Shown piece by piece: positions 1-55,974 of a stretch of DNA of 55,974 nt (position 1 is its first letter; every line of letters starts with the position of its first letter). A program made the position numbers and the translations under genes. Under the pieces are notes generated by a model. The model ran no database searches. It was not told the origin of the DNA and saw nothing but the letters and a program-made list of their open reading frames with translations. The DNA is from Pseudomonadota bacterium. Lineage in GTDB: Bacteria > Myxococcota_A > UBA796 > GCA-2862545. The stretch lies in contig JAGSGY010000030.1 of the NCBI GenBank assembly GCA_023954855.1, forward strand, positions 1-55,974. Reading direction: 5' to 3'.

Positions 1-632
1 ACGTCTTCCGCAATCCTCGTTCGCAGGGGACCTTCCATGACACCGCCGCGAAGGTCGAAGCGATGCGGCAGGCACTCGACACCCATCGCGGTGATGCCTT
101 CTGGGACGAGACCGCCGTGCTCGCCGGACGTGTCGAGTTGCTCTGGGCCAGCATTGCCACCGACATCGAGCTTCCCGAGCGCGTCGTGCACGGCGACCTC
201 AAGATCTCGAACTTGCGCTTTCAGGGTGGCGAAGCCATCGCGCTCATCGATCTCGACACGCTGGCACGGGGCACGCTGGATGCCGAGCTCGGCGATGCCT
301 TGCGCTCGTGGTGCAACACCGCTGGGGAAGATGCACCGCCGACCTTCGATCTCGATGTGCTCGGCGCGGCGATGCGGGGCTACGCGAGTGAGGCAGAGGG
401 CGTCACCGATGCCGAGTGGGAGTCGGTGGTGTCGGGCACCATGCGCATCGCAGTCGAGTTGGCGGCGCGGTTTGCCGCGGACGCCCTTGAGCGGAACTAC
501 TTTGGCTTCGATCCCGCGCTGGGATCGGGCCGACACAACGTGATCCGCGCGCAGGGTCAGCTCGACTTGGCCGAACAGATCGCCGCGGTGCGGGCACGGG
601 CGGAGCAAGTCGTCGCTGCCGCCCGAGGCTGA
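1..632 (+). CDS. Phosphotransferase (APH / N-acetylhexosamine kinase-like), 3' part
   Basis: The gene enters from the left edge; 209 C-terminal residues are visible in the frame beginning at base 3. It carries the Brenner-type catalytic motif HGDLKISN followed by the metal-binding stretch IDLDT, both typical of the aminoglycoside phosphotransferase/choline kinase fold. The downstream GDALRSWCNTAGED stretch resembles NahK-like sugar kinases, which phosphorylate N-acetylhexosamines at C1, rather than antibiotic-modifying enzymes. The ATP-binding N-lobe lies outside the window, so the substrate cannot be read. It ends one base before the convergent DUF493 gene. Family assignment is good; the sugar substrate is inference. 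Confidence 0.75.
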   Translation, partial: VFRNPRSQGTFHDTAAKVEAMRQALDTHRGDAFWDETAVLAGRVELLWASIATDIELPERVVHGDLKISNLRFQGGEAIALIDLDTLARGTLDAELGDALRSWCNTAGEDAPPTFDLDVLGAAMRGYASEAEGVTDAEWESVVSGTMRIAVELAARFAADALERNYFGFDPALGSGRHNVIRAQGQLDLAEQIAAVRARAEQVVAAARG

Positions 633-908
633 CTACATCTGCAGCCGCACGCCCTCGATGGTGCCGATGCACGCGAAGCCGTCGAGTACCTTCTCGGCAT
701 TCGCGACGGTGAAGGTGATGCGCAGCGCGCAGTACTTCTTGGTGCGTGACCACGACTCGATGACCTCGTCGGGGCTCGAGCCGATGACCTCGGAGAGCGC
801 GAGGATGGCGGGCTCACGCGCTTCGGGAACGACGATGAACCGGAACTGGAACGGTCCTGGGAAAGTGTGCTGCTCCTCGAGCAGTTCGATTGCTTGGTCG
901 CGTTCCAT
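633..908 (-). CDS. DUF493 (YbeD-like) family protein
   Basis: A 91-residue protein matching the length and pattern of the DUF493/YbeD family: an N-terminal acidic helix, a central PFQFRFIV strand, and a C-terminal segment ending in a short beta strand. YbeD folds like an ACT-type regulatory domain, but its molecular role is not established. The start ATG is the first in the frame and the protein has the normal family size. It is transcribed divergently from pgi, about 70 bases away, and its stop abuts the phosphotransferase gene. Confidence 0.75.
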   Translation of the reverse strand: MERDQAIELLEEQHTFPGPFQFRFIVVPEAREPAILALSEVIGSSPDEVIESWSRTKKYCALRITFTVANAEKVLDGFACIGTIEGVRLQM

Positions 909-942
909 CGGTCCCGATGCCCCCAGTTGGCGCAGCCGTTAT

Positions 943-961
943 CCTGCCGAGGCCCGGCAGG
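943..961. promoter_or_regulatory. Perfect 7-bp inverted repeat in the DUF493-pgi intergenic region
   Basis: CCTGCCG (943-949) and CGGCAGG (955-961) form a perfect stem around a five-base loop. It sits between two divergent genes and overlaps a TATCCT hexamer (940-945) that could be a -10 element for pgi. It may be an operator or a leader hairpin. No matching -35 is visible. Confidence 0.3.
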
Positions 962-979
962 GCCACTCTGGAGGCGTCT

Positions 980-2470
980 GTGATCTTGTCTCACCCCCGC
1001 GGATGGCGTCTGGACGCGTCGGCTCTTGGCTTGGATGCGCGCGTGGATGCGCTCGACTGGCCCGCGGTGTTTGCAGCGATGGAAGAGCTCGAGGGCGGCG
1101 CGGTCGCGAATGCCGACGAGCAGCGTCAGGTGGGGCACTACTGGCTGCGGGCTCCCGAGCTGGCGCCGACGATGGGGCAGGCGCGCGGCGTGGGCGAGGC
1201 GGTCGAAGCCGTCGAGGAGTTCGCCGACCGGATTCGGTCGGGGTCGATTGTCGCCCTCGATGGGCTTCCGTTCACCGACGTGCTGCACATCGGCATCGGG
1301 GGCAGCGCCCTGGCTCCACAGCTGCTGACGCACGCACTTGGCGATGCCCATCTGGGCGTGCACTTTGTCGACAATGTCGATCCCGAGGGCGTTGTCCGTG
1401 CGCTTCTGGACATTGGTCCTCGACTTCGACACACGCTGGTGATTGTGGCGAGCAAGTCGGGCAACACCGTCGAGCCCATGGCCTCGCTCAAGGCCTTTGA
1501 GGAGGCTCTCGCTGCCGATGGTCTCGACCTGCCCTCCAGGGCGGTGGCGCTGACGTCTCCGGGCTCGCGACTCGACAAACGGGCTCGCAAAGAAGGCTGG
1601 TGCGCGGTGTTTCCCGTCTGGGAGTGGGTCGGTGGGCGGTTTGGGGCCACCTCGGTCGTGGGTCTCTTGCCGGCGGCACTCACGGGGGTCGCGCCAAGGG
1701 CGTTCCTCCAGGGTGCGCGCGAGATGGATGCCTGGACGCGCGCTGCGGATTGGCGCACCAATCCGGCCGCCGTACTTGCCGCCGCGTGGTTCGTGCTCGG
1801 CGATGGTGAGGGACGCCGGGACCTGTGCGTGTTGCCGTATCGCGACCGCCTCTCGATGCTGTCTCGCTTTCTGCAGCAGCTGGTGATGGAGTCCGTGGGC
1901 AAGGCCAAGGACCGCGCCGGCGAGCGAGTGGAGCACGGGCTCACCGTGTACGGCTACAAGGGCTCGACCGACCAGCACGCCTACGTGCAGCAGCTGCGCG
2001 ACGGTCGAAATGACGCGATCACGCACTTCATCCAGGTTCTCGGCGAGCCGCGCGGCTCCATGGCGATGGGCGACCTGCTCCAGGACTTCATGATCGGAAC
2101 GCGGCGTGCGCTGCTCGAGAACGGACGTCCCGCGCTGACCATCACCCTCGAGACGCTGGACGGGCCGAGCTTGGCGGGGCTTGTCGCGCTCTTCGAACGC
2201 GCCGTAGGCTTGTATGCGGAGCTAGTGAACCTCAACGCCTACCACCAGCCCGGTGTCGAGGCGGGCAAGAAGGCCGCTTTGGGCGCCTCTGCACTGCGTG
2301 AACGGCTGGTGGCTGCCCTCGTCGATCGCGAGCGCCGCCTCGAGGATCTGGCGGAGGTGTGCGGGGCCGAGGTCTCCGATGCGCGCGACCTGCTCGACCG
2401 TCTCGTCGCGACGCGGCGCGCAGTGAAGACGGCCAAAGGCTACCGCTCGCATCGCCCGCTGGACGGATAG
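980..2470 (+). CDS. pgi: Glucose-6-phosphate isomerase
   Basis: Interconverts glucose-6-phosphate and fructose-6-phosphate in the cytosol. The 496-residue protein has the sugar-phosphate-binding SIS stretches (IGIGGSALAPQL; ASKSGNTVEP), the first PGI signature in slightly altered form (GGRFGATS where GGRYS is usual), the catalytic-Glu stretch (QQLVMESVGKAKD) and the second signature (GYKGSTDQHAYVQQLRDG). I chose GTG at 980 because GGAGG lies five bases upstream and the N-terminus then matches a compact family length; the frame stays open further upstream without a better site. Identification is firm. Confidence 0.93.
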   Translation: MILSHPRGWRLDASALGLDARVDALDWPAVFAAMEELEGGAVANADEQRQVGHYWLRAPELAPTMGQARGVGEAVEAVEEFADRIRSGSIVALDGLPFTDVLHIGIGGSALAPQLLTHALGDAHLGVHFVDNVDPEGVVRALLDIGPRLRHTLVIVASKSGNTVEPMASLKAFEEALAADGLDLPSRAVALTSPGSRLDKRARKEGWCAVFPVWEWVGGRFGATSVVGLLPAALTGVAPRAFLQGAREMDAWTRAADWRTNPAAVLAAAWFVLGDGEGRRDLCVLPYRDRLSMLSRFLQQLVMESVGKAKDRAGERVEHGLTVYGYKGSTDQHAYVQQLRDGRNDAITHFIQVLGEPRGSMAMGDLLQDFMIGTRRALLENGRPALTITLETLDGPSLAGLVALFERAVGLYAELVNLNAYHQPGVEAGKKAALGASALRERLVAALVDRERRLEDLAEVCGAEVSDARDLLDRLVATRRAVKTAKGYRSHRPLDG

Positions 2471-2615
2471 GCCGGTTCGTTCGCGATCGCGCGTGCACCG
2501 GTGACCGGCTGGGCGCAGCGATCGCGGGGCCGCCAGAGTGAGTGGAGGGGTGGGCCAGACCCTGCTGAAGCGGCGGGCTTCTGGGCCGCGACGCTGTCAG
2601 GTGGCCGACGGCCCC

Positions 2616-2643
2616 TTGCGCGCTCCGTCGCCCCCGGTATCCT
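2616..2643 (+). promoter_or_regulatory. Candidate sigma70-type promoter for the 2703 lipoprotein gene
   Basis: TTGCGC (2616-2621) and TATCCT (2638-2643) are separated by 16 bases and lie about 60 bases before the GTG start at 2703. The rest of the 232-base gap after pgi (2471-2702) shows no gene. The match is moderate. Confidence 0.35.
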
Positions 2644-2702
2644 GACCGCCAACGTGCACCGAACCTTCTGCGATCGCGGAGGTCGGAACACCCGGAGGTC
2701 TC

Positions 2703-3440
2703 GTGACGTCGCTTCTCTTTCTCTCGCTGCTCGGCTGTGGCCAAATCCAAGACATGATCGCTGGGCAGGGGGCCTCGAAAGACACCGGAAGCGCACCGGC
2801 TGGCGCCGGGCTTAGCTCTGGTGGTGGCTCGAGCTCCGGTTCGGCTGGCGGCGCGGCCGATGCAGCCCCCCGCGGTCCCGTCGAGATTGGCGTCCGCACG
2901 ACGCCGGCGCCGACCAAGCTGATCAACGCCGGAAGCGACTCGTCGCTGCCGCCCCCACCGATCGCGCTCGATGCCACCCAGTGCAACGACGTCACCGACG
3001 GTGGCGAGATCACCAGCGGCTGCGTCACCGAGACGCTCAAGTGCGGCCAGACGGTGGTCGGTCACACGCGCGGTGGCGTGAACAAGTTCGACACCAAGTT
3101 CTGGGAGGCCAAGCGCTGCTGGCCTGCGACCGTCCAGCACGACGGTGGTGACGAGCGCGTCTACCGCTTCATTGGTCCCGAGACCGACCAGCGCGTCTAC
3201 TTCACCCTCGACACCCCGTGCGCCGACCTCGACCTGATGGTCATGCGCTGGACCGGTGATGAGTGTCCGACGAACGCGCAGAGCGTGGCGGACTGCGAGG
3301 CCAAGGTGCTCTCGGGCAGCAAGCGCGAGAAGGTCAGCGTGCCCGCGCGCGCCGGCTGGGAGTACATGGCCGTCGTCGAGGGCTCCGGCGACGAAGAGGG
3401 GCCGTTCGCCCTGACCGTCCAGTGCGGACCCTGGCGCTAA
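2703..3440 (+). CDS. Predicted lipoprotein with PPC-like domain (paralogue 1)
   Basis: A 245-residue exported protein. The N-terminus is a short hydrophobic signal followed by a lipobox (SLLGC, Cys about residue 12), then a Gly/Ser-rich flexible linker to about residue 55. The rest is a Cys-containing domain: a stretch with VGHTRGGVNKF, then VYRF...YFTLDTPCADLDL...VSVPARAGWEY. That last pattern resembles bacterial pre-peptidase C-terminal (PPC) beta-sandwich domains. It ends in QCGPWR, as does the next gene. GTG 2703 is preceded by GGAGG at four bases. The gene starting at 3442 is a clear paralogue. Function unknown. Confidence 0.7.
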   Translation: MTSLLFLSLLGCGQIQDMIAGQGASKDTGSAPAGAGLSSGGGSSSGSAGGAADAAPRGPVEIGVRTTPAPTKLINAGSDSSLPPPPIALDATQCNDVTDGGEITSGCVTETLKCGQTVVGHTRGGVNKFDTKFWEAKRCWPATVQHDGGDERVYRFIGPETDQRVYFTLDTPCADLDLMVMRWTGDECPTNAQSVADCEAKVLSGSKREKVSVPARAGWEYMAVVEGSGDEEGPFALTVQCGPWR

Positions 3441-3441
3441 C

Positions 3442-4161
3442 GTGGCCGACAAGCGCATGATCGCGGCCGGTGCGGTCGCTGTCGTCGTCCTCGGAGGCCT
3501 GGCCTGCGTCGGCGTTGGTGGCGGCGGGTTCTGGTACTACAAGCACCAGGAGTCGGTGGGCGAGCTGATGCCGACTGGCGAGGCGACTGTGGGCACCCGG
3601 CCGGCGGCCGAGATGCCGAGCTTGATCCCGAGCGCCCTGATCAATCCCGGCTCCGACACGAGTCTTCCGTGGCCGGTTCCGGGCATTACTTCTGCGCAGT
3701 GCGATGACCTGACCGACGGCGGCGATGTGCGGGCCGACGGCTGCATCACCGCCGAGATCCACTGCGACGAGACCATCGTCGGGCACACTCGCGGTGGCAT
3801 CGACGCCTTCAATACCAAGTTCTACGAGAAGGGGTTCTGCACCCCCGGAACCACGCAGCACGACGGTGGGGACGAGCGGGTCTACCTGTTCAAGAGCCCA
3901 CCCGGTAAGCACCGGATCTACTTCACGCTCGACACGCCCTGCGGCGACCTGGACGTGTCGGCGATGCGCTACCAAGGCGACGGCTGTCCCACCGAGGCCG
4001 GAACGCTCGGCGACTGCGAGATGCTGCGCAAGGACGGAACCGAGCGCGAGCGAATCAGCGTGCCGACCATGGACGAGTGGAAGTACTTGGTCGTGGTCGA
4101 GGGCGAAGGCGACGCTGAGGGCGCCTTCGCGCTGACCGCACAGTGTGGTCCCTGGCGCTAG
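3442..4161 (+). CDS. Membrane-anchored PPC-like protein (paralogue 2)
   Basis: A 239-residue paralogue of the preceding gene, starting with GTG one base after its stop. Residues 6-32 form a hydrophobic anchor ending in a Gly-rich turn (CVGVGGGGFWYYK); the Cys there is not in a convincing lipobox, so an uncleaved transmembrane anchor is more likely. The extracytoplasmic part shares the GHTRGG(I/V) stretch, the HDGGDERVY...YFTLDTPC core and the QCGPWR end with its neighbour. The PPC-like fold is inferred from the alternating hydrophobic pattern. The two genes look like a tandem duplication that changed the mode of membrane attachment. Confidence 0.7.
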   Translation: MADKRMIAAGAVAVVVLGGLACVGVGGGGFWYYKHQESVGELMPTGEATVGTRPAAEMPSLIPSALINPGSDTSLPWPVPGITSAQCDDLTDGGDVRADGCITAEIHCDETIVGHTRGGIDAFNTKFYEKGFCTPGTTQHDGGDERVYLFKSPPGKHRIYFTLDTPCGDLDVSAMRYQGDGCPTEAGTLGDCEMLRKDGTERERISVPTMDEWKYLVVVEGEGDAEGAFALTAQCGPWR

Positions 4162-4162
4162 C

Positions 4163-5137
4163 CTAAGGCTCGATCGGGTAGGTGAACTGCGCCGACGTGC
4201 CCGCGCCCGCCGAACCGGCTGGGTAGGTCACGGTGTAGGTGCAGGTGCCCTCCATTACGCCGGTGACCTCGAACCAGCCCGTCTCGTACTGAGCGGTTCC
4301 TGCAGCCACGGCGTCACTGGTGAGCTCGACCGTGCAGATCGTCGGCGAGTCCGAGGTGACCGCGATGGTCGCGTTGGCCTGACAGACCGTCTCGCCGGCC
4401 ACAGTCGGCAGCACGTAGAAGGGGTTCGTGTCGCCCACGTCGATGTCTTCGAGCACAAAGGGAATCGGGTCGGCAATGCCGTCGATCTGGGCCTCATCGG
4501 CGATCGTGAGCTCGAGGACGCTGCCGTCGATGTCGCTGGTGAGGGTCACGTCACCGGCCGCCAGGGTGTCGTAGCGCATGTATTGCTGGCCCTGGAACTC
4601 GGCGTCGCGCTTGAGCTTCGTCTCGTCCGAGGACACGACCGGGTAGTAGCCGTAGCCGATGACGGCTTGGCCGTTCGACATCTCGAACTCGAAGGGCACG
4701 TAGACAGCCATGCCGCTCATGTAGGCGCCACCGTCGGCACAGGTGTGGCTGAGCTTGTGGACCTCGGGGGCCCTGGAATTCATGTTCACCGAGTCGGTCA
4801 TGACCGTACCGTCTTCGGTGTCGGCCTCGACGCTGATCTCGACGTTGCCGTCACCCACGCCGGTCAGCGTCAGCTTGGCCTCGGCGAAGTCGGCGACCTC
4901 GATGACGGTCTCGTCGTCGCTCGATGCGGCGGTGAGCGTCACTGGCGTGTTGGTACCGACCTCGGCAACGCGAATGTCGAGCGAAGCGCCAATCGCGATG
5001 GGCTTGTTGAAATCTAGGACGTCGTCGTCGGCATCGTAGGTGAAGGTCAGGTTGCCTTCGTTGCCGGTAATCGTCGAGTCACACGCGGCGAGCGCGAGCA
5101 CGGTCACCGCGGCTAGCGCGATCTTGGTATGCGTCAT
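4163..5137 (-). CDS. Predicted lipoprotein with Ig-like repeats
   Basis: A 324-residue protein with a signal peptide and a good lipobox (LALAAC, Cys about residue 19). The mature part is acidic and beta-rich. Residues about 30-110 resemble bacterial Ig-like (Big2-type) domains, and a similar pattern returns near residues 250-320 (CTVEL...YTVTYPAG). It lies convergent to the two PPC-like genes with one base between the stops. No catalytic motif is visible; surface exposure or periplasmic display is inferred. Function unknown. Confidence 0.65.
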   Translation of the reverse strand: MTHTKIALAAVTVLALAACDSTITGNEGNLTFTYDADDDVLDFNKPIAIGASLDIRVAEVGTNTPVTLTAASSDDETVIEVADFAEAKLTLTGVGDGNVEISVEADTEDGTVMTDSVNMNSRAPEVHKLSHTCADGGAYMSGMAVYVPFEFEMSNGQAVIGYGYYPVVSSDETKLKRDAEFQGQQYMRYDTLAAGDVTLTSDIDGSVLELTIADEAQIDGIADPIPFVLEDIDVGDTNPFYVLPTVAGETVCQANATIAVTSDSPTICTVELTSDAVAAGTAQYETGWFEVTGVMEGTCTYTVTYPAGSAGAGTSAQFTYPIEP

Positions 5138-5187
5138 GGGGTTCCTCCTCGCTTATTGGAACCCGCAGGACGCTTCCCCGAGACATT

Positions 5188-6987
5188 TTATTTTGCTGCG
5201 GGCCCAGATCCTTCCTGGATCGCCTCTGCAGCCAGGGTGACGAGCTCGAACCAAAGCGTGGCACCCTCTCCCGGAGGGCTCTCGTAGCCAATCGAACCGC
5301 CGTGCCCGTCGATGATGGCCTTGGACACGGCCAGTCCGAGTCCCGTGCCTGGCTTCTGGCGCCCAGGACCGGAGTCCGCTTGTTGGAATGCGCTGAAGAT
5401 GCGGTCGTGAAACTCCGGCGGAATGCCAGGGCCTTGGTCGGTGACGACGACCCGCACGCGTCCGTCGAGTGGGTGCAGGCTCACTGCAATCTCGCCATCA
5501 TCGGGGGAGTACTTCAGTGCGTTGCTCAGGAGGTTCTGCAGGACCTGAATAATGCGGTCTGGATCGGCGTTGACCCAGCAACTTCGCTCCGCGCCCGTGA
5601 TGCGAATCGGAATGTCTCGGGGGTCGTAGCCTTGGCTTGCCTCGACGGCCTGCAGCACGAGCTGGTCGAGCTGCACGGGCTGTGGGATGATGATCAGCTG
5701 GCCACGCTCCACGCGCTGCATGTCGAGCAGATCGTTCACCAAGCGAATCAGTCGCTCACTGTTGTCGAAGGCCCGCTGCAACATGCCCTGGCTCGCGGCA
5801 CCGATGGGCCCGGTGACGCCGGCGAGAACGAGCCGCAGAGAGCCGTAGACCGCCGTGATCGGAGTCCGGAGCTCGTGGCTGACGGTGGAGACGAAATCCG
5901 CCTTCAGCTGATCCAGACGCATACGCTCTGAGATGTCCCGAATCGAGAGAACGCTTCGCACGCCGCCTTCTCCGGCGATGAGCGCGATCGAGATCTCGAC
6001 GGGCACGGGCTCGGCCTCATCGGTGACGAGGGTCCATTGGGTGATGCGGCCGACGTCCTGGTCCAGGCTGTCGTCGAGCTCTCCGTGAGCGGGGATCAAG
6101 AAGGCGCGTAGCGGCTCGCCGACTGGATCGCGCCCAAGCAGACCGCGGATCGCCTCGTTCGATTCGGTGACGACGTGATGGGAGTCGACCACGAGCAGGC
6201 CGTCCATCAGAGACTGGAGGATGGCGTTGGTGCGCTGGGCCGTGGCGGCGAGCTGGGCGGTGCGTTCCTCGACGCGGTGTTCGAGTTGCTGGTGCGTGGC
6301 GAGGAGCTGGGCCTCGCGGAGCTCGATGGCGTCGAGCAGCTCATTGACCCGCAGCCCGAGATCGGTGATCTCGTCTTGAGTTCCCAGAGCCACCGGAACA
6401 CGGAAGGTGCCTTCTTCGGCCAAACGCACGTGGTCGATGGCCGAAGACAGCGCGATGATTCGTCGAGAGACCACGCCCTCGAGTGCCCAAGCCAGTCCGA
6501 AGGCGAGCATGACCCCAGCGAGGCCGACGAGCAGTGCGGCCGATCGGATCGATGCACTCTGTTCGCGCAGGTCTTCCGTTCCCACCTCGAGAACGACGAC
6601 GCCGACCCAGTCGCCCTCTTGGCCAATCGCTCGCTGGACAATCAGGGTGTCTTCGCCAGCCCGGAACGGCAGGGTGGGGGTGGCTCTTGCTCCCTCGGGC
6701 GCGATGGCGAACAGCTCTTGGTTCATGTCGTAGATCGCGACCCGCCTCACCTGCGGATCGACACGGGCGACCTCGGCGGCCTCCGCAGCTGCACCCTCGT
6801 CCAAGAAATACAGCGGCGCGCTGGCGTTGTAGGCCACGACGCGAGCCAGGCTCTCGAGCTCATCCAGGCGGTTCTGTTGGGCGCCAGCTTCGAGACGCGG
6901 AATGAGCATGAGTGCGAGGAACAGCATCACCGAGACCACGGCGACGACCTGAATCAAGACGATGCGGGCGCGCAGGTGTAGCTGCAT
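5188..6987 (-). CDS. Sensor histidine kinase with CHASE8-like periplasmic domain
   Basis: A 599-residue inner-membrane kinase. TM1 spans about residues 9-29. A periplasmic domain (about 30-150) with LARVVAYNASAPLYFLD and VRRVAIYD resembles the CHASE8 sensor of YfiN-type proteins. TM2 is about 158-180, followed by HAMP, a coiled coil and a PAS domain (about 270-370). HisKA carries VSHELRTP, and the ATPase domain has an intact N box (NLLSNALKYS), DQGPGIP and GTGLGL. The ATG at 6987 overlaps the stop of the YfiR-like gene (TGATG), so the pair is translationally coupled. No response regulator is adjacent. The kinase call is firm; the CHASE8 call rests on pattern. Confidence 0.85.
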   Translation of the reverse strand: MQLHLRARIVLIQVVAVVSVMLFLALMLIPRLEAGAQQNRLDELESLARVVAYNASAPLYFLDEGAAAEAAEVARVDPQVRRVAIYDMNQELFAIAPEGARATPTLPFRAGEDTLIVQRAIGQEGDWVGVVVLEVGTEDLREQSASIRSAALLVGLAGVMLAFGLAWALEGVVSRRIIALSSAIDHVRLAEEGTFRVPVALGTQDEITDLGLRVNELLDAIELREAQLLATHQQLEHRVEERTAQLAATAQRTNAILQSLMDGLLVVDSHHVVTESNEAIRGLLGRDPVGEPLRAFLIPAHGELDDSLDQDVGRITQWTLVTDEAEPVPVEISIALIAGEGGVRSVLSIRDISERMRLDQLKADFVSTVSHELRTPITAVYGSLRLVLAGVTGPIGAASQGMLQRAFDNSERLIRLVNDLLDMQRVERGQLIIIPQPVQLDQLVLQAVEASQGYDPRDIPIRITGAERSCWVNADPDRIIQVLQNLLSNALKYSPDDGEIAVSLHPLDGRVRVVVTDQGPGIPPEFHDRIFSAFQQADSGPGRQKPGTGLGLAVSKAIIDGHGGSIGYESPPGEGATLWFELVTLAAEAIQEGSGPAAK

Positions 6988-7511
6988 CAGCGACCTGCCC
7001 TGGCCAAGCGCATCAGCTCGGCGCCGAGCCGAACCCCGCGCGCCTTGGCGTTTGGCTGGTTGGCATCGAAGCGCAGCTTGTCGTTCTGCCAGAAGAACCC
7101 GATGGCGGCGCCCACGGCGATGAGCCCGGCGTGGTCGCCCACGATCAGGGTGCCTTCCTCGGCGGACGAGATCACGCTGTGCGCAGCCGACCCCTCGCCG
7201 CGCAGGTAGAGAACGGTGCACGGCCCGAGGTCGCCGTTGAGCTCAGACCAGCCCACGGACTGCACGACCACGGGCTTTGCCCCGTTCAGCTTGGCGCTCA
7301 CCTCGGTCAGGGCCCTCGCGACTTCAGGAGCGCCGATGACCCGAATATGAATCTCGGTAGGCGGTGTCTCGTACTCGACGTAGCGCAGGAAGCGCAGCAG
7401 GAAGACGGCCTTGAGCTCATCGGGCTCCGTGGCTCCAGCGACCGTCGGCGCAAGGAGCGTCGCGACGAGGCCTGCCAAGAAGGCACGCCGGCTCAGGAAC
7501 GCCAAGCTCAC
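6987..7511 (-). CDS. YfiR-like (DUF4154) periplasmic protein
   Basis: A 174-residue protein of the DUF4154/YfiR family. It has the hallmark ELKAVFLLRFLRYVEY start of the mature domain and a C-terminal FFWQNDKLRFDANQPNAK segment. YfiR is a periplasmic repressor of the CHASE8-containing cyclase YfiN in Pseudomonas. The N-terminus has a twin-arginine stretch (SRRAFLAGL, Arg 8-9) before a hydrophobic core, so Tat export is possible. The GTG start overlaps the stop of the upstream receptor gene (GTGA), and its own stop overlaps the kinase start. I infer that it conveys the receptor's or periplasm's state to the adjacent kinase. Confidence 0.82.
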   Translation of the reverse strand: MSLAFLSRRAFLAGLVATLLAPTVAGATEPDELKAVFLLRFLRYVEYETPPTEIHIRVIGAPEVARALTEVSAKLNGAKPVVVQSVGWSELNGDLGPCTVLYLRGEGSAAHSVISSAEEGTLIVGDHAGLIAVGAAIGFFWQNDKLRFDANQPNAKARGVRLGAELMRLARAGR

Positions 7512-9844
7512 CGGAACTCACCTCGGAGACCCAACATCAGCTCGCGGCCGGGAAGCGGGTGGTAGGCGGGCACGAAGCCATCCGGATTGCGGACCGAGGG
7601 CTGGTCCACTGGCCGTGTTCCCGAGCCACTCTGACGGCCCATGCCGAGCACCTTGGCGTCGAAGAGATTGCGCACGATGAACTGCGGAGCCAGGCTCACC
7701 CGACCCACGGAAAGAGACTTGCTGCTGAGCGTGGCGTTGACGAGCACGTGTCCTGGCCCGAAGCCGTCGGGGTCCTCTTCGGTCACGTAGTCGTAGTTGT
7801 CTGCGACCCAGTCGTCGTCTTTGGGCTGGTAGTAGCGATTCGAAGCCGGCGCCTTGACGGGGCCGTAGATGTTCGCGCCCATGTGCAGTGTCGCCAGATC
7901 GAAGGCATGCCAGGTGCCGCCGAGGTTGACCTTGTGAGAGGCCACACCGTCGATGGGCTTGAGCTCCTCGTTCAGATTGAGGGCGTAGTTGGCGTATAGC
8001 GTCAGACCCTCGATGGGCTCACCTCGCACATCTGCAGACACCCCGTGGAACCTGCCACTTCCGCGGTTTTGGTAGTACTCCGCGAGCTGGCCTAGGGGGC
8101 CGATCGGCACGGCGTCCGTGTCGGGGTTGGGCGCCACTTCAATCAGGTCGTGGGTCCAGCTCGTGTACACGCTGGCTCTGGCAAACAGGCGCCGGTCGAG
8201 TAGCCTGGCGCGGAGCTCGGCCTCTGCGGTGCGGATCTTCTGGGAGGTGAGCAACGGGTTGCCTCGCCACTCGTCGCGAAGCTCGAAGATGGTCGGGGCC
8301 TTGAACGCCTCACCGTAGAGCAGCTTGATGGTCCAGTCCTGGTGGGGGTGCAGGACGAGTCCAGCGCGGGGGTTGAGTGCCGGATTCGTGGTGGTGTCCA
8401 GGTCGGCGCGGATGCCCACGACCAGGCTGTGGGGACCGAGTTGCTGCGAGTCTTGAACGTACGCACCGCCGTTCCAAGAGAAGAACACGGGGTTCACCGA
8501 CGGTGCACCGGTGGGAAAGCTCGAGTCCACAATCGTCGAGTCGGTTCCCTGGGCATTGCCGAGTCCGATCGCGAAGTACTCCCGCACGCGGCGCTGAACT
8601 TCGAAGCCCGCGGTGAGTGTGTTCTCGGACCCCTTCTTCTCGGAGATGCGCCAGTTCGCCTGGGGATCGATGGACAGCTCGTATCCGACGCCGTGGTAGT
8701 TCTTGGTGAGGTCCCGGGTGGGGGAGTCCGTGCCGTTGTCCACGGCTTGGTACTGGTAGGTGTAGACGAAGGCGGTGCTCGGCAAGATCTCGGTGCCGCG
8801 CATCGCGGCCTTGAAGGTCCGCTCCGCTCTGGGCCCAAAGGGTGCGGTGTGGCTCACCGAGAGTCCGTACCCCGTGTGCACCGCCCGGAACGGCTGGTCA
8901 TCGGTGTTCGCAAAGTACTCGTAGCCCACGACTTCGCTGCCCAGGCCCTCGTCGCGGCGCCAGTACCAGGCTGAGATGCCGAGCCCACCATCTTCCACGC
9001 GAAGGCGAGCTGAGACATCGCGCACGCTCGTGTCGAAGCCGTCCTCGATGGCCCGCGTTCCACCTCCGGCGACGGTCTCGTTGGGAATGACTCCGTGTTG
9101 CAGTGTGAGCACTTCCTCGGGCTCGTAGTTGCCGGTGAAGTAGCCACCAGGATCGGACCGATTCAGGCCGTGGTCGCCCTGGCTCGTCACGAAGCGCCCC
9201 GACAGGCGCACGGCGGCTCCGCCGGGAAGGCGACCGGTCAGGCTGAGGGAAGGGATGAGTGTCTTGTAGGTTCCGGCATGAACCGCAGCCCGTGCGCGAA
9301 TGGCGGTGTCTTCTGCGAGCTCGTCTGCCGGGCTTCGCGTGATGATGTGGATGATGCCGGAGTATGCGTGGCCGCCGTAGAGGGCCGAACCCGGACCCGC
9401 GATGACTTCGATGCGCTCGACGTCGGTGAGGTGACCTTCCCAGCCGATCTGATTGACCCAGCCGTTGCTGACTTCGTTGGCTTCGATGTTGTCGACGAGC
9501 ACGAGCATCTTCGTCTGCCCGACGTCGCCTTGTCCGCGAAACAGGAAGTGCGTGGGGTACTCGCCGGACGGGTAGCCGGTCGAGACGTCGAAGCCGGGCA
9601 GGTCACGCAGTGCGTCGGCGATGGTGAGGTAGCCGCGCTCGACGATCATGTCGCGGGTGATGACCTCGACGGATGCGGGTGCGTCCTCTTGGCGCTCTAG
9701 ACGCCGTGACGCGGTGAGGACCTCGACCTCCATGAGCTGCTCGAGGTCCAGGCCAAGCAGGTCATCCAAGCTGTCGGATGCCGCGGCTGGGCTGCTGGCG
9801 AGCACCCAGATGAGCGGTAGACATGCGCGTTGCAGACGAATCAC
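7508..9844 (-). CDS. TonB-dependent outer-membrane receptor
   Basis: A receptor of about 778 residues. After a signal peptide ending near PAAAS comes a TonB-box region, then a plug domain with SVEVITRDMI, IADALRDLPGF and IEVIAGPGSALYG, then a long beta barrel. The plug resembles vitamin/siderophore (BtuB/CirA-like) receptors. I prefer GTG at 9844 because GGAGG lies five bases upstream and the signal peptide then starts cleanly; an ATG at 9862 is the alternative. It heads a tightly coupled operon with the YfiR-like protein and the sensor kinase, suggesting that ligand uptake and signalling are linked. The ligand cannot be read from the sequence. Confidence 0.88.
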   Translation of the reverse strand: MIRLQRACLPLIWVLASSPAAASDSLDDLLGLDLEQLMEVEVLTASRRLERQEDAPASVEVITRDMIVERGYLTIADALRDLPGFDVSTGYPSGEYPTHFLFRGQGDVGQTKMLVLVDNIEANEVSNGWVNQIGWEGHLTDVERIEVIAGPGSALYGGHAYSGIIHIITRSPADELAEDTAIRARAAVHAGTYKTLIPSLSLTGRLPGGAAVRLSGRFVTSQGDHGLNRSDPGGYFTGNYEPEEVLTLQHGVIPNETVAGGGTRAIEDGFDTSVRDVSARLRVEDGGLGISAWYWRRDEGLGSEVVGYEYFANTDDQPFRAVHTGYGLSVSHTAPFGPRAERTFKAAMRGTEILPSTAFVYTYQYQAVDNGTDSPTRDLTKNYHGVGYELSIDPQANWRISEKKGSENTLTAGFEVQRRVREYFAIGLGNAQGTDSTIVDSSFPTGAPSVNPVFFSWNGGAYVQDSQQLGPHSLVVGIRADLDTTTNPALNPRAGLVLHPHQDWTIKLLYGEAFKAPTIFELRDEWRGNPLLTSQKIRTAEAELRARLLDRRLFARASVYTSWTHDLIEVAPNPDTDAVPIGPLGQLAEYYQNRGSGRFHGVSADVRGEPIEGLTLYANYALNLNEELKPIDGVASHKVNLGGTWHAFDLATLHMGANIYGPVKAPASNRYYQPKDDDWVADNYDYVTEEDPDGFGPGHVLVNATLSSKSLSVGRVSLAPQFIVRNLFDAKVLGMGRQSGSGTRPVDQPSVRNPDGFVPAYHPLPGRELMLGLRGEFR

Positions 9845-9932
9845 GAGGGCCTCCGCGTGCATTTTGCCGCATCCGGGGACCCATTGGGCCGGACTTGGCC
9901 CGAATGACGCGCGGGGAGCGGTTGTGGGACGG

Positions 9933-11366
9933 CTAGCCCTCGCCCTGGGTGTCGCGCACGAAGCGACCGACGACCTCGGTGTGACCCGTGTGGGGGAACA
10001 GGTCGACGACCCAGAGCTCGGCGAGCTTCCAGCCACCCGCTTCGAGAAATGCGCGGTCGCGGCCGAGGGAAGCGGGGTTGCAGGCCACGTAGACGAGCAC
10101 TTCGGCGGTGGCGGTGGCGAGTGCCTTGGCGACTTTCGGATGCAGTCCTGCCCGCGGAGGGTCCACGACGAGCGAGCGGCGTCCCTCGGTGCTCTTGAGC
10201 ACATCGAGGGCATCTTCGACCTTGCCGACCCGAAACTCTGCGGTGACGCCGTTGGCCTCGGCGTTTGCACGCGCGTCGTGAATGGCCGCTTCGACGAGCT
10301 CGACGCCCACGACCCGGTCAAAGCCCTCGGCCAGGGTGATGCCGATCGACCCGGTGCCGCAGTACAAATCCACCAGGGTGCCGGACGGGCTGCCCAGTGC
10401 TTCGCCGATGGTCTCGTACAGCCGCTCTGCGCCCTTCGTCGAGGTCTGGAAGAAGGCGGTGGCGGACAGGCGATAGCGGCGGCCCAGGAGCGACTCTTGG
10501 ATGGTGTCGCGGCCCCAGAGCTGCTGCACCTCGCCGCGAGCGACGTCGGCGACGCCATCGTTGATGCCCCAGATCACGCCCGCAACCGACCAGCCGTCGG
10601 CGTACTCGAAGGCCATGAGGGCCTCGGCGAGCGCGGTGACGACCTCGGCAGCGCCCTCTTCGGGAGAGGCGGTGTACAGCGCGATGAGCAACTCGCGGTC
10701 GACCTCAGAGGCGCGAATCATCAGATGGCGCCAGAAGCCGGTGTGCTCGCGCACGTTCCACGGAATTGGCGCGCTCTCAGCCAGGGCATGCTTGCGCACG
10801 AGGGTGAGGGCCTGGTTTCCCGCCTCGGGGATCAGCTCGCAGCGCTCGGAGTCGACCACGCGATCGAAGCGTCCCGGCGCGTGCATTCCAATGAAGCGAC
10901 CTTCGATGGGAACGCCGTTCGCGTGGTCCTCTTCGGAGAGAAAGCGGCTGACTCCAAACGACAGCTCCACCTTGTTGCGGTAGCCGTAGGCGTCTGCGGC
11001 GCCGCGCGTGGGGTGCACCTGCACGTTCTCGGGCCCGGCTTCGCCGAGGGCCTGGGTCACCGCGAGCTTGGTCTTGTGGACGCGCTGTGCGTCGAGCGGC
11101 AGCTCCTGCAGCTGGCATCCGCCACACAGGCCGAAGACCGCACACTTGGGAGCGACCATCTCGGGCGGCTCTTCGACCATGCGCACGCGTCGACCCTGCC
11201 AGGTGCCCTTGCGAAAACCCTGGGGAACCACGTGAATCACCGATCCGGGAGGGGCTCCGCGGACGTGCATGGACTTGCCGTCGGGTGCCACGCCACAGCC
11301 GACACCACCCTTGGCGAGGCCGTCGATCCGCAGGTCAAAGGGGTCGAGTCTTCTGCGTCGGCTCAC
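9933..11366 (-). CDS. RlmD/TrmA-family 23S rRNA (uracil-C5) methyltransferase
   Basis: A 477-residue SAM-dependent RNA methyltransferase of the RumA/RlmD/TrmA family. It has an N-terminal TRAM-like region (about 5-65), an iron-sulfur Cys set (CAVFGLCGGC plus a later CEL) and SAM motif I (VDLYCGTGSIGI). Also present are VDPPRAGLH and the nucleophile stretch YVACNPASLGRD. GTG 11366 is chosen because it begins just before the conserved DLRIDGLAKGG segment and has GGAG-type spacing upstream. It overlaps the DUF5522 stop by four bases (GTGA). Whether it acts on rRNA or tRNA uridine cannot be told without alignment; the family call is firm. Confidence 0.87.
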   Translation of the reverse strand: MSRRRRLDPFDLRIDGLAKGGVGCGVAPDGKSMHVRGAPPGSVIHVVPQGFRKGTWQGRRVRMVEEPPEMVAPKCAVFGLCGGCQLQELPLDAQRVHKTKLAVTQALGEAGPENVQVHPTRGAADAYGYRNKVELSFGVSRFLSEEDHANGVPIEGRFIGMHAPGRFDRVVDSERCELIPEAGNQALTLVRKHALAESAPIPWNVREHTGFWRHLMIRASEVDRELLIALYTASPEEGAAEVVTALAEALMAFEYADGWSVAGVIWGINDGVADVARGEVQQLWGRDTIQESLLGRRYRLSATAFFQTSTKGAERLYETIGEALGSPSGTLVDLYCGTGSIGITLAEGFDRVVGVELVEAAIHDARANAEANGVTAEFRVGKVEDALDVLKSTEGRRSLVVDPPRAGLHPKVAKALATATAEVLVYVACNPASLGRDRAFLEAGGWKLAELWVVDLFPHTGHTEVVGRFVRDTQGEG

Positions 11367-11569
11367 GTTCGGCTCCGAGGACGGCCGGCGCGCTCTTGCA
11401 CATCGGCGGGGTAGGGGCAGTGGCGGCAGCCCGACCCGCAGCAGCGATTGCGCGATGCGAGGTAGGCGGCGGTCAGCACGAACAAGCCGCTCTGCGGGTC
11501 GAGGTAGCCGGCTTGGCCGTCCCGAACAGCGACGTCGTGAAGCTGCATCCTTTGTGCGTCGAGGCTCAT
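11363..11569 (-). CDS. DUF5522 small cysteine-rich protein
   Basis: A 68-residue protein with the family's core pattern: YLDPQSGLFVLTAAYL followed by RCCGSGCRHCPYP, a tight four-cysteine cluster likely to bind metal. The domain is of unknown function. Its stop overlaps the GTG start of the methyltransferase gene by four bases, so the two are probably co-translated. The CCGSGCRHCPY motif makes the family assignment good. A role in iron-sulfur or tRNA/rRNA modification chemistry is inferred only from the partner. Confidence 0.72.
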   Translation of the reverse strand: MSLDAQRMQLHDVAVRDGQAGYLDPQSGLFVLTAAYLASRNRCCGSGCRHCPYPADVQERAGRPRSRT

Positions 11570-11617
11570 GGGCGCGGAGTACCTCACTTGGGTACGATGC
11601 GCTCGAATGGAGGCCGG

Positions 11618-12175
11618 TTGGCACGCACTGTGTTCGAGAGCAGCATGTTCGACGTCGAGTTGTTTCCCGTCACCACCCCCGCTGGCGACGCCGAGTTCGT
11701 GCGGCTTCGCGCGCCGAACTGGGTGAACATCGCCCCCATCACCGCCGACGGAGATCTGGTGCTGATCCGACAGCATCGACATGGCATCAACGCCGGAACC
11801 CTCGAGGTTCCTGGAGGCATTGTCGACGGCGACGAGGCTGCGGGCGTCGCCGCGATGCGCGAGCTTCGAGAGGAGACGGGGTACGACGGCGGGACGGTTC
11901 ATCCGCTGGCTACGGTGCATCCGAACCCCGCCATTCAGGACAACGTCACCGACCTCTTTGCGGTGCTCGGCGTCGAGCTGCAGGGCGAGCAAGACCTCGA
12001 TCCGCATGAGGAGGTCGAGGTCACCTTGGTGCCGCTGCGCGATCTCGACGCGCTCGTGCGCTCCGGGGCGATCACCCATGCGCTCGCGCTCAACACCTGC
12101 CTGCTCGTGCTGTTGCGCCGTGATGACCCGGACTTCGCGCCGTACTTCGCGCGCAGCGCCGCGGCAGCAGGGTAG
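11618..12175 (+). CDS. NUDIX hydrolase (ADP-ribose pyrophosphatase-like)
   Basis: A 185-residue hydrolase with a complete Nudix box: G-x5-E-x7-REL-REETGY (about residues 63-85), which binds the divalent metal and attacks nucleoside-diphosphate-linked substrates. The N-terminal TVFESSMFDVELF strand and the RQHRHG stretch resemble ADP-ribose/ADP-sugar pyrophosphatases. I chose TTG at 11618 because GGAGG precedes it by four bases, a spacing used elsewhere here; ATG 11597 in the same frame lacks a ribosome site. It is divergent from the DUF5522-methyltransferase pair and followed nine bases later by an unrelated gene. Confidence 0.85.
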   Translation: MARTVFESSMFDVELFPVTTPAGDAEFVRLRAPNWVNIAPITADGDLVLIRQHRHGINAGTLEVPGGIVDGDEAAGVAAMRELREETGYDGGTVHPLATVHPNPAIQDNVTDLFAVLGVELQGEQDLDPHEEVEVTLVPLRDLDALVRSGAITHALALNTCLLVLLRRDDPDFAPYFARSAAAAG

Positions 12176-12183
12176 ACTTCGCC

Positions 12184-13098
12184 ATGCCTGACTTCCTGCA
12201 AAGCACCGCCGCGCTCTCTCTGCTCGCCCGGGCCGAAGAAGCCCGAAAGAAGGTCACCGAACTCGAGCCCGGATCGGCCGAGCAGCGTGAAGCAGCGCGA
12301 GAGTTGGACGGCATCTACGCCGAGCTCGGCATGGAGCTGCACACGTTTTCGCGCATGTCGGCGGGGGCGGTGTCGCAGATTGGCGACGACGACGCAGTCA
12401 CCTTGCGGCGCAACCTCGATGAGGTCGTGGACCTGGAAGAGGACGACAGCGATCCGCCGACCCTCAAGGCTGCCGACGAAGAGATCACGGTCCAGCGCCG
12501 CATGGAGGACCTGATTGCCGCGGGTCTCGGCGACGAGCTGACCATACCCAACATGCACATCCGCGATGGCATCGACACCGCCACCGACGCGGGCGTGTTC
12601 GACGAGAACACCGCCACCGGCGAGCTGTCGGACGGCGGCTACGTCCAGAGTGTGCTGACCAGCGGGCCTTCCTCCGAACCACCTCGCGTGGCCAAGGCCC
12701 TTCCGCATGTGCAGTCCAGTGGCTGGGTGGGACAGCTCCGCGACCTGATGTCGACCATGATGCTGCCCAAGCGCTGGGATGATGCCGTCGAGGTCGCGAC
12801 CGAAGCGGCGGTTGTGCAGTGGTCCACCGCCAATCTCGACGAGAAGTGGCGCGGCTACCCGCCGGCAATCCAGATCGCGCTGATCGGCTTGGTCTCCTCG
12901 CGGGCGCGCTTTCTCGAAGAGCGGCTTGCAGTGCCGGCGCCTCCACGTGCGGCGATTGAGCGTCTACGCGTGTTTCGGCGCAACCACAAGCTCTCCCCAG
13001 TGGTGGGCTTGCTCGCCGACCGCGGTCCCGAGCACGCCAGCTGGGATGCCGATGCGCGCCACTGGTGGGGCGTTCTCGTCGACGGTATTGCCGCATGA
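12184..13098 (+). CDS. Hypothetical protein with acidic N-terminal half
   Basis: A 304-residue soluble protein that I do not recognise. Residues about 10-60 form charged helices with coiled-coil character (ARAEEARKKVTELEPG). A strongly acidic stretch follows (VVDLEEDDSDPPTL), then a low-complexity linker to about residue 165. The C-terminal half is a compact helical domain with many Trp residues (KWRGYPPAIQ; DARHWWGVLV). There is no signal peptide or membrane segment. A TAGACT hexamer overlapping the previous stop ends five bases before the ATG and no clear Shine-Dalgarno is visible. Its stop overlaps the next gene's ATG (ATGA). Confidence 0.6.
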   Translation: MPDFLQSTAALSLLARAEEARKKVTELEPGSAEQREAARELDGIYAELGMELHTFSRMSAGAVSQIGDDDAVTLRRNLDEVVDLEEDDSDPPTLKAADEEITVQRRMEDLIAAGLGDELTIPNMHIRDGIDTATDAGVFDENTATGELSDGGYVQSVLTSGPSSEPPRVAKALPHVQSSGWVGQLRDLMSTMMLPKRWDDAVEVATEAAVVQWSTANLDEKWRGYPPAIQIALIGLVSSRARFLEERLAVPAPPRAAIERLRVFRRNHKLSPVVGLLADRGPEHASWDADARHWWGVLVDGIAA

Positions 13099-13271
13099 AT
13101 CCGAAGATGCGTCAGATGCTCGGACTGGTCACGGTCGCGCTGTTCGCCTTTGTCGGCGTCAGTCTGCTCATGGAAGAGCGCATTGTCGCCGGCAGCGTGA
13201 TCATCGTGCTCGCGTGCTTTCGCTTGGCTCTCTGGGCCCGCCAGCAGTTCAACCTGGGTGCCGACGACTAG
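13095..13271 (+). CDS. Small two-helix membrane protein
   Basis: A 58-residue protein starting at the ATG that overlaps the previous stop. It has two hydrophobic helices (about residues 8-25 and 31-47) joined by a short acidic turn (MEERIVAG), and ends in a soluble tail. Translational coupling to the upstream orphan suggests a joint role. Its stop shares a CTAG tetranucleotide with the convergent gene. No family recognised. Confidence 0.55.
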   Translation: MNPKMRQMLGLVTVALFAFVGVSLLMEERIVAGSVIIVLACFRLALWARQQFNLGADD

Positions 13272-13522
13272 CTGGCGCCCATGGTGTTCACGATCTCGCG
13301 AATTTCGTCGATGTCTGCGAACAGTTCGTCGACGTGCGCGCTCTTGATGAGCCCCATCGACATCGAGCTGATCATCGAATGACCCTGGCGCGTCGCGAGA
13401 AATGCCGCGGCATCCTTGGCGGCGTCTTCGGGCGCGCTTCCGGGAGTGAGCACGATCCGCTCCTCTTCGAGTAGGGCATTGATAACGCCGAAGGCGAACG
13501 CGAGAAGAAAGGGTGTCGACAC
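13268..13522 (-). CDS. Small hypothetical protein
   Basis: An 84-residue protein with a mildly hydrophobic N-terminus (PFLLAFAFGVINALL), a charged middle and an acidic helical C-terminus (DELFADIDEIREIV). It starts at GTG with only a weak GGAAAG upstream. It is convergent with the small membrane protein and shares its CTAG stop tetranucleotide. No family recognised. High-GC spurious frames are a risk, but its position in an otherwise empty gap supports it. Confidence 0.5.
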   Translation of the reverse strand: MSTPFLLAFAFGVINALLEEERIVLTPGSAPEDAAKDAAAFLATRQGHSMISSMSMGLIKSAHVDELFADIDEIREIVNTMGAS

Positions 13523-13558
13523 AGGCTTTCCGATGCTGCTGGGAATGGTATATGGCGC

Positions 13559-13574
13559 CCTTCCCGCGGGAAGG
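13559..13574. promoter_or_regulatory. 16-bp perfect palindrome upstream of the aminotransferase operon
   Basis: CCTTCCCGCGGGAAGG is a perfect inverted repeat, placed just downstream of a TATATG hexamer (13549-13554) and 55 bases before the ATG at 13629. The geometry fits a repressor operator over a transcription start. No regulator is identified. Confidence 0.35.
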
Positions 13575-13628
13575 CCACCCTTCGCGGGCTACCGCGATAC
13601 GAAACGCGTATGCGACTCGGGAGAAGCC

Positions 13629-15356
13629 ATGTCCAATCGGCTCATTGAGACGGTTCGTAACAGCATCATCGGTGACGATCAGGTGCTCTATGGTCCGTTC
13701 GGCCCGCGCCGCGTGACCTATGCCGACTACACGGCGTCTGGGCGCTCGCTGTCGTTCATCGAGGACTTCATCCGCGACCAGGTCATGCCGCTGTACGCCA
13801 ACACGCACACCGAGACCAGCGGCACCGGACTCCAAACGACGCACTTCCGCGAAGACGCGCGGCAGATCATTCACGAGGCAGTGGGCGGCTCCGACGAGGA
13901 TGTCGTCATCTTCACTGGCTCCGGTGCGACCGGCGCGATCAACAAGCTGATCGACTGCCTGGGTATTCGCATCCCGAGTGAGCTGGACGAGGCCTACAAG
14001 CTCTCCGACCAGATCCCCGCCGACGAGCGCCCGGTCGTGTTCATCGGACCCTACGAGCATCACAGCAACGAGCTTCCGTGGCGCGAGTCGATCGCCGACG
14101 TCGTCGTCATCGATGAAGATGGCGATGGTCGCATCGACCTCGACCTGCTCGAGCGTGAGCTGAAGCGCTTCGAGGGGCGGCCTCTCAAGATCGGCAGCTT
14201 TTCTGCGGCGTCGAACGTCACTGGCGTGGGCTCGAAGACCTGCCGCATTGCGGCGCTGTTGCACCGGTATGGTGCGCTGTCGTTCTGGGACTTCGCGGCG
14301 GCGGCCCCGTACGTGCAGATCGAGATGAACATGCGCGCCGAGGTCGACCCGGACCTGACCTACAAGGACGCGGTCTTCATCTCGCCCCACAAGTTCATCG
14401 GGGGACCGGGCACGCCCGGACTGCTCATCGCCAAGCGTCACCTGTTCCGCAACAAGGTCCCCGCGGCACCGGGCGGGGGCACCGTGGCCTACGTGAACTC
14501 CGAGGACCACGTCTACCTTGACGACCCGGTTCATCGCGAAGAGGGCGGGACTCCGGCCATCATCGAGTCGATCCGCGCGGGCTTGGTCTTCCAGCTCAAG
14601 GAGGCGGTTGGTTTTGAGGCGATTCGCGAGCGCGAGCACGCGTTCATCGAGCGGGCCATTTCCTCGTGGTCGAAGAACCCGAACATCCGAATTCTCGGTA
14701 GCCAGGACCTGTGGCGCTTGTCGATTGTGTCCTTCGTCGTGAACCACGGCCAAGGTGCCCTGCACCACAACTTCGTGGTCGCCGTGCTCAACGATCTGCT
14801 CGGCATCCAGTCCCGTGGCGGGTGTTCGTGTGCGGGCCCCTACGGTCATCGCCTACTCGGCATCGATCTCGCGACCTCGCTTGAGTTCGAGAAAGAGATC
14901 GTTCGCGGCTGCGAGGGCGTGAAGCCGGGCTGGGTCCGGGTCAACTTCAACTACTTCATCTCCGAAGAGATCTTCGACTTCATCGTCGAGTCGGTGCACC
15001 TCATCGCCAACGAGGGCTGGAAGTTGCTTCCGCAGTACCGCTTCGAGCCCAAGACGGGCATGTGGCGCCATCGCGACCGCATGGACCCCACGCCGATGAG
15101 CCTGCGCGATCTCGACTACCGCCGCGGGCGTCTCGACTTCCGCAGCAAGCACGCGACCGAGCCCGAGTGGGTGCTGAAGCAGCACCTGAGCGACGCCCGG
15201 GAGCTGCTCGCGAGTCTTGGCGGTGAGCAGACGGCGCCGAGTCAGGAGACCCCGTTCGAGTCGCTGCGCTGGTTCCCGCTGCCGTCCGATGGTGCCGATG
15301 AGCTGAACGGCCTCGGTGCCTGGTCGCCGCTGCGCCCGCTTCCCGGAGGGCGCTGA
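13629..15356 (+). CDS. Class V (cysteine desulfurase-like) aminotransferase
   Basis: A 575-residue PLP-dependent enzyme. It has a TYADYTASGR start, TGSGATGAINK cofactor loop, SFSAASNVTG, and the PLP-lysine stretch FISPHKFIGGPGTPG (Lys about residue 257). A mobile-Cys-like loop (SRGGCSCAGPYG, about 398-409) recalls cysteine desulfurases and molybdenum-cofactor sulfurases, which move sulfur from cysteine. It is longer than the usual 400 residues, with a C-terminal extension of about 150. The ATG has GGGAGAAG upstream. It overlaps the next gene (TGATG), a PhnA-type zinc-ribbon protein. The fold is firm; desulfurase activity is inference. Confidence 0.85.
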   Translation: MSNRLIETVRNSIIGDDQVLYGPFGPRRVTYADYTASGRSLSFIEDFIRDQVMPLYANTHTETSGTGLQTTHFREDARQIIHEAVGGSDEDVVIFTGSGATGAINKLIDCLGIRIPSELDEAYKLSDQIPADERPVVFIGPYEHHSNELPWRESIADVVVIDEDGDGRIDLDLLERELKRFEGRPLKIGSFSAASNVTGVGSKTCRIAALLHRYGALSFWDFAAAAPYVQIEMNMRAEVDPDLTYKDAVFISPHKFIGGPGTPGLLIAKRHLFRNKVPAAPGGGTVAYVNSEDHVYLDDPVHREEGGTPAIIESIRAGLVFQLKEAVGFEAIREREHAFIERAISSWSKNPNIRILGSQDLWRLSIVSFVVNHGQGALHHNFVVAVLNDLLGIQSRGGCSCAGPYGHRLLGIDLATSLEFEKEIVRGCEGVKPGWVRVNFNYFISEEIFDFIVESVHLIANEGWKLLPQYRFEPKTGMWRHRDRMDPTPMSLRDLDYRRGRLDFRSKHATEPEWVLKQHLSDARELLASLGGEQTAPSQETPFESLRWFPLPSDGADELNGLGAWSPLRPLPGGR

Positions 15357-15748
15357 TGGCGCGGGGTCGTGATGCCAGCCAAGCCCGAAAGGGCGCGGTG
15401 GCAGCGCTCGGAAAGGGGTTGTCGCGTCGTGCCCGCTCGCGCTGTGAGCTCTGCGCCGGCGATCAGGACCCCCGCGTGATCGAGGTCCCGCCGACCGAAG
15501 ACGAGCCGAGCGAGGATGCTGCGATTCTGGCTTGTCTGCTCTGCCGCGACGACCTCGACAGCAAGAAGCTCGGCGATCTCGGGCGTCTTCGCTTTCTCGA
15601 GACGGCGATCTGGAGTGAGACCCCGCCGGTTCAGGTGCTGGCCGTGCGCTTGCTGCGTCGCGTTGCCGAGAGCGAGGACTGGGCCCGCGAGACCCTCGAC
15701 GGACTCTGGCTCGATGAGGCGATGTCCGCGCGGGTAGACGCCTCGTGA
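15356..15748 (+). CDS. PhnA-like zinc-ribbon protein
   Basis: A 130-residue protein. The SRRARSRCELC stretch, the VPP turn and LACLLC form a four-cysteine zinc ribbon (C-x2-C pairs about 30 residues apart), as in PhnA N-terminal domains. A helical C-terminal region of about 65 residues follows (FLETAIWSETPPVQVLAVRLL), also seen in the PhnA-family proteins of proteobacteria. Despite the name, the family is not shown to act on phosphonates. Start and stop both overlap neighbours (TGATG, GTGA), so it is a tightly coupled operon member. Confidence 0.7.
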   Translation: MARGRDASQARKGAVAALGKGLSRRARSRCELCAGDQDPRVIEVPPTEDEPSEDAAILACLLCRDDLDSKKLGDLGRLRFLETAIWSETPPVQVLAVRLLRRVAESEDWARETLDGLWLDEAMSARVDAS

Positions 15749-15924
15749 ACGACGAACAGACCCTGGTTGTGCCCGAGGAAGGGGAGGGGTCGCCTCCTGA
15801 CGTGCCGTTCTTGTTTGGCATCGCGCTGTGGCTGCCGCTGTTCTTCGTCTTCGTGTACTTCTTCGTGTGGTTCATGCGTCCTCGCGGGCCGGTGCAGCTC
15901 GATGATGTGGAGCCCGAGCCGTGA
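15745..15924 (+). CDS. Small single-pass membrane protein
   Basis: A 59-residue protein starting at GTG inside the previous stop (GTGA) and ending inside the next start (GTGA). It has an acidic, probably periplasmic N-terminus (EEGEGSPPDV), one very hydrophobic helix rich in Phe and Trp (about residues 21-43), a positive RPRG turn and an acidic tail. The overlaps at both ends are the main evidence that it is a gene. No family recognised. Confidence 0.6.
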   Translation: MNDEQTLVVPEEGEGSPPDVPFLFGIALWLPLFFVFVYFFVWFMRPRGPVQLDDVEPEP

Positions 15925-16505
15925 AGCCCGCGGTCGTCCTCGACCTCGAGACCACCGGCTTCCCGAGCAACAAAGGAGGCTTCTGCGCTCGCATCGTCGA
16001 GGTGGGTGCGGTGGTCGTGACCGAGGATGCGCGGGTGGTGTCGCCGATCTCGTTCTTCGTGCGTCAGCCGAGCTCGCACCTGACCCAGTGGCAAGCTCAG
16101 AAGGCCCTGTCGGTGAGTGGCATACGGGTCGACACCGTCCTGCGCGAGGGACTGGATCCTCATGAGGCCGCGCCGCGTCTGGCCCGATGGATGGCGAAGG
16201 TGACCGAGCGCTTCGGGGTTCAGGAAGTGCGGGCCTACAACCAGAGCTTCGACTTCTGGTTTCTCGAGCGCAGTCCATGGGACCTGTTCGAGCGCACCGG
16301 GCTGGCTCGAGGCGAAGACATCAAGGCGACGGCCAAGCGGGTCATGCAGACCAAGTCGGGTCCGGCGCTCAAGGATGCGGTGGCCTTCGCCAATGCCTCA
16401 GGTGGGCAGATCCACTGGCAGTCGGCCGCCCATCGTGCCGAGGAAGACGCACGAATGGCGGCGATGATGGCCGTCTTCTTCGGCGGATCGGAGTCGGCGC
16501 AGTAG
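15921..16505 (+). CDS. DnaQ-like 3'-5' exonuclease (DEDDh)
   Basis: A 194-residue nuclease of the DEDD superfamily. Exo I is DLETTG (residues 8-13), Exo II lies in YNQSFDFWFL (about 110-119), and Exo III is HRAEEDA (His about 172), which places it in the DEDDh subgroup that removes nucleotides from 3' ends of DNA or RNA. An EVGA motif follows Exo I as usual. It is the last gene of the aminotransferase operon, overlapping the small membrane protein. It could be a proofreading-like or RNase T/oligoribonuclease-like enzyme; the polynucleotide substrate cannot be read. Confidence 0.83.
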   Translation: MKPAVVLDLETTGFPSNKGGFCARIVEVGAVVVTEDARVVSPISFFVRQPSSHLTQWQAQKALSVSGIRVDTVLREGLDPHEAAPRLARWMAKVTERFGVQEVRAYNQSFDFWFLERSPWDLFERTGLARGEDIKATAKRVMQTKSGPALKDAVAFANASGGQIHWQSAAHRAEEDARMAAMMAVFFGGSESAQ

Positions 16506-16506
16506 A

Positions 16507-16523
16507 CTTGCCACGGAGGCAAG
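16507..16523 (+). promoter_or_regulatory. Hairpin enclosing the Shine-Dalgarno of the 16524 gene
   Basis: CTTGCC (16507-16512) pairs perfectly with GGCAAG (16518-16523) around an ACGGA loop. The GGAGG ribosome site (16515-16519) lies half in the loop and half in the stem, and the stem ends directly before the ATG. This could lower or regulate translation initiation. Confidence 0.4.
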
Positions 16524-17402
16524 ATGGATCTCGGCGGGCTCTGGCAGCGACACGCGGACTCACCCGAACAGGTGCTCACCGAGCTTGGTGAGCTGCTCGA
16601 CCAAGCGACCGAGGCCAAGCAGTGGTTTGGTCTGGCCGCGCTCGGCGCTCATGTGTCCGGTGCCCACCTCGGTGATTGGCAGCGAGGCGTCGCGTTGCTC
16701 CATCGTGTGCAGGCGCTCGACGCCTTTGACTCAGACACGGCCCAAGGGCGCGGAACCCATCGCTTGCTTGCGACGCTGCATACGTGCGCGGGCGAGATGC
16801 AGCCTGCGGGCGAAGCGCTTGCCAGGTCCCACAACCCCGGCGACCCGGCCGACTGCGCCACCGTGCGCATGCTCGCCTCTGTGGCCGAGGCGCTCGTGGA
16901 GCGCGGAGAGGCCGAGCGGGCACAGCAGGCCTTCGACAAAGCTCTCGACCTTGCGAGCTACGGACCCGAGAAGGGTGACCCCGCAGCACGCGCGCTCGCC
17001 ATGGCCGGAAACAACGTCGCCTGCAGCTTGGAAGTTCGGTCCGACCGCTCGGACGTGGAGACGGCGCTGATGAAGCAGGCCGCGCATGTCGGCCGCACCT
17101 ACTGGGAGCTCGCCGGCGACTGGAAGAACGTGAAGATCGCCGAGTATCGCTTGGCTATGACGCACCTTGCGGCGGGCGAGCCGCGAGTGGCCCTCGAGCA
17201 CGCCAAGCGGGCGGTAGCACAGGTCAGTGCGCATGACGGCACCGACGAAGACCGCTTCTTTCCTCGGCTGGCCATGGCACAGGCCCACCTCGACCTCGGG
17301 CAGCAGGACGCGGCCCGCGACGTGCTGGAGCAGGCGTCGACAGCGGTGGTCGAGTGGGGAAGAGCAGAACTGGACGCCCTCCTCCAGCGGCTCAGTCGCT
17401 AA
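16524..17402 (+). CDS. TPR-like helical repeat protein
   Basis: A 292-residue cytosolic protein made of Ala/Leu-rich paired helices, with repeats resembling tetratricopeptide units (MLASVAEALVERGEAERAQQAFDKAL; HLDLGQQDAARDVLEQ). No enzymatic motif and no export signal. TPR arrays serve as protein-binding scaffolds; the partner is unknown. The ATG has a GGAGG four bases upstream, buried in a hairpin. Its 3' end overlaps the convergent ATP-grasp gene by 11 bases. Confidence 0.6.
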   Translation: MDLGGLWQRHADSPEQVLTELGELLDQATEAKQWFGLAALGAHVSGAHLGDWQRGVALLHRVQALDAFDSDTAQGRGTHRLLATLHTCAGEMQPAGEALARSHNPGDPADCATVRMLASVAEALVERGEAERAQQAFDKALDLASYGPEKGDPAARALAMAGNNVACSLEVRSDRSDVETALMKQAAHVGRTYWELAGDWKNVKIAEYRLAMTHLAAGEPRVALEHAKRAVAQVSAHDGTDEDRFFPRLAMAQAHLDLGQQDAARDVLEQASTAVVEWGRAELDALLQRLSR

Positions 17403-18813
17403 AGCCCAGGCGTGCCGGCAAGATCTCGAGCATCCCGCGCTCGGCCTCTTCTTGGGTGTCGGCGAGGCTGATCACATCGAGCTTGCCGACGGTGGCGATT
17501 GGCCCCGTGTTGTAGAGCACGAAGCGTCCGCCCGGATTGCTCGGCGTCCACAGATCGTCGCCGAGGGCGGCCAGGATCTCGGGGAAGGGCTTGTTCACGA
17601 GCGAAGGATGCATGATGTCCTGGGCTCGGTACGGAGGCCGCTCGTCGAAGAGACGGTCCAGCAGCGACATTGGCGTCGAGGTGCCGCCCCAGCGTCCGTT
17701 GCACTCGGTGAACAGTACGCGGTGGTCGACGACGAGGTGATCGAAGGAGCAGCGGCCGACGTAGCCGAGGGCCTGGAGTCCGGCGGCCACCTTCAGGGCG
17801 GCTTCGGCGATGCGGGCATTCAGCTCGTCGGGGAGCTGTGAGGGACGCGAGCCGAGGAACATCTTCTCGGGGCCTTCGAGGATCTGCTCGTAGATGCCGT
17901 CGAGGATCGGCGACCCGTGGCCTGCGGGAGGAATCCAGAGCTGGGTGCTCGGGGAGAGATCGGTGTCCTCCCAAGCCACTGCGAGAAGCTCTTCGTCGCC
18001 CTCCCAGCGCGTGCGGTGCAGAAAGCGATCGACCAGAGCCTCGACCTCGACCTGTCCAAGCTCACGCAGGGTCGAGGAGTGATGCACCTCGTTGCCCATG
18101 GCCGATGCACAGCGGGTACGCTTGAGGCCGACCCGGTCGTGTCGAGCGGCAAGATCGATGAGCGCAGAGGCCAGGGCTGCGCTGTCGGTCACCCGCGCGG
18201 TGTCGACCAGCATCGACCGGCCGACCACGGCGTGCACCAGCTCGTCGAACATCGCTTTGTCATTGGCGATCCAGTTCACCGGCGGCGGTGGGCCAAGCAC
18301 AGAGATGTGTGCACCAGTGGCCTCGTGCAGGGCGGCGGCGAGCTGCCACAGCGGCTCCATCGCCATGTACGGATGCACGATCATGCCGTCTTTGGCGGCC
18401 TCCGCCAGCTTCGAGAAGGCGGGTTCGCGACGACAGGCGGCCGCGACGTACAGACGCGAGCCGGAAGGCTCGGCGATTACCAACTCTGGCGCGCCGAGAC
18501 CGAGTACGTCACGGCAATAGGCCTCGTAGCCAGCGACCGGCTCGGTCACCGATGCGAACAAGTCGCCGTCGCCAGCGCGCACGCGCGCTCGATGCTGGTA
18601 GGCCTCGATGCCGGCGACGCCGTCGAGGAAGGGAATTCCCGATAGATCGTCGAGGTGGAGCGACGGGCGGCCCAGGTCCTCGGTGTAGCGGTACGGGGCG
18701 TAGCGCGCGAGCTCGTCGGCGAGGCCAAGACGGCGTGCAATCGGGGCTACGGCCTCGGCTGCGGCGGAGAGATCAGCGTCGGACAAGCGAGTCGGGAAGG
18801 CCATGGCAGCCAT
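17392..18813 (-). CDS. ATP-grasp-like ligase, probable
   Basis: A 473-residue protein. The C-terminal half has features of the ATP-grasp fold: VGLKRTRCASAMGNEV in the position of the nucleotide lysine loop, GYVGRCSFDHLVV, and a metal-binding TECNGRWGGTSTP segment resembling the E-x-N-x-R pattern. The N-terminal half (to about 200) resembles the pre-ATP-grasp domain of peptide-ligase-like proteins. Such enzymes join a carboxylate to an amine at the cost of ATP; substrates are unknown. Two in-frame ATGs lie at 18813 and 18804, neither with a good ribosome site. It overlaps the convergent TPR gene. Confidence 0.6.
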   Translation of the reverse strand: MAAMAFPTRLSDADLSAAAEAVAPIARRLGLADELARYAPYRYTEDLGRPSLHLDDLSGIPFLDGVAGIEAYQHRARVRAGDGDLFASVTEPVAGYEAYCRDVLGLGAPELVIAEPSGSRLYVAAACRREPAFSKLAEAAKDGMIVHPYMAMEPLWQLAAALHEATGAHISVLGPPPPVNWIANDKAMFDELVHAVVGRSMLVDTARVTDSAALASALIDLAARHDRVGLKRTRCASAMGNEVHHSSTLRELGQVEVEALVDRFLHRTRWEGDEELLAVAWEDTDLSPSTQLWIPPAGHGSPILDGIYEQILEGPEKMFLGSRPSQLPDELNARIAEAALKVAAGLQALGYVGRCSFDHLVVDHRVLFTECNGRWGGTSTPMSLLDRLFDERPPYRAQDIMHPSLVNKPFPEILAALGDDLWTPSNPGGRFVLYNTGPIATVGKLDVISLADTQEEAERGMLEILPARLGFSD

Positions 18814-18924
18814 GGTAGCCCGCGCTGGGGCTCGCGGCTGTTGCGGGTGCGTGACGCCCCACCGGCCCGATGCCGATTGCGTCGCGCATGCTGGCCCGCT
18901 AGCCTCGGGCACCGGAGGCCTTGT

Positions 18925-20073
18925 ATGGGCGCTAGTGTTTCAGCGGAACTCGTCGCGCGCATGGTCGCGTTTCGCCGTGATCTCCACCGCCATCCCGAGC
19001 TCTCCGGCGAAGAGGAACGCACCGCGGGCCAAGTCGTGGCCGCTCTCGCCGAGCTCGGCGTCGAGAGTCGTCGCGTCGGTACGGGCGTTGTCGCCGATCT
19101 TCCTGGGCCTGGGCCGGTCATCGCTCTTCGGGCCGACACCGATGCCCTTCCGATCGAGGAAGAGACGGGCTTGCCCTTCGCCAGCACCCATCACGGCGTC
19201 ATGCACGCCTGCGGACACGACGGCCACGCCTCGATGCTGCTTGGTGCCACTGCACTGCTGCTCGAGAACCCCGCGCCGACGGCCATCCGGTTGATCTGGC
19301 AGCCAGCCGAAGAGACGGGACTCGGCGCACAGCAGCTGATCGACGCCGGCGTGCTCGACGGAGTCGCCGCCATCTTCGGCGGCCACCTCGACCGGCGCTA
19401 CCCGGCCGGTACCCTCGCCATCTCGGAGGGCGCGGTCAACGCATCGACGGACGAGTTCTTCATCACTGTCCGCGGAAAGGGCGGCCACGGCGCTCGACCG
19501 CACACGGCAAAAGACGCGCTGGTCGCCGGTGCGCTGATGGTGACGGCCCTGCAGACGGTGGTGTCGCGCGAAGTCGACCCCGGTGAACCCGCGGTGGTGA
19601 CCGTCGGCAGCTTTCAGGCCGGCGTACGGCCCAATGTCATCGCCGGCACGGCACGTCTCTCGGGGACGGCACGTGCACAAGACCACCACGTTCGGGCGCA
19701 CCTCCTCGAGGCGATCGAGCGGCAGGTCCGCGGGATCGCGGCGACCCAGGGCGTCGAGGTCGACGTGGACATCCAGCGGTGCAGCCCACCGCTCCGAAAC
19801 CCGGCAGAGGGTGTGGCGGTTTCGTGGCAGGCGGCCGAGGCTGTCGGCGCCGACCCAGTGCCCTTCGACGTCGTGAACATGGGCGGCGAGGACTTTGCTC
19901 GCTACCTTCTCGAAGTGCCTGGCTGCTACATCCGAATCGGCGCCTCGCCAGGTCCCGACAGCCATCCCGCGCACTCGGGACTGTTCGACTTCGACGAAGC
20001 AGCGATGCCGATAGGCGCCAAGTGGTTTGCCGAGGTGGGCCGTTTGGCCGGGGCCGCGTTTACTCGATCGTGA
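18925..20073 (+). CDS. M20 family amidohydrolase/peptidase
   Basis: A 382-residue metal-dependent hydrolase of the M20D/amidohydrolase type (IAA-amino acid hydrolase, hippurate hydrolase, N-acyl-amino acid deacylase). Visible motifs are RRDLHRHPELSGEE, LRADTDALPIEEETG, HACGHDGH (metal ligands), QPAEE (catalytic Glu) and GGEDFARYL, with a SHPAHSG His near the end. GGAGG lies six bases before the ATG. The preferred acyl-amino acid cannot be read. Its 3' end overlaps the DUF192 gene by 14 bases. Confidence 0.87.
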   Translation: MGASVSAELVARMVAFRRDLHRHPELSGEEERTAGQVVAALAELGVESRRVGTGVVADLPGPGPVIALRADTDALPIEEETGLPFASTHHGVMHACGHDGHASMLLGATALLLENPAPTAIRLIWQPAEETGLGAQQLIDAGVLDGVAAIFGGHLDRRYPAGTLAISEGAVNASTDEFFITVRGKGGHGARPHTAKDALVAGALMVTALQTVVSREVDPGEPAVVTVGSFQAGVRPNVIAGTARLSGTARAQDHHVRAHLLEAIERQVRGIAATQGVEVDVDIQRCSPPLRNPAEGVAVSWQAAEAVGADPVPFDVVNMGGEDFARYLLEVPGCYIRIGASPGPDSHPAHSGLFDFDEAAMPIGAKWFAEVGRLAGAAFTRS

Positions 20074-20497
20074 GTTCGGTCGGAATGTCGGTGATCTTCT
20101 CGCCGACCTCGACGCCATTCGCCTCGAACCAGCCGACGTTCATCTCGAGCGCATAGGTCGCCGGGTACAGCGACTGGGTGCGATCGGTGGTGAACGCGGG
20201 CATCTGCGCGATCTTCACGATGGTGCCGTCGCGCTTGATGAACGCGATGTCGAGCGGAATGCGCGTGTTCTTCATCCAGAAGCTACGCGGCTTCTCGTCG
20301 CCGTAGATGAAGAGCATGCCCTCATCGGCGTTGAGGTGGTCGCGGTTCATCAGCCCCGTGGCGCGGTGGTCTGCGGTCGCGGCGACCTCGACCTTCACAG
20401 GCTGGTCAGCGACGAGAATGGTGTGCACCGGCAGCTTTGACGAGCACGCCGTGAGCAGCGCGAGGGTCATCGCGGCGGTGGCGCGGGCGAGGGTCAT
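20060..20497 (-). CDS. DUF192 family lipoprotein
   Basis: A 145-residue protein with a signal peptide and lipobox (LLTAC, Cys about residue 18), then a DUF192 domain: [34 protein letters not shown] and [13 protein letters not shown]. The domain is small and beta-rich, of unknown role, often exported. It is the last gene of the ruv operon, overlapping ruvB by four bases, and also overlaps the convergent M20 gene. Any functional tie to recombination is unlikely; linkage is probably transcriptional only. Confidence 0.8.
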
Positions 20498-21498
20498 AGA
20501 AGGCTCTGCTGGGATTCGTCGAGGGTCAGGTTCAAGTGCTGCCGTCCGCGGGGCGTGACCACGCGGCCACGCGGGGTGCGGTTGAGCAAGCCTTGCTGGA
20601 TCAGGTAGGGCTCGTAGGTGTCTTCGATGGTGTTCGAGCTCTCGCCAATGGCTGCAGCGAGGGTCTCGAGGCCGACGGGGCCCCCCGAGAACTTCACGGC
20701 GATGGCGTGCAAGATGCGCCGGTCCATCTTGTCGAGGCCCGCTTCGTCGACCTGCAGGCGATCCAGCGCGATGCGCGTGATGTCGCCGTCGATGGTGCCG
20801 TCACCCTCGACCTCGGCGAAGTCGCGGACGCGGCGAAGCAGCCGGAGGGCGATGCGGGGGGTGCCTCGGGCTCGGCGGGCGAGCTCGGAGCGACCCTCTG
20901 GGGTGAGCACGACTCCGATACGCTCTGCGGCGCGGGTGAGCACGTGCTCGAGCTCGTCGGGCTTGTAGAAGTCGAAGGTGCAGTGAATACCGAAGCGCGC
21001 GCGCAGGGGCGACGTGAGCATGCCCGAGCGGGTGGTGGCCCCGACCAGCGTGAACTGCGGTAGCGGTAGCTTCACCGACTGTGCGCCAGGACCCTGACCG
21101 AGCACGACGTCGATCTCGAAGTCTTCCATCGCTGGGTACAAGATCTCTTCGACGCTGCGATTCAGGCGGTGGATCTCGTCGATGAAGAGAACCTCACGGT
21201 CCTTCAGGTTGGTGAGAATGGCGGCGAGGTCGCCGCCGCGCTCGATCGTCGGCCCGGAGGCGGTGCGGACGTCGGTGCCCATCTCTTCGGCGAGGATGTA
21301 CGCCAGCGAGGTCTTTCCGAGACCCGGAGGACCTGCGAGCAGCACGTGGTCGAGGGACTCGCCTCGGGACATGGCGGCCCGAATGTAGACGCGCAGGTTG
21401 TCGACCACGCCGCGCTGTCCGACGAACTCATCGAGGGAACGGGGGCGTAGCGCACGGTCTTGGGGCTCGAGCTCGGCGCCATCGACAAAGCGGCTCAT
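20494..21498 (-). CDS. ruvB: Holliday junction branch migration ATPase RuvB
   Basis: A 334-residue AAA+ motor that drives branch migration with RuvA. Walker A is [11 protein letters not shown] (about 57-67) and Walker B is [12 protein letters not shown]. Sensor 1 is in GATTRSGML, the arginine-finger region is PLRARFGI, and the RuvB C-terminal winged helix holds [15 protein letters not shown] and [12 protein letters not shown]. The length is standard. The 5' end overlaps ruvA and the 3' end overlaps the DUF192 lipoprotein. Confidence 0.96.
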
Positions 21499-22106
21499 GA
21501 GGCATTTCCGTACAGGAACTTAAGCGCGGCGCGCAGGCGAGTGGCGATCGGTGCGTCCTCAGGCGTGCCCTCGGCGACGAGGTGGGTCCGAACCCGCTCG
21601 ATCTCGGTCTTCTTGTATCCGAGGCGATCGAGAGCCGCGATGAGTGTGTCGGGAGCAGCGGAGACTGCGGCCTTGGGCGCCTTTCCGGTCGCGGGTGCGA
21701 AGCGGGTCGGGATCTTGCCCTTGAGCTCGAGGGCCATGCGCTGGGCAGTCTTCTTGCCGACGCCGGGGATGCGCGACAGTTCACGCACATCGTCGGCCTC
21801 GATGGCGGCGGCGAGCTGGTCAATGTCGAGCGCGTCGAGGGCGGCCAAGGCGAGCTTGGGCCCAATGCCGCTCACGCTGATCAGCTTCGAGAAGGCCTCG
21901 CGATCGGACAGGGACGGGAATGCGTACAGCGCGATGGCATCCTCGCGAACCTGCGTGCTCACGTAGACGGTCACCTCATCATCGGCGCGAATCCAGCCCT
22001 CGAGGGCGTTCTGGGCGGCGAACACCTCGTACCCGACGCCTCGCACGTCGATGATGCCGGTGGTGCCGTCGCGTTCGACCAAGCGGCCTGTCAGTCGTCC
22101 GATCAA
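21495..22106 (-). CDS. ruvA: Holliday junction DNA-binding protein RuvA
   Basis: A 203-residue protein starting MIGRLTGRL, with the N-terminal OB fold. Tandem helix-hairpin-helix motifs ([33 protein letters not shown]) bind the four-way junction. After a Pro/Ala linker, the C-terminal RuvB-binding domain ends AALKFLYG. It overlaps ruvC upstream and ruvB downstream by four bases each. Confidence 0.95.
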
Positions 22107-22594
22107 GCGAGCCTTCCGAGTTCAGTGGACCGCGCATGTGCGCAGTGGGTGATGGCGATGGCGACGGCATCCGAGGCGTCGAGGGGTCCGGGGACTTCCT
22201 CGCCGAGCAGCATGTTCACCATGCGTCGAATCGCGTGCTTGTCGGCCCGTCCGTGTGCGCCAATCGAACGCTTCACGGTCATCGGGTTGTAGCTGTGGGC
22301 CACAAAGCCCGCCTGCGCCGCTGCGAGCAGCGCCACGCCCCTTGCCTGTCCCAGCGTGAGTGCGCTGGTCGACGACTTGTGCTTGAAGATCGCCTCGATG
22401 GCGACGGCATCGAGCTCATGTCTGCCGAGGACCTCGGCGAGTCCCGCGTGGATGATGCGAAGGCGCTCGCCCATCTCGGTCTTCGAGTTGGTGCGCACGC
22501 AGCCCGAGTCGATCAGGCGCACGCGCCCACGACGTTTCTCGACCACGCCGTAGCCGGTGACCGTAGAGCCAGGATCGATGCCGAGCACGCGCAT
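22103..22594 (-). CDS. ruvC: Holliday junction resolvase RuvC
   Basis: A 163-residue endonuclease that cuts Holliday junctions. The catalytic acids are visible in GIDPGSTVTGYG (Asp 7), AIEAIF (Glu about 67) and DASDAVAIAITH (two Asp about 138-141). The N-terminus MRVLGIDPG fixes the ATG at 22594. Unusually, no Shine-Dalgarno precedes it: the mRNA leader is a C-rich tract that includes CCUCC. First gene of the ruvC-ruvA-ruvB operon. Confidence 0.95.
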   Translation of the reverse strand: MRVLGIDPGSTVTGYGVVEKRRGRVRLIDSGCVRTNSKTEMGERLRIIHAGLAEVLGRHELDAVAIEAIFKHKSSTSALTLGQARGVALLAAAQAGFVAHSYNPMTVKRSIGAHGRADKHAIRRMVNMLLGEEVPGPLDASDAVAIAITHCAHARSTELGRLA

Positions 22595-22597
22595 GAA

Positions 22598-22616
22598 GGG
22601 GGGCGGGGAGGGAGGG
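22598..22616 (+). promoter_or_regulatory. G-quadruplex-type motif in the ruvC leader
   Basis: Four runs of at least three G (22598-22603, 22605-22608, 22610-22612, 22614-22616) are joined by single-base loops on the plus strand, directly upstream of ruvC. Short loops favour a stable quadruplex. It lies on the template strand for ruvC, so the mRNA carries the C-rich complement. Confidence 0.45.
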
Positions 22617-22708
22617 AGGCCGCAGGGATGCGGGGTTTCACACTGTACCCAATCTCGGCCGGCGTGGCACGCGGATCGCGCGTTACCCAGCGGTTCTCTG
22701 GAGGATCC

Positions 22709-23479
22709 ATGGCCCTGCGACGCACGCTCGCGGCTTCATTCACGCGCGAAGGCATCGGCGCTCATGGGGGCGAGACCTGTCGCATCGAGGCGCGTCCCGC
22801 GGCTTGGGGCGCCGGAATCGTCTTCGAGACCGAAGAGGAGACCATCCGTCTTGGGCCGGCCACCCTCGAGGTTGGCGACTGTGCGGCGGTGTTCGGAGAG
22901 CTCTCTGAGGTGGCGGCGCCCGAGGCCTTGCTCGCGGCGCTGGTGGCGGTGGGCGTCACGGACGTCACCCTCAAAGTCGAAGGCCAGGAGCTACCGGCCC
23001 TCGATGGCACGGCCGGCGCCTGGCTTACCGCGATCGACGAAGTCGGCCTGAGCGAGGGGCCAGCGGTCGCGCCGAGGGTCATCGCCGAGCCCGCCGTGGT
23101 CACCAGCGACGACGGGTATGCCGCGCTCGTGCCCGGTGATGCCTGCGAGGTGGCAGTCCGACTGGATGCCGGCGAAGGCTGCACCGGAGAGGGCTTGCTT
23201 CCACTCGACGAGGACCTGTTTCGGACAGAACTCGCCTGGGCCCGCCCGGTGGCCCTCGACCTCGTCGAGCGACAGGCGCAGGGCGGATGGATCGGGACCC
23301 ACGAAGGGAATGCCGTCACGACTGCCGAGGCCTTGAAGACGCCAGACGAAGGTGTGCGTCGCGCCATGCTCGAGGCCCTCGGGCTTCTGGCCGCTTTGGG
23401 GCCGGTCCAAGGCCGGCTCGAGTGGGTCGGCGGCGGTGCCGAGCTCTGCGCAGCGCTCTTTCGGTCCGTCGACGGCTAG
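22709..23479 (+). CDS. LpxC-like protein with altered active site
   Basis: A 256-residue protein clearly built on the UDP-3-O-acyl-GlcNAc deacetylase fold. The start RRTLAASFTREGIGAH matches the LpxC N-terminus, LLAALVAVGVTDV and ELPALDGTAGAWL match the central region, and VRRAMLEALGLLAALG matches the C-terminal helix. However, the Zn-ligand His in VEHL is Ala (PEALL), the VRHKMLDAIGD segment reads VRRAMLEALGL, and the SGH active-site His is replaced (GGGAEL). It is also shorter than the usual 300 residues. GGAGG lies four bases before the ATG. Probably not a working lipid A deacetylase; a regulatory or structural role is inference. Confidence 0.7.
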   Translation: MALRRTLAASFTREGIGAHGGETCRIEARPAAWGAGIVFETEEETIRLGPATLEVGDCAAVFGELSEVAAPEALLAALVAVGVTDVTLKVEGQELPALDGTAGAWLTAIDEVGLSEGPAVAPRVIAEPAVVTSDDGYAALVPGDACEVAVRLDAGEGCTGEGLLPLDEDLFRTELAWARPVALDLVERQAQGGWIGTHEGNAVTTAEALKTPDEGVRRAMLEALGLLAALGPVQGRLEWVGGGAELCAALFRSVDG

Positions 23480-24894
23480 GGCTTCGCGCCGCGAACCACT
23501 GAAGCGGCCTCAATAAATGCCGGGTTGCCGGTGGACGCCGCGAGCTCTTCGAGGCGCTTGGCAGCGTCGGACAGGCGGCCGGCGTCTTTGGCGGCACCAA
23601 TGAGGGCGAGTACCACTCGCGTGTCGGGCATGCGCTGCACGGCGTCCGACATCAGGTCGAAGGTCGCTTGCGGGTCTTCGGCGCTCAGAACCTGTCCATA
23701 GGTGAGCAGGGCCCGGATGTCGTAGGGGTGCGTGTCGACAGTGGCCTTGAGCCGGGTGCGCGCGCCGGCCATGTCACCGGACTGGGCCTCGGCCATGGCG
23801 GTGGCGACCTGCAGACTCGCGTCGATCGGGCGGTCGTCGGCGGCCTTCTGAAGGTGGGGACGGGCTGCGGCCGGGTCGTCGTTGAGCAAGAGCAGACCGA
23901 GTGCCGCGTGGGCTTCGACATTGTCGGGGTCGATCTCGAGGGCGCGCTGCACGTCCTTCTTGGCCGAGTACACCTGGCCGAGCGAGGCATGGGTCGCGGA
24001 GCGCTCGACCCAGAGCAGTGCGCAGTTTGGGTAGGACGCCATGAGAGGGGCCCAGAGGTCGACGCTGCCCTGCATGCGTGCCTTGTCGGCTTGTTCGAAG
24101 CCGGCCGCATCGAGGGTGCCGGCGGCCATCGCGCTGGCGTACAGGGCCCATCGGCGAGCCTCGCCGCCGAGGGGGTCGACGGTGAGCGCCTTGCGGGCCG
24201 CTTCCATCGCGCCCTCGGCATCGCCAAGGGTCAGCTGGTGCCGCGCCATCGCCGAGTGCACGCGCGGGTCTGCGGGCGCGATGCTCGCGGCCTTGTCGAG
24301 GATGGTGCCGGCCGACATCGGAGCCAGCGCGGCCACGGCCAGGTAGGACTCGACGTGCGAGGGGGCCTTGGTCATGGCCCTGCGTCCGACCTCGAGGGCG
24401 GCGTCCTTCTTGCCGCGCAAGATCAGCACACTGCCGAGGCCACCCCAGGCTTCGCCCAGCGAGTCGTCGACCGCCAGTGCCGAGCGAAACGACGTCTCGG
24501 CGGACTCGAGATCACCCTGAACGCGCCGAACTGTGCCCATTCCCGCGTGGGCGTGGGCGTGGCCCGAGTTGAGCTGGAGGGCCTTGCGGTACGCCTCCTC
24601 GGCACGCTCGAGTGAGGTTGCAGCACGGCCGCGCAGAAACTGGGCATCTGCGTCTGTAGGCGCGGCGTCCGAGCGTCGGATGTACACGGGCTCGACGGCC
24701 GAAGCGAGCCCTAGCGCAGCCATGACGTCGATGTACTGGACCTGAGAGTGCAGATCGTTCGGCGCCGCCTCGGCCTGCTTCTCGGCGATCGGTGCCGCAT
24801 CGGCGTAGCGTCCCGCCAGGATCAGGTCTTCGACCTCAGAACCGGCAAATGCCGTGGAGGCGAGCAACGTGGCGAGGAACAAGACGAGACGCAC
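23476..24894 (-). CDS. Exported TPR protein
   Basis: A 472-residue protein with a signal peptide (RLVLFLATLLASTAFAG) followed by a nearly continuous array of tetratricopeptide repeats, for example AEEAYRKALQLNSGHAHAHA, VQRALEIDPDNVEAHAALG and RLKATVDTHPYDIRALL. It is probably periplasmic and binds partner proteins. The GTG start has AGGAG five bases upstream. It is divergent from the PEGA protein starting at 25016 across a 121-base gap, and its stop shares CTAG with the LpxC-like gene. Partner unknown. Confidence 0.75.
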   Translation of the reverse strand: MRLVLFLATLLASTAFAGSEVEDLILAGRYADAAPIAEKQAEAAPNDLHSQVQYIDVMAALGLASAVEPVYIRRSDAAPTDADAQFLRGRAATSLERAEEAYRKALQLNSGHAHAHAGMGTVRRVQGDLESAETSFRSALAVDDSLGEAWGGLGSVLILRGKKDAALEVGRRAMTKAPSHVESYLAVAALAPMSAGTILDKAASIAPADPRVHSAMARHQLTLGDAEGAMEAARKALTVDPLGGEARRWALYASAMAAGTLDAAGFEQADKARMQGSVDLWAPLMASYPNCALLWVERSATHASLGQVYSAKKDVQRALEIDPDNVEAHAALGLLLLNDDPAAARPHLQKAADDRPIDASLQVATAMAEAQSGDMAGARTRLKATVDTHPYDIRALLTYGQVLSAEDPQATFDLMSDAVQRMPDTRVVLALIGAAKDAGRLSDAAKRLEELAASTGNPAFIEAASVVRGAKP

Positions 24895-25015
24895 GGGGAC
24901 TCCTGAAGGGGCGGACTTCCCGACCTCTGCCAAGGAGTGCACTTGGACTGGGCGCGGTGAAGGGCCAGGGCCGATGGTATGCTCCAGAACGCCTGACCGG
25001 GAGAGCTTCGTCCAC

Positions 25016-26284
25016 ATGCTCCGTTTCACTGTGATCGGCACGCTGCTGTTTCCTACCCTCGCGCTCGCCGCGCCGACCATTGCGGTGGTCGGCCTGCACA
25101 ACGAAGAGCTCGATCTCGAGGCTCAGAGGGCGGTCTCAGCCCGTGTCGCGGCGGCCATCGATGCGACCGGCAACTTCGAGGCGCTCAGCGCAGAAGAGGT
25201 CGTTGCGGCAATGGAGGGACGTGAAGAGCTGGCGATGAACGACGCCTTTCTCGCGCACGGACGAAAGCTGCTCGACGATGGGCGACTTCAGTTTCAGCAG
25301 GCTGAGCCCGACTTCGCGATTCCCGTCCTCGAGAGTGCAGTCAAGGAGCTCGAGGCCGTCATGGCCTTCAATCCCGCGCAGAAAGAGCTCTGGGAAGCCT
25401 ACGTCTTTCTCGGTGCTTCGCAGCATGGCATCGGTGATCAGGCCGGTACCATGCGAGCGTTCTCGGCCGCGGCCGGTCTGAACCCCGAGCGTCGCCCGAC
25501 GACGCGTCAGTTTCCGCCGAACATCGTTGAGCTCTATGACGGCATCGCTTCCGATCTCCAGGGCCGCGTCTCGGCGCTCAACGTCTCGGTCAAGGCGCGT
25601 GACGCCACGGTCTGGGTGGATGGCATCGCGCAGGGCGCAGCTCCGCTCACCGTCGAGGTCCTTCCTGGGGCGCACCACGTGTTGGTGCGAACACCGGATG
25701 GGACCGCCGGATACGCGAAGATCGCGATTGGTCCGAAGTCCTCGAAGGACGTCGAGGTCGAGCTTCAGGCCAGCCGACTCGGTGAGACCTCGACCTCCAA
25801 GTTCGTGCGCACCCGCGAGACCTCAGCGCTCTACGAGGCGCTGTCGGACCATGTCGAGGCCGACTTCTGGTTGGTCAGCGGCGAATACGACGAAGCCATC
25901 TACGCGGCGTTCTACTCTCCCGCTGCGGACAGCTGGTCGAACTACGTGCGCGTGCCGCTCATGGAGCAGGGCGACGACGAGACCATCGAGGCGGTGCTCG
26001 AGCTGATGGCCATGGTCGACAACGGCGGGTCGCTCAAGCGCGATGCCTATGCCGAGACTGCGATTCCACTCGACCGAAGCGCGAATGAGCTGCTGGCAGA
26101 CCTTCTCGTGACGGCCGACCCCACCATCGAAGAGGGGCCCGTGATCGTCGAGAAGAAGCCCTTCCCGTGGTGGGTGGTCGCTGCCTCGGCCGGAGCTGTG
26201 GCTGCGGGCGCGGGCGGGTACGGCATCTACCGTGTCGCCACCCACGACCCGAACCGGGGCAAGATCGTGGTGACCCTGCCCTAG
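25016..26284 (+). CDS. Exported PEGA-domain protein
   Basis: A 422-residue protein with a cleavable signal peptide (ends near LALAAP). An AAA/TPR-like helical region (about 45-175) is followed by a PEGA domain (about 185-250: VWVDGIAQGAAPLTVEVLPGAHHVLV), a beta domain common in surface and kinase-linked proteins. Near the C-terminus there is a transmembrane helix (about 385-405, WWVVAASAGAVAAGAGGYGIY) and a short tail. The layout suggests an envelope-anchored scaffold facing the periplasm. Function unknown. Confidence 0.7.
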   Translation: MLRFTVIGTLLFPTLALAAPTIAVVGLHNEELDLEAQRAVSARVAAAIDATGNFEALSAEEVVAAMEGREELAMNDAFLAHGRKLLDDGRLQFQQAEPDFAIPVLESAVKELEAVMAFNPAQKELWEAYVFLGASQHGIGDQAGTMRAFSAAAGLNPERRPTTRQFPPNIVELYDGIASDLQGRVSALNVSVKARDATVWVDGIAQGAAPLTVEVLPGAHHVLVRTPDGTAGYAKIAIGPKSSKDVEVELQASRLGETSTSKFVRTRETSALYEALSDHVEADFWLVSGEYDEAIYAAFYSPAADSWSNYVRVPLMEQGDDETIEAVLELMAMVDNGGSLKRDAYAETAIPLDRSANELLADLLVTADPTIEEGPVIVEKKPFPWWVVAASAGAVAAGAGGYGIYRVATHDPNRGKIVVTLP

Positions 26285-26290
26285 GCTGAA

Positions 26291-26914
26291 CTACTCGGCC
26301 GCGGGTGCAGTCCAGCTTCCCTCGTAGACCTTGTCGCCATCGGGATGCGGCGCGGTGATGGTCCACTTGCAGGTCTCGGAGCTACGCTCGTGCGGGCTCT
26401 TGATCTTGCGCAGCGGCACCAGCCGGTAGCCGCGCGAGTCGCCGGCATAGACAACGTCGTACTCTCGGCTCGACGTCTTCGATGAGGTGTCTTCGCCATT
26501 GTCGGTCTTGCGCACGTACTCACAGTCGTAGTCGACGCGGACCTTCCAGGTGCCCTTCTCGCCGGTACGCGGTACGCGCAGCTCGGCCTGAAGGATGTAG
26601 TCGCCGGGAGCGAGCTCACCTCCACTCATGCCGACGTAGCTGTCGCACTTGTCGCGGCCCTGGCACAGGCCAATGCCCTCGTCGTGGAACGGACGCACGC
26701 CCTCGCGGACATCGGTGAGCAGGGGAGAGAGCAAGTCGCGCTCAAAGTCGGTCATCGTCGCGCCGCCCGCGGCGGCAGGAGCATCGGTGGGCTCTTCCGT
26801 GGCTGCTTCGGTGCCGGCGTCTGGGCAGAACGCCGCACAGGATTCGGCCGTGGGTTCGCCGCCTCCACAGGCGGTGAACAGGGCGAGAGCAGCAGGAAGG
26901 ACAAGCAGGCGCAT
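26291..26914 (-). CDS. Predicted lipoprotein, Cys-rich
   Basis: A 207-residue protein with a signal peptide and lipobox (LFTAC, Cys about 16), then an acidic Thr/Ala-rich linker containing two more Cys. The mature domain (about 55-207) is beta-rich with several conserved-looking Cys (GLCQGRDKCDSY; DYDCEY; TCKW) that could form disulfides. It lies convergent to the PEGA gene, with six bases between stops, and divergent from the methyltransferase. No family recognised. Confidence 0.6.
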   Translation of the reverse strand: MRLLVLPAALALFTACGGGEPTAESCAAFCPDAGTEAATEEPTDAPAAAGGATMTDFERDLLSPLLTDVREGVRPFHDEGIGLCQGRDKCDSYVGMSGGELAPGDYILQAELRVPRTGEKGTWKVRVDYDCEYVRKTDNGEDTSSKTSSREYDVVYAGDSRGYRLVPLRKIKSPHERSSETCKWTITAPHPDGDKVYEGSWTAPAAE

Positions 26915-26977
26915 GGGGTCTCCGTGAATCGAGGCGCGGGTTCGACCGCGCTGTGCGCCGCAAGGTTACCAGCCCGC

Positions 26978-27904
26978 ATGACGCTTGCACGTGCGACCTT
27001 TCTCGACGGCACGCCGGTGGACCTCCCCGGCTCCGGACCCTACTCCTCGGAAGCGCTCGAAGTGCTGTTTAAGCGGCGCTTCTTGTTGCCTGCGCAGGAC
27101 CGCTTCGTGCTCGGCGAGGGCGACGATGCACACGCGTACCTCGATGCTGCCAAGAGCGCGTGGGCATCCGAGGCCGAATGGATGGACTTCCTCGATCTGG
27201 ACAGCCCGGCCTATGACCTCAAGACCGCCGAGCGCGACCTCTACATGTGGCATTGGACCCCGTTCCTCGAGGGGGTCGAGACGGTGCTCGACGTAGGCTG
27301 CGGCATTGGGCGCTTCACCGCTGAGTTCCTCGACCGAGGCGCGACGGTCTGGGGTGTCGACGCCGACCTCGAGAGCCTGATCCGCTGTGCCTGGCACTCG
27401 GCTCGCCGAGCTGGGAAGCTCGACCTGTCCTGGGCAGGGGTGCATACCCTTCCCGACGTGCAGGTCGACGCCGTGGTGGCCTGTGAGGTGCTCTGCTACG
27501 TGCCCGACCTTGATGCAGCCATGCAAGAGATTGCGGCGCGTCTCAAGCCCGGCGGCGTGCTCCTGATGTCGATGGAGGCCCGCTACGGCTGGGCCACGGC
27601 CGAGGACGCTGCGCCCGGCCAGCTGGCAGCGGCGCTCGCCGATGAGGATGTGCTCGAGCCGATGCCGGGACGCCCTTGGGTGCGCCTACACGGCCACGAG
27701 GACATGACGAACTTGCTCGAGCGGAACGGCTTCGACGTCGCGCACTTGCAGGCCACTCACTACGTGACCGACGGTCCCTTGGAGCGCGTGGCGCCGGACG
27801 AACTCACGTTTGAGGCTCTGCGAGACGCCGATGCAGCAGCCCGCAATCACCCGGTGTGGGCACCGCTGAACCGCATCTGGACCGCGGTGGGTCGAAAGCG
27901 CTAG
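26978..27904 (+). CDS. SAM-dependent methyltransferase
   Basis: A 308-residue class I methyltransferase. SAM motif I is VLDVGCGIGRFTAEF (about 104-118), followed by an acidic motif II (VWGVDADL) and VVACEVLCYVPDLDAAM, typical of Methyltransf_11/UbiE-like enzymes. An N-terminal extension of about 100 residues with a conserved-looking WHWTPFLEG stretch may hold the substrate. The substrate (small molecule, lipid or protein) is not readable. The gene ends on a CTAG shared with the convergent kinase. Confidence 0.78.
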   Translation: MTLARATFLDGTPVDLPGSGPYSSEALEVLFKRRFLLPAQDRFVLGEGDDAHAYLDAAKSAWASEAEWMDFLDLDSPAYDLKTAERDLYMWHWTPFLEGVETVLDVGCGIGRFTAEFLDRGATVWGVDADLESLIRCAWHSARRAGKLDLSWAGVHTLPDVQVDAVVACEVLCYVPDLDAAMQEIAARLKPGGVLLMSMEARYGWATAEDAAPGQLAAALADEDVLEPMPGRPWVRLHGHEDMTNLLERNGFDVAHLQATHYVTDGPLERVAPDELTFEALRDADAAARNHPVWAPLNRIWTAVGRKR

Positions 27905-29589
27905 ATGGGGCTGACGGCGATCTTCTTTTCGTCGCCAGGGCCCACGGTGACCGTCGTCGAGTAGTCGTAGCCGTTCGTGAGGTTCTCGACGCGGATCTTG
28001 TGGGTACCCGGCTCGACCTCGAAGCTCCCCGGGGCGGTCTTCGAGAGGGCCTTTCCGTCGATGTAGACGGTGGCCCATCCAGACGCGGTCAGCACGATCT
28101 TGAGCTTCGCGGGGGTTCCCGCAGGTGCTGTACGCACTGGGCGTGGGCGCGTGGTGCGCGGGGCCGTGCGTGCGACGGGCTTCGGCTTCACCTTGACCAG
28201 CGGCTGTCCAAAGCGGGCCACTTGTCCGGCGGTGACGGCCAGTGCACCCTCGAAGGTCTCGTAGCCGTCGGCTTCGAGACGAATGAAGTGCTCGCCGGGT
28301 GCCACGTCGGGAATCGTGACCGACTCACCGGTTCCCACAAGCTGCTCGTCCAGAAAGACGCGGGCTTCGGGAGTGACCGTGACGGCGACCGAGCCGACCT
28401 CGGCCTCGACTTTGACCTCGACGATCTCTTTCTCGGGGGCGCGCTGGCTCAGGTCGTAGGCGACATAGGCGGCGCCGCCGGCAATGACGGTCGCCACGAC
28501 GGCGAGGAGCCCAATCGTGCCCATGGCCATCTTGGTGCCGGCAGAGGTCTGGGCCATCGTCGAGTTGGTCTGCCCATCCCACTCGGAGATCGGCGGGGCA
28601 TTCTTGCGAAGCTCGACTGCGACGACGGAGCCCTTCTCGAGGCGCTGACGCTCCTCACCGATCTCGACGGCGAAGATCTCTTGCATGAAGGTACGGAAGC
28701 CGTCGCGCGTCTTGTCAGGGGTCGCTGGGTAGAGGAACTTCGCCAGGTCCTCCTGCATCTGACCGGCGGTCTGATAGCGCTGGTCGAGAGGCCCGGTGAG
28801 GGCCTTCATGACGATGCGAGACACGTCTTTTGGCACTCGGCTGTTCAGCGTCTCGGGCGGTGCGACATCGACCTTGCGCACGCGCTCGAGGGTCTGAGTC
28901 TCGCTCTTGGTCTTGAACAGGCGACGGCCCGTCAGCATCTCCCAGAGGATGATGCCGAGGCAGAACACGTCGCTGCGGCCGTCGAGATCCCGGCCATGCG
29001 CCTGTTCGGGGCTCATGTACTCGAACTTGCCCTTGAGCACGCCCGCACCGGTCTCGTAGGCGTTCTTCTCGGCCTTGGCGATGCCGAAGTCGGCGACCTT
29101 GACCTCTCCCTCGTACGAGAGAAGGATGTTCGACGGCGAGATGTCGCGGTGGACGATGTTGTAGGGCTCGCCCTGGTTGTCGGTCTTGGCATGGGCGTAG
29201 TCGAGCCCCTTGCAGGCCTCGTGCACCACGTAGACCGCGTACTCGATGGGCAGGAACTTCCGCTGACGCGACAGCTGGCGAAGCATGCCGCGAACATCCT
29301 TGCCCTCGACGCACTCCATCGCGATGAAGTAGTTGTCGAGGATGCGACCGAAGTCGTAGAGCCGCACGATGTTCGGGTGCTGCAGGGCGACAGAGACCTT
29401 GGCCTCGTCGATAAACATCTCCACGAACTCGTTGTTCTCAGAGAGATGCGAGAGGATTCGCTTGATGACGAGGAGGTTTTCGAAACCGCCCTCGCTGTAT
29501 GTCTTGGCCTTAAAGATCTCGGCCATTCCACCCGTCGCGATCTTGTCGACCAGGTAGTACTTGCCGAAGGCCTCTGGCGAAAACGTCAC
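27901..29589 (-). CDS. Ser/Thr protein kinase with PEGA C-terminus
   Basis: A 562-residue Hanks-type kinase. The kinase domain spans about 10-280: the Gly loop is IATGGMAEIFKAK, the VIK lysine is present, the catalytic loop is VHRDISPSNILL, the metal motif is DFGIAKA, and the activation segment reaches YMSPEQ. A transmembrane helix is about 352-375. Outside are PEGA-like repeats (VFLDEQLVGTGESV; VYIDGKALSKTAPG). It starts with GTG, GGAG upstream, and a strong promoter stands 21-49 bases upstream. It senses envelope signals through PEGA and phosphorylates cytosolic Ser/Thr. Targets unknown. Confidence 0.92.
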   Translation of the reverse strand: MTFSPEAFGKYYLVDKIATGGMAEIFKAKTYSEGGFENLLVIKRILSHLSENNEFVEMFIDEAKVSVALQHPNIVRLYDFGRILDNYFIAMECVEGKDVRGMLRQLSRQRKFLPIEYAVYVVHEACKGLDYAHAKTDNQGEPYNIVHRDISPSNILLSYEGEVKVADFGIAKAEKNAYETGAGVLKGKFEYMSPEQAHGRDLDGRSDVFCLGIILWEMLTGRRLFKTKSETQTLERVRKVDVAPPETLNSRVPKDVSRIVMKALTGPLDQRYQTAGQMQEDLAKFLYPATPDKTRDGFRTFMQEIFAVEIGEERQRLEKGSVVAVELRKNAPPISEWDGQTNSTMAQTSAGTKMAMGTIGLLAVVATVIAGGAAYVAYDLSQRAPEKEIVEVKVEAEVGSVAVTVTPEARVFLDEQLVGTGESVTIPDVAPGEHFIRLEADGYETFEGALAVTAGQVARFGQPLVKVKPKPVARTAPRTTRPRPVRTAPAGTPAKLKIVLTASGWATVYIDGKALSKTAPGSFEVEPGTHKIRVENLTNGYDYSTTVTVGPGDEKKIAVSPI

Positions 29590-29609
29590 ACGTGCTCCAG
29601 AACGGCCTG

Positions 29610-29638
29610 ATTTTAGGCGGAATCGCGGCTGGCGTCAA
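29610..29638 (-). promoter_or_regulatory. Sigma70-type promoter of the PEGA kinase gene
   Basis: Read on the minus strand, TTGACG (29638-29633) and TAAAAT (29615-29610) are separated by exactly 17 bases, a near-consensus housekeeping promoter. The -10 ends 20 bases before the GTG at 29589. The -35 and -10 each differ from consensus at one position. Confidence 0.72.
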
Positions 29639-29695
29639 CGTTCGTGTTGTCGCTGTTTGTGCGGATCGTCCGCATCTGGTCGCCTGGACCCGGAC

Positions 29696-29989
29696 CTAGG
29701 AGGGGTCGCCAGTGTCGACCTGCACCCGAGCGAAGTACACACTCACGTCGTCGCACGTCCACTCGCTCTCGATGTCCGAGAGGCTGCCGAAGCTCCTGCA
29801 GGTCTGCCGATCTTCTGCGGATGCACTGCCGGCCTGGCCCTCGATGCAGGCCCTGACCTGATCACTCGGCACCGTGTGGCCGCAGTCCTCAGCGAACTTG
29901 GCCATGCGGCTACACACCTGCTGGCAGCTGTTCTGGCAGCCAGACAGCAGGGTCAGAATGGTGATTCCGGCGATCAGCAGGGGGCGCAT
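29696..29989 (-). CDS. Small Cys-rich lipoprotein
   Basis: A 97-residue protein with signal peptide and lipobox (LLSGC, Cys about 18). The mature part has many Cys (CQNSCQQVCSRMAKFAEDC) in a helical hairpin pattern and an acidic C-terminus. It starts 13 bases after the dapB stop with AAGG upstream, so it is probably the last gene of the dapA-dapB operon. No family recognised; the Cys pattern resembles small disulfide-bonded helical domains. Confidence 0.6.
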   Translation of the reverse strand: MRPLLIAGITILTLLSGCQNSCQQVCSRMAKFAEDCGHTVPSDQVRACIEGQAGSASAEDRQTCRSFGSLSDIESEWTCDDVSVYFARVQVDTGDPS

Positions 29990-30002
29990 GGACAGCACCT
30001 TC

Positions 30003-30803
30003 TCATGCCGACGGGGTCGGCTCAAGTCCGACGACTTGGGCGAAGCGATACCCTCCTGTGGGACGTCCAGCCAGCCAGCGCGCTGCGCGCACGGCGCCCA
30101 CCGCAAACACCCGTCGCTCGACGGCGGTGTGGCCGAGGTGCACGACCTCTCCGCTTCCGCCGAACGAGACGGTGTGCTCGCCAATCACGTCGCCGAGTCG
30201 CAGTGCGTGTACGCCGATGTCGCCCGTGGGTCGCGCGCCGACAATTCCCTCGCGACCATGGACGTGGTGCGCGGGTGCCCCTCGGCCCGCCTCGATGGAC
30301 TGGATCAGGGCGCGAGCCGTACCCGACGGCGAGTCGACCTTGCGACTGTGGTGCGCCTCGACAATCTCGGCATCCCACTCGGGAAGAAGTGCTGCGGCCT
30401 GGCGCACGACGTGGCGCAGTACGGCCACCCCGGTCGAGAAGTTGTCGGCGCGGAGTACCGGAGCGCGAGTGGCGTAGTCGGCGATGAGGGCCTCGCCCGC
30501 ACGATCGAGCCCGGTGGTCCCCGAGATGAGCGCCGTGCCGTCGACGGCCGTGAGGAGGGCCGGTAGGGCGGTGGGATGTGAGAAGTCGACGATGACGTCG
30601 GCGCCCCGAAGAACGGCCGGATCTGCGCTCAGGGTCGTCCCGGTGGCTCCGGCGCCCGCGAGTTCGCCCGCGTCGACGCCGACTAGGCTCGAGGCTGGGT
30701 GGGTGACTGCCGCGTGCAGTGCCAGATCGCGCGCGGCGAGGACCTCAGCGAGGACCAAGCGCCCCATGCGTCCGGTGGCGCCGTGCACGCCGACGCGCAT
30801 CAC
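30003..30803 (-). CDS. dapB: 4-Hydroxy-tetrahydrodipicolinate reductase DapB
   Basis: A 266-residue enzyme that reduces the DapA product with NAD(P)H in lysine and meso-diaminopimelate synthesis. It has the nucleotide-binding VGVHGATGRMGR start, DVIVDFSHP, SGTTG, and the family signature EAHHSRKVDSPSGTA (catalytic His pair and Lys). It overlaps dapA by four bases, so the two successive pathway steps are co-expressed. Length and motifs are standard. Confidence 0.95.
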   Translation of the reverse strand: MMRVGVHGATGRMGRLVLAEVLAARDLALHAAVTHPASSLVGVDAGELAGAGATGTTLSADPAVLRGADVIVDFSHPTALPALLTAVDGTALISGTTGLDRAGEALIADYATRAPVLRADNFSTGVAVLRHVVRQAAALLPEWDAEIVEAHHSRKVDSPSGTARALIQSIEAGRGAPAHHVHGREGIVGARPTGDIGVHALRLGDVIGEHTVSFGGSGEVVHLGHTAVERRVFAVGAVRAARWLAGRPTGGYRFAQVVGLEPTPSA

Positions 30804-31669
30804 AGTAGCCCCAAGTTCTCGAGGAGGGGGCGCGGGGAGGGGCCCTCATACGGGGCGAGCGGCAGGCGCGGCGCGGGACCGCTCAGGCCGAGCTCGGCGA
30901 GTGCGGCCTTAGCCGGGACCGGGTTGGAGTCCGAGAACAAGAAGCTCGCCAGGGGCCAGAGCTTGCGAAATGCCGTGGTGGCCTCGTTGATGCGGCCTGC
31001 CGCGAAGTGCTCGTAGACCGCGACAGTCTCGGCCGGCGCGACGTTCGAGATCACCGAGATGCAGCCGGCGCCGCCTTGAGCGAGCAGCCCGAGAAAGGTG
31101 AAGTCGTCCCCGGAGAGAATGGCGGTGTTTGTGCGGTGGAGCACGTCGCCGACGAAGCGCAGATCGCCGGTGGCTTCCTTGACGGCGACCACGCCCTCGT
31201 AGCTGGCCAGCTCGGCGAGGAGCTCGGGCGAGAGGCGTTGTCCGGTGCGTCCGGGCACGTGGTACAGCACGAGGGGAAGTCCCTCGGCCAAGCACGCCCG
31301 CACGTGGGCTCGTAGGCCGGCGGGGTTGGGCTTGTTGTAGTAGGGGAACACGAGAAGACCCGTGTCGACGCCAAGTTCCTTTGCGGCTCGGATGTTCACC
31401 AGCGTCGAGGCCGTGTTGTTGGTGCCGACGCCTGCGCAGACGGCCACTCGGCCCGCAGAGACGGTGACGGCCGTCTCGACGATCTGCGACCACTCTTCGG
31501 CAGTGACCGTGGCGGCCTCGCCAGTGGTGCCGCAAGGCACGAGGCCGTGGATACCCGCCTGAATCTGGCGTTCGCAGAGCGCGGCGTAGAGGTCGAGCCT
31601 CAGGGTGCCGTCGGCATCGAAGGGGGTCACCAGGGCGGTGTGGATGCCATGGGTAGCGTTCTTGTGCAT
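30800..31669 (-). CDS. dapA: 4-Hydroxy-tetrahydrodipicolinate synthase DapA
   Basis: A 289-residue aldolase that condenses pyruvate with aspartate semialdehyde. Visible are the ALVTPFD start, GTTGEAATVTAEEW, the catalytic Tyr in LYHVPGRTG and the Schiff-base Lys in VVAVKEATGD. I chose ATG 31669 because GGAGA lies four bases upstream and the length is typical; ATG 31702 in frame would add 11 residues. A perfect 14-bp palindrome lies just upstream of the ribosome site. Confidence 0.95.
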   Translation of the reverse strand: MHKNATHGIHTALVTPFDADGTLRLDLYAALCERQIQAGIHGLVPCGTTGEAATVTAEEWSQIVETAVTVSAGRVAVCAGVGTNNTASTLVNIRAAKELGVDTGLLVFPYYNKPNPAGLRAHVRACLAEGLPLVLYHVPGRTGQRLSPELLAELASYEGVVAVKEATGDLRFVGDVLHRTNTAILSGDDFTFLGLLAQGGAGCISVISNVAPAETVAVYEHFAAGRINEATTAFRKLWPLASFLFSDSNPVPAKAALAELGLSGPAPRLPLAPYEGPSPRPLLENLGLL

Positions 31670-31677
31670 GAGATCTC

Positions 31678-31691
31678 CGATCTGCAGATCG
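31678..31691. promoter_or_regulatory. 14-bp perfect palindrome before dapA
   Basis: CGATCTGCAGATCG is a perfect inverted repeat ending directly at the dapA ribosome-binding GGAGA. It may be an operator or an RNA hairpin next to the start. If the longer start at 31702 were used, it would be coding. Confidence 0.3.
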
Positions 31692-31791
31692 CAGACCCTC
31701 ATGGGAGGTCCTGCGCTGCTACGCGGGGAGGTTGCAGGCGGCGTGCCAGGTAACCTCTCGCTGCGGAGTGCACCGGTTCGGTGTCGAGAAC

Positions 31792-33144
31792 CTAGAAGCG
31801 GATGCGCGTGTTCAGCTCGAAGCCGACCGTGGGTGCCGAGAAGTCGAGGTCGGTGTCGGCGTTCTTGTAGAACTTGCCGGGCATGAACAAGCCGGCGGTT
31901 CCGGCGAGCTCGAGGTGCTCGGTGGGCTCGAAGATGACGCGTGCATCGGCCTCGAGGCCGTAGCCGCTGCGATCGGCGTCGGAATCGAGCTTCGCCGTGC
32001 GCGCTGCGATGAGCATGACATCGGCGGAAAGGTCTTCGCGGAAGGTGTAGCCGACGCTCGGGCGCAGGTACATCACGTTGCTCATCGCGTTTCCGGTCAG
32101 GGCCTCGTCGTACGAGAGTCCGCCGTTCGCCTCGCTGGGAACGGTCGCCTGCAGGCGCGGCATGGGCTGTTCGAACATCATCAACGCCACGTCGAAGTCG
32201 CGGTCGAAGGTAAACGTGTGCACGGCCTGGTCCGACTCGTCGCCGTCGCCGGTGCCGAATCCGCCCTCGACGCCGACGCGGAGGGGCTTGAGGTCGAGGC
32301 CGAGATCGAGGACGCCACCCGCCGCTGAGAGCTTCACGTCGTTGAGACCGCCTCCGAAGTCGCCCGAGCCCAGCATGCCGATGGCTTCGAGGTCGATGCT
32401 CAGCGGGCCGAGAGAGGTCGCGAGCGCCAGGTCGGCCGAGAAGACCTGGAGGTTGCGGGACGGCGCCATGCGGTACTGAAGGTACACACCCGCATCCACG
32501 GTCTCGGTGAGGTAGCCGGCAATGCCCGAGATCACGTGGGTGTCGTCGGAGTGGTTGATGAAGTTCTCGGCGTGGGTGTCGTAGGCCAGTGACGCGTACA
32601 CGGCTTCGTCGAAGCGGTACTCGACCTGTGCGCGATCCGCGGTGTCGCCGAAGTCGGCATCGAGACCGAGGCCGTCGTTCTGCCAGATGCCCGCACCCCA
32701 GTGCAGCGGCATGCGGCCGACCTTGACGTGGGCGTTGCCGAAGTGGGCTTCACCCCAGGCCCGCCAGAGTGCGAAGTTCGCGGGCGTGGCGCCGCCGTCT
32801 TCGGTCGTGGGGCTGGCGACTCCATCGTCGAGATCATTGAAGACGACGTTGTTCGAGACGTCGATGCGGCCGAGCGGAGCGTTGCCCCATGCCATGCCGT
32901 CGAGGGCGCGAAAATCGATGAACACGGCGGTGTGTTCGTCGATCAGAATCCGCGGACGCAGCCACACGCGGTGCTGAATCCAGCCCTGGGTGCCTTCGCT
33001 GAGATCGGCGGTTCGGGTGAGCGACAGGGAGTCGAAGATCCGAGCGCGAGCGCGATAATAGCCTTCGAAGTCAACCTCTGCGGCAGACGCGGGCATGGAG
33101 GTCGCGAGCAGCGCGAGGGCGGCAAAAATGCGGACGTGGGGCAA
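31792..33144 (-). CDS. Outer-membrane beta-barrel protein
   Basis: A 450-residue protein with a signal peptide (ends PASAAEV) and alternating amphipathic strands, ending in Phe (NTRIRF) as outer-membrane barrels do. The early stretch YYRARARIFDSL...VWLRPRILIDEHTAVFIDF resembles alginate-export/porin-like families. The TTG start at 33144 is chosen because GGAGAG lies seven bases upstream and the signal peptide then begins at the right place. Substrate unknown. It lies between dapA and the hybrid kinase, all on the minus strand. Confidence 0.72.
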   Translation of the reverse strand: MPHVRIFAALALLATSMPASAAEVDFEGYYRARARIFDSLSLTRTADLSEGTQGWIQHRVWLRPRILIDEHTAVFIDFRALDGMAWGNAPLGRIDVSNNVVFNDLDDGVASPTTEDGGATPANFALWRAWGEAHFGNAHVKVGRMPLHWGAGIWQNDGLGLDADFGDTADRAQVEYRFDEAVYASLAYDTHAENFINHSDDTHVISGIAGYLTETVDAGVYLQYRMAPSRNLQVFSADLALATSLGPLSIDLEAIGMLGSGDFGGGLNDVKLSAAGGVLDLGLDLKPLRVGVEGGFGTGDGDESDQAVHTFTFDRDFDVALMMFEQPMPRLQATVPSEANGGLSYDEALTGNAMSNVMYLRPSVGYTFREDLSADVMLIAARTAKLDSDADRSGYGLEADARVIFEPTEHLELAGTAGLFMPGKFYKNADTDLDFSAPTVGFELNTRIRF

Positions 33145-33247
33145 GGGTCGTCTCTCCGAAGAGCCCGCAACTAGCACGACTAGAGCGGCGTGCAACGCGG
33201 GGGTGAGGTCGGTTCCAGCGGCTACGTGTGCCGAGGGCGCCGGTCCT

Positions 33248-35470
33248 TCACTTGTTCCGCTCGGATGTGACGTTCAGCACGGCGTCTCGCACGTGCGCGA
33301 GCAGGGTCTCGCGGTCGTAGCTTCCCTTCAGGAGAATGCGACCGACGTGGCCAGACAGGCGCGCGTGGTCGTTGGCGCTGAGGTCCATGGCGGTGAGCAC
33401 GACGACGGGAATGTTGCGCCACAGGGGGTTCTTTCGCAGCTCGACGATGAACTGAAAGCCATCCATCTCGGGCATCATCAGGTCGAGGAGAATCAGCTCT
33501 GGCAGGTTCTCGGCGACCCGCTCAAGCGCCTCACGACCGTTGGCGGCCGTGGCCACGGCCCAGTTCTCGCGAATGAGGGAGCGGGCGAGCACGTCGCGAA
33601 TGTCCGGCTCGTCTTCTACGACCAGCACGGGGCACGGTGGATGGGCACAACGGTAGCGGCCGAGCACGCGGGACAGGGCGTCACGTTGGATGGGTTTGGT
33701 CAGGTAGTCCGTGGCTCCGAGTGCGTAGCCGCGGGCCTCCTCGGAGACCATCGTGATCATCACCACCGGAATGTCCGCGAGCATCGGATCGGACTTGAGG
33801 CGTCCGAGCGTCATCCATCCGTCGATGTCGGGCATCATCACGTCGAGGGTGATCACGGTTGGACCGAGCTCTTTGGCCAGTCGCAGGCCCTCGGCGCCGC
33901 CCGGTGCGGTTGCGACTCTGAAGCCCTCCTTGCTGAGGTGGCGCTGTAGCAGATCGCGCACGTTCGGATCGTCGTCAATGACGAGCACGAGGCCTGCGCC
34001 TCCGGCACCCTCGATGACACCGGGAGGTACCGTAGTCTCGGTGTCGGTGCCCGTCTCGGTGCCCGTCGACAACGATGGGGCGGTCGTCGGCTTCGCGGTC
34101 TCGCTTGGTAGACGCATGATGAAGGTCGAACCGACACCCTTGGCGCTCTCGACTTCGATGTCGCCGCCCATCATGCGCGCGAAGCGCTGGCTGATGGCGA
34201 GTCCCAGGCCCGTGCCACCGTACTTTCGGGTCGTCGATGAGTCGGCCTGGGTGAAGTCCTGAAACAGGCGCTCCATTTGCTTCTTGGACATACCGATACC
34301 GGTGTCGGTGACGCGAAACACGACGAAGTTCGGCTCTTCGGGGTCCTCACTCGGCTCGCTGGTGACCTGCAGTCCGATCTCGCCGTTCTCGGTGAACTTG
34401 CAGGCGTTGGAGAGCAGGTTGAAAAGCGTCTGGCGCACCTTGGTGAGGTCGCTGCGCATGGTGCTGATCTCGCTGCTGATCTGCACCTTCAGGCGGCTGT
34501 TACTCTTGGTGGCGAGGGGCTGGATGGTCTGAATGACGTCGTCGACGAGGCGGGAGACTTGCACCGTCTCGATGTACAGCTCCATGCGGCCCGCCTCGAT
34601 CTTCGAGAGATCGAGGATGCCGTTGATCAGGGCGAGCAGGTGTTTTCCAGCGCCGTGGATGCGGCTGAGGTCGTCGACCATGTCCGGCCGCTCGATGTCC
34701 TCGGCCTCTTCGGAGAGCATCTCGCTGTAGCCGAGGATGGCGTTGAGTGGCGTGCGGAGCTCGTGGCTCATGTTGGCCAGGAACGAACTCTTCGCGCGGC
34801 TGGCGTCGAGGGCCTGATCGCGCGCCTCGGTCAGCTCGGCATAGATGCGCTCGAGCTCATCCTCGTGGGCCTGCCTCTCGGTGATGTCCCGCACCGTGTA
34901 GATGAACTTCTGCTGATCGCCCATCGCGACGCTCGAGAAGGTCAGCTCGATGGGGAAGATGCGCCCGTCCGAGTGCAGCCCTTCCACGACCATCTCGACG
35001 CCCATGATCTCGTCGCGGACGGTGCGCCGATAGGTACTGATGGTGGAGTCTTGCTCGCCGTGGCGAGGAACGATGGTCTTGATGTCGGACCCGATGAGCT
35101 CGCTGATCGCGTACCCGAAGATGTGTGCGCAGGCGGGGTTGGCCTCTTCGATCGTTCCCTTCACCGAGAGCACGATGATGCCGTCGACCACGTTGTCCAT
35201 GACCGCGCGGGTGCGTTGCTGGACGCGCTGCTGCGTGATGGCCATGTGTTTGTTTCGCTCGATCTGGACGTCGAGGGCGACCTCATGGCGTCCGACGAGG
35301 AAGCCTGCGAAGGCGAGCAGAAGGGGAGCGCTCAGCTGTGAGATGACCGCAGGGTGCGCGAGAGAGGCATGCGGAACCAACACGGCGGCTGCGCCCAGCG
35401 TGGCGCCAAGCCAGAGACATCCAGCGATGGCTCCCTGCAGGGCTCTTCGAATCGGCGGTTGCGCGAACAT
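33248..35470 (-). CDS. Hybrid histidine kinase with two receiver domains
   Basis: A 740-residue protein with two N-terminal membrane helices (about 12-62), a short linker and a PAS domain (about 85-200). HisKA has [11 protein letters not shown], and the ATPase domain is complete ([24 protein letters not shown]). After an acidic Thr-rich linker come two receiver domains, each with the acid triad and phospho-Asp ([20 protein letters not shown]). It probably autophosphorylates and relays phosphate onto its own or other receivers. No output domain or HPt is seen. It is divergent from the degenerate kinase starting at 35648. Confidence 0.92.
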
Positions 35471-35490
35471 TCAGCAGCCCTCACAGCACG

Positions 35491-35496
35491 ATTATA
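35491..35496 (-). promoter_or_regulatory. Candidate -10 element of the hybrid kinase gene
   Basis: On the minus strand this reads TATAAT, a perfect -10 hexamer ending 20 bases before the ATG at 35470. No convincing -35 is visible at 16-18 bases. The neighbouring divergent gene has its own candidate, TGCTAGACT, at 35542-35550. Confidence 0.35.
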
Positions 35497-35541
35497 GGCA
35501 TGGGGGCCCGTTGGGGGGAGTCCTCCGTTCGCGGTCCGCTC

Positions 35542-35550
35542 TGCTAGACT
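35542..35550 (+). promoter_or_regulatory. Candidate extended -10 element of the 35648 gene
   Basis: TGC followed by TAGACT has the extended -10 layout (TGn plus TAnnnT), about 100 bases before the TTG start. No clear -35 is visible. Confidence 0.25.
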
Positions 35551-35647
35551 ACCGGCGACCGTTCGCAGTCCGGAGGAAGCTTGCGCCAACGAACCCAGGT
35601 GAGTGCGCCGCACAAGGTCGCGCGTTTGCCGATGTTGGAGGCCGCGA

Positions 35648-36952
35648 TTGGCTGATGGCCGCGCTCGCCTGAAGGTGATTCTGCCCGTCGCAGTAGGCCT
35701 CTCGGCCCTGGCTGTGCTCGTGGTCCTGCTGGTTCCGCTCCAACTTGCAAAACGCGAAGTCGATGTCGTGCGCAAAGAGGCAGCGGTCGGCGCGATGACC
35801 CTCGCGGCGGCACTCTCGGAGTCGCTACAGTCTGACGACCCACGGGAGGCCGGCGCCATTCTCGAAGACGTGCGCGGTGTCGCGGGCAAGGAATACGCCT
35901 ACATCGCCGTGTTCGATAAGGACCAGAAGCTGATTGTCGGCGTGAATGCTGCCATCGCAGAGCCGCATGGACAGCCGACGGTCGGATTTTCCGATGGCCT
36001 GATTCACGTTGCCGCTGCCGTTCCCGACACCACGGCGATGCTCCAAGTGGCGGTTCCGGACCAAAGGCATCGGCACTATATCAGCAATCTGTCGGTGGCC
36101 GGCGGTGCTGCAGGTGCGCTGCTGCTCGGTGGACTGCTGGTCGCCATTGGCGGGGCCCGCGTGCCTCGCGCACTGCTACGTGACGCGGCGGCGCTCAACG
36201 CGCGGCCGCGCTCCCTTCCGTCTGCGGCACCTGTAGACGTGCCCGCCGGTGGGCAGAGCGACTCGTACCTAGCCTGGATGAGCCACGAGCTGCGCACCCC
36301 ACTCAACGCCATCATTGGCTACAGCGAGATGCTCGAAGAGGACGCGGTGTTCCTCGAGCAGAACGACTTCATCCCCGACCTAAAGAACATTCGAAAGGCC
36401 GGTCAGCACATGCTGTCGCTCGTCGATGATGTGGTCGACTTGTCGCGCCTGCACTCGGGCGACATCGAGCTCGACGTGGTCGAGGTCAACGTGGCCGACT
36501 TCACGGAAGAGGTCACGCGGGATGTTCGTTCCCTGGTGGACCGCACTCTCGGCACCCTCGACGTGCAGGTGGCCCCGACCAGCGGAATCGTGGAGGTCGA
36601 CCGCGCCAAGCTCGTGCGCGCGGTGGGCAACCTGCTCCGCCAGGTGATCGGCTTGACCGGTCAGGGAGAGATGGTGCTCGCGGTGGAGCGGGTCGGCGTC
36701 GACGGCGTGGACACGCTTCAGTTCACCCTGACGCACCCTGAGCTGAACCTCGACGAACAGACGATCCGCGCCCTGCTCTCGGACTACACACGTCCAGACC
36801 AGCGGGCCCTTCCGCAGTATGCCCGGACCGGTCTCGGACTCGTCGTGACGCGCGAGTTCGCCGAGTTGATGGGCGGTGACCTGCTCGTTCAGGCCGCGTC
36901 GCCGGGCTCGAGCTTCCTGCTTCGCGTTCCGGCGCGGGTGAAGCCGCGCTGA
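35648..36952 (+). CDS. Histidine kinase with degenerate ATP-binding domain
   Basis: A 434-residue membrane protein: TM1 about 9-31, an extracytoplasmic sensor about 32-150, TM2 about 151-170, then HisKA with [18 protein letters not shown] (His 213). The ATPase domain aligns to that of the neighbouring hybrid kinase, but the N box reads NLLRQVIGLT where [10 protein letters not shown] is expected, and the DTGIGM G1 box reads LTHPELNL. Only RTGLGL remains. ATP binding and autophosphorylation are therefore doubtful, while the phosphorylatable His is kept. The TTG start has GGAGG six bases upstream. Possibly a phosphotransfer or heterodimer partner. Confidence 0.8.
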   Translation: MADGRARLKVILPVAVGLSALAVLVVLLVPLQLAKREVDVVRKEAAVGAMTLAAALSESLQSDDPREAGAILEDVRGVAGKEYAYIAVFDKDQKLIVGVNAAIAEPHGQPTVGFSDGLIHVAAAVPDTTAMLQVAVPDQRHRHYISNLSVAGGAAGALLLGGLLVAIGGARVPRALLRDAAALNARPRSLPSAAPVDVPAGGQSDSYLAWMSHELRTPLNAIIGYSEMLEEDAVFLEQNDFIPDLKNIRKAGQHMLSLVDDVVDLSRLHSGDIELDVVEVNVADFTEEVTRDVRSLVDRTLGTLDVQVAPTSGIVEVDRAKLVRAVGNLLRQVIGLTGQGEMVLAVERVGVDGVDTLQFTLTHPELNLDEQTIRALLSDYTRPDQRALPQYARTGLGLVVTREFAELMGGDLLVQAASPGSSFLLRVPARVKPR

Positions 36953-36965
36953 AGTTGCCTTCGGT

Positions 36966-37328
36966 CTAGCCGAGCAGCGCTTGAATCTTGGCGATCAGGC
37001 GCTTGAGGTCGACCGGCTTGGTGTCGTAGTCATCGCAGCCGGCTTCCATCGCCTTCTCGCGGTCGCCGCGCATGGCGTGTGCCGTAAGGGCAATGACAGG
37101 GATCGCGGCCGTTTCTGGGCTCGCCTTGAGCTCGGCCGTGGCGCTCCAGCCGTCTTTCACCGGCAGACTCATGTCCATCAGGATGAGCTCAGGGGACTCG
37201 GAGCGGGCCAAGTCGACGCCCTCCTGACCATCCACAGCGATGACGACCTCGAAGCCTTTGCGCGCGAGCCTGCGGGAGAGCATGTCGCGGTTGAGTTCGT
37301 TGTCTTCGACGAGCAGCAGCTTGGCCAT
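36966..37328 (-). CDS. Single-domain response regulator
   Basis: A 120-residue CheY/DivK-like receiver with no output domain. It has the acidic pair (VEDN), phospho-Asp 52 (LILMDMSLP), the switch Thr (ALTAHAM) and the conserved Lys in DTKP. It lies convergent to the degenerate kinase, 13 bases between stops, close to the hybrid kinase, and could shuttle phosphoryl groups among them. It probably acts by protein-protein contact. Confidence 0.88.
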   Translation of the reverse strand: MAKLLLVEDNELNRDMLSRRLARKGFEVVIAVDGQEGVDLARSESPELILMDMSLPVKDGWSATAELKASPETAAIPVIALTAHAMRGDREKAMEAGCDDYDTKPVDLKRLIAKIQALLG

Positions 37329-37401
37329 TTAGGTCCTCACCCGGTGCGCAGCGCTTCCGGACCGCCAGAGTACCGGGTTCTGGCTGTGCTCGCCAGAACG
37401 C

Positions 37402-38865
37402 TCAGAGTTCCAGAGGGCGGATTCGGCTGCCGATGCTGATCGACAGAGTATGCGCTGGACGTGCGACGAAGTCGGGGAGATCTTCGCCTTGGGAGAGCGC
37501 TAGGCCGAAGCCCTGTACATACGCGCCTCGGAGCTCCACCCCGGGCGAGATGGGCAGCTGGCCACGCACGCCGACCGCAGCGTGCCACGGCAGCAGGGCG
37601 CCGAGCGTGAGCTGAACCTGGGGAATGCCACCGACGGCGTAGAGGTGTGGCCGGACGCGCCAAGAGCCGACGCCGACGGGCAGTGTGTGCCACGTTCCGG
37701 TGGGGATCGTGACGTCGAGTCCGGCGCCAAACACGGCCGGACCGAACGAGGCGAGGCCGTCAAAGCCGAGCACGGGGCTGACCGCGTTGACGGACCCTGA
37801 GGTGCGCGGCGCGTCGGGGTTCTCGAGGACGTACTGCGCGTCGTACAGCCACCCGATGCCGGCGTGCGCGCCGAAGCTGAGTCCATCGCCGACCTGAAGG
37901 GTGGGGCCGGTGCGGCGCGTCGTGGGGGCGGGTGCGGTGTCTCCGGCTCGAATCGCGAGGTTCTCGTCGATGCGGTACAGCACGCTCCCGTCGCCGGTGC
38001 GCACGGCGACGTGGGGTGTGGGCGGCAGTCGGGCGAAGGCGGCGGCGATGCGGTCTTCGAGCGTGAGGGTGGCCGGCTTCTCGCGCAGCATGACGGCGAG
38101 AAGGACGAGGTCGCGCTCGGAGGGGGGAAGCTCCATGCGGAACTCGCCGCTGGGCGCCATACGCACGTCGCTGTGGGCGCGCACACCGTCGGCATCCTTG
38201 ATCGCCAGGTAGTGCTTGCCGGGAGTGACGCGAACCCGCAGGCCGGCGGCTGCCACCCGCCCATCGATGAGCAGCGCGGCTTGGTTGGGCAGCTCGGCGA
38301 GTACGACGGTGGCTTGCGGTGCGACCTTCAGCCGGGCTCGGGCCTCGTCAAAGGCGCGCAGCTCGGGCTCTTCAGAAATGTCGTCGGTCTGGGGCTTGCG
38401 CTCTGGATCGAGGGCGACGGCATCGACCCACGGACGCACCTCGACCAGGCCACCGACCACGATGCGGTAGGGCGCGGCGGCTGCTTCGGTGCCGATCTGA
38501 TCCTGGAAGTACCGTCGGACGGCAAAGCCCTGAAAGGCGAGCGCGCGGTAGAGCAGGTCGCGATCGCTCGCGTCGCGAAGGAACTCGACGTCCTCGATGG
38601 CGGCTTGAAGCCGGGACATGATCTCGAGCTCACCGTCGAACTCGTGCACGAGCGGTCGTACTGCAGCGAGCTCTTCGCGCAGCGTGTCGATGGCGGCGAT
38701 GTCCTCTGGGTTGAGCCCGGTCGCCGGCGCCACCACGCGACGTGGCACGCGGGTCAGGTCGGGAGCGAGCGCCGGATCGGGCGGATCACTCAGCCACACG
38801 ACGGAGCCCCCGGCCCACGCCGACGGCGCGAACAGCGCGAGGAGCAAGAGGGCGATCAGCGGCAT
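37402..38865 (-). CDS. Exported PEGA-like, barrel-like protein
   Basis: A 487-residue protein with a signal peptide (ends SAWAGG). The middle part (about 180-240: ALLIDGRVAAAGLRVRVTPGKHYLAI) is PEGA-like. The C-terminal 170 residues have Gly-rich alternating strands (FGAHAGIGWLYDAQYV; LTISIGSRI-type ending) suggestive of an outer-membrane barrel. Its ATG lies inside the end of the upstream Ser/Thr kinase gene (10-base overlap), so the two are coupled. I infer an envelope partner for that kinase. No enzymatic motif. Confidence 0.6.
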   Translation of the reverse strand: MPLIALLLLALFAPSAWAGGSVVWLSDPPDPALAPDLTRVPRRVVAPATGLNPEDIAAIDTLREELAAVRPLVHEFDGELEIMSRLQAAIEDVEFLRDASDRDLLYRALAFQGFAVRRYFQDQIGTEAAAAPYRIVVGGLVEVRPWVDAVALDPERKPQTDDISEEPELRAFDEARARLKVAPQATVVLAELPNQAALLIDGRVAAAGLRVRVTPGKHYLAIKDADGVRAHSDVRMAPSGEFRMELPPSERDLVLLAVMLREKPATLTLEDRIAAAFARLPPTPHVAVRTGDGSVLYRIDENLAIRAGDTAPAPTTRRTGPTLQVGDGLSFGAHAGIGWLYDAQYVLENPDAPRTSGSVNAVSPVLGFDGLASFGPAVFGAGLDVTIPTGTWHTLPVGVGSWRVRPHLYAVGGIPQVQLTLGALLPWHAAVGVRGQLPISPGVELRGAYVQGFGLALSQGEDLPDFVARPAHTLSISIGSRIRPLEL

Positions 38866-40457
38866 GAGAGGCGCCCTTCCGTCACCTGGCAGAGCAGGCC
38901 GCGTGCCTCGTTGACCTTGACGGTCGTCGAGTAGGTCTTTCCGTCGATGGAGACCGAGACCGTGCACGGCCCAGGGTAGAGCGAGCGAACGAGCGCGGAG
39001 GAGGTGCCCTCGGCCTCGGCTTGCACGCAGCGGGCCTCGACACTGTCGGCGCCGGGAGCAGAGAACTTGGCGGCTCGCAACGGAGCGCCCTCGGGCTGCG
39101 GGGCGGGTCTCGGGGCGACGGGCACGGGCCTTGGCGCAGTTGGCACGGGACGTGGCGCGACGGCGTGCGGCTCGGCGGGCTGCGGAACGGCGGCCGGAGC
39201 GGGTTCGAGCGGAGTCGGGACCACGGGCCCCGGTGCCACAGGGGCCACGACGGCCACGGCCTGGGGAACGAGGTGGAGGTAGGCGGTTCCGACCTCGGCG
39301 TCCGCACCCCGCGCTGTCGGTCGGTCGATGTCCTGCCCGGCCGGGTTCATGAACAGCTGCGCGATGAGCGCGACGACGTAGATGACGGCGGCGGCTTGCA
39401 CGGGCCAGGCGTAGTTGGGTCGTTCCTCGCGGTTCACGCCCTCGGTGAACACGCCTGGGAGCTCTGTCGACAGCTCGGCGGACATGGCGCCCGGGTCGTC
39501 GTCGTCGCCGCCCACCAAGCGGTCCATGTCGCGGGCACCGTCGGCCACGAAGTCGCCGACCTTCGGGAAGAAGCGCCGGGCGAATGTGGCCATGTCTTCG
39601 CCGGGAATCTCGCGGGCCATCTTGCGCGACAGCTCGGCCACCGCAGAGGCCGAGGGGCGCTTGGCCTCGGCGAAGTTGAGCATGGCCTCGAGCAGTCCGA
39701 CGATCGGGGGCGAATAGGGTCCGCAACGGCGCTCGACGCGCTTGAGGGCCTTCTTGACCTTCTCGTTGTGCTGGGTCCACTCGGTCTCGGCGTTGCCGAG
39801 CGGTCGTCCGACGAGGAACTCGTAGAGCACTGCACCGAGCGAGTAGATGTCGCCAGCCGCACCATCGGGCTCTTCGCGACGGCGCTCGGGGGCCATGTAG
39901 CGAATCGAGCCGTAGCGTACCGATTGGGTGAGTGCTTCACGGCCCTCGAAGTCGGCGCGGGCGATGCCGAAGTCGAGCACCTTGACGTCGCCATCGGGGG
40001 TCAGGCGAATGTTCGAGGGCTTGATGTCCCGGTGGACCACACGCATGGCATCGCCGTCGGGCGCCGCGGTCCAAGCCGCGTCGAGTGCGCCCGCGACGGC
40101 CGCACAAATCTCGAGGCAAGCGGGGATAGGAAACGCCTCGCGGCCCTTTCGACAGGCCTTGATGACGAGGTTTCCGTCCCAGCCATTGATGTATTCCATG
40201 ACCACGGCCCAGCGCCCGCTGACGCGAACCAGGCCGTCGACCTGCACGATGTGGCGGTGGCGCAGCTGCCCGAGCAGGCGCGCCTCGTCCCGAAAGCGCT
40301 GTCCGGCGTCCTCGTGGCGCTCCCACATGGGGTGCAGGACCTTGAGGGCCACCTGCTTTCGGAAGCCACCGACGCTCTGCATCTCGGCTTGGTAGACCGT
40401 GCCGAAGGTGCCCGTTCCGAGCTCCTTCAACAGCCGGTATTGGCGTCCGCCGCTCAC
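38856..40457 (-). CDS. Ser/Thr protein kinase with Pro-rich exterior tail
   Basis: A 533-residue Hanks-type kinase. The domain spans about 7-285: Gly loop GTGTFGTVYQAE, VALK lysine, catalytic loop VHRDIKPSNIRL, DFGIARA and the YMAPERR segment. A transmembrane helix is about 350-370. Beyond it lies a long Pro/Ala-rich stretch (about 400-455) and a small C-terminal domain with two Cys (GPCTVSVSIDGKTYST), PEGA-like in pattern. GTG start overlaps the stop of the upstream lipoprotein (GTGA), and the gene overlaps the barrel-like protein downstream: a three-gene unit of lipoprotein, kinase and envelope protein. Confidence 0.9.
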   Translation of the reverse strand: MSGGRQYRLLKELGTGTFGTVYQAEMQSVGGFRKQVALKVLHPMWERHEDAGQRFRDEARLLGQLRHRHIVQVDGLVRVSGRWAVVMEYINGWDGNLVIKACRKGREAFPIPACLEICAAVAGALDAAWTAAPDGDAMRVVHRDIKPSNIRLTPDGDVKVLDFGIARADFEGREALTQSVRYGSIRYMAPERRREEPDGAAGDIYSLGAVLYEFLVGRPLGNAETEWTQHNEKVKKALKRVERRCGPYSPPIVGLLEAMLNFAEAKRPSASAVAELSRKMAREIPGEDMATFARRFFPKVGDFVADGARDMDRLVGGDDDDPGAMSAELSTELPGVFTEGVNREERPNYAWPVQAAAVIYVVALIAQLFMNPAGQDIDRPTARGADAEVGTAYLHLVPQAVAVVAPVAPGPVVPTPLEPAPAAVPQPAEPHAVAPRPVPTAPRPVPVAPRPAPQPEGAPLRAAKFSAPGADSVEARCVQAEAEGTSSALVRSLYPGPCTVSVSIDGKTYSTTVKVNEARGLLCQVTEGRLSCR

Positions 40458-40900
40458 CCGCCTGCGCCGCCGACGCAGTCTTCAGAGTCTTCGACGCGAA
40501 TGCTCGCTTCGAAGCGCACCGGCGGGTCGAGGGGCTGGTGGTCATTGCCGACCAGCTCGGCCCAGAGCGTGTGATTGCCCGGCGCCAAGGCAGCGCCTCC
40601 GGTCAGCTCAATGTAGGACCCGCTCGTCTCGCCGAGAACGGCCTCCTCGCATCCGACGGCGCGAATCAGGTGCCAGTGTCCCTCACCGGGAACGGGGTTG
40701 CCACCGATGTCGTCGGAGAGCGTGAACTCATCGACCGCGGCGTAGGCCGTGATGTCCGGGCAGTACGCCACGTCCGGGTTCGTCTCGGGGAAAAGCAGGC
40801 GGACCTCTGCGGGAGGCCCCGTCTGATTGCCCGAGTCGAGGGGTGGCGGGGGACACGCGGTCAGGACCGCGGCTAGGAACGGGAGCGCGCGCTTGCTCAT
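40454..40900 (-). CDS. Small predicted lipoprotein
   Basis: A 148-residue protein with a short signal and lipobox-like VLTAC (Cys about 16), followed by Pro-rich PPPPLDSG. The mature domain is beta-rich with three Cys and a late stretch GNHTLWAELVG, similar to the GDYILQAEL stretch in the lipoprotein at 26291-26914, so the two may be distant relatives. ATG 40900 is chosen; ATG 40909 is three codons earlier. First gene of the kinase operon, divergent from the ceramidase-like gene. Function unknown. Confidence 0.6.
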   Translation of the reverse strand: MSKRALPFLAAVLTACPPPPLDSGNQTGPPAEVRLLFPETNPDVAYCPDITAYAAVDEFTLSDDIGGNPVPGEGHWHLIRAVGCEEAVLGETSGSYIELTGGAALAPGNHTLWAELVGNDHQPLDPPVRFEASIRVEDSEDCVGGAGG

Positions 40901-40958
40901 TGCCGGCATGATACCACTGGCGGCTTTGCTGTATCCTGCACCGTCTGGAGGACGTTCG

Positions 40959-42839
40959 ATGACGCTCATGCGCGCAAGCTTGCTGGCTGCTCTGACCTTG
41001 GTCTCGTGCACGGGGTCCGAACCCGAGCCAGGGCCCGAGCCAGGCGCGTTGATGGCGGGCTTCGCACGGGCACGCATTCCTGCACCCGTCGGCATCGGCA
41101 CCGTCGGATACGGAGGCTTCGGCATCACCGCAGAGCCTTCTCCCTTTGCCGAGATCTACCCGGCCACGACGCGCATTCACGGCCATCCCGAGTTCAAGGC
41201 CGTGGCGGTGTCGCGGGGAGAGGGTCACGAGGTTGTCTTCGTGCGCATGGACTCCGTCGGGGTTTTTCAGCAGCTCCGACAGGGGGTGCTCATCGAACTC
41301 GAGAGCCGTCACGGCCGGAGCTTTGATGACGTCGTTCTCTTCGGTGCCACCCACACCCACTCCGGACCTGGGCGGATCATCGACAGTGGCGGCCCGTTCG
41401 ACCTGATCGCCGATCGGTTCATGCCGGACTTCTACCTGCGCATGGTCACCACCCTCGCCGACGTCGTCGATGAGGCCATGGAAGACCTGCAGCCCGCGCG
41501 TGTGGGCGTCACGGTGGGAAACACCGCCGAGGGGCACAACGACCGGCGCTGCGAGGATGGCCGCGACTACACCAACGACACGCTGCCGCTGATCGGCATT
41601 GAGCGCGATGGCGAGCTTCAGGCCGTGGTCGCGAATTACGCCATTCACGGCACCGCGCTCGGCATCGAAGAGCTGACCCTCTCGCAAGATGTGTCCGGTG
41701 CGATTGAGGAGGCCGTCGAAGACCGCTTCGACCACCCGGTCGAGGTCCTGCTCTTCAACTCGTGGGCCGCGGACATGGCACCCTCGTCCCCGACGGTGAC
41801 CACGGTGGCAGGCGCTACACAGCCCAGTGGCTACGACCGCATGGAGGCCGTCGGCCTGGTGGTCGCCGATGAGATCGAGGCGCGCATCGCCGACCTCGAC
41901 TGGCACACCGAGCCGCACATCAAGATGGAGACGCATCGCGTGCGCATCGACCGCGACGTGCTCGGCTACGACGACGACACCTTCGACTACGAGTTTGGCG
42001 GTGTGTACTGCGCGACCGGCGAGCCCGACTGCGACCCCGAGACGACGATCGAGGGGCTGGATGAGGCCTGTCTGCCGTTTACCGAGGAGTTTCCGGCTCC
42101 GAATCAGACGGTGATGTCGGCCGGTCAGGTGGGTCCGATGCACTTCGTGACCTTCCCGGGCGAGCCCGGCACCCTCCTCGCCGAAGAGGTCATGCAGACG
42201 CTCGGCGTCGAGCCGTTCATGTTCTTCGGCTACAGCCAGGACTACCTTGGGTACTCGATTCTCGAGGATGACTGGTGGCAGGGGGGCTACGAGGCGAGCG
42301 GCGCGCTGTGGGGTCCGAAGCAGGGCGAGCACCTGAAAGAGGCGGCCATCGACGCGTATGAGCGGACCTACGCGCCCAACACCGTGGCTTCGCTTGCCGA
42401 GCCGCCGCCGGTCGCGGCCTTTGACGTCGGCGAGTTCGACGCCTACGAGCCCATGCCCGGAGAGTCGGTCGGCACCGTGCTCACGCAGCCTGTGGCCTCG
42501 GCCGGGACCGATGTCGTGGTGATGACCGTCTCGGGCGAGGACCCCTGGGTCGGTACCCCGCTCGCCATTCTCGAGCTGGCGGATGGTACGCCGGTGCTCC
42601 GCCCGAACGGCATGCCCGTCGACTCCGATACCTACGCGTTCTGGGTCGATCTGCTGCCCACGCCTGGCTACCGCGACGAGGAGGCCACCTCTCGTCAGTT
42701 CGCGTGGACCTTCTCGATGCCGGCGACCAAGAGCGTGCCCGGCCTGGCCCTCGATGGGGACTACCGACTTCGCGTCGAGATGCCCGGTGGAAGCGACATC
42801 ATCAGCGACACCTTCACGGTCACGCCTGCGGGCGGTTGA
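40959..42839 (+). CDS. Neutral/alkaline ceramidase-family lipoprotein
   Basis: A 626-residue protein with a lipobox (TLVSC, Cys about 17) and a domain of the neutral ceramidase family, which cleaves the amide of ceramides. Zn-ligand motifs are present: ATHTHSGPG and YAIHGTALG, plus a C-terminal Ig-like domain (about 520-626). At the site of the nucleophile motif (usually N-x-SPN) the sequence reads AADMAPSSP, so the Ser seems absent or shifted by two residues. GGAGG lies seven bases before the ATG. It may hydrolyse another amide, or be inactive. Its 3' end overlaps phoR-like by 20 bases. Confidence 0.78.
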   Translation: MTLMRASLLAALTLVSCTGSEPEPGPEPGALMAGFARARIPAPVGIGTVGYGGFGITAEPSPFAEIYPATTRIHGHPEFKAVAVSRGEGHEVVFVRMDSVGVFQQLRQGVLIELESRHGRSFDDVVLFGATHTHSGPGRIIDSGGPFDLIADRFMPDFYLRMVTTLADVVDEAMEDLQPARVGVTVGNTAEGHNDRRCEDGRDYTNDTLPLIGIERDGELQAVVANYAIHGTALGIEELTLSQDVSGAIEEAVEDRFDHPVEVLLFNSWAADMAPSSPTVTTVAGATQPSGYDRMEAVGLVVADEIEARIADLDWHTEPHIKMETHRVRIDRDVLGYDDDTFDYEFGGVYCATGEPDCDPETTIEGLDEACLPFTEEFPAPNQTVMSAGQVGPMHFVTFPGEPGTLLAEEVMQTLGVEPFMFFGYSQDYLGYSILEDDWWQGGYEASGALWGPKQGEHLKEAAIDAYERTYAPNTVASLAEPPPVAAFDVGEFDAYEPMPGESVGTVLTQPVASAGTDVVVMTVSGEDPWVGTPLAILELADGTPVLRPNGMPVDSDTYAFWVDLLPTPGYRDEEATSRQFAWTFSMPATKSVPGLALDGDYRLRVEMPGGSDIISDTFTVTPAGG

Positions 42840-44586
42840 GCTCCACCCAAAACGCGGCGCCGCCCTCCGCGGAGCGTTTCACGCCGACGGAACCGCCCAT
42901 CGCGGCGGTGAGGTTGCGCACGATCGAGAGCCCGAGACCGGTGCCGCCGACCTCTCGGCTGCGGCCTTTGTCGACGCGGTAGAAGCGCTCGAAAACGCGC
43001 TCGCGGTGCTCGACGGGAATACCGGGCCCGTCATCGCGAACCACGATTCGGGTGCGGTCCTTGCCCACGTCTGCTGCGATGACCACCTCGCCATCGCCGT
43101 ACTTGATGGCGTTGATGACCAGGTTCTCGAGGATCGAGTGCAGGGCGCGGGCGTCGGCGAGTACTGAACCCGACGCATCTTCGGAGCGCACGCTCACGTG
43201 GTGGCGCTGGGCGTTGGGTCCCGTCGACTCGATCACGGCGAGAACGGCGTCCTCGATACGGACCGGCGCAATATTGAGCGGAAGCTCGCCGGCTTCGATG
43301 CGGGTGATCTGCAGCAGGTCGGCGATCAAGTCGCCGAGGCGGCGGGCCTGGCGGTCAATCGCCTCGGTGAAGCGCACCCGGCCAATCTCGTCCTCGAGGG
43401 CGCCGCCCTCCAGCAAGGTCTCGGTGTTCGCGATGATCACGGCGACAGGCGTGCCGAGTTCGTGGGAGACGTTGCCGACGAAGTCGCGGCGAACCGTCTC
43501 GAGACGGCGAAGTTCGGTCACGTCTCGGAGTACCAGGACCCGTCCACCCGTGCGGGGTAGGGGAGCGCTCGCGACCTCGATGAGCTGACGGTGGGCGAGC
43601 TTCAGCTCGGCTTGGACCGGCACGCCATCGAGCGCCGCCACATGCTCCGCGAGCGCCCCGGGCACGCGCTTGCCGAAGCGCTTGCCCTTCGGGACCTTCT
43701 TCCAGCCGAACAGCCCAACGGCAGCTTCGTTCGCCACGCGCACGCGGCCGTCGGCATCGAGGGCGACCACACCATCGGACATGCCGTCAAGGACGGCTCG
43801 AACCAGGTCGCGCTGTTCCGCGAGCCCGCGGACCGCCTGGGTCAGCTCGTCTTCGAGGCGCTCGGACTCCCGAGCCCGAGGTCGATCGGAGGGGAACTCG
43901 CCGGATTCGCGAGAGTGCTCGGCGCGGTCGTCATCCTCGTCATCCTCGTCGGCCTCGTCGGGCAACTCGAGTGGCCCGGCGAGGGTGCGCGCCTCGCGCA
44001 GCAGGTCTTCGAGCTCGCGGTTGACCATGGCGGCGGCGAACCAAGAGGCGAGGGTGGCAAGGGCGAGGGCGAGCAGTCCTGACGTCACAAGGGTTGCGCG
44101 CAGGTGGGCGATCGACGTGTCGAGCTCAGTCAACGGCGTGGCGACGCGCACCACGCCGGGCGTGCCGTTGAAGTCGCGCTTCACGGCCACGTAGATGAGG
44201 TCGGTGCCGACCGTCGTGGAGTAGCGCCGGGCGATGCCCTTGCCGCCTTCGAGCGCCTTGACGATCTCGGGTCGTTCCGCGTGGTTGTCGAGCTCTCCGA
44301 GATCCGTGTCCTCGACCCAGGAGTCGGCCACCACCTCGCCATCTGCGCGGATGAAGGTCACGCGGGCATCGGCGGTGCCGAGGTCCTTGGCGAGCGAGGG
44401 GAGAGCTGTGGCCGGAACCGTCTGGGACACGGCGTCGGCCACGCGTGCCCGTGCGAGCAAGCGCTGCTCGATCTGCTCGATGAGGTCGTGGCTCAGCGAG
44501 CGCTCGAGCAGCAGACTGGTGGGAAGGCCGACCAGCAGGACCACCGCGATGACGACGCGGAAGATCCGCCAGGCGGCTGGTGTCAT
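42820..44586 (-). CDS. PhoR-like sensor histidine kinase
   Basis: A 588-residue inner-membrane kinase. TM1 is about 7-26, a periplasmic domain spans about 27-160, and TM2 is about 163-187. A HAMP-like linker carries an unusual acidic insert (DEADEDDEDDDRAEHS), followed by a PAS domain (about 265-365). HisKA reads SHELGTPVAV (Gly replaces the usual Arg of ELRTP). The ATPase domain is complete (NLVINAIKYG, DDGPGIP, GTGLGLSIV). It overlaps the phoB-like gene (ATGA), as in phosphate-sensing pairs. The phosphate role is supported by the neighbouring OprP-like porin but remains inference. Confidence 0.82.
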   Translation of the reverse strand: MTPAAWRIFRVVIAVVLLVGLPTSLLLERSLSHDLIEQIEQRLLARARVADAVSQTVPATALPSLAKDLGTADARVTFIRADGEVVADSWVEDTDLGELDNHAERPEIVKALEGGKGIARRYSTTVGTDLIYVAVKRDFNGTPGVVRVATPLTELDTSIAHLRATLVTSGLLALALATLASWFAAAMVNRELEDLLREARTLAGPLELPDEADEDDEDDDRAEHSRESGEFPSDRPRARESERLEDELTQAVRGLAEQRDLVRAVLDGMSDGVVALDADGRVRVANEAAVGLFGWKKVPKGKRFGKRVPGALAEHVAALDGVPVQAELKLAHRQLIEVASAPLPRTGGRVLVLRDVTELRRLETVRRDFVGNVSHELGTPVAVIIANTETLLEGGALEDEIGRVRFTEAIDRQARRLGDLIADLLQITRIEAGELPLNIAPVRIEDAVLAVIESTGPNAQRHHVSVRSEDASGSVLADARALHSILENLVINAIKYGDGEVVIAADVGKDRTRIVVRDDGPGIPVEHRERVFERFYRVDKGRSREVGGTGLGLSIVRNLTAAMGGSVGVKRSAEGGAAFWVELNRPQA

Positions 44587-45275
44587 GCGCTTTCCGGGGA
44601 CACGAATCGGTAGCCCACGCCACGGACCGTCTGGATGTAGGACCCGCCGTCACCGAGCTTCTCGCGTAGGCGTCGCACGTGGGTGTCGATGGTGCGGGAG
44701 GTGACGTTGAAGCCGCCCCAGACATCCTGCAGGAGCTTGTCGCGCGTCCAGACTCGGCCGGGCGCCTGGGCGAGGGTGAGCAGCATCTTGAACTCGAGGG
44801 GCGTCAGGTCCACCTCGGACTCGTCGAACCAGACCCTGTGCGAGCCCGCCGAGATCTTGAGTCGCTGCACGCGAATCTCGTCCGCCTGTTCGACCACCAC
44901 CGGGCGGTGCTTGAGAATGCCGCGCACGCGCAGCAGGAGTTCCCGTGGGCTGTAGGGCTTGGTGACGTAGTCATCGGCGCCGATCTCGAAGGCCACCACC
45001 CGGTCGATCTCGTCGGTACGGGCCGACAGGACGATGATCGGCACATCCTTGGTGCGGTCGTCGATCTTGAGCTGTTTGCAGACCTCGGTGCCCGGGTAGT
45101 CGGGCAACATCAGGTCCAGCAAGATCAGGTCGGGCATGGGGTCGAGTCGTGCATACTCCAGACCCTTGGTGGCGTTGAGCGCGATGCGCGTGCGCAGCCC
45201 CTCCCGCTCCAGGTTGTAGGCCAACGTGGTAGCGAGATCGGGTTCATCTTCGACGATCAGGATCAGTTGCGACAT
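44583..45275 (-). CDS. PhoB-like OmpR-family response regulator
   Basis: A 230-residue regulator. The receiver (1-120) has VEDEPD, phospho-Asp 54 (LILLDLMLPD), the SA switch and the KPY lysine. The C-terminal winged helix (about 130-228) has DLTPLEFKMLLTL and SRTIDTHVRRLREKLG, as in PhoB/OmpR. The ATG has GGGAG upstream. It is co-transcribed with the kinase and lies 128 bases downstream of the OprP-like porin gene. That 128-base gap shows no gene. PhoB assignment rather than another OmpR member rests on context. Confidence 0.82.
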   Translation of the reverse strand: MSQLILIVEDEPDLATTLAYNLEREGLRTRIALNATKGLEYARLDPMPDLILLDLMLPDYPGTEVCKQLKIDDRTKDVPIIVLSARTDEIDRVVAFEIGADDYVTKPYSPRELLLRVRGILKHRPVVVEQADEIRVQRLKISAGSHRVWFDESEVDLTPLEFKMLLTLAQAPGRVWTRDKLLQDVWGGFNVTSRTIDTHVRRLREKLGDGGSYIQTVRGVGYRFVSPESA

Positions 45276-45403
45276 GTGTGCGCTCCCTAACGCATAGGGC
45301 TTAGATCGGCGGTCCGACGCGGTGGTTACGCGAACGCAACAACTTGAGGGAGGCGCAAGTGCTCACCGGGCGATGTGCCTCGATGTACGGGACTCGCCTC
45401 GGC

Positions 45404-46687
45404 CTAGAACATGCATTGCAGCTGGACTCGGCCCTGATCTTCAGCCTCGCTCGCATCCTCGCCCCAGCTCCGCAGGTAGTCGGCCTGGAACTTCATCTTG
45501 TTGCGGGCTCCGCCCAGGTAGTAGGACGCGCCGCCGCCGACTTCGGTCCGCTCTGACAGGATGCTCTTGTCACCGGGCGTGTTCTGGCCGTAGCGCGCGG
45601 CCAACCCGACGGGTGTGTGGGGGATGAGCACTTGGGGCTGCACGTAGAATCCGGTTCCGACCTCGGCCATCGGCTGATCCGTGTCCGCACCGTCTCGCCA
45701 GAAGAAGGCCGCCTCGGTCGAGAATCCGTGGATCTTGACGAGCGCGTCTGCAGTGACGTTGTGGTAGCTGTACGTGGACTCGCCGTCGGTGATGTCCTTT
45801 CCGGCTGCCGGCGAGTCGACATAGGCGTAGGCGGCGCCGAGAGACAAGCGAAGTCCGGTGCGCTCGAAGTCCTGGGCCTCGTAGTCGTCGAACAGGCCGA
45901 AGGGCGTCACGTTCACGCGCGCTAGGTACATCATGCCGAGGTTGTTCGGCTCGAATCGGCCTCGACCCTCGCCGGCGTAGACACCGACGTTGTACTGAAA
46001 CAGGCCCAGCCCGCCGAGGTCCTTACTGCCGACGTCCAAGCCGATGTCGCGGTCGAGGTTGAAGGCCGAGTTCGCGCCCGAGCGATCCACCATCGACAGT
46101 TTGCTCGACGAGATGACTCGCTCCCGGCTGTACGGCACCTTGTACTGGCCGACGCGCAGGTTCGCGTCCCGGAGGTGGGTGAAGGTGTTCTCCCAGGTCA
46201 GCAGAGGTGTCTGACGCAGAAAGCCTTCGCCGCTGACCGACTCATCGCGCGGGGAGATCGCCAGCTCGATCTTGTACTTGTTGTGCTTGCCCCACATGTT
46301 GCCGACTGCGGTGATGCGAGCGCGGCGGATCATGACCTGCTGGGTCAGCGAGGGCTCGGGGTCCACGGCAGTCGGGTCGTTTTCGATCTCGTAGAGGAAC
46401 ATCGCGCGAAAGCCGAGCGCGAGGGAGTGACGCCCGTCGACCGACGACCACTTCAGGCCCTTGCCCGGCTTGAACACGCCGCTTCCCGCGTCGACCGGAG
46501 CGCTGCCGTAGTCCGAGAGCTCCCGCTCAGGGACGAGGCTCGAGCCGTCGTTCTCGACGGACTCAGCTTTGTCAGCGACCGGCGCTTCTGCAGCGGGCGC
46601 GGCGGGCACGATGGCCGCGGCCTCAGCGGGGTGGTCCTCGGCCGCAGCCAAGGTGGAGATCAGCAGGAGCGAAAGGGCGGTGGTCAT
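45404..46687 (-). CDS. Phosphate-selective porin O/P-like outer-membrane protein
   Basis: A 427-residue protein with a signal peptide, an Ala/Pro/Glu-rich spacer to about residue 65, then a barrel related to OprP/OprO: LALGFRAMFLYEIEND, MIRRARITAVGNMWGKHNKYKIEL, LRVGQYKVPYSRERV, and a final Phe (LQCMF). OprP and OprO pass phosphate and polyphosphate through the outer membrane under PhoB control. The ATG has AGGAAG upstream. It neighbours the phoB/phoR-like pair and a candidate Pho box. The family is fairly clear; anion specificity is inference. Confidence 0.8.
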   Translation of the reverse strand: MTTALSLLLISTLAAAEDHPAEAAAIVPAAPAAEAPVADKAESVENDGSSLVPERELSDYGSAPVDAGSGVFKPGKGLKWSSVDGRHSLALGFRAMFLYEIENDPTAVDPEPSLTQQVMIRRARITAVGNMWGKHNKYKIELAISPRDESVSGEGFLRQTPLLTWENTFTHLRDANLRVGQYKVPYSRERVISSSKLSMVDRSGANSAFNLDRDIGLDVGSKDLGGLGLFQYNVGVYAGEGRGRFEPNNLGMMYLARVNVTPFGLFDDYEAQDFERTGLRLSLGAAYAYVDSPAAGKDITDGESTYSYHNVTADALVKIHGFSTEAAFFWRDGADTDQPMAEVGTGFYVQPQVLIPHTPVGLAARYGQNTPGDKSILSERTEVGGGASYYLGGARNKMKFQADYLRSWGEDASEAEDQGRVQLQCMF

Positions 46688-46874
46688 GTCGACTTCCTCA
46701 CGCCGTCCAATCTTATGCGTCCTCGTTACGTGACGTCGCGGCGAAGGTGACGAACTGAAGGAGCCTGTCTCCGTTTGTTGTTGCTTTAGGGAAAGGCATG
46801 GTTTGCCCTTGCTAAGTCGCTGGTTTGGCTCGGGTGGAGCGGCCCTCTGGCGAGACGGCCGGTGACCCTGAGTC

Positions 46875-46889
46875 GGCCGAAATTCGGCC
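46875..46889. promoter_or_regulatory. Perfect dyad GGCCGAA-A-TTCGGCC
   Basis: Seven-base arms with one central base, perfectly symmetric, in the divergent control region about 190 bases upstream of the porin start. Likely binding site for a dimeric regulator. Confidence 0.35.
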
Positions 46890-46918
46890 TTCAGCCTGGG
46901 TCGTCCAGAGCGTGTCAA

Positions 46919-46947
46919 CCGTCATGACTGCGTCGCCCTGCTGTCAC
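46919..46947 (+). promoter_or_regulatory. Candidate Pho box (three half-sites)
   Basis: CCGTCAT (46919-46925), GCGTCGC (46930-46936) and CTGTCAC (46941-46947) are three seven-base half-sites with four-base gaps, an exact 11-bp period. PhoB binds direct repeats of CTGTCAT with this spacing. The first and last half-sites fit well, the middle one poorly. It lies about 230 bases from the porin start and 290 from the lipoprotein start. Confidence 0.45.
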
Positions 46948-47175
46948 ATGGCGACTGAGTCGGGGAATGTGTCAGCCCGAAGGGGTCGGGCGGTTTCGGT
47001 GACAGTGGGCCTGAGCGCGTTTCACAGGCGTCATTGGGGGGGGCGATACGCGTGCTGCCCGCTGTAGACGCGATCTCGGCCATCTGGCGGTGCCGAGGTC
47101 GGTGACACAGGTGACGGCAAAGGCGTGGATCGACGGATCCAGCTCCAAGAAAAGGTCACCGCCGCGTCGACCGGC

Positions 47176-47182
47176 CTGTCAC
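47176..47182 (+). promoter_or_regulatory. Single Pho-type half-site near the TonB operon start
   Basis: CTGTCAC lies 11 bases before a weak TAGATG -10-like hexamer (47194-47199), close to the geometry of PhoB-activated promoters. The partner half-site 11 bases upstream is one base out of register, so the match is incomplete. Confidence 0.25.
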
Positions 47183-47234
47183 GACCCGAAGTCTAGATGC
47201 GTTTCGTGAACCATCACCTCGTTGGAGAGGCCTC

Positions 47235-48578
47235 ATGAACCGCATCTCGTCTGCACTCGTTCTCCTCGGACTCCTCGCCTGTAATAGCGACGAAGCCGGC
47301 ACCGACTCTGGCTCCTCGGACACTGGCGAAAACTCCGTGGACTGCTCGGACGGCGTCTGCGTGCTCTCAGGCACGATCACCGAGGACCTGACCCTCACGA
47401 GCGATGTGGCCTGGTTGCTGCGCGGCGGCGTGTTCATCGGTGACGACGAGAGCGAGACCGTCATCACGGTGGAGCCCGGCACGACGGTCTACGGCGAGTC
47501 TTCCACGGACGGCATGCTCGTCATTCGTCGCCACTCGCGCATCCTCGCCGAGGGCACGGCGACCGACCCGATTGTCTTCACGTCTTCGAAGTCCGAGGGC
47601 TCCCGCGCTCGCGGTGACTGGGGCGGCATCATCATCAACGGCAACGCGCCCATCAACGCGTGCGCGGATGACACCGAGGGCTGTCAGGCCTTCGGCGAGG
47701 GCGGCGCCGGCTGGTACGGCGGCGACGATGCCGGCGACGACAGCGGCGTGCTCAAGTACGTGCGAGTCGAGTTCGCTGGCACGCTGATCAGCCCCGACAA
47801 CGAGCTGAACGGCATCGCGTTCCAGGGTGTGGGCTCCGGAACCGAGATCGACTTCGTGCAGGTCCACATGAACGCCGATGACGGCGTCGAGTTCTTTGGC
47901 GGAACCGCCCAGGCCAAGCACCTCGTCATCACCGGCGCTGGCGATGACAGCCTCGACTGGACCGACGGCTGGCAGGGCAAGGCGCAGTTCGTCGTGCTGC
48001 AGCAGTACGCCGATGCCTCCGACAATGGCATCGAGGCCGACAACAACGGCGAGAACAACGACGCCACGCCACGCTCCAAGCCCACCCTCTCGAATGTGAC
48101 GATCGTCGGCAGCCCGGACAGCTCGGCCTCGGACATCGGCATGCTCCTGCGCGAGGGGACGGCCGCGGACCTCTCGAACATGCTCATCACGGGCCTGAAC
48201 GATTCGTGCCTCGACATCGACCACAGCAGCACCTTCGACCAGGTCACGAGCACGGAGCTGACGCTGTCCCATACCCTTCTGGATTGCGACGTCGCGATCA
48301 CCATGGATGAAGAGGACGCGAACGGCGACGAGACCCCCGACATCGACCCGGTGAACCTCTCGACCTGGTTCGCGAGCGGCACCGGCAACACGATCGGCAC
48401 GGCGGATCTCGAGGATGCGTTTAACGAGAGCGCACCGAACTTCGCGCCCAAGTCCGGTAGCGCCGCCCTTGGAAACGGAGTCGCCCCGACCGACAGCTTC
48501 TTCGACACTGCCGACTTCATTGGAGCCATCGGCTCCGAGGACTGGACGGCAGGTTGGACCACTTCCGTCGCCAACTGA
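47235..48578 (+). CDS. Right-handed beta-helix lipoprotein
   Basis: A 447-residue protein with a lipobox (LLGLLAC, Cys about 16) and an acidic Ser/Asp/Gly linker. The rest is a repetitive beta-helix: VEPGTTVYGES, GDWGGIIINGNAPIN, GVEFFGGTAQAKHLVITGAGDDSLDWTDGW and DNGIEADNN. The GDWGGI-type family occurs next to TonB-dependent receptors. It has no lyase-like catalytic site that I can see, so ligand capture at the cell surface is inferred. It heads an eight-gene operon: the next ATG is eight bases downstream. A GGAG-type site (TTGGAGAGG) precedes the ATG. Confidence 0.75.
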   Translation: MNRISSALVLLGLLACNSDEAGTDSGSSDTGENSVDCSDGVCVLSGTITEDLTLTSDVAWLLRGGVFIGDDESETVITVEPGTTVYGESSTDGMLVIRRHSRILAEGTATDPIVFTSSKSEGSRARGDWGGIIINGNAPINACADDTEGCQAFGEGGAGWYGGDDAGDDSGVLKYVRVEFAGTLISPDNELNGIAFQGVGSGTEIDFVQVHMNADDGVEFFGGTAQAKHLVITGAGDDSLDWTDGWQGKAQFVVLQQYADASDNGIEADNNGENNDATPRSKPTLSNVTIVGSPDSSASDIGMLLREGTAADLSNMLITGLNDSCLDIDHSSTFDQVTSTELTLSHTLLDCDVAITMDEEDANGDETPDIDPVNLSTWFASGTGNTIGTADLEDAFNESAPNFAPKSGSAALGNGVAPTDSFFDTADFIGAIGSEDWTAGWTTSVAN

Positions 48579-48585
48579 GGCTCTC

Positions 48586-49356
48586 ATGAACTGCTCTCTC
48601 CACTCCATTCTGGGCAGGGTCGCTGGGCTGGGTGTCCTGGCGGCTCTGGCCCTCCCAGGCTCGGCGGCCGCCGAAGATGCAGCGGCCTTCGCGAGTCAGC
48701 TCGCTGACCTCCGCGCGGACGTCGCCGCTCTCAACGAGGCGATCGAGGCCGAGAAAGAAGGCCAGCGCGGTCGACTTCGCAGCTTGGATGCACAGAAGGC
48801 TGAGCTCGAGGCCCAGATTCGCCGTGAGGAGCTGCGCATTCGTCAGCTTCGGTCTGCGGTGGCCGAGCGTGAGGCGCTTCTTGCGGATGATGTGGAGGGA
48901 GCGGACACACTGGTTCCGGTCGTCCTCGAGACGCTCGCGGGCCTGCGTGCCTCGGTGAAGTCGGGACTGCCGTTCCGCGTGACCGAACGTCTCGACGCAC
49001 TCGCTGAGCTGGAGAGGAAGACCCAGGACGGAACGCTTCGCCCGCAGCGAGCGGCCGCCCGGACGTGGCAGTTCATCGAAGATGAGCTTCGGTTGACCCG
49101 TGAGACCTCGCTCGATCGCCAGGTCATTCAGCTCGAGGGTGAGGACCACCTTGTCGAGATCGCACGGGTCGGCATGATCGCGCTCTACTTCCGGACCGAT
49201 GCGGGCCGGGTGGGGCGGGCCATCGACGGCGCTGAGGGCTGGACCTTCGAGCCCATCACCGATGCCGCGACCGAGGCTCGGGTGCTCGATGTGTTCGACG
49301 CGCTCACCAAACAGATTCGCTCGGGTTGGTTCGAGCTACCGATGGAGGCCATGTGA
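48586..49356 (+). CDS. DUF3450 exported coiled-coil protein
   Basis: A 256-residue protein with a signal peptide (ends SAAAEDA) and a long coiled coil (about 35-120: LADLRADVAALNEAIEAEKEGQ, LEAQIRREELRIRQLRSAVAE). The C-terminal domain has a DUF3450-like pattern (VEIARVGMIALYFRTDAGRVGR). The family is encoded next to TonB2-type systems and is presumed periplasmic. GAGG lies five bases before the ATG. The gene overlaps the next start. A structural role in the TonB complex is inference. Confidence 0.8.
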   Translation: MNCSLHSILGRVAGLGVLAALALPGSAAAEDAAAFASQLADLRADVAALNEAIEAEKEGQRGRLRSLDAQKAELEAQIRREELRIRQLRSAVAEREALLADDVEGADTLVPVVLETLAGLRASVKSGLPFRVTERLDALAELERKTQDGTLRPQRAAARTWQFIEDELRLTRETSLDRQVIQLEGEDHLVEIARVGMIALYFRTDAGRVGRAIDGAEGWTFEPITDAATEARVLDVFDALTKQIRSGWFELPMEAM

Positions 49357-50717
49357 TGCGCATTCTGTCCCTTCTTCTGGCGATGAGTCTGTCCGGACCG
49401 GTGGCCGTCGCCGCCGAGCCGACGCCCCTCGAGGCCGCCTACCAAAAGGAGTTCGCCTTCTTGTCGGCCGAGAGAGCTGCGCTCGAGAGCCGCCTGGCCA
49501 AGCTTCAGGCAGGGCGGGAGACCGCCGTGGTCGAGGCGGAAGGCCTGCTCTCCACGCTCGAGTCGCGCACGATTGCCGTGGGCTTGGAGGGCGACCGTCT
49601 CGACGAGAAGCTCGATGAGCTCGAGCGCGAGGCCGACGGTGCGGGCGAGGCGAGCGAAGCGCTCGCAGGGACGCTTCTCGCGGCTCGGACCAGCCTCGAT
49701 CGCGATGGCTTTGTCCTCGGCGAAGACACCACGGTCTTTGATGCGCAGGTCAGCCAACTCGACCGCGCGCTGGATGAGGGCCTGGTTCGCCTCCACGAAG
49801 GCCGCTCCATTCGCCGGACCCAAGGCAGCTTCTTCGTCGAGGACGGCGAGCAGGTTCAGGGGCAGCTCGCCTACGTCGGCAATGTCGGCGTGTTCGGCGT
49901 GAGCGATGCCAGTGCCGGTGCGCTGGTGCCGGCGGGTGAGGGACACCTCCGCCTTTGGAAAGAGCCGGCCGGACCGGCCGCCCACGCGGTCGTCGATGGC
50001 CAGATGCCCGGAGTGCTGCCCATCTACGTCTTCGAGAACCTCGAGAAGCGCATTGTCGAGGCGCCCGAGAAGACCTTTGCCACCTGGATTGCCAATGGCG
50101 GCATGGTGGGCTTGGTGATCATGGGACTGCTGGTCGCTGGTGTCTTTCTGGTCATTGCCCGAACCGTCTCGTTGTTCCGCCTGGGTGCCGGAGCCGACAA
50201 GCTACTCACCAAGGTGGCCGAACGGGTGGCCGCAGGCGACCTCCTCGGCGCCCGCGAACTCGCCGAGAAGGGAGGCCGCTCATCGGTGGCCACCGCGTTG
50301 GCTCGGGTCGTTCCCCACGTCGGTGCCGGTCGCGACCACGTCGAGAACATCGTCACCGAGGCGCTGCTCGCCGAACAGCCGCGCATCGAGCGCTTCGGCA
50401 CGCCGATTCTCGTGATTGCCGCCGTGGCCCCGCTGCTTGGCCTGCTCGGCACCGTGACGGGCATGATCGGCACCTTCGACGTCATCACCCAGTTCGGTAC
50501 GGGTGACCCGAAGATGCTCTCTGGCGGCATCTCCGAGGCGCTCGTCACCACGCAGATGGGCCTCGTCGTCGCCATTCCGATGCTGTTGCTCGGCAACTTG
50601 CTCGGAGCACGGGCCACGCGTCTGCTCGACCAGGTCGAGCGCGGCACGATGCATGTCGTCAACGTCGCCGAAGACAACCGCCCGGGCCCCGAGCCGATTC
50701 CCAACGCGGCCAAGTAA
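49356..50717 (+). CDS. TtpC-like long ExbB/MotA-TolQ protein
   Basis: A 453-residue inner-membrane protein. After a signal peptide it has a periplasmic coiled coil (about 25-115) and a beta-rich domain (about 130-235), then three membrane helices (about 249-273, 345-370, 400-420) with the ExbB/TolQ core: VAPLLGLLGTVTGMIGTFDVI and GGISEALVTTQMGLVVAIP. TtpC in Vibrio has this layout and is needed by its TonB2 system. ATG 49356 has GGAGG seven bases upstream; GTG 49353 is possible. It precedes a normal-length exbB. Confidence 0.88.
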   Translation: MRILSLLLAMSLSGPVAVAAEPTPLEAAYQKEFAFLSAERAALESRLAKLQAGRETAVVEAEGLLSTLESRTIAVGLEGDRLDEKLDELEREADGAGEASEALAGTLLAARTSLDRDGFVLGEDTTVFDAQVSQLDRALDEGLVRLHEGRSIRRTQGSFFVEDGEQVQGQLAYVGNVGVFGVSDASAGALVPAGEGHLRLWKEPAGPAAHAVVDGQMPGVLPIYVFENLEKRIVEAPEKTFATWIANGGMVGLVIMGLLVAGVFLVIARTVSLFRLGAGADKLLTKVAERVAAGDLLGARELAEKGGRSSVATALARVVPHVGAGRDHVENIVTEALLAEQPRIERFGTPILVIAAVAPLLGLLGTVTGMIGTFDVITQFGTGDPKMLSGGISEALVTTQMGLVVAIPMLLLGNLLGARATRLLDQVERGTMHVVNVAEDNRPGPEPIPNAAK

Positions 50718-51292
50718 TGGATGCCGTGACCGATCTCTGGCGTCAGGGCGGCTTTGTGATGCCCTTTCTCGTCGGAGGCATGATGGTGCTCTGGTACGGG
50801 CTGGGCTGGCGTCTGCTCACCCTGCGTCGCGGAGACGGTCGAAGCCTTAAGGCGATGATCGATGCCGCCCACGAGGGAAAGCTCGAGGGGAGTGGCCTGC
50901 TGGTCACCGCGGTCCGCACGGCCGTTGCGGTGGCCAACGAGCCGCACAAACACCTCGCGCAAGAGCTCGACTACGCCCTCGCGACGCTTCGCGACGAGCT
51001 CGGCACCTACCGGCCGATTGTCGGCATCGTGGTCATTCTCGCGCCCCTTGCCGGTCTACTCGGCACGGTGACCGGCATGATCACCACCTTCGATGGCCTC
51101 GCCGAGATGGCGCTGTTCACGCAGGGCGGCGGCGTCGCGGGCGGCATCTCCGAGGCGCTCGTCAGCACTCAGATGGGACTCGCCGTCGCGATTCCCGGCG
51201 TCATCTTCGGGCGCCTGCTCGACCGCAAGCAGGACCTTCTCACCGACGAGCTCGACCAGCTCGTTGAACACCTCACGACGGAGGCTCCATGA
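50717..51292 (+). CDS. exbB: ExbB-type proton channel protein
   Basis: A 191-residue inner-membrane protein with three membrane helices (about 13-32, 100-125, 145-167). The signature GTVTGMITTFDGLAEMALFTQGGGVAGGISEALVSTQMGLAVAIP is split across TM2-TM3 (read as two short parts: GTVTGMITTF and GGISEALVSTQMG). With ExbD it converts proton flow into force on TonB. It overlaps the TtpC-like stop by one base and exbD by four. Length fits the short ExbB type. Confidence 0.9.
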   Translation: MDAVTDLWRQGGFVMPFLVGGMMVLWYGLGWRLLTLRRGDGRSLKAMIDAAHEGKLEGSGLLVTAVRTAVAVANEPHKHLAQELDYALATLRDELGTYRPIVGIVVILAPLAGLLGTVTGMITTFDGLAEMALFTQGGGVAGGISEALVSTQMGLAVAIPGVIFGRLLDRKQDLLTDELDQLVEHLTTEAP

Positions 51293-51696
51293 GCCGCTTG
51301 CGTCGCCGTACAGGTCCGAGCGATCTGGACATCTCTCCTCTCATCGACGTCGTGTTCATTCTGCTCATCTTCTTCATGGTCTCGACGACCTTCGTGAAGG
51401 ACATGGCGGTCGAGCTCGAGCGTCCGAGTGCCTCTTCTGGCACCCGCGCGTCCACCAAGGCGCTTCGCATCTACATCGACCGCGATGCGCAGTTCTACGT
51501 CGGTGAAGCCGTGGTGCGTCCGTGGATGCTCCAGAGCCGCGTGCGGGATCACCTTCGCAACAACGCCGAGGCCTCGGTCCTCATCGTCAGTGACTCCGGC
51601 GTATCGGCGCAGAAGCTGATCGACGTCGTGGATGCCTGCCGCTTGGCGGGTGCGAAGGATGTGGGCGTGGTCACCGAGCGCGAGGAGCAAGGGTGA
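51289..51696 (+). CDS. exbD: ExbD-type energy-transducing protein
   Basis: A 135-residue protein with one membrane helix (about 17-36) containing the functional Asp in SPLIDVVFILLIFFMV, then a periplasmic domain (YIDRDAQFYVGEAVV, VLIVSDSGVSAQKLIDVVDACRLAGAKD split as usual in ExbD/TolR). It completes the ExbB-ExbD motor and overlaps its neighbours by four bases on each side. Confidence 0.92.
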   Translation: MSRLRRRTGPSDLDISPLIDVVFILLIFFMVSTTFVKDMAVELERPSASSGTRASTKALRIYIDRDAQFYVGEAVVRPWMLQSRVRDHLRNNAEASVLIVSDSGVSAQKLIDVVDACRLAGAKDVGVVTEREEQG

Positions 51697-52319
51697 ACGG
51701 TCGGGCCCGAACCCTTGGCGCGACCGCCATCATGATGCTCGGCTCGGCCGGCGTTTTTGGCGGTGTGATCGTCATGAACGCGGCGGCTGAGATGGCGAAC
51801 GACCGCACGGGGGGACCAGTGAGCTCCTTCGAGGTGGCGAAGCGTCCGAAGCCGCCGCCAACGAAGAAGCCGAGGCCGAAGCGCTCGAAGCCGCGGCCAA
51901 AGCGCGCGAGTGCCGCCCCCATTCCGAGCCTGGGCGTGGCGATGTCCGGCGTCGACTTTGGTCTTCCGGGGATGGACGGTGCGCTCGGCGAGATGTCCCA
52001 GGCTCTGCTTGGCGACGTGCGCGACGTGGTGATGACCGAGGACAGCGTGGACTCGGTGCCCTCACTGATGACCCGCACCCGAGCCTCCTACCCGTCCAGG
52101 GCGCGTGCCAAGGGTGTCGAGGGTTTTGTGACCCTCTCAATGGTCGTCGGGCCGGACGGCCACGTCTCGGACGTGCGGGTGCTCGAGGCACAGCCCGCCG
52201 GCGTCTTCGATGACGCCGCGCTGACCACCGTGAAGGCCTGGCAGTTCGCGCCAGCCACCTACGAGGGACGCCCGGTGCCGATTCGCGTCACCCAAACCAT
52301 TCGCTTCGAGTTGTCGTGA
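51693..52319 (+). CDS. tonB: TonB protein
   Basis: A 208-residue protein. One N-terminal membrane helix (about 8-30) is followed by a Pro/Lys/Arg-rich periplasm-spanning linker (about 50-75: RPKPPPTKKPRPKRSKP). The C-terminal TonB domain (about 120-208) has YPSRARAKGVEGFVTLSMVVG and ends TIRFELS. It transmits the force of the ExbB-ExbD motor to the receptor plug. GTG start inside the exbD stop. Its linker is short, which may fit the adjacent receptor. Confidence 0.9.
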   Translation: MNGRARTLGATAIMMLGSAGVFGGVIVMNAAAEMANDRTGGPVSSFEVAKRPKPPPTKKPRPKRSKPRPKRASAAPIPSLGVAMSGVDFGLPGMDGALGEMSQALLGDVRDVVMTEDSVDSVPSLMTRTRASYPSRARAKGVEGFVTLSMVVGPDGHVSDVRVLEAQPAGVFDDAALTTVKAWQFAPATYEGRPVPIRVTQTIRFELS

Positions 52320-53470
52320 TGGGTCGTCTTCTCCTGGCTCTCTGCTTGTGCGCGGGGCCGATGCTCACCTCCGTCGCGGTTGCCGCGGAGGAAGCCGCCG
52401 ACGTCGATCCAGTCGCGCTCGCCGCGCTCCTGATTCGCGATGGCCACTGGGACCGCGCCGCGACGGCGCTCTCAGACGTGGACCTCAGCGTCGAGGGCGT
52501 TGACCGGGGTCGCTACCACACGCTTCTGGGCATGATTGCGCTGCACGAGAGCCGCTTTGCCGACGCCGTGACGGCCTTTGAGGACGCGCTTGCCGTCGGG
52601 CCTGCCGAGCCGATGCTCTACCTCCAGCTCGCCCAGGCCCGGCTCGGGTCCGAGGACTTCGACGGGGCGCTCGCGGCGGTCGACCAGGCCGGTAGCCTCG
52701 AAGACACCGTTGCTGCCGTGTGGCTTCTGCGCAGCCGCTCCCACTGGGGTGCGAAGCGCTACGATGAGGGCTACGCCGCGCTCCTCGAGGGCATCCGACG
52801 CTTTCCGGAGCGCGGAGACCTGGCCCAGCATCAGGTGCTTCTTCTCGTCGAGCTCGGCCTCTTCCGCGAGGCGGTCGAGGTCGGACGCGTCTATCTGGCA
52901 GGCGACGACGTCGAGGCACCGGCGTACGTGCTTCTCGCAGAGGCGATGCGACAGGCTGGCGAGCACCGCGAGGCGATCGAGCTTCTCGAGGCGGCCCGTC
53001 TGCGCTTTCCCGCCCACCAGGATGTCCTCATTCAGCTGGCCGGAACCTGGCTGGCTCACGGTGTGCCGTCTGCCGCGGGCGTCGTGCTTCAGGAGGCCGC
53101 TGAGATCGACCCCAAGTTCGCACTCGAGGCTGCCGAGTGCTTCCGGCAGGCCGGCGAGATCGACCGCGCCCTGTACATGAACGGGTTGGTGGTCGATGCC
53201 GAGGCGAAGGTGCGCCAGCGACTTGGCTTGCTCATCGAGTCGGAGCGCTTCGAGCAGGCGCTTGCCCTCGAGATGCGGCTGATTCGGCACGGCATGGCCG
53301 AGGACAGCGGGGTGGCGTACGCCCTCGCCTATGCGCGCTTCATGACTGGGGACCGTTCGGGAGCCGAGACCTGGCTGACCCGAATCACTGACACCAAGAT
53401 CTTCGAGGCCGCGACCCAGCTCCGCACGGTGATGGCGGCGTGCGAGGAGGAACCGTGGACTTGCCGCTAA
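52319..53470 (+). CDS. TPR protein of the TonB operon
   Basis: A 383-residue protein with a signal peptide (ends SVAVAAEEA) and many TPR-like helical pairs (HTLLGMIALHESRFADAVTAFEDAL; HREAIELLEAARLRFPAHQD). Comparable TPR proteins close TonB2-type operons in Vibrio and other gammaproteobacteria. Probably periplasmic, possibly a scaffold between DUF3450, TonB and the receptor. ATG 52319 overlaps the tonB stop (TGATG); a GTG three bases earlier is the alternative. Its 3' end overlaps the receptor's start by 16 bases. Confidence 0.75.
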   Translation: MGRLLLALCLCAGPMLTSVAVAAEEAADVDPVALAALLIRDGHWDRAATALSDVDLSVEGVDRGRYHTLLGMIALHESRFADAVTAFEDALAVGPAEPMLYLQLAQARLGSEDFDGALAAVDQAGSLEDTVAAVWLLRSRSHWGAKRYDEGYAALLEGIRRFPERGDLAQHQVLLLVELGLFREAVEVGRVYLAGDDVEAPAYVLLAEAMRQAGEHREAIELLEAARLRFPAHQDVLIQLAGTWLAHGVPSAAGVVLQEAAEIDPKFALEAAECFRQAGEIDRALYMNGLVVDAEAKVRQRLGLLIESERFEQALALEMRLIRHGMAEDSGVAYALAYARFMTGDRSGAETWLTRITDTKIFEAATQLRTVMAACEEEPWTCR

Positions 53471-55974
53471 GGCCCCTGTTTCTGGCGCTTCTCGCCCTTC
53501 CGTCCGCGGCATTTGCTGGGGCTATCGAGGGCTTCGTCTTCGAGGCGGGCTCCGGTGCCGTGCTCGAGGGTGTGAGCGTGACGGTCGGCGAGCAGTCGCT
53601 GACCACCGATGCTGGAGGTGCGTTTTCTGCGGATCTCGAACGGGGGCTCTACGACGTGGCCGTCGGCGAGCACTCGATTGGCCAGGTGGTGGTCGGCGAG
53701 ACCGGCGTGAGCGAGGTGCTCGTCACCTTGGCGGCAGACGGAAGTGTGAGTGCCCAGGTCGAGATGCCCGACGCCTCGACGCTCGACGGCATCGTGGTCG
53801 AGGATGCGCCCCTCGGGGTGGTCTCGGGCGTGATCACCGATGACGAGGAGGGAGGCCCCGTCGCGGACGTTCGCATCTTCGTGAAGGGGCTCGACGCCGA
53901 CGCCCGTACCGATGCGAACGGTCGCTTTGACCTCGAGATTCCGGCGGGCAGCTGGGAGCTGTCCATCATCCGGTCCGGCTACGCGACGCGGTCGGTGTCG
54001 GTCGAGTGTGTGTCTGGCGAGGAGCGAAACCTCGACCTGTCGATGGTCCCGACGGGCGTTCAGCTCGCGGACTTCACCGTGACTGCCCCCGCGATCGAGG
54101 GGAACACCGCGTCATTGCTCGCCGAGCGGCAAGACTCGGCCCAGGTTGCCGACGTGATCGGTGCCGAGCAAATGTCGAAGACCGGTGACTCGACGGCCGC
54201 TGCGGCGCTGCGGCGGGTGACCGGACTGACCCTCGTCGACGGCAAGTTCGTCTATGTGCGCGGACTTGGCGAGCGCTACTCGGCCACCTTGCTCAACGGG
54301 GCGTCGCTGCCCTCGCCCGAGCCCGAGCGCCGGGTCGTTCCGCTCGACATGTTCCCGGCCAGCATGCTCGACAGCATCGTGGTTCAGAAGACCTTCTCGC
54401 CCGATATGCCTGCCGAGTTCGGCGGCGGCGTCGTCCAGATCCGGACCCGAAGCGTGCCGGAGACCCCGTTCGTCAAGGTTGGGCTGAGCGGCAGCTATGT
54501 CAGCGACACCACCTTCAAGAGGACCCTGACCTCCGAGGGAAGCAGCACCGATTGGCTGGGCATGGATGGCGGCTTTCGCGGTCTTCCCGAGGCGGTTCAG
54601 GACGCGAGTGACAACTCACCTCTGGAAGAAGGGGACATGTTCAGCGACCGCGGCTACTCGGCCGAAAAGCTCGAAGAGCTCGGCGAGGCCATGCCGAATC
54701 GCTGGAACCTCTCCGAGGGCCGGGCCGCGCCCAATGGCGGCATCAACATGCAGGGTGGTGGCTCGGTCGACACCGGCTGGGGGCGTTTCGGGGTGCTCGC
54801 CGGCATGCTCTACAGCCGCCAGACCGCGAACAACGATCGCGAGGAGCTGTACTACGTGATCGAGGGCGGGGAAGAGCGACCGTCACACAGCTACGACTTC
54901 ACCGAGACCACGGACACCGTCCGCCTCGGTGGCCTGTTCACGGCCTCGGTCGAGGTCGGCGACGAACATCGGGTCAGCCTGACCACGTTGGTCAACCGCA
55001 TCACCGACGACGAGGCCCGCAGCTACGAGGGTGAGAACCGCGACGTCGGTGCGGCGATTCGCATCGGGCGGCTTCGCTGGCTCGAGCGCCAGCTCGTCAC
55101 TCAGCAGCTGCTGGGTCATCACGTGCTTCCCGCCGACCTCGAGCTCGACTACCGCTACACCTTCTCGACCGCGAGCCGACTCGAGCCCGACCGGCGTGAG
55201 TACCGCCTCGATAACGAGCCCGGCACCGACGTCTGGCGCATGTCCGACCGCCCCGAGGGCAATCAGCGCTTCTTCTCGACCCTCGCGGATCAGGTGCACG
55301 ATACTGGCCTCGATCTCATGTGGCCCATCGCTCTCGGAGAGGACCGTGTGCTTCGGCTCAAGGCCGGTGGCGTTGCGATGTTCAAGGATCGCGCCGTCGA
55401 CAGCCGCCGGTTCAAGTACATGCACAAGGGCGAGCGCTCGCGGGACCAGGACATTCTCGCCCAGGATGTCGAGTCGATTCTCTCGAGTGAGAACATCGGC
55501 CCGGACGGCTTCCAGTTCGAGGAAATCACGCGGCAGACCGACAACTATGGAGCCTCGCAGCGTCTCTTTGCAGGCTATCTCCTCGCAGATGCCGACCTGA
55601 CCGCGTCCACAAGGGTGTTGGCGGGCGCACGCGTGGAGAAATCGACGCAGACCGTGAGCACCTTCGAGTTGTTCAACCCGGACTCGGTGCCGGTCGGAGC
55701 CGGAGTCGACACCACCGACGTCCTCCCTGCGGTAACCCTCACCCAGGGCCTGTCCGTGGAGGGCATGCAGCTGCGGGCCGGATACGGTCGCACGCTCAAT
55801 CGACCGGACTTCCGCGAGATGTCGCCGGCCTCGTTCAACGACGTCACCGGTGGCCGCTTGCAGCGTGGCAACCCGAACCTCGGGCGGGCCACGATCGACA
55901 ACGTCGACCTTCGCTGGGAGTACTACCCGACCCCTGGCGAGAGCCTGTCGGTGGCGGTCTTCGCCAAGTCCTTC
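53455..55974 (+). CDS. TonB-dependent receptor with carboxypeptidase-like domains, 5' part
   Basis: The gene is open to the right edge: 840 residues are visible and the barrel is not finished. A signal peptide (ends SAAFAG) is followed by two carboxypeptidase-regulatory-like beta domains (about 23-90 and 118-200). The plug then has VADVIGAEQMSKTGDS, FVYVRGLGERYSATLLNG, VVPLDMFPASMLDSIVVQKT and AEFGGGVVQIRT. The barrel starts at about 340. GTG 53455 has GAGGAGG four bases upstream, inside the TPR gene. Outer-membrane uptake of a large or scarce ligand, energised by the operon's own TonB, is inferred. This is the operon's last visible gene. Confidence 0.9.
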   Translation, partial: MDLPLRPLFLALLALPSAAFAGAIEGFVFEAGSGAVLEGVSVTVGEQSLTTDAGGAFSADLERGLYDVAVGEHSIGQVVVGETGVSEVLVTLAADGSVSAQVEMPDASTLDGIVVEDAPLGVVSGVITDDEEGGPVADVRIFVKGLDADARTDANGRFDLEIPAGSWELSIIRSGYATRSVSVECVSGEERNLDLSMVPTGVQLADFTVTAPAIEGNTASLLAERQDSAQVADVIGAEQMSKTGDSTAAAALRRVTGLTLVDGKFVYVRGLGERYSATLLNGASLPSPEPERRVVPLDMFPASMLDSIVVQKTFSPDMPAEFGGGVVQIRTRSVPETPFVKVGLSGSYVSDTTFKRTLTSEGSSTDWLGMDGGFRGLPEAVQDASDNSPLEEGDMFSDRGYSAEKLEELGEAMPNRWNLSEGRAAPNGGINMQGGGSVDTGWGRFGVLAGMLYSRQTANNDREELYYVIEGGEERPSHSYDFTETTDTVRLGGLFTASVEVGDEHRVSLTTLVNRITDDEARSYEGENRDVGAAIRIGRLRWLERQLVTQQLLGHHVLPADLELDYRYTFSTASRLEPDRREYRLDNEPGTDVWRMSDRPEGNQRFFSTLADQVHDTGLDLMWPIALGEDRVLRLKAGGVAMFKDRAVDSRRFKYMHKGERSRDQDILAQDVESILSSENIGPDGFQFEEITRQTDNYGASQRLFAGYLLADADLTASTRVLAGARVEKSTQTVSTFELFNPDSVPVGAGVDTTDVLPAVTLTQGLSVEGMQLRAGYGRTLNRPDFREMSPASFNDVTGGRLQRGNPNLGRATIDNVDLRWEYYPTPGESLSVAVFAKSF

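Follow-up and report, generated by a model that had tools for sequence, protein, structure and literature searches.

A putative phosphate-starvation import operon combining an ElpS/FII-like surface lipoprotein, a TonB-dependent receptor and a TonB2-type motor

Introduction

The locus described here raises the question of what is imported by an operon that carries a surface-type lipoprotein, a TonB-dependent receptor (TBDR) and a complete TonB motor, and whether its position opposite PhoB- and PhoR-like genes reflects control by phosphate. The window (the whole stretch of 55,974 nucleotides that was analyzed) is a complete contig of a draft genome (G000:C73), open at its 3′ end. The initial annotation had proposed a TonB system controlled by phosphate and equipped with a dedicated motor and a surface lipoprotein, and the genes that it named were all found in the window, all but the lipoprotein with Pfam profile matches. 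Our best reading is an outer-membrane import operon of phosphate starvation, to which we assign a probability of roughly three in four.

Results and Discussion

Organization of the Locus

The features of the locus are as follows, with the supporting evidence in brackets.

42820..44586, minus strand: PhoR-like sensor kinase (Pfam HisKA/HATPase_c/PAS; NCBIfam PnpS 270 bits and PhoR 228 bits, both under the equivalog cut-offs)
44583..45275, minus strand: PhoB-like response regulator (Pfam Response_reg and Trans_reg_C; best NCBIfam match TIGR02154 PhoB, 225 bits, cut-off 296)
45404..46687, minus strand: Porin_O_P-family outer-membrane porin (PF07396, 36.3 bits, cut-off 20.9, partial coverage at profile positions 24-166 of 370)
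46688..47234, no strand: divergent intergenic region with the promoters of both sides (sequence)
46919..46947, plus strand: candidate Pho box of three half-sites 11 bp apart, CCGTCATGACT GCGTCGCCCTG CTGTCAC (nGTCACnGnnCnGTCACn motif scan)
47235..48578, plus strand: surface-type lipoprotein, right-handed beta-helix, ElpS/FII-like (lipobox Cys16; beta-helix model; type II secretion system (T2SS) synteny of relatives)
48586..49356, plus strand: TtpB (DUF3450), periplasmic coiled-coil protein (PF11932, 96 bits, cut-off 32.6)
49356..50717, plus strand: TtpC, large ExbB-like protein with signal peptide and periplasmic domain (PF01618, 98 bits; sequence)
50717..51292, plus strand: ExbB (PF01618, 79.5 bits)
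51289..51696, plus strand: ExbD (PF02472, 93 bits)
51693..52319, plus strand: TonB (PF03544, 80 bits; transmembrane segment and Pro/Lys-rich linker)
52316..53470, plus strand: TPR protein in the place of TtpD (PF14559, 65 bits; operon position)
53455..55974, plus strand: TBDR with two CarboxypepD_reg domains, truncated where the contig ends (PF13620, PF13715, PF07715, PF00593, PF14905)

Stop and start codons overlap at DUF3450/TtpC, TtpC/ExbB, ExbB/ExbD, ExbD/TonB and TonB/TPR, and the genes for the TPR protein and the TBDR also overlap, as read from the sequence; these overlaps point to one translationally coupled operon and a single transcript. The start of the DUF3450 gene was corrected to 48586 (256 aa) from 48415 and that of TtpC to 49356, and the porin most likely starts at 46687. 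Because the window is the whole contig, the TBDR gene (from about 53455) runs off its end and is incomplete. A second TBDR (7508-10558), adjoining a CHASE8 histidine kinase (5188-7221; together 5188-10558, minus strand), is unrelated to the operon.

PhoB/PhoR-Like Regulators and the Porin

The two best PhoB matches of the genome are the regulator at 44583..45275 and its copy on a second contig, C71. This contig (L034, G000:C71:1-7969) carries a further PhoR-PhoB-porin / lipoprotein-TtpB-TtpC arrangement whose DNA is about 74% identical to that of the window and likewise to that of G019, a genome of the same genus; it may represent either a paralogous copy or an error of binning. No canonical PstB over the TIGR00972 cut-off was found in the 97%-complete genome (best 161 bits vs 343). 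Elsewhere in the genome (C141:7813-10680, L191), a PhoU-domain protein adjoins two ABC ATPases.

The porin, which the initial annotation had counted as part of the block, is not a conserved member. It is kept in the C71 copy of the locus and is absent at the locus in G019, its nearest relatives elsewhere do not adjoin the operon, and the OprP porin at the phoBR locus of Flavobacterium johnsoniae is not induced by Pi depletion (PMC8115612). A PDB sequence search with the porin gave no match.

TonB2-Type Motor and Receptor

The order TtpB (DUF3450), TtpC, ExbB, ExbD, TonB and TPR matches that of the six genes in the Vibrio TonB2 system, and the assignment of the motor to this type rests on Pfam matches and gene order as described in PMC6957404. 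In Vibrio vulnificus the system consists of TtpB2, TtpC2, ExbB2, ExbD2, TonB2 and TtpD2, all six of which are required for siderophore uptake (PMC6957404). By these two criteria the window motor likewise has six components, TtpB being the first and TtpD the last. Its setting differs, since the Vibrio TonB2 genes have a Fur box and serve siderophores, whereas the window motor lies between lipoprotein and receptor and beside the PhoB/PhoR-like genes. The Vibrio TonB3 system also has six proteins and a receptor gene in its operon and transports no iron product; it is reported to be on in serum or glycerol medium, and that paper reports no phosphate link. The motor would probably serve the adjacent receptor, although the genome has further ExbD loci, so that its use need not be exclusive. 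A PDB sequence search with the receptor matched a single deposited receptor, via the N-terminal domain only, and a tblastn search of plasmids with the DUF3450 protein found nothing.

The Beta-Helix Lipoprotein

The lipoprotein has no family match in Pfam or NCBIfam. In an alignment of 15 members from the class, the lipobox Cys16 is invariant, as are some 70 further columns. The AlphaFold2 model, built from 65 aligned sequences, is a right-handed beta-helix (pLDDT 92, pTM 0.90) that VIA-align superimposes on pectate lyase Pel9A (1ru4) with Z 23.0 and 3.1 A over 281 residues; other structural neighbours are NosD, alginate epimerases and lyases, and tailspikes. Foldseek with the same model returned nothing at E<=0.001, and PDB sequence searches with the lipoprotein profile returned no credible relative. 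The structural neighbours indicate a fold only, and no function. Several invariant acidic residues (D215/D216, D237/D238/D241 and E267/D269) lie about one coil apart, an arrangement that fits a conserved and possibly Ca-binding surface.

These features bear on a reading in which the operon is under Pho control and the receptor imports a ligand that contains no phosphorus and is needed in phosphate starvation, for example a glycan, glycan fragments or a metal released by phosphorus mobilization, with the beta-helix as a glycan binder or lyase-like protein. Pel9A, the alginate enzymes, tailspikes and NosD as best neighbours agree with it, as do the acidic residues, which are spaced as in Ca-binding polysaccharide lyases, and the authors of the Flavobacterium study also proposed plant glycan binding for FII. 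A common fold does not show function, however, and the lipoprotein-receptor pair recurs next to phoBR, pst and phoU, not next to carbohydrate enzymes. We consider this reading unlikely. The capture of a ligand, which the initial annotation assigned to the lipoprotein, is one possible role only, given a modeled fold common to carbohydrate-active enzymes and structural proteins.

A scan of named genomes recovered at least 576 relatives of the lipoprotein, with one, two or three copies of the family domain in tandem. Myxococcota have one, many alpha- and gammaproteobacteria two, and the loci L119, L130, L133, L110, L125 and L129 three. Two database records in this family call for caution: a Hymenobacter member (L185:8875-10308) is misleadingly annotated as cell shape-determining protein MreB, and a contig labeled Klebsiella pneumoniae (L131) has a lipoprotein that groups with those of Myxococcota and is probably a mislabeled bin.

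Conservation and Linkage to Pho Genes

Nearly all DUF3450 loci of the class that are uncut by contig ends have the order lipoprotein-TtpB-TtpC-ExbB-ExbD-TonB-TPR-TBDR; one (L057) is without the lipoprotein. The comparison of gene order proposed in the initial annotation came out in its favor, with the operon order recurring in some 20 loci of the class. A chance arrangement was ruled out by the same recurrence. The TBDR adjoins the lipoprotein in the window and in 80 of 97 lipoprotein loci. In Poribacteria (L070, L072-L076 and L121), the position just after the lipoprotein, which the motor occupies in Myxococcota, is taken by an ORF of about 175-190 aa.

PhoB, PstB or PhoU was found near 17 of 99 non-duplicate lipoprotein loci and near none of 40 control loci, the neighborhoods of other TBDRs in the same class (Fisher p=0.002), a comparison in which the lipoprotein set spans more phyla than the controls. 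The remaining 82 of the 99 have no core Pho gene within the stretch read. Within the class alone, a core Pho gene lies near 5 of 24 lipoprotein loci. The clearest independent case of the arrangement is on pBGP9 of Alteromonas macleodii. There, phoB and phoR are followed on the same strand by genes for a phosphate-binding protein (PstS), a 2OG oxygenase, the lipoprotein, the TBDR and the complete motor. Other Pho-linked lipoprotein loci occur in Kordiimonas (pstCAB-phoU), Rheinheimera (phoBR) and Lysobacterales (phoR-pstCAB-phoU-phoB), and in the Myxococcota genome MAG.533 pst, phoU and phoBR occur together with the operon. On a tree of 65 lipoproteins, six changes are needed to account for the presence or absence of a motor, and starred branches force at least three of these.

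When 136 flanking ORFs were scanned with Pfam and NCBIfam profiles, the top families included PstS and T2SS protein C. A recurring phosphatase or phytase was not seen beyond a few HAD hydrolases. The initial annotation had held that consistent linkage to iron or vitamin genes in other genomes would refute its proposal; this was looked for among the flanking ORFs and not observed, none of the 25 most frequent families being an iron or vitamin family. The same result bears on whether the locus is an iron or siderophore TonB2 system that lies beside phoBR by accident, as might be supposed from the use of this motor type for siderophore uptake in Vibrio (PMC6957404). Against such an accident also stand the Pho-gene linkage repeated in several phyla and the F. 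johnsoniae homologues, which answer to phosphate and not to iron, and we regard it as highly improbable.

Promoter Motif

A scan for the E. coli-type TGTCA-N6-TGTCA gave clear matches in several proteobacterial promoters and weak ones in the closest relatives, and a motif was therefore learned from Myxococcota/Bdellovibrionota promoters, from random starts and with the window left out. In 24 upstream regions of relatives this de novo search yielded nGTCACnGnnCnGTCACn, a Pho-box-like 11-bp direct repeat with a logL of 117.7, while random control windows averaged 90 and reached at most 105. The candidate Pho box in the window includes a site at 46930-46947 with a moderate score of 7.8, one of two sites >=7 in 56 kb; 0.02 sites of this level are expected in the window's promoter region. 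It lies about 290 bp from the lipoprotein start codon and about 230 bp from the porin start, distances at which either promoter might be served. When the intergenic regions of the window, G019 and contig C71 were aligned, they proved to be little conserved.

Comparison With Phosphate-Starvation Systems

In Caulobacter crescentus, the surface-anchored lipoprotein ElpS (CC0170) is made specifically under phosphate starvation (PMC2996285), and its gene adjoins that of the TBDR CC0171, a pairing of surface lipoprotein and TBDR that the window shares. Relatives of the window lipoprotein in Maricaulis salignorans, alpha proteobacterium Q-1, and plasmids of Indioceanicola and Sphingomonas are followed by a TBDR and T2SS genes, the order of Caulobacter elpS-cc0171-gsp, with which they share the lipoprotein-TBDR-gspCDE arrangement. 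From this synteny in alphaproteobacterial relatives we infer that the window protein belongs to the ElpS family. The two settings differ in that the Caulobacter pair is followed by a T2SS, whereas the window pair is associated with a TonB2-type motor and has PhoB/PhoR-like genes opposite.

This difference bears on a third alternative, namely that the lipoprotein is mainly a secreted phosphatase activator, as proposed for ElpS, and that receptor and motor serve its release or signaling rather than import. ElpS release is T2SS-dependent and its over-expression raises phosphatase activity, and in Maricaulis, Indioceanicola and Sphingomonas the genes after lipoprotein and TBDR are those of a T2SS. 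The window operon, by contrast, is without a T2SS gene and has a complete TonB motor in that place, which favors energized transport through the receptor; we regard this alternative as very doubtful.

The phoBR locus PUSIV of F. johnsoniae (Fjoh_0542-0546) encodes an OprP porin, PhoR, PhoB, a TBDT and the pectin-lyase-fold lipoprotein FII (PMC8115612). The window has a similar set, with PhoR- and PhoB-like genes and with the two lipoproteins likened by fold and setting, and all three of the Pfam domains of the F. johnsoniae TBDT (PF07715, PF13715 and PF14905) also match the window receptor. For the TBDT and FII, induction is seen on Pi depletion only, and the published table lists fold changes of 8.0 and 9.9; FI, FII and FIII are reported to have 31-36% identity to a low-phosphate-induced Caulobacter lipoprotein (PMC8115612). 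PUSIV differs from the window in its gene order, and motor genes are not reported in the cluster. The SusCD/PusCD systems of Bacteroidota likewise pair a surface lipoprotein with a TBDR, and some are induced by low phosphate; the window lipoprotein, unlike their SusD-fold partner, is a predicted beta-helix and has no SusD Pfam match.

A literature search recovered no description of a lipoprotein/TBDR pair with a TonB2-type motor in a phoBR-linked operon, an absence that is not proof. The parts are known already, and their union in one such operon would be new.

Proposed Mechanism and Implications

The conserved operon, its linkage to phoBR, pst and phoU in unrelated phyla and the Pho-box-like promoter repeats lend good support to the central proposal of the initial annotation, as does the published low-phosphate induction of a related lipoprotein/receptor pair. 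We therefore prefer the reading as a phosphate-starvation import operon. Several observations weigh against it: the moderate score of the window's candidate Pho box and its distance from the start codon, the regulator scores under the equivalog cut-offs, the 82 lipoprotein loci without a core Pho gene in the stretch read, the further ExbD loci and the lack of a systematically associated phosphatase or phytase. In Caulobacter, moreover, deletion of elpS had no effect on phosphatase activity, and the receptor CC0171 is reported to be constitutive. When phosphate is scarce, PhoR/PhoB would switch the operon on, and the lipoprotein would be carried to the cell surface. There it may bind or prepare a probably organic or polymeric compound that contains phosphorus, and hand it to the adjacent TBDR. 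The TtpB-TtpC-ExbB-ExbD-TonB-TtpD motor, encoded on one transcript with this receptor and presumably dedicated to it, would energize it by the proton gradient. In relatives, low-phosphate induction has been shown for the lipoprotein (Caulobacter and Flavobacterium) and the receptor (Flavobacterium), and surface exposure for the lipoprotein (Caulobacter). We put at about even odds the fuller proposal that a PhoB-controlled TonB2-type motor powers one receptor importing an organic or polymeric phosphorus compound, which a beta-helix lipoprotein of the ElpS type presents to it, and that the association of motor and pair has arisen in several phyla.

The TonB2-type motor has so far been known from iron uptake, and the operon suggests that it has been recruited for phosphorus scavenging too, which would extend the TtpB/TtpC/TtpD type of motor beyond iron. 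When Flavobacterium is starved of phosphate, lipoproteins of the ElpS/FII family rank with its most strongly induced proteins, and what ElpS does has been a question since 2010. The occurrence of a linked motor in several phyla speaks for an energized importer made up of lipoprotein and receptor, and this compact operon may offer a test case for that reading.
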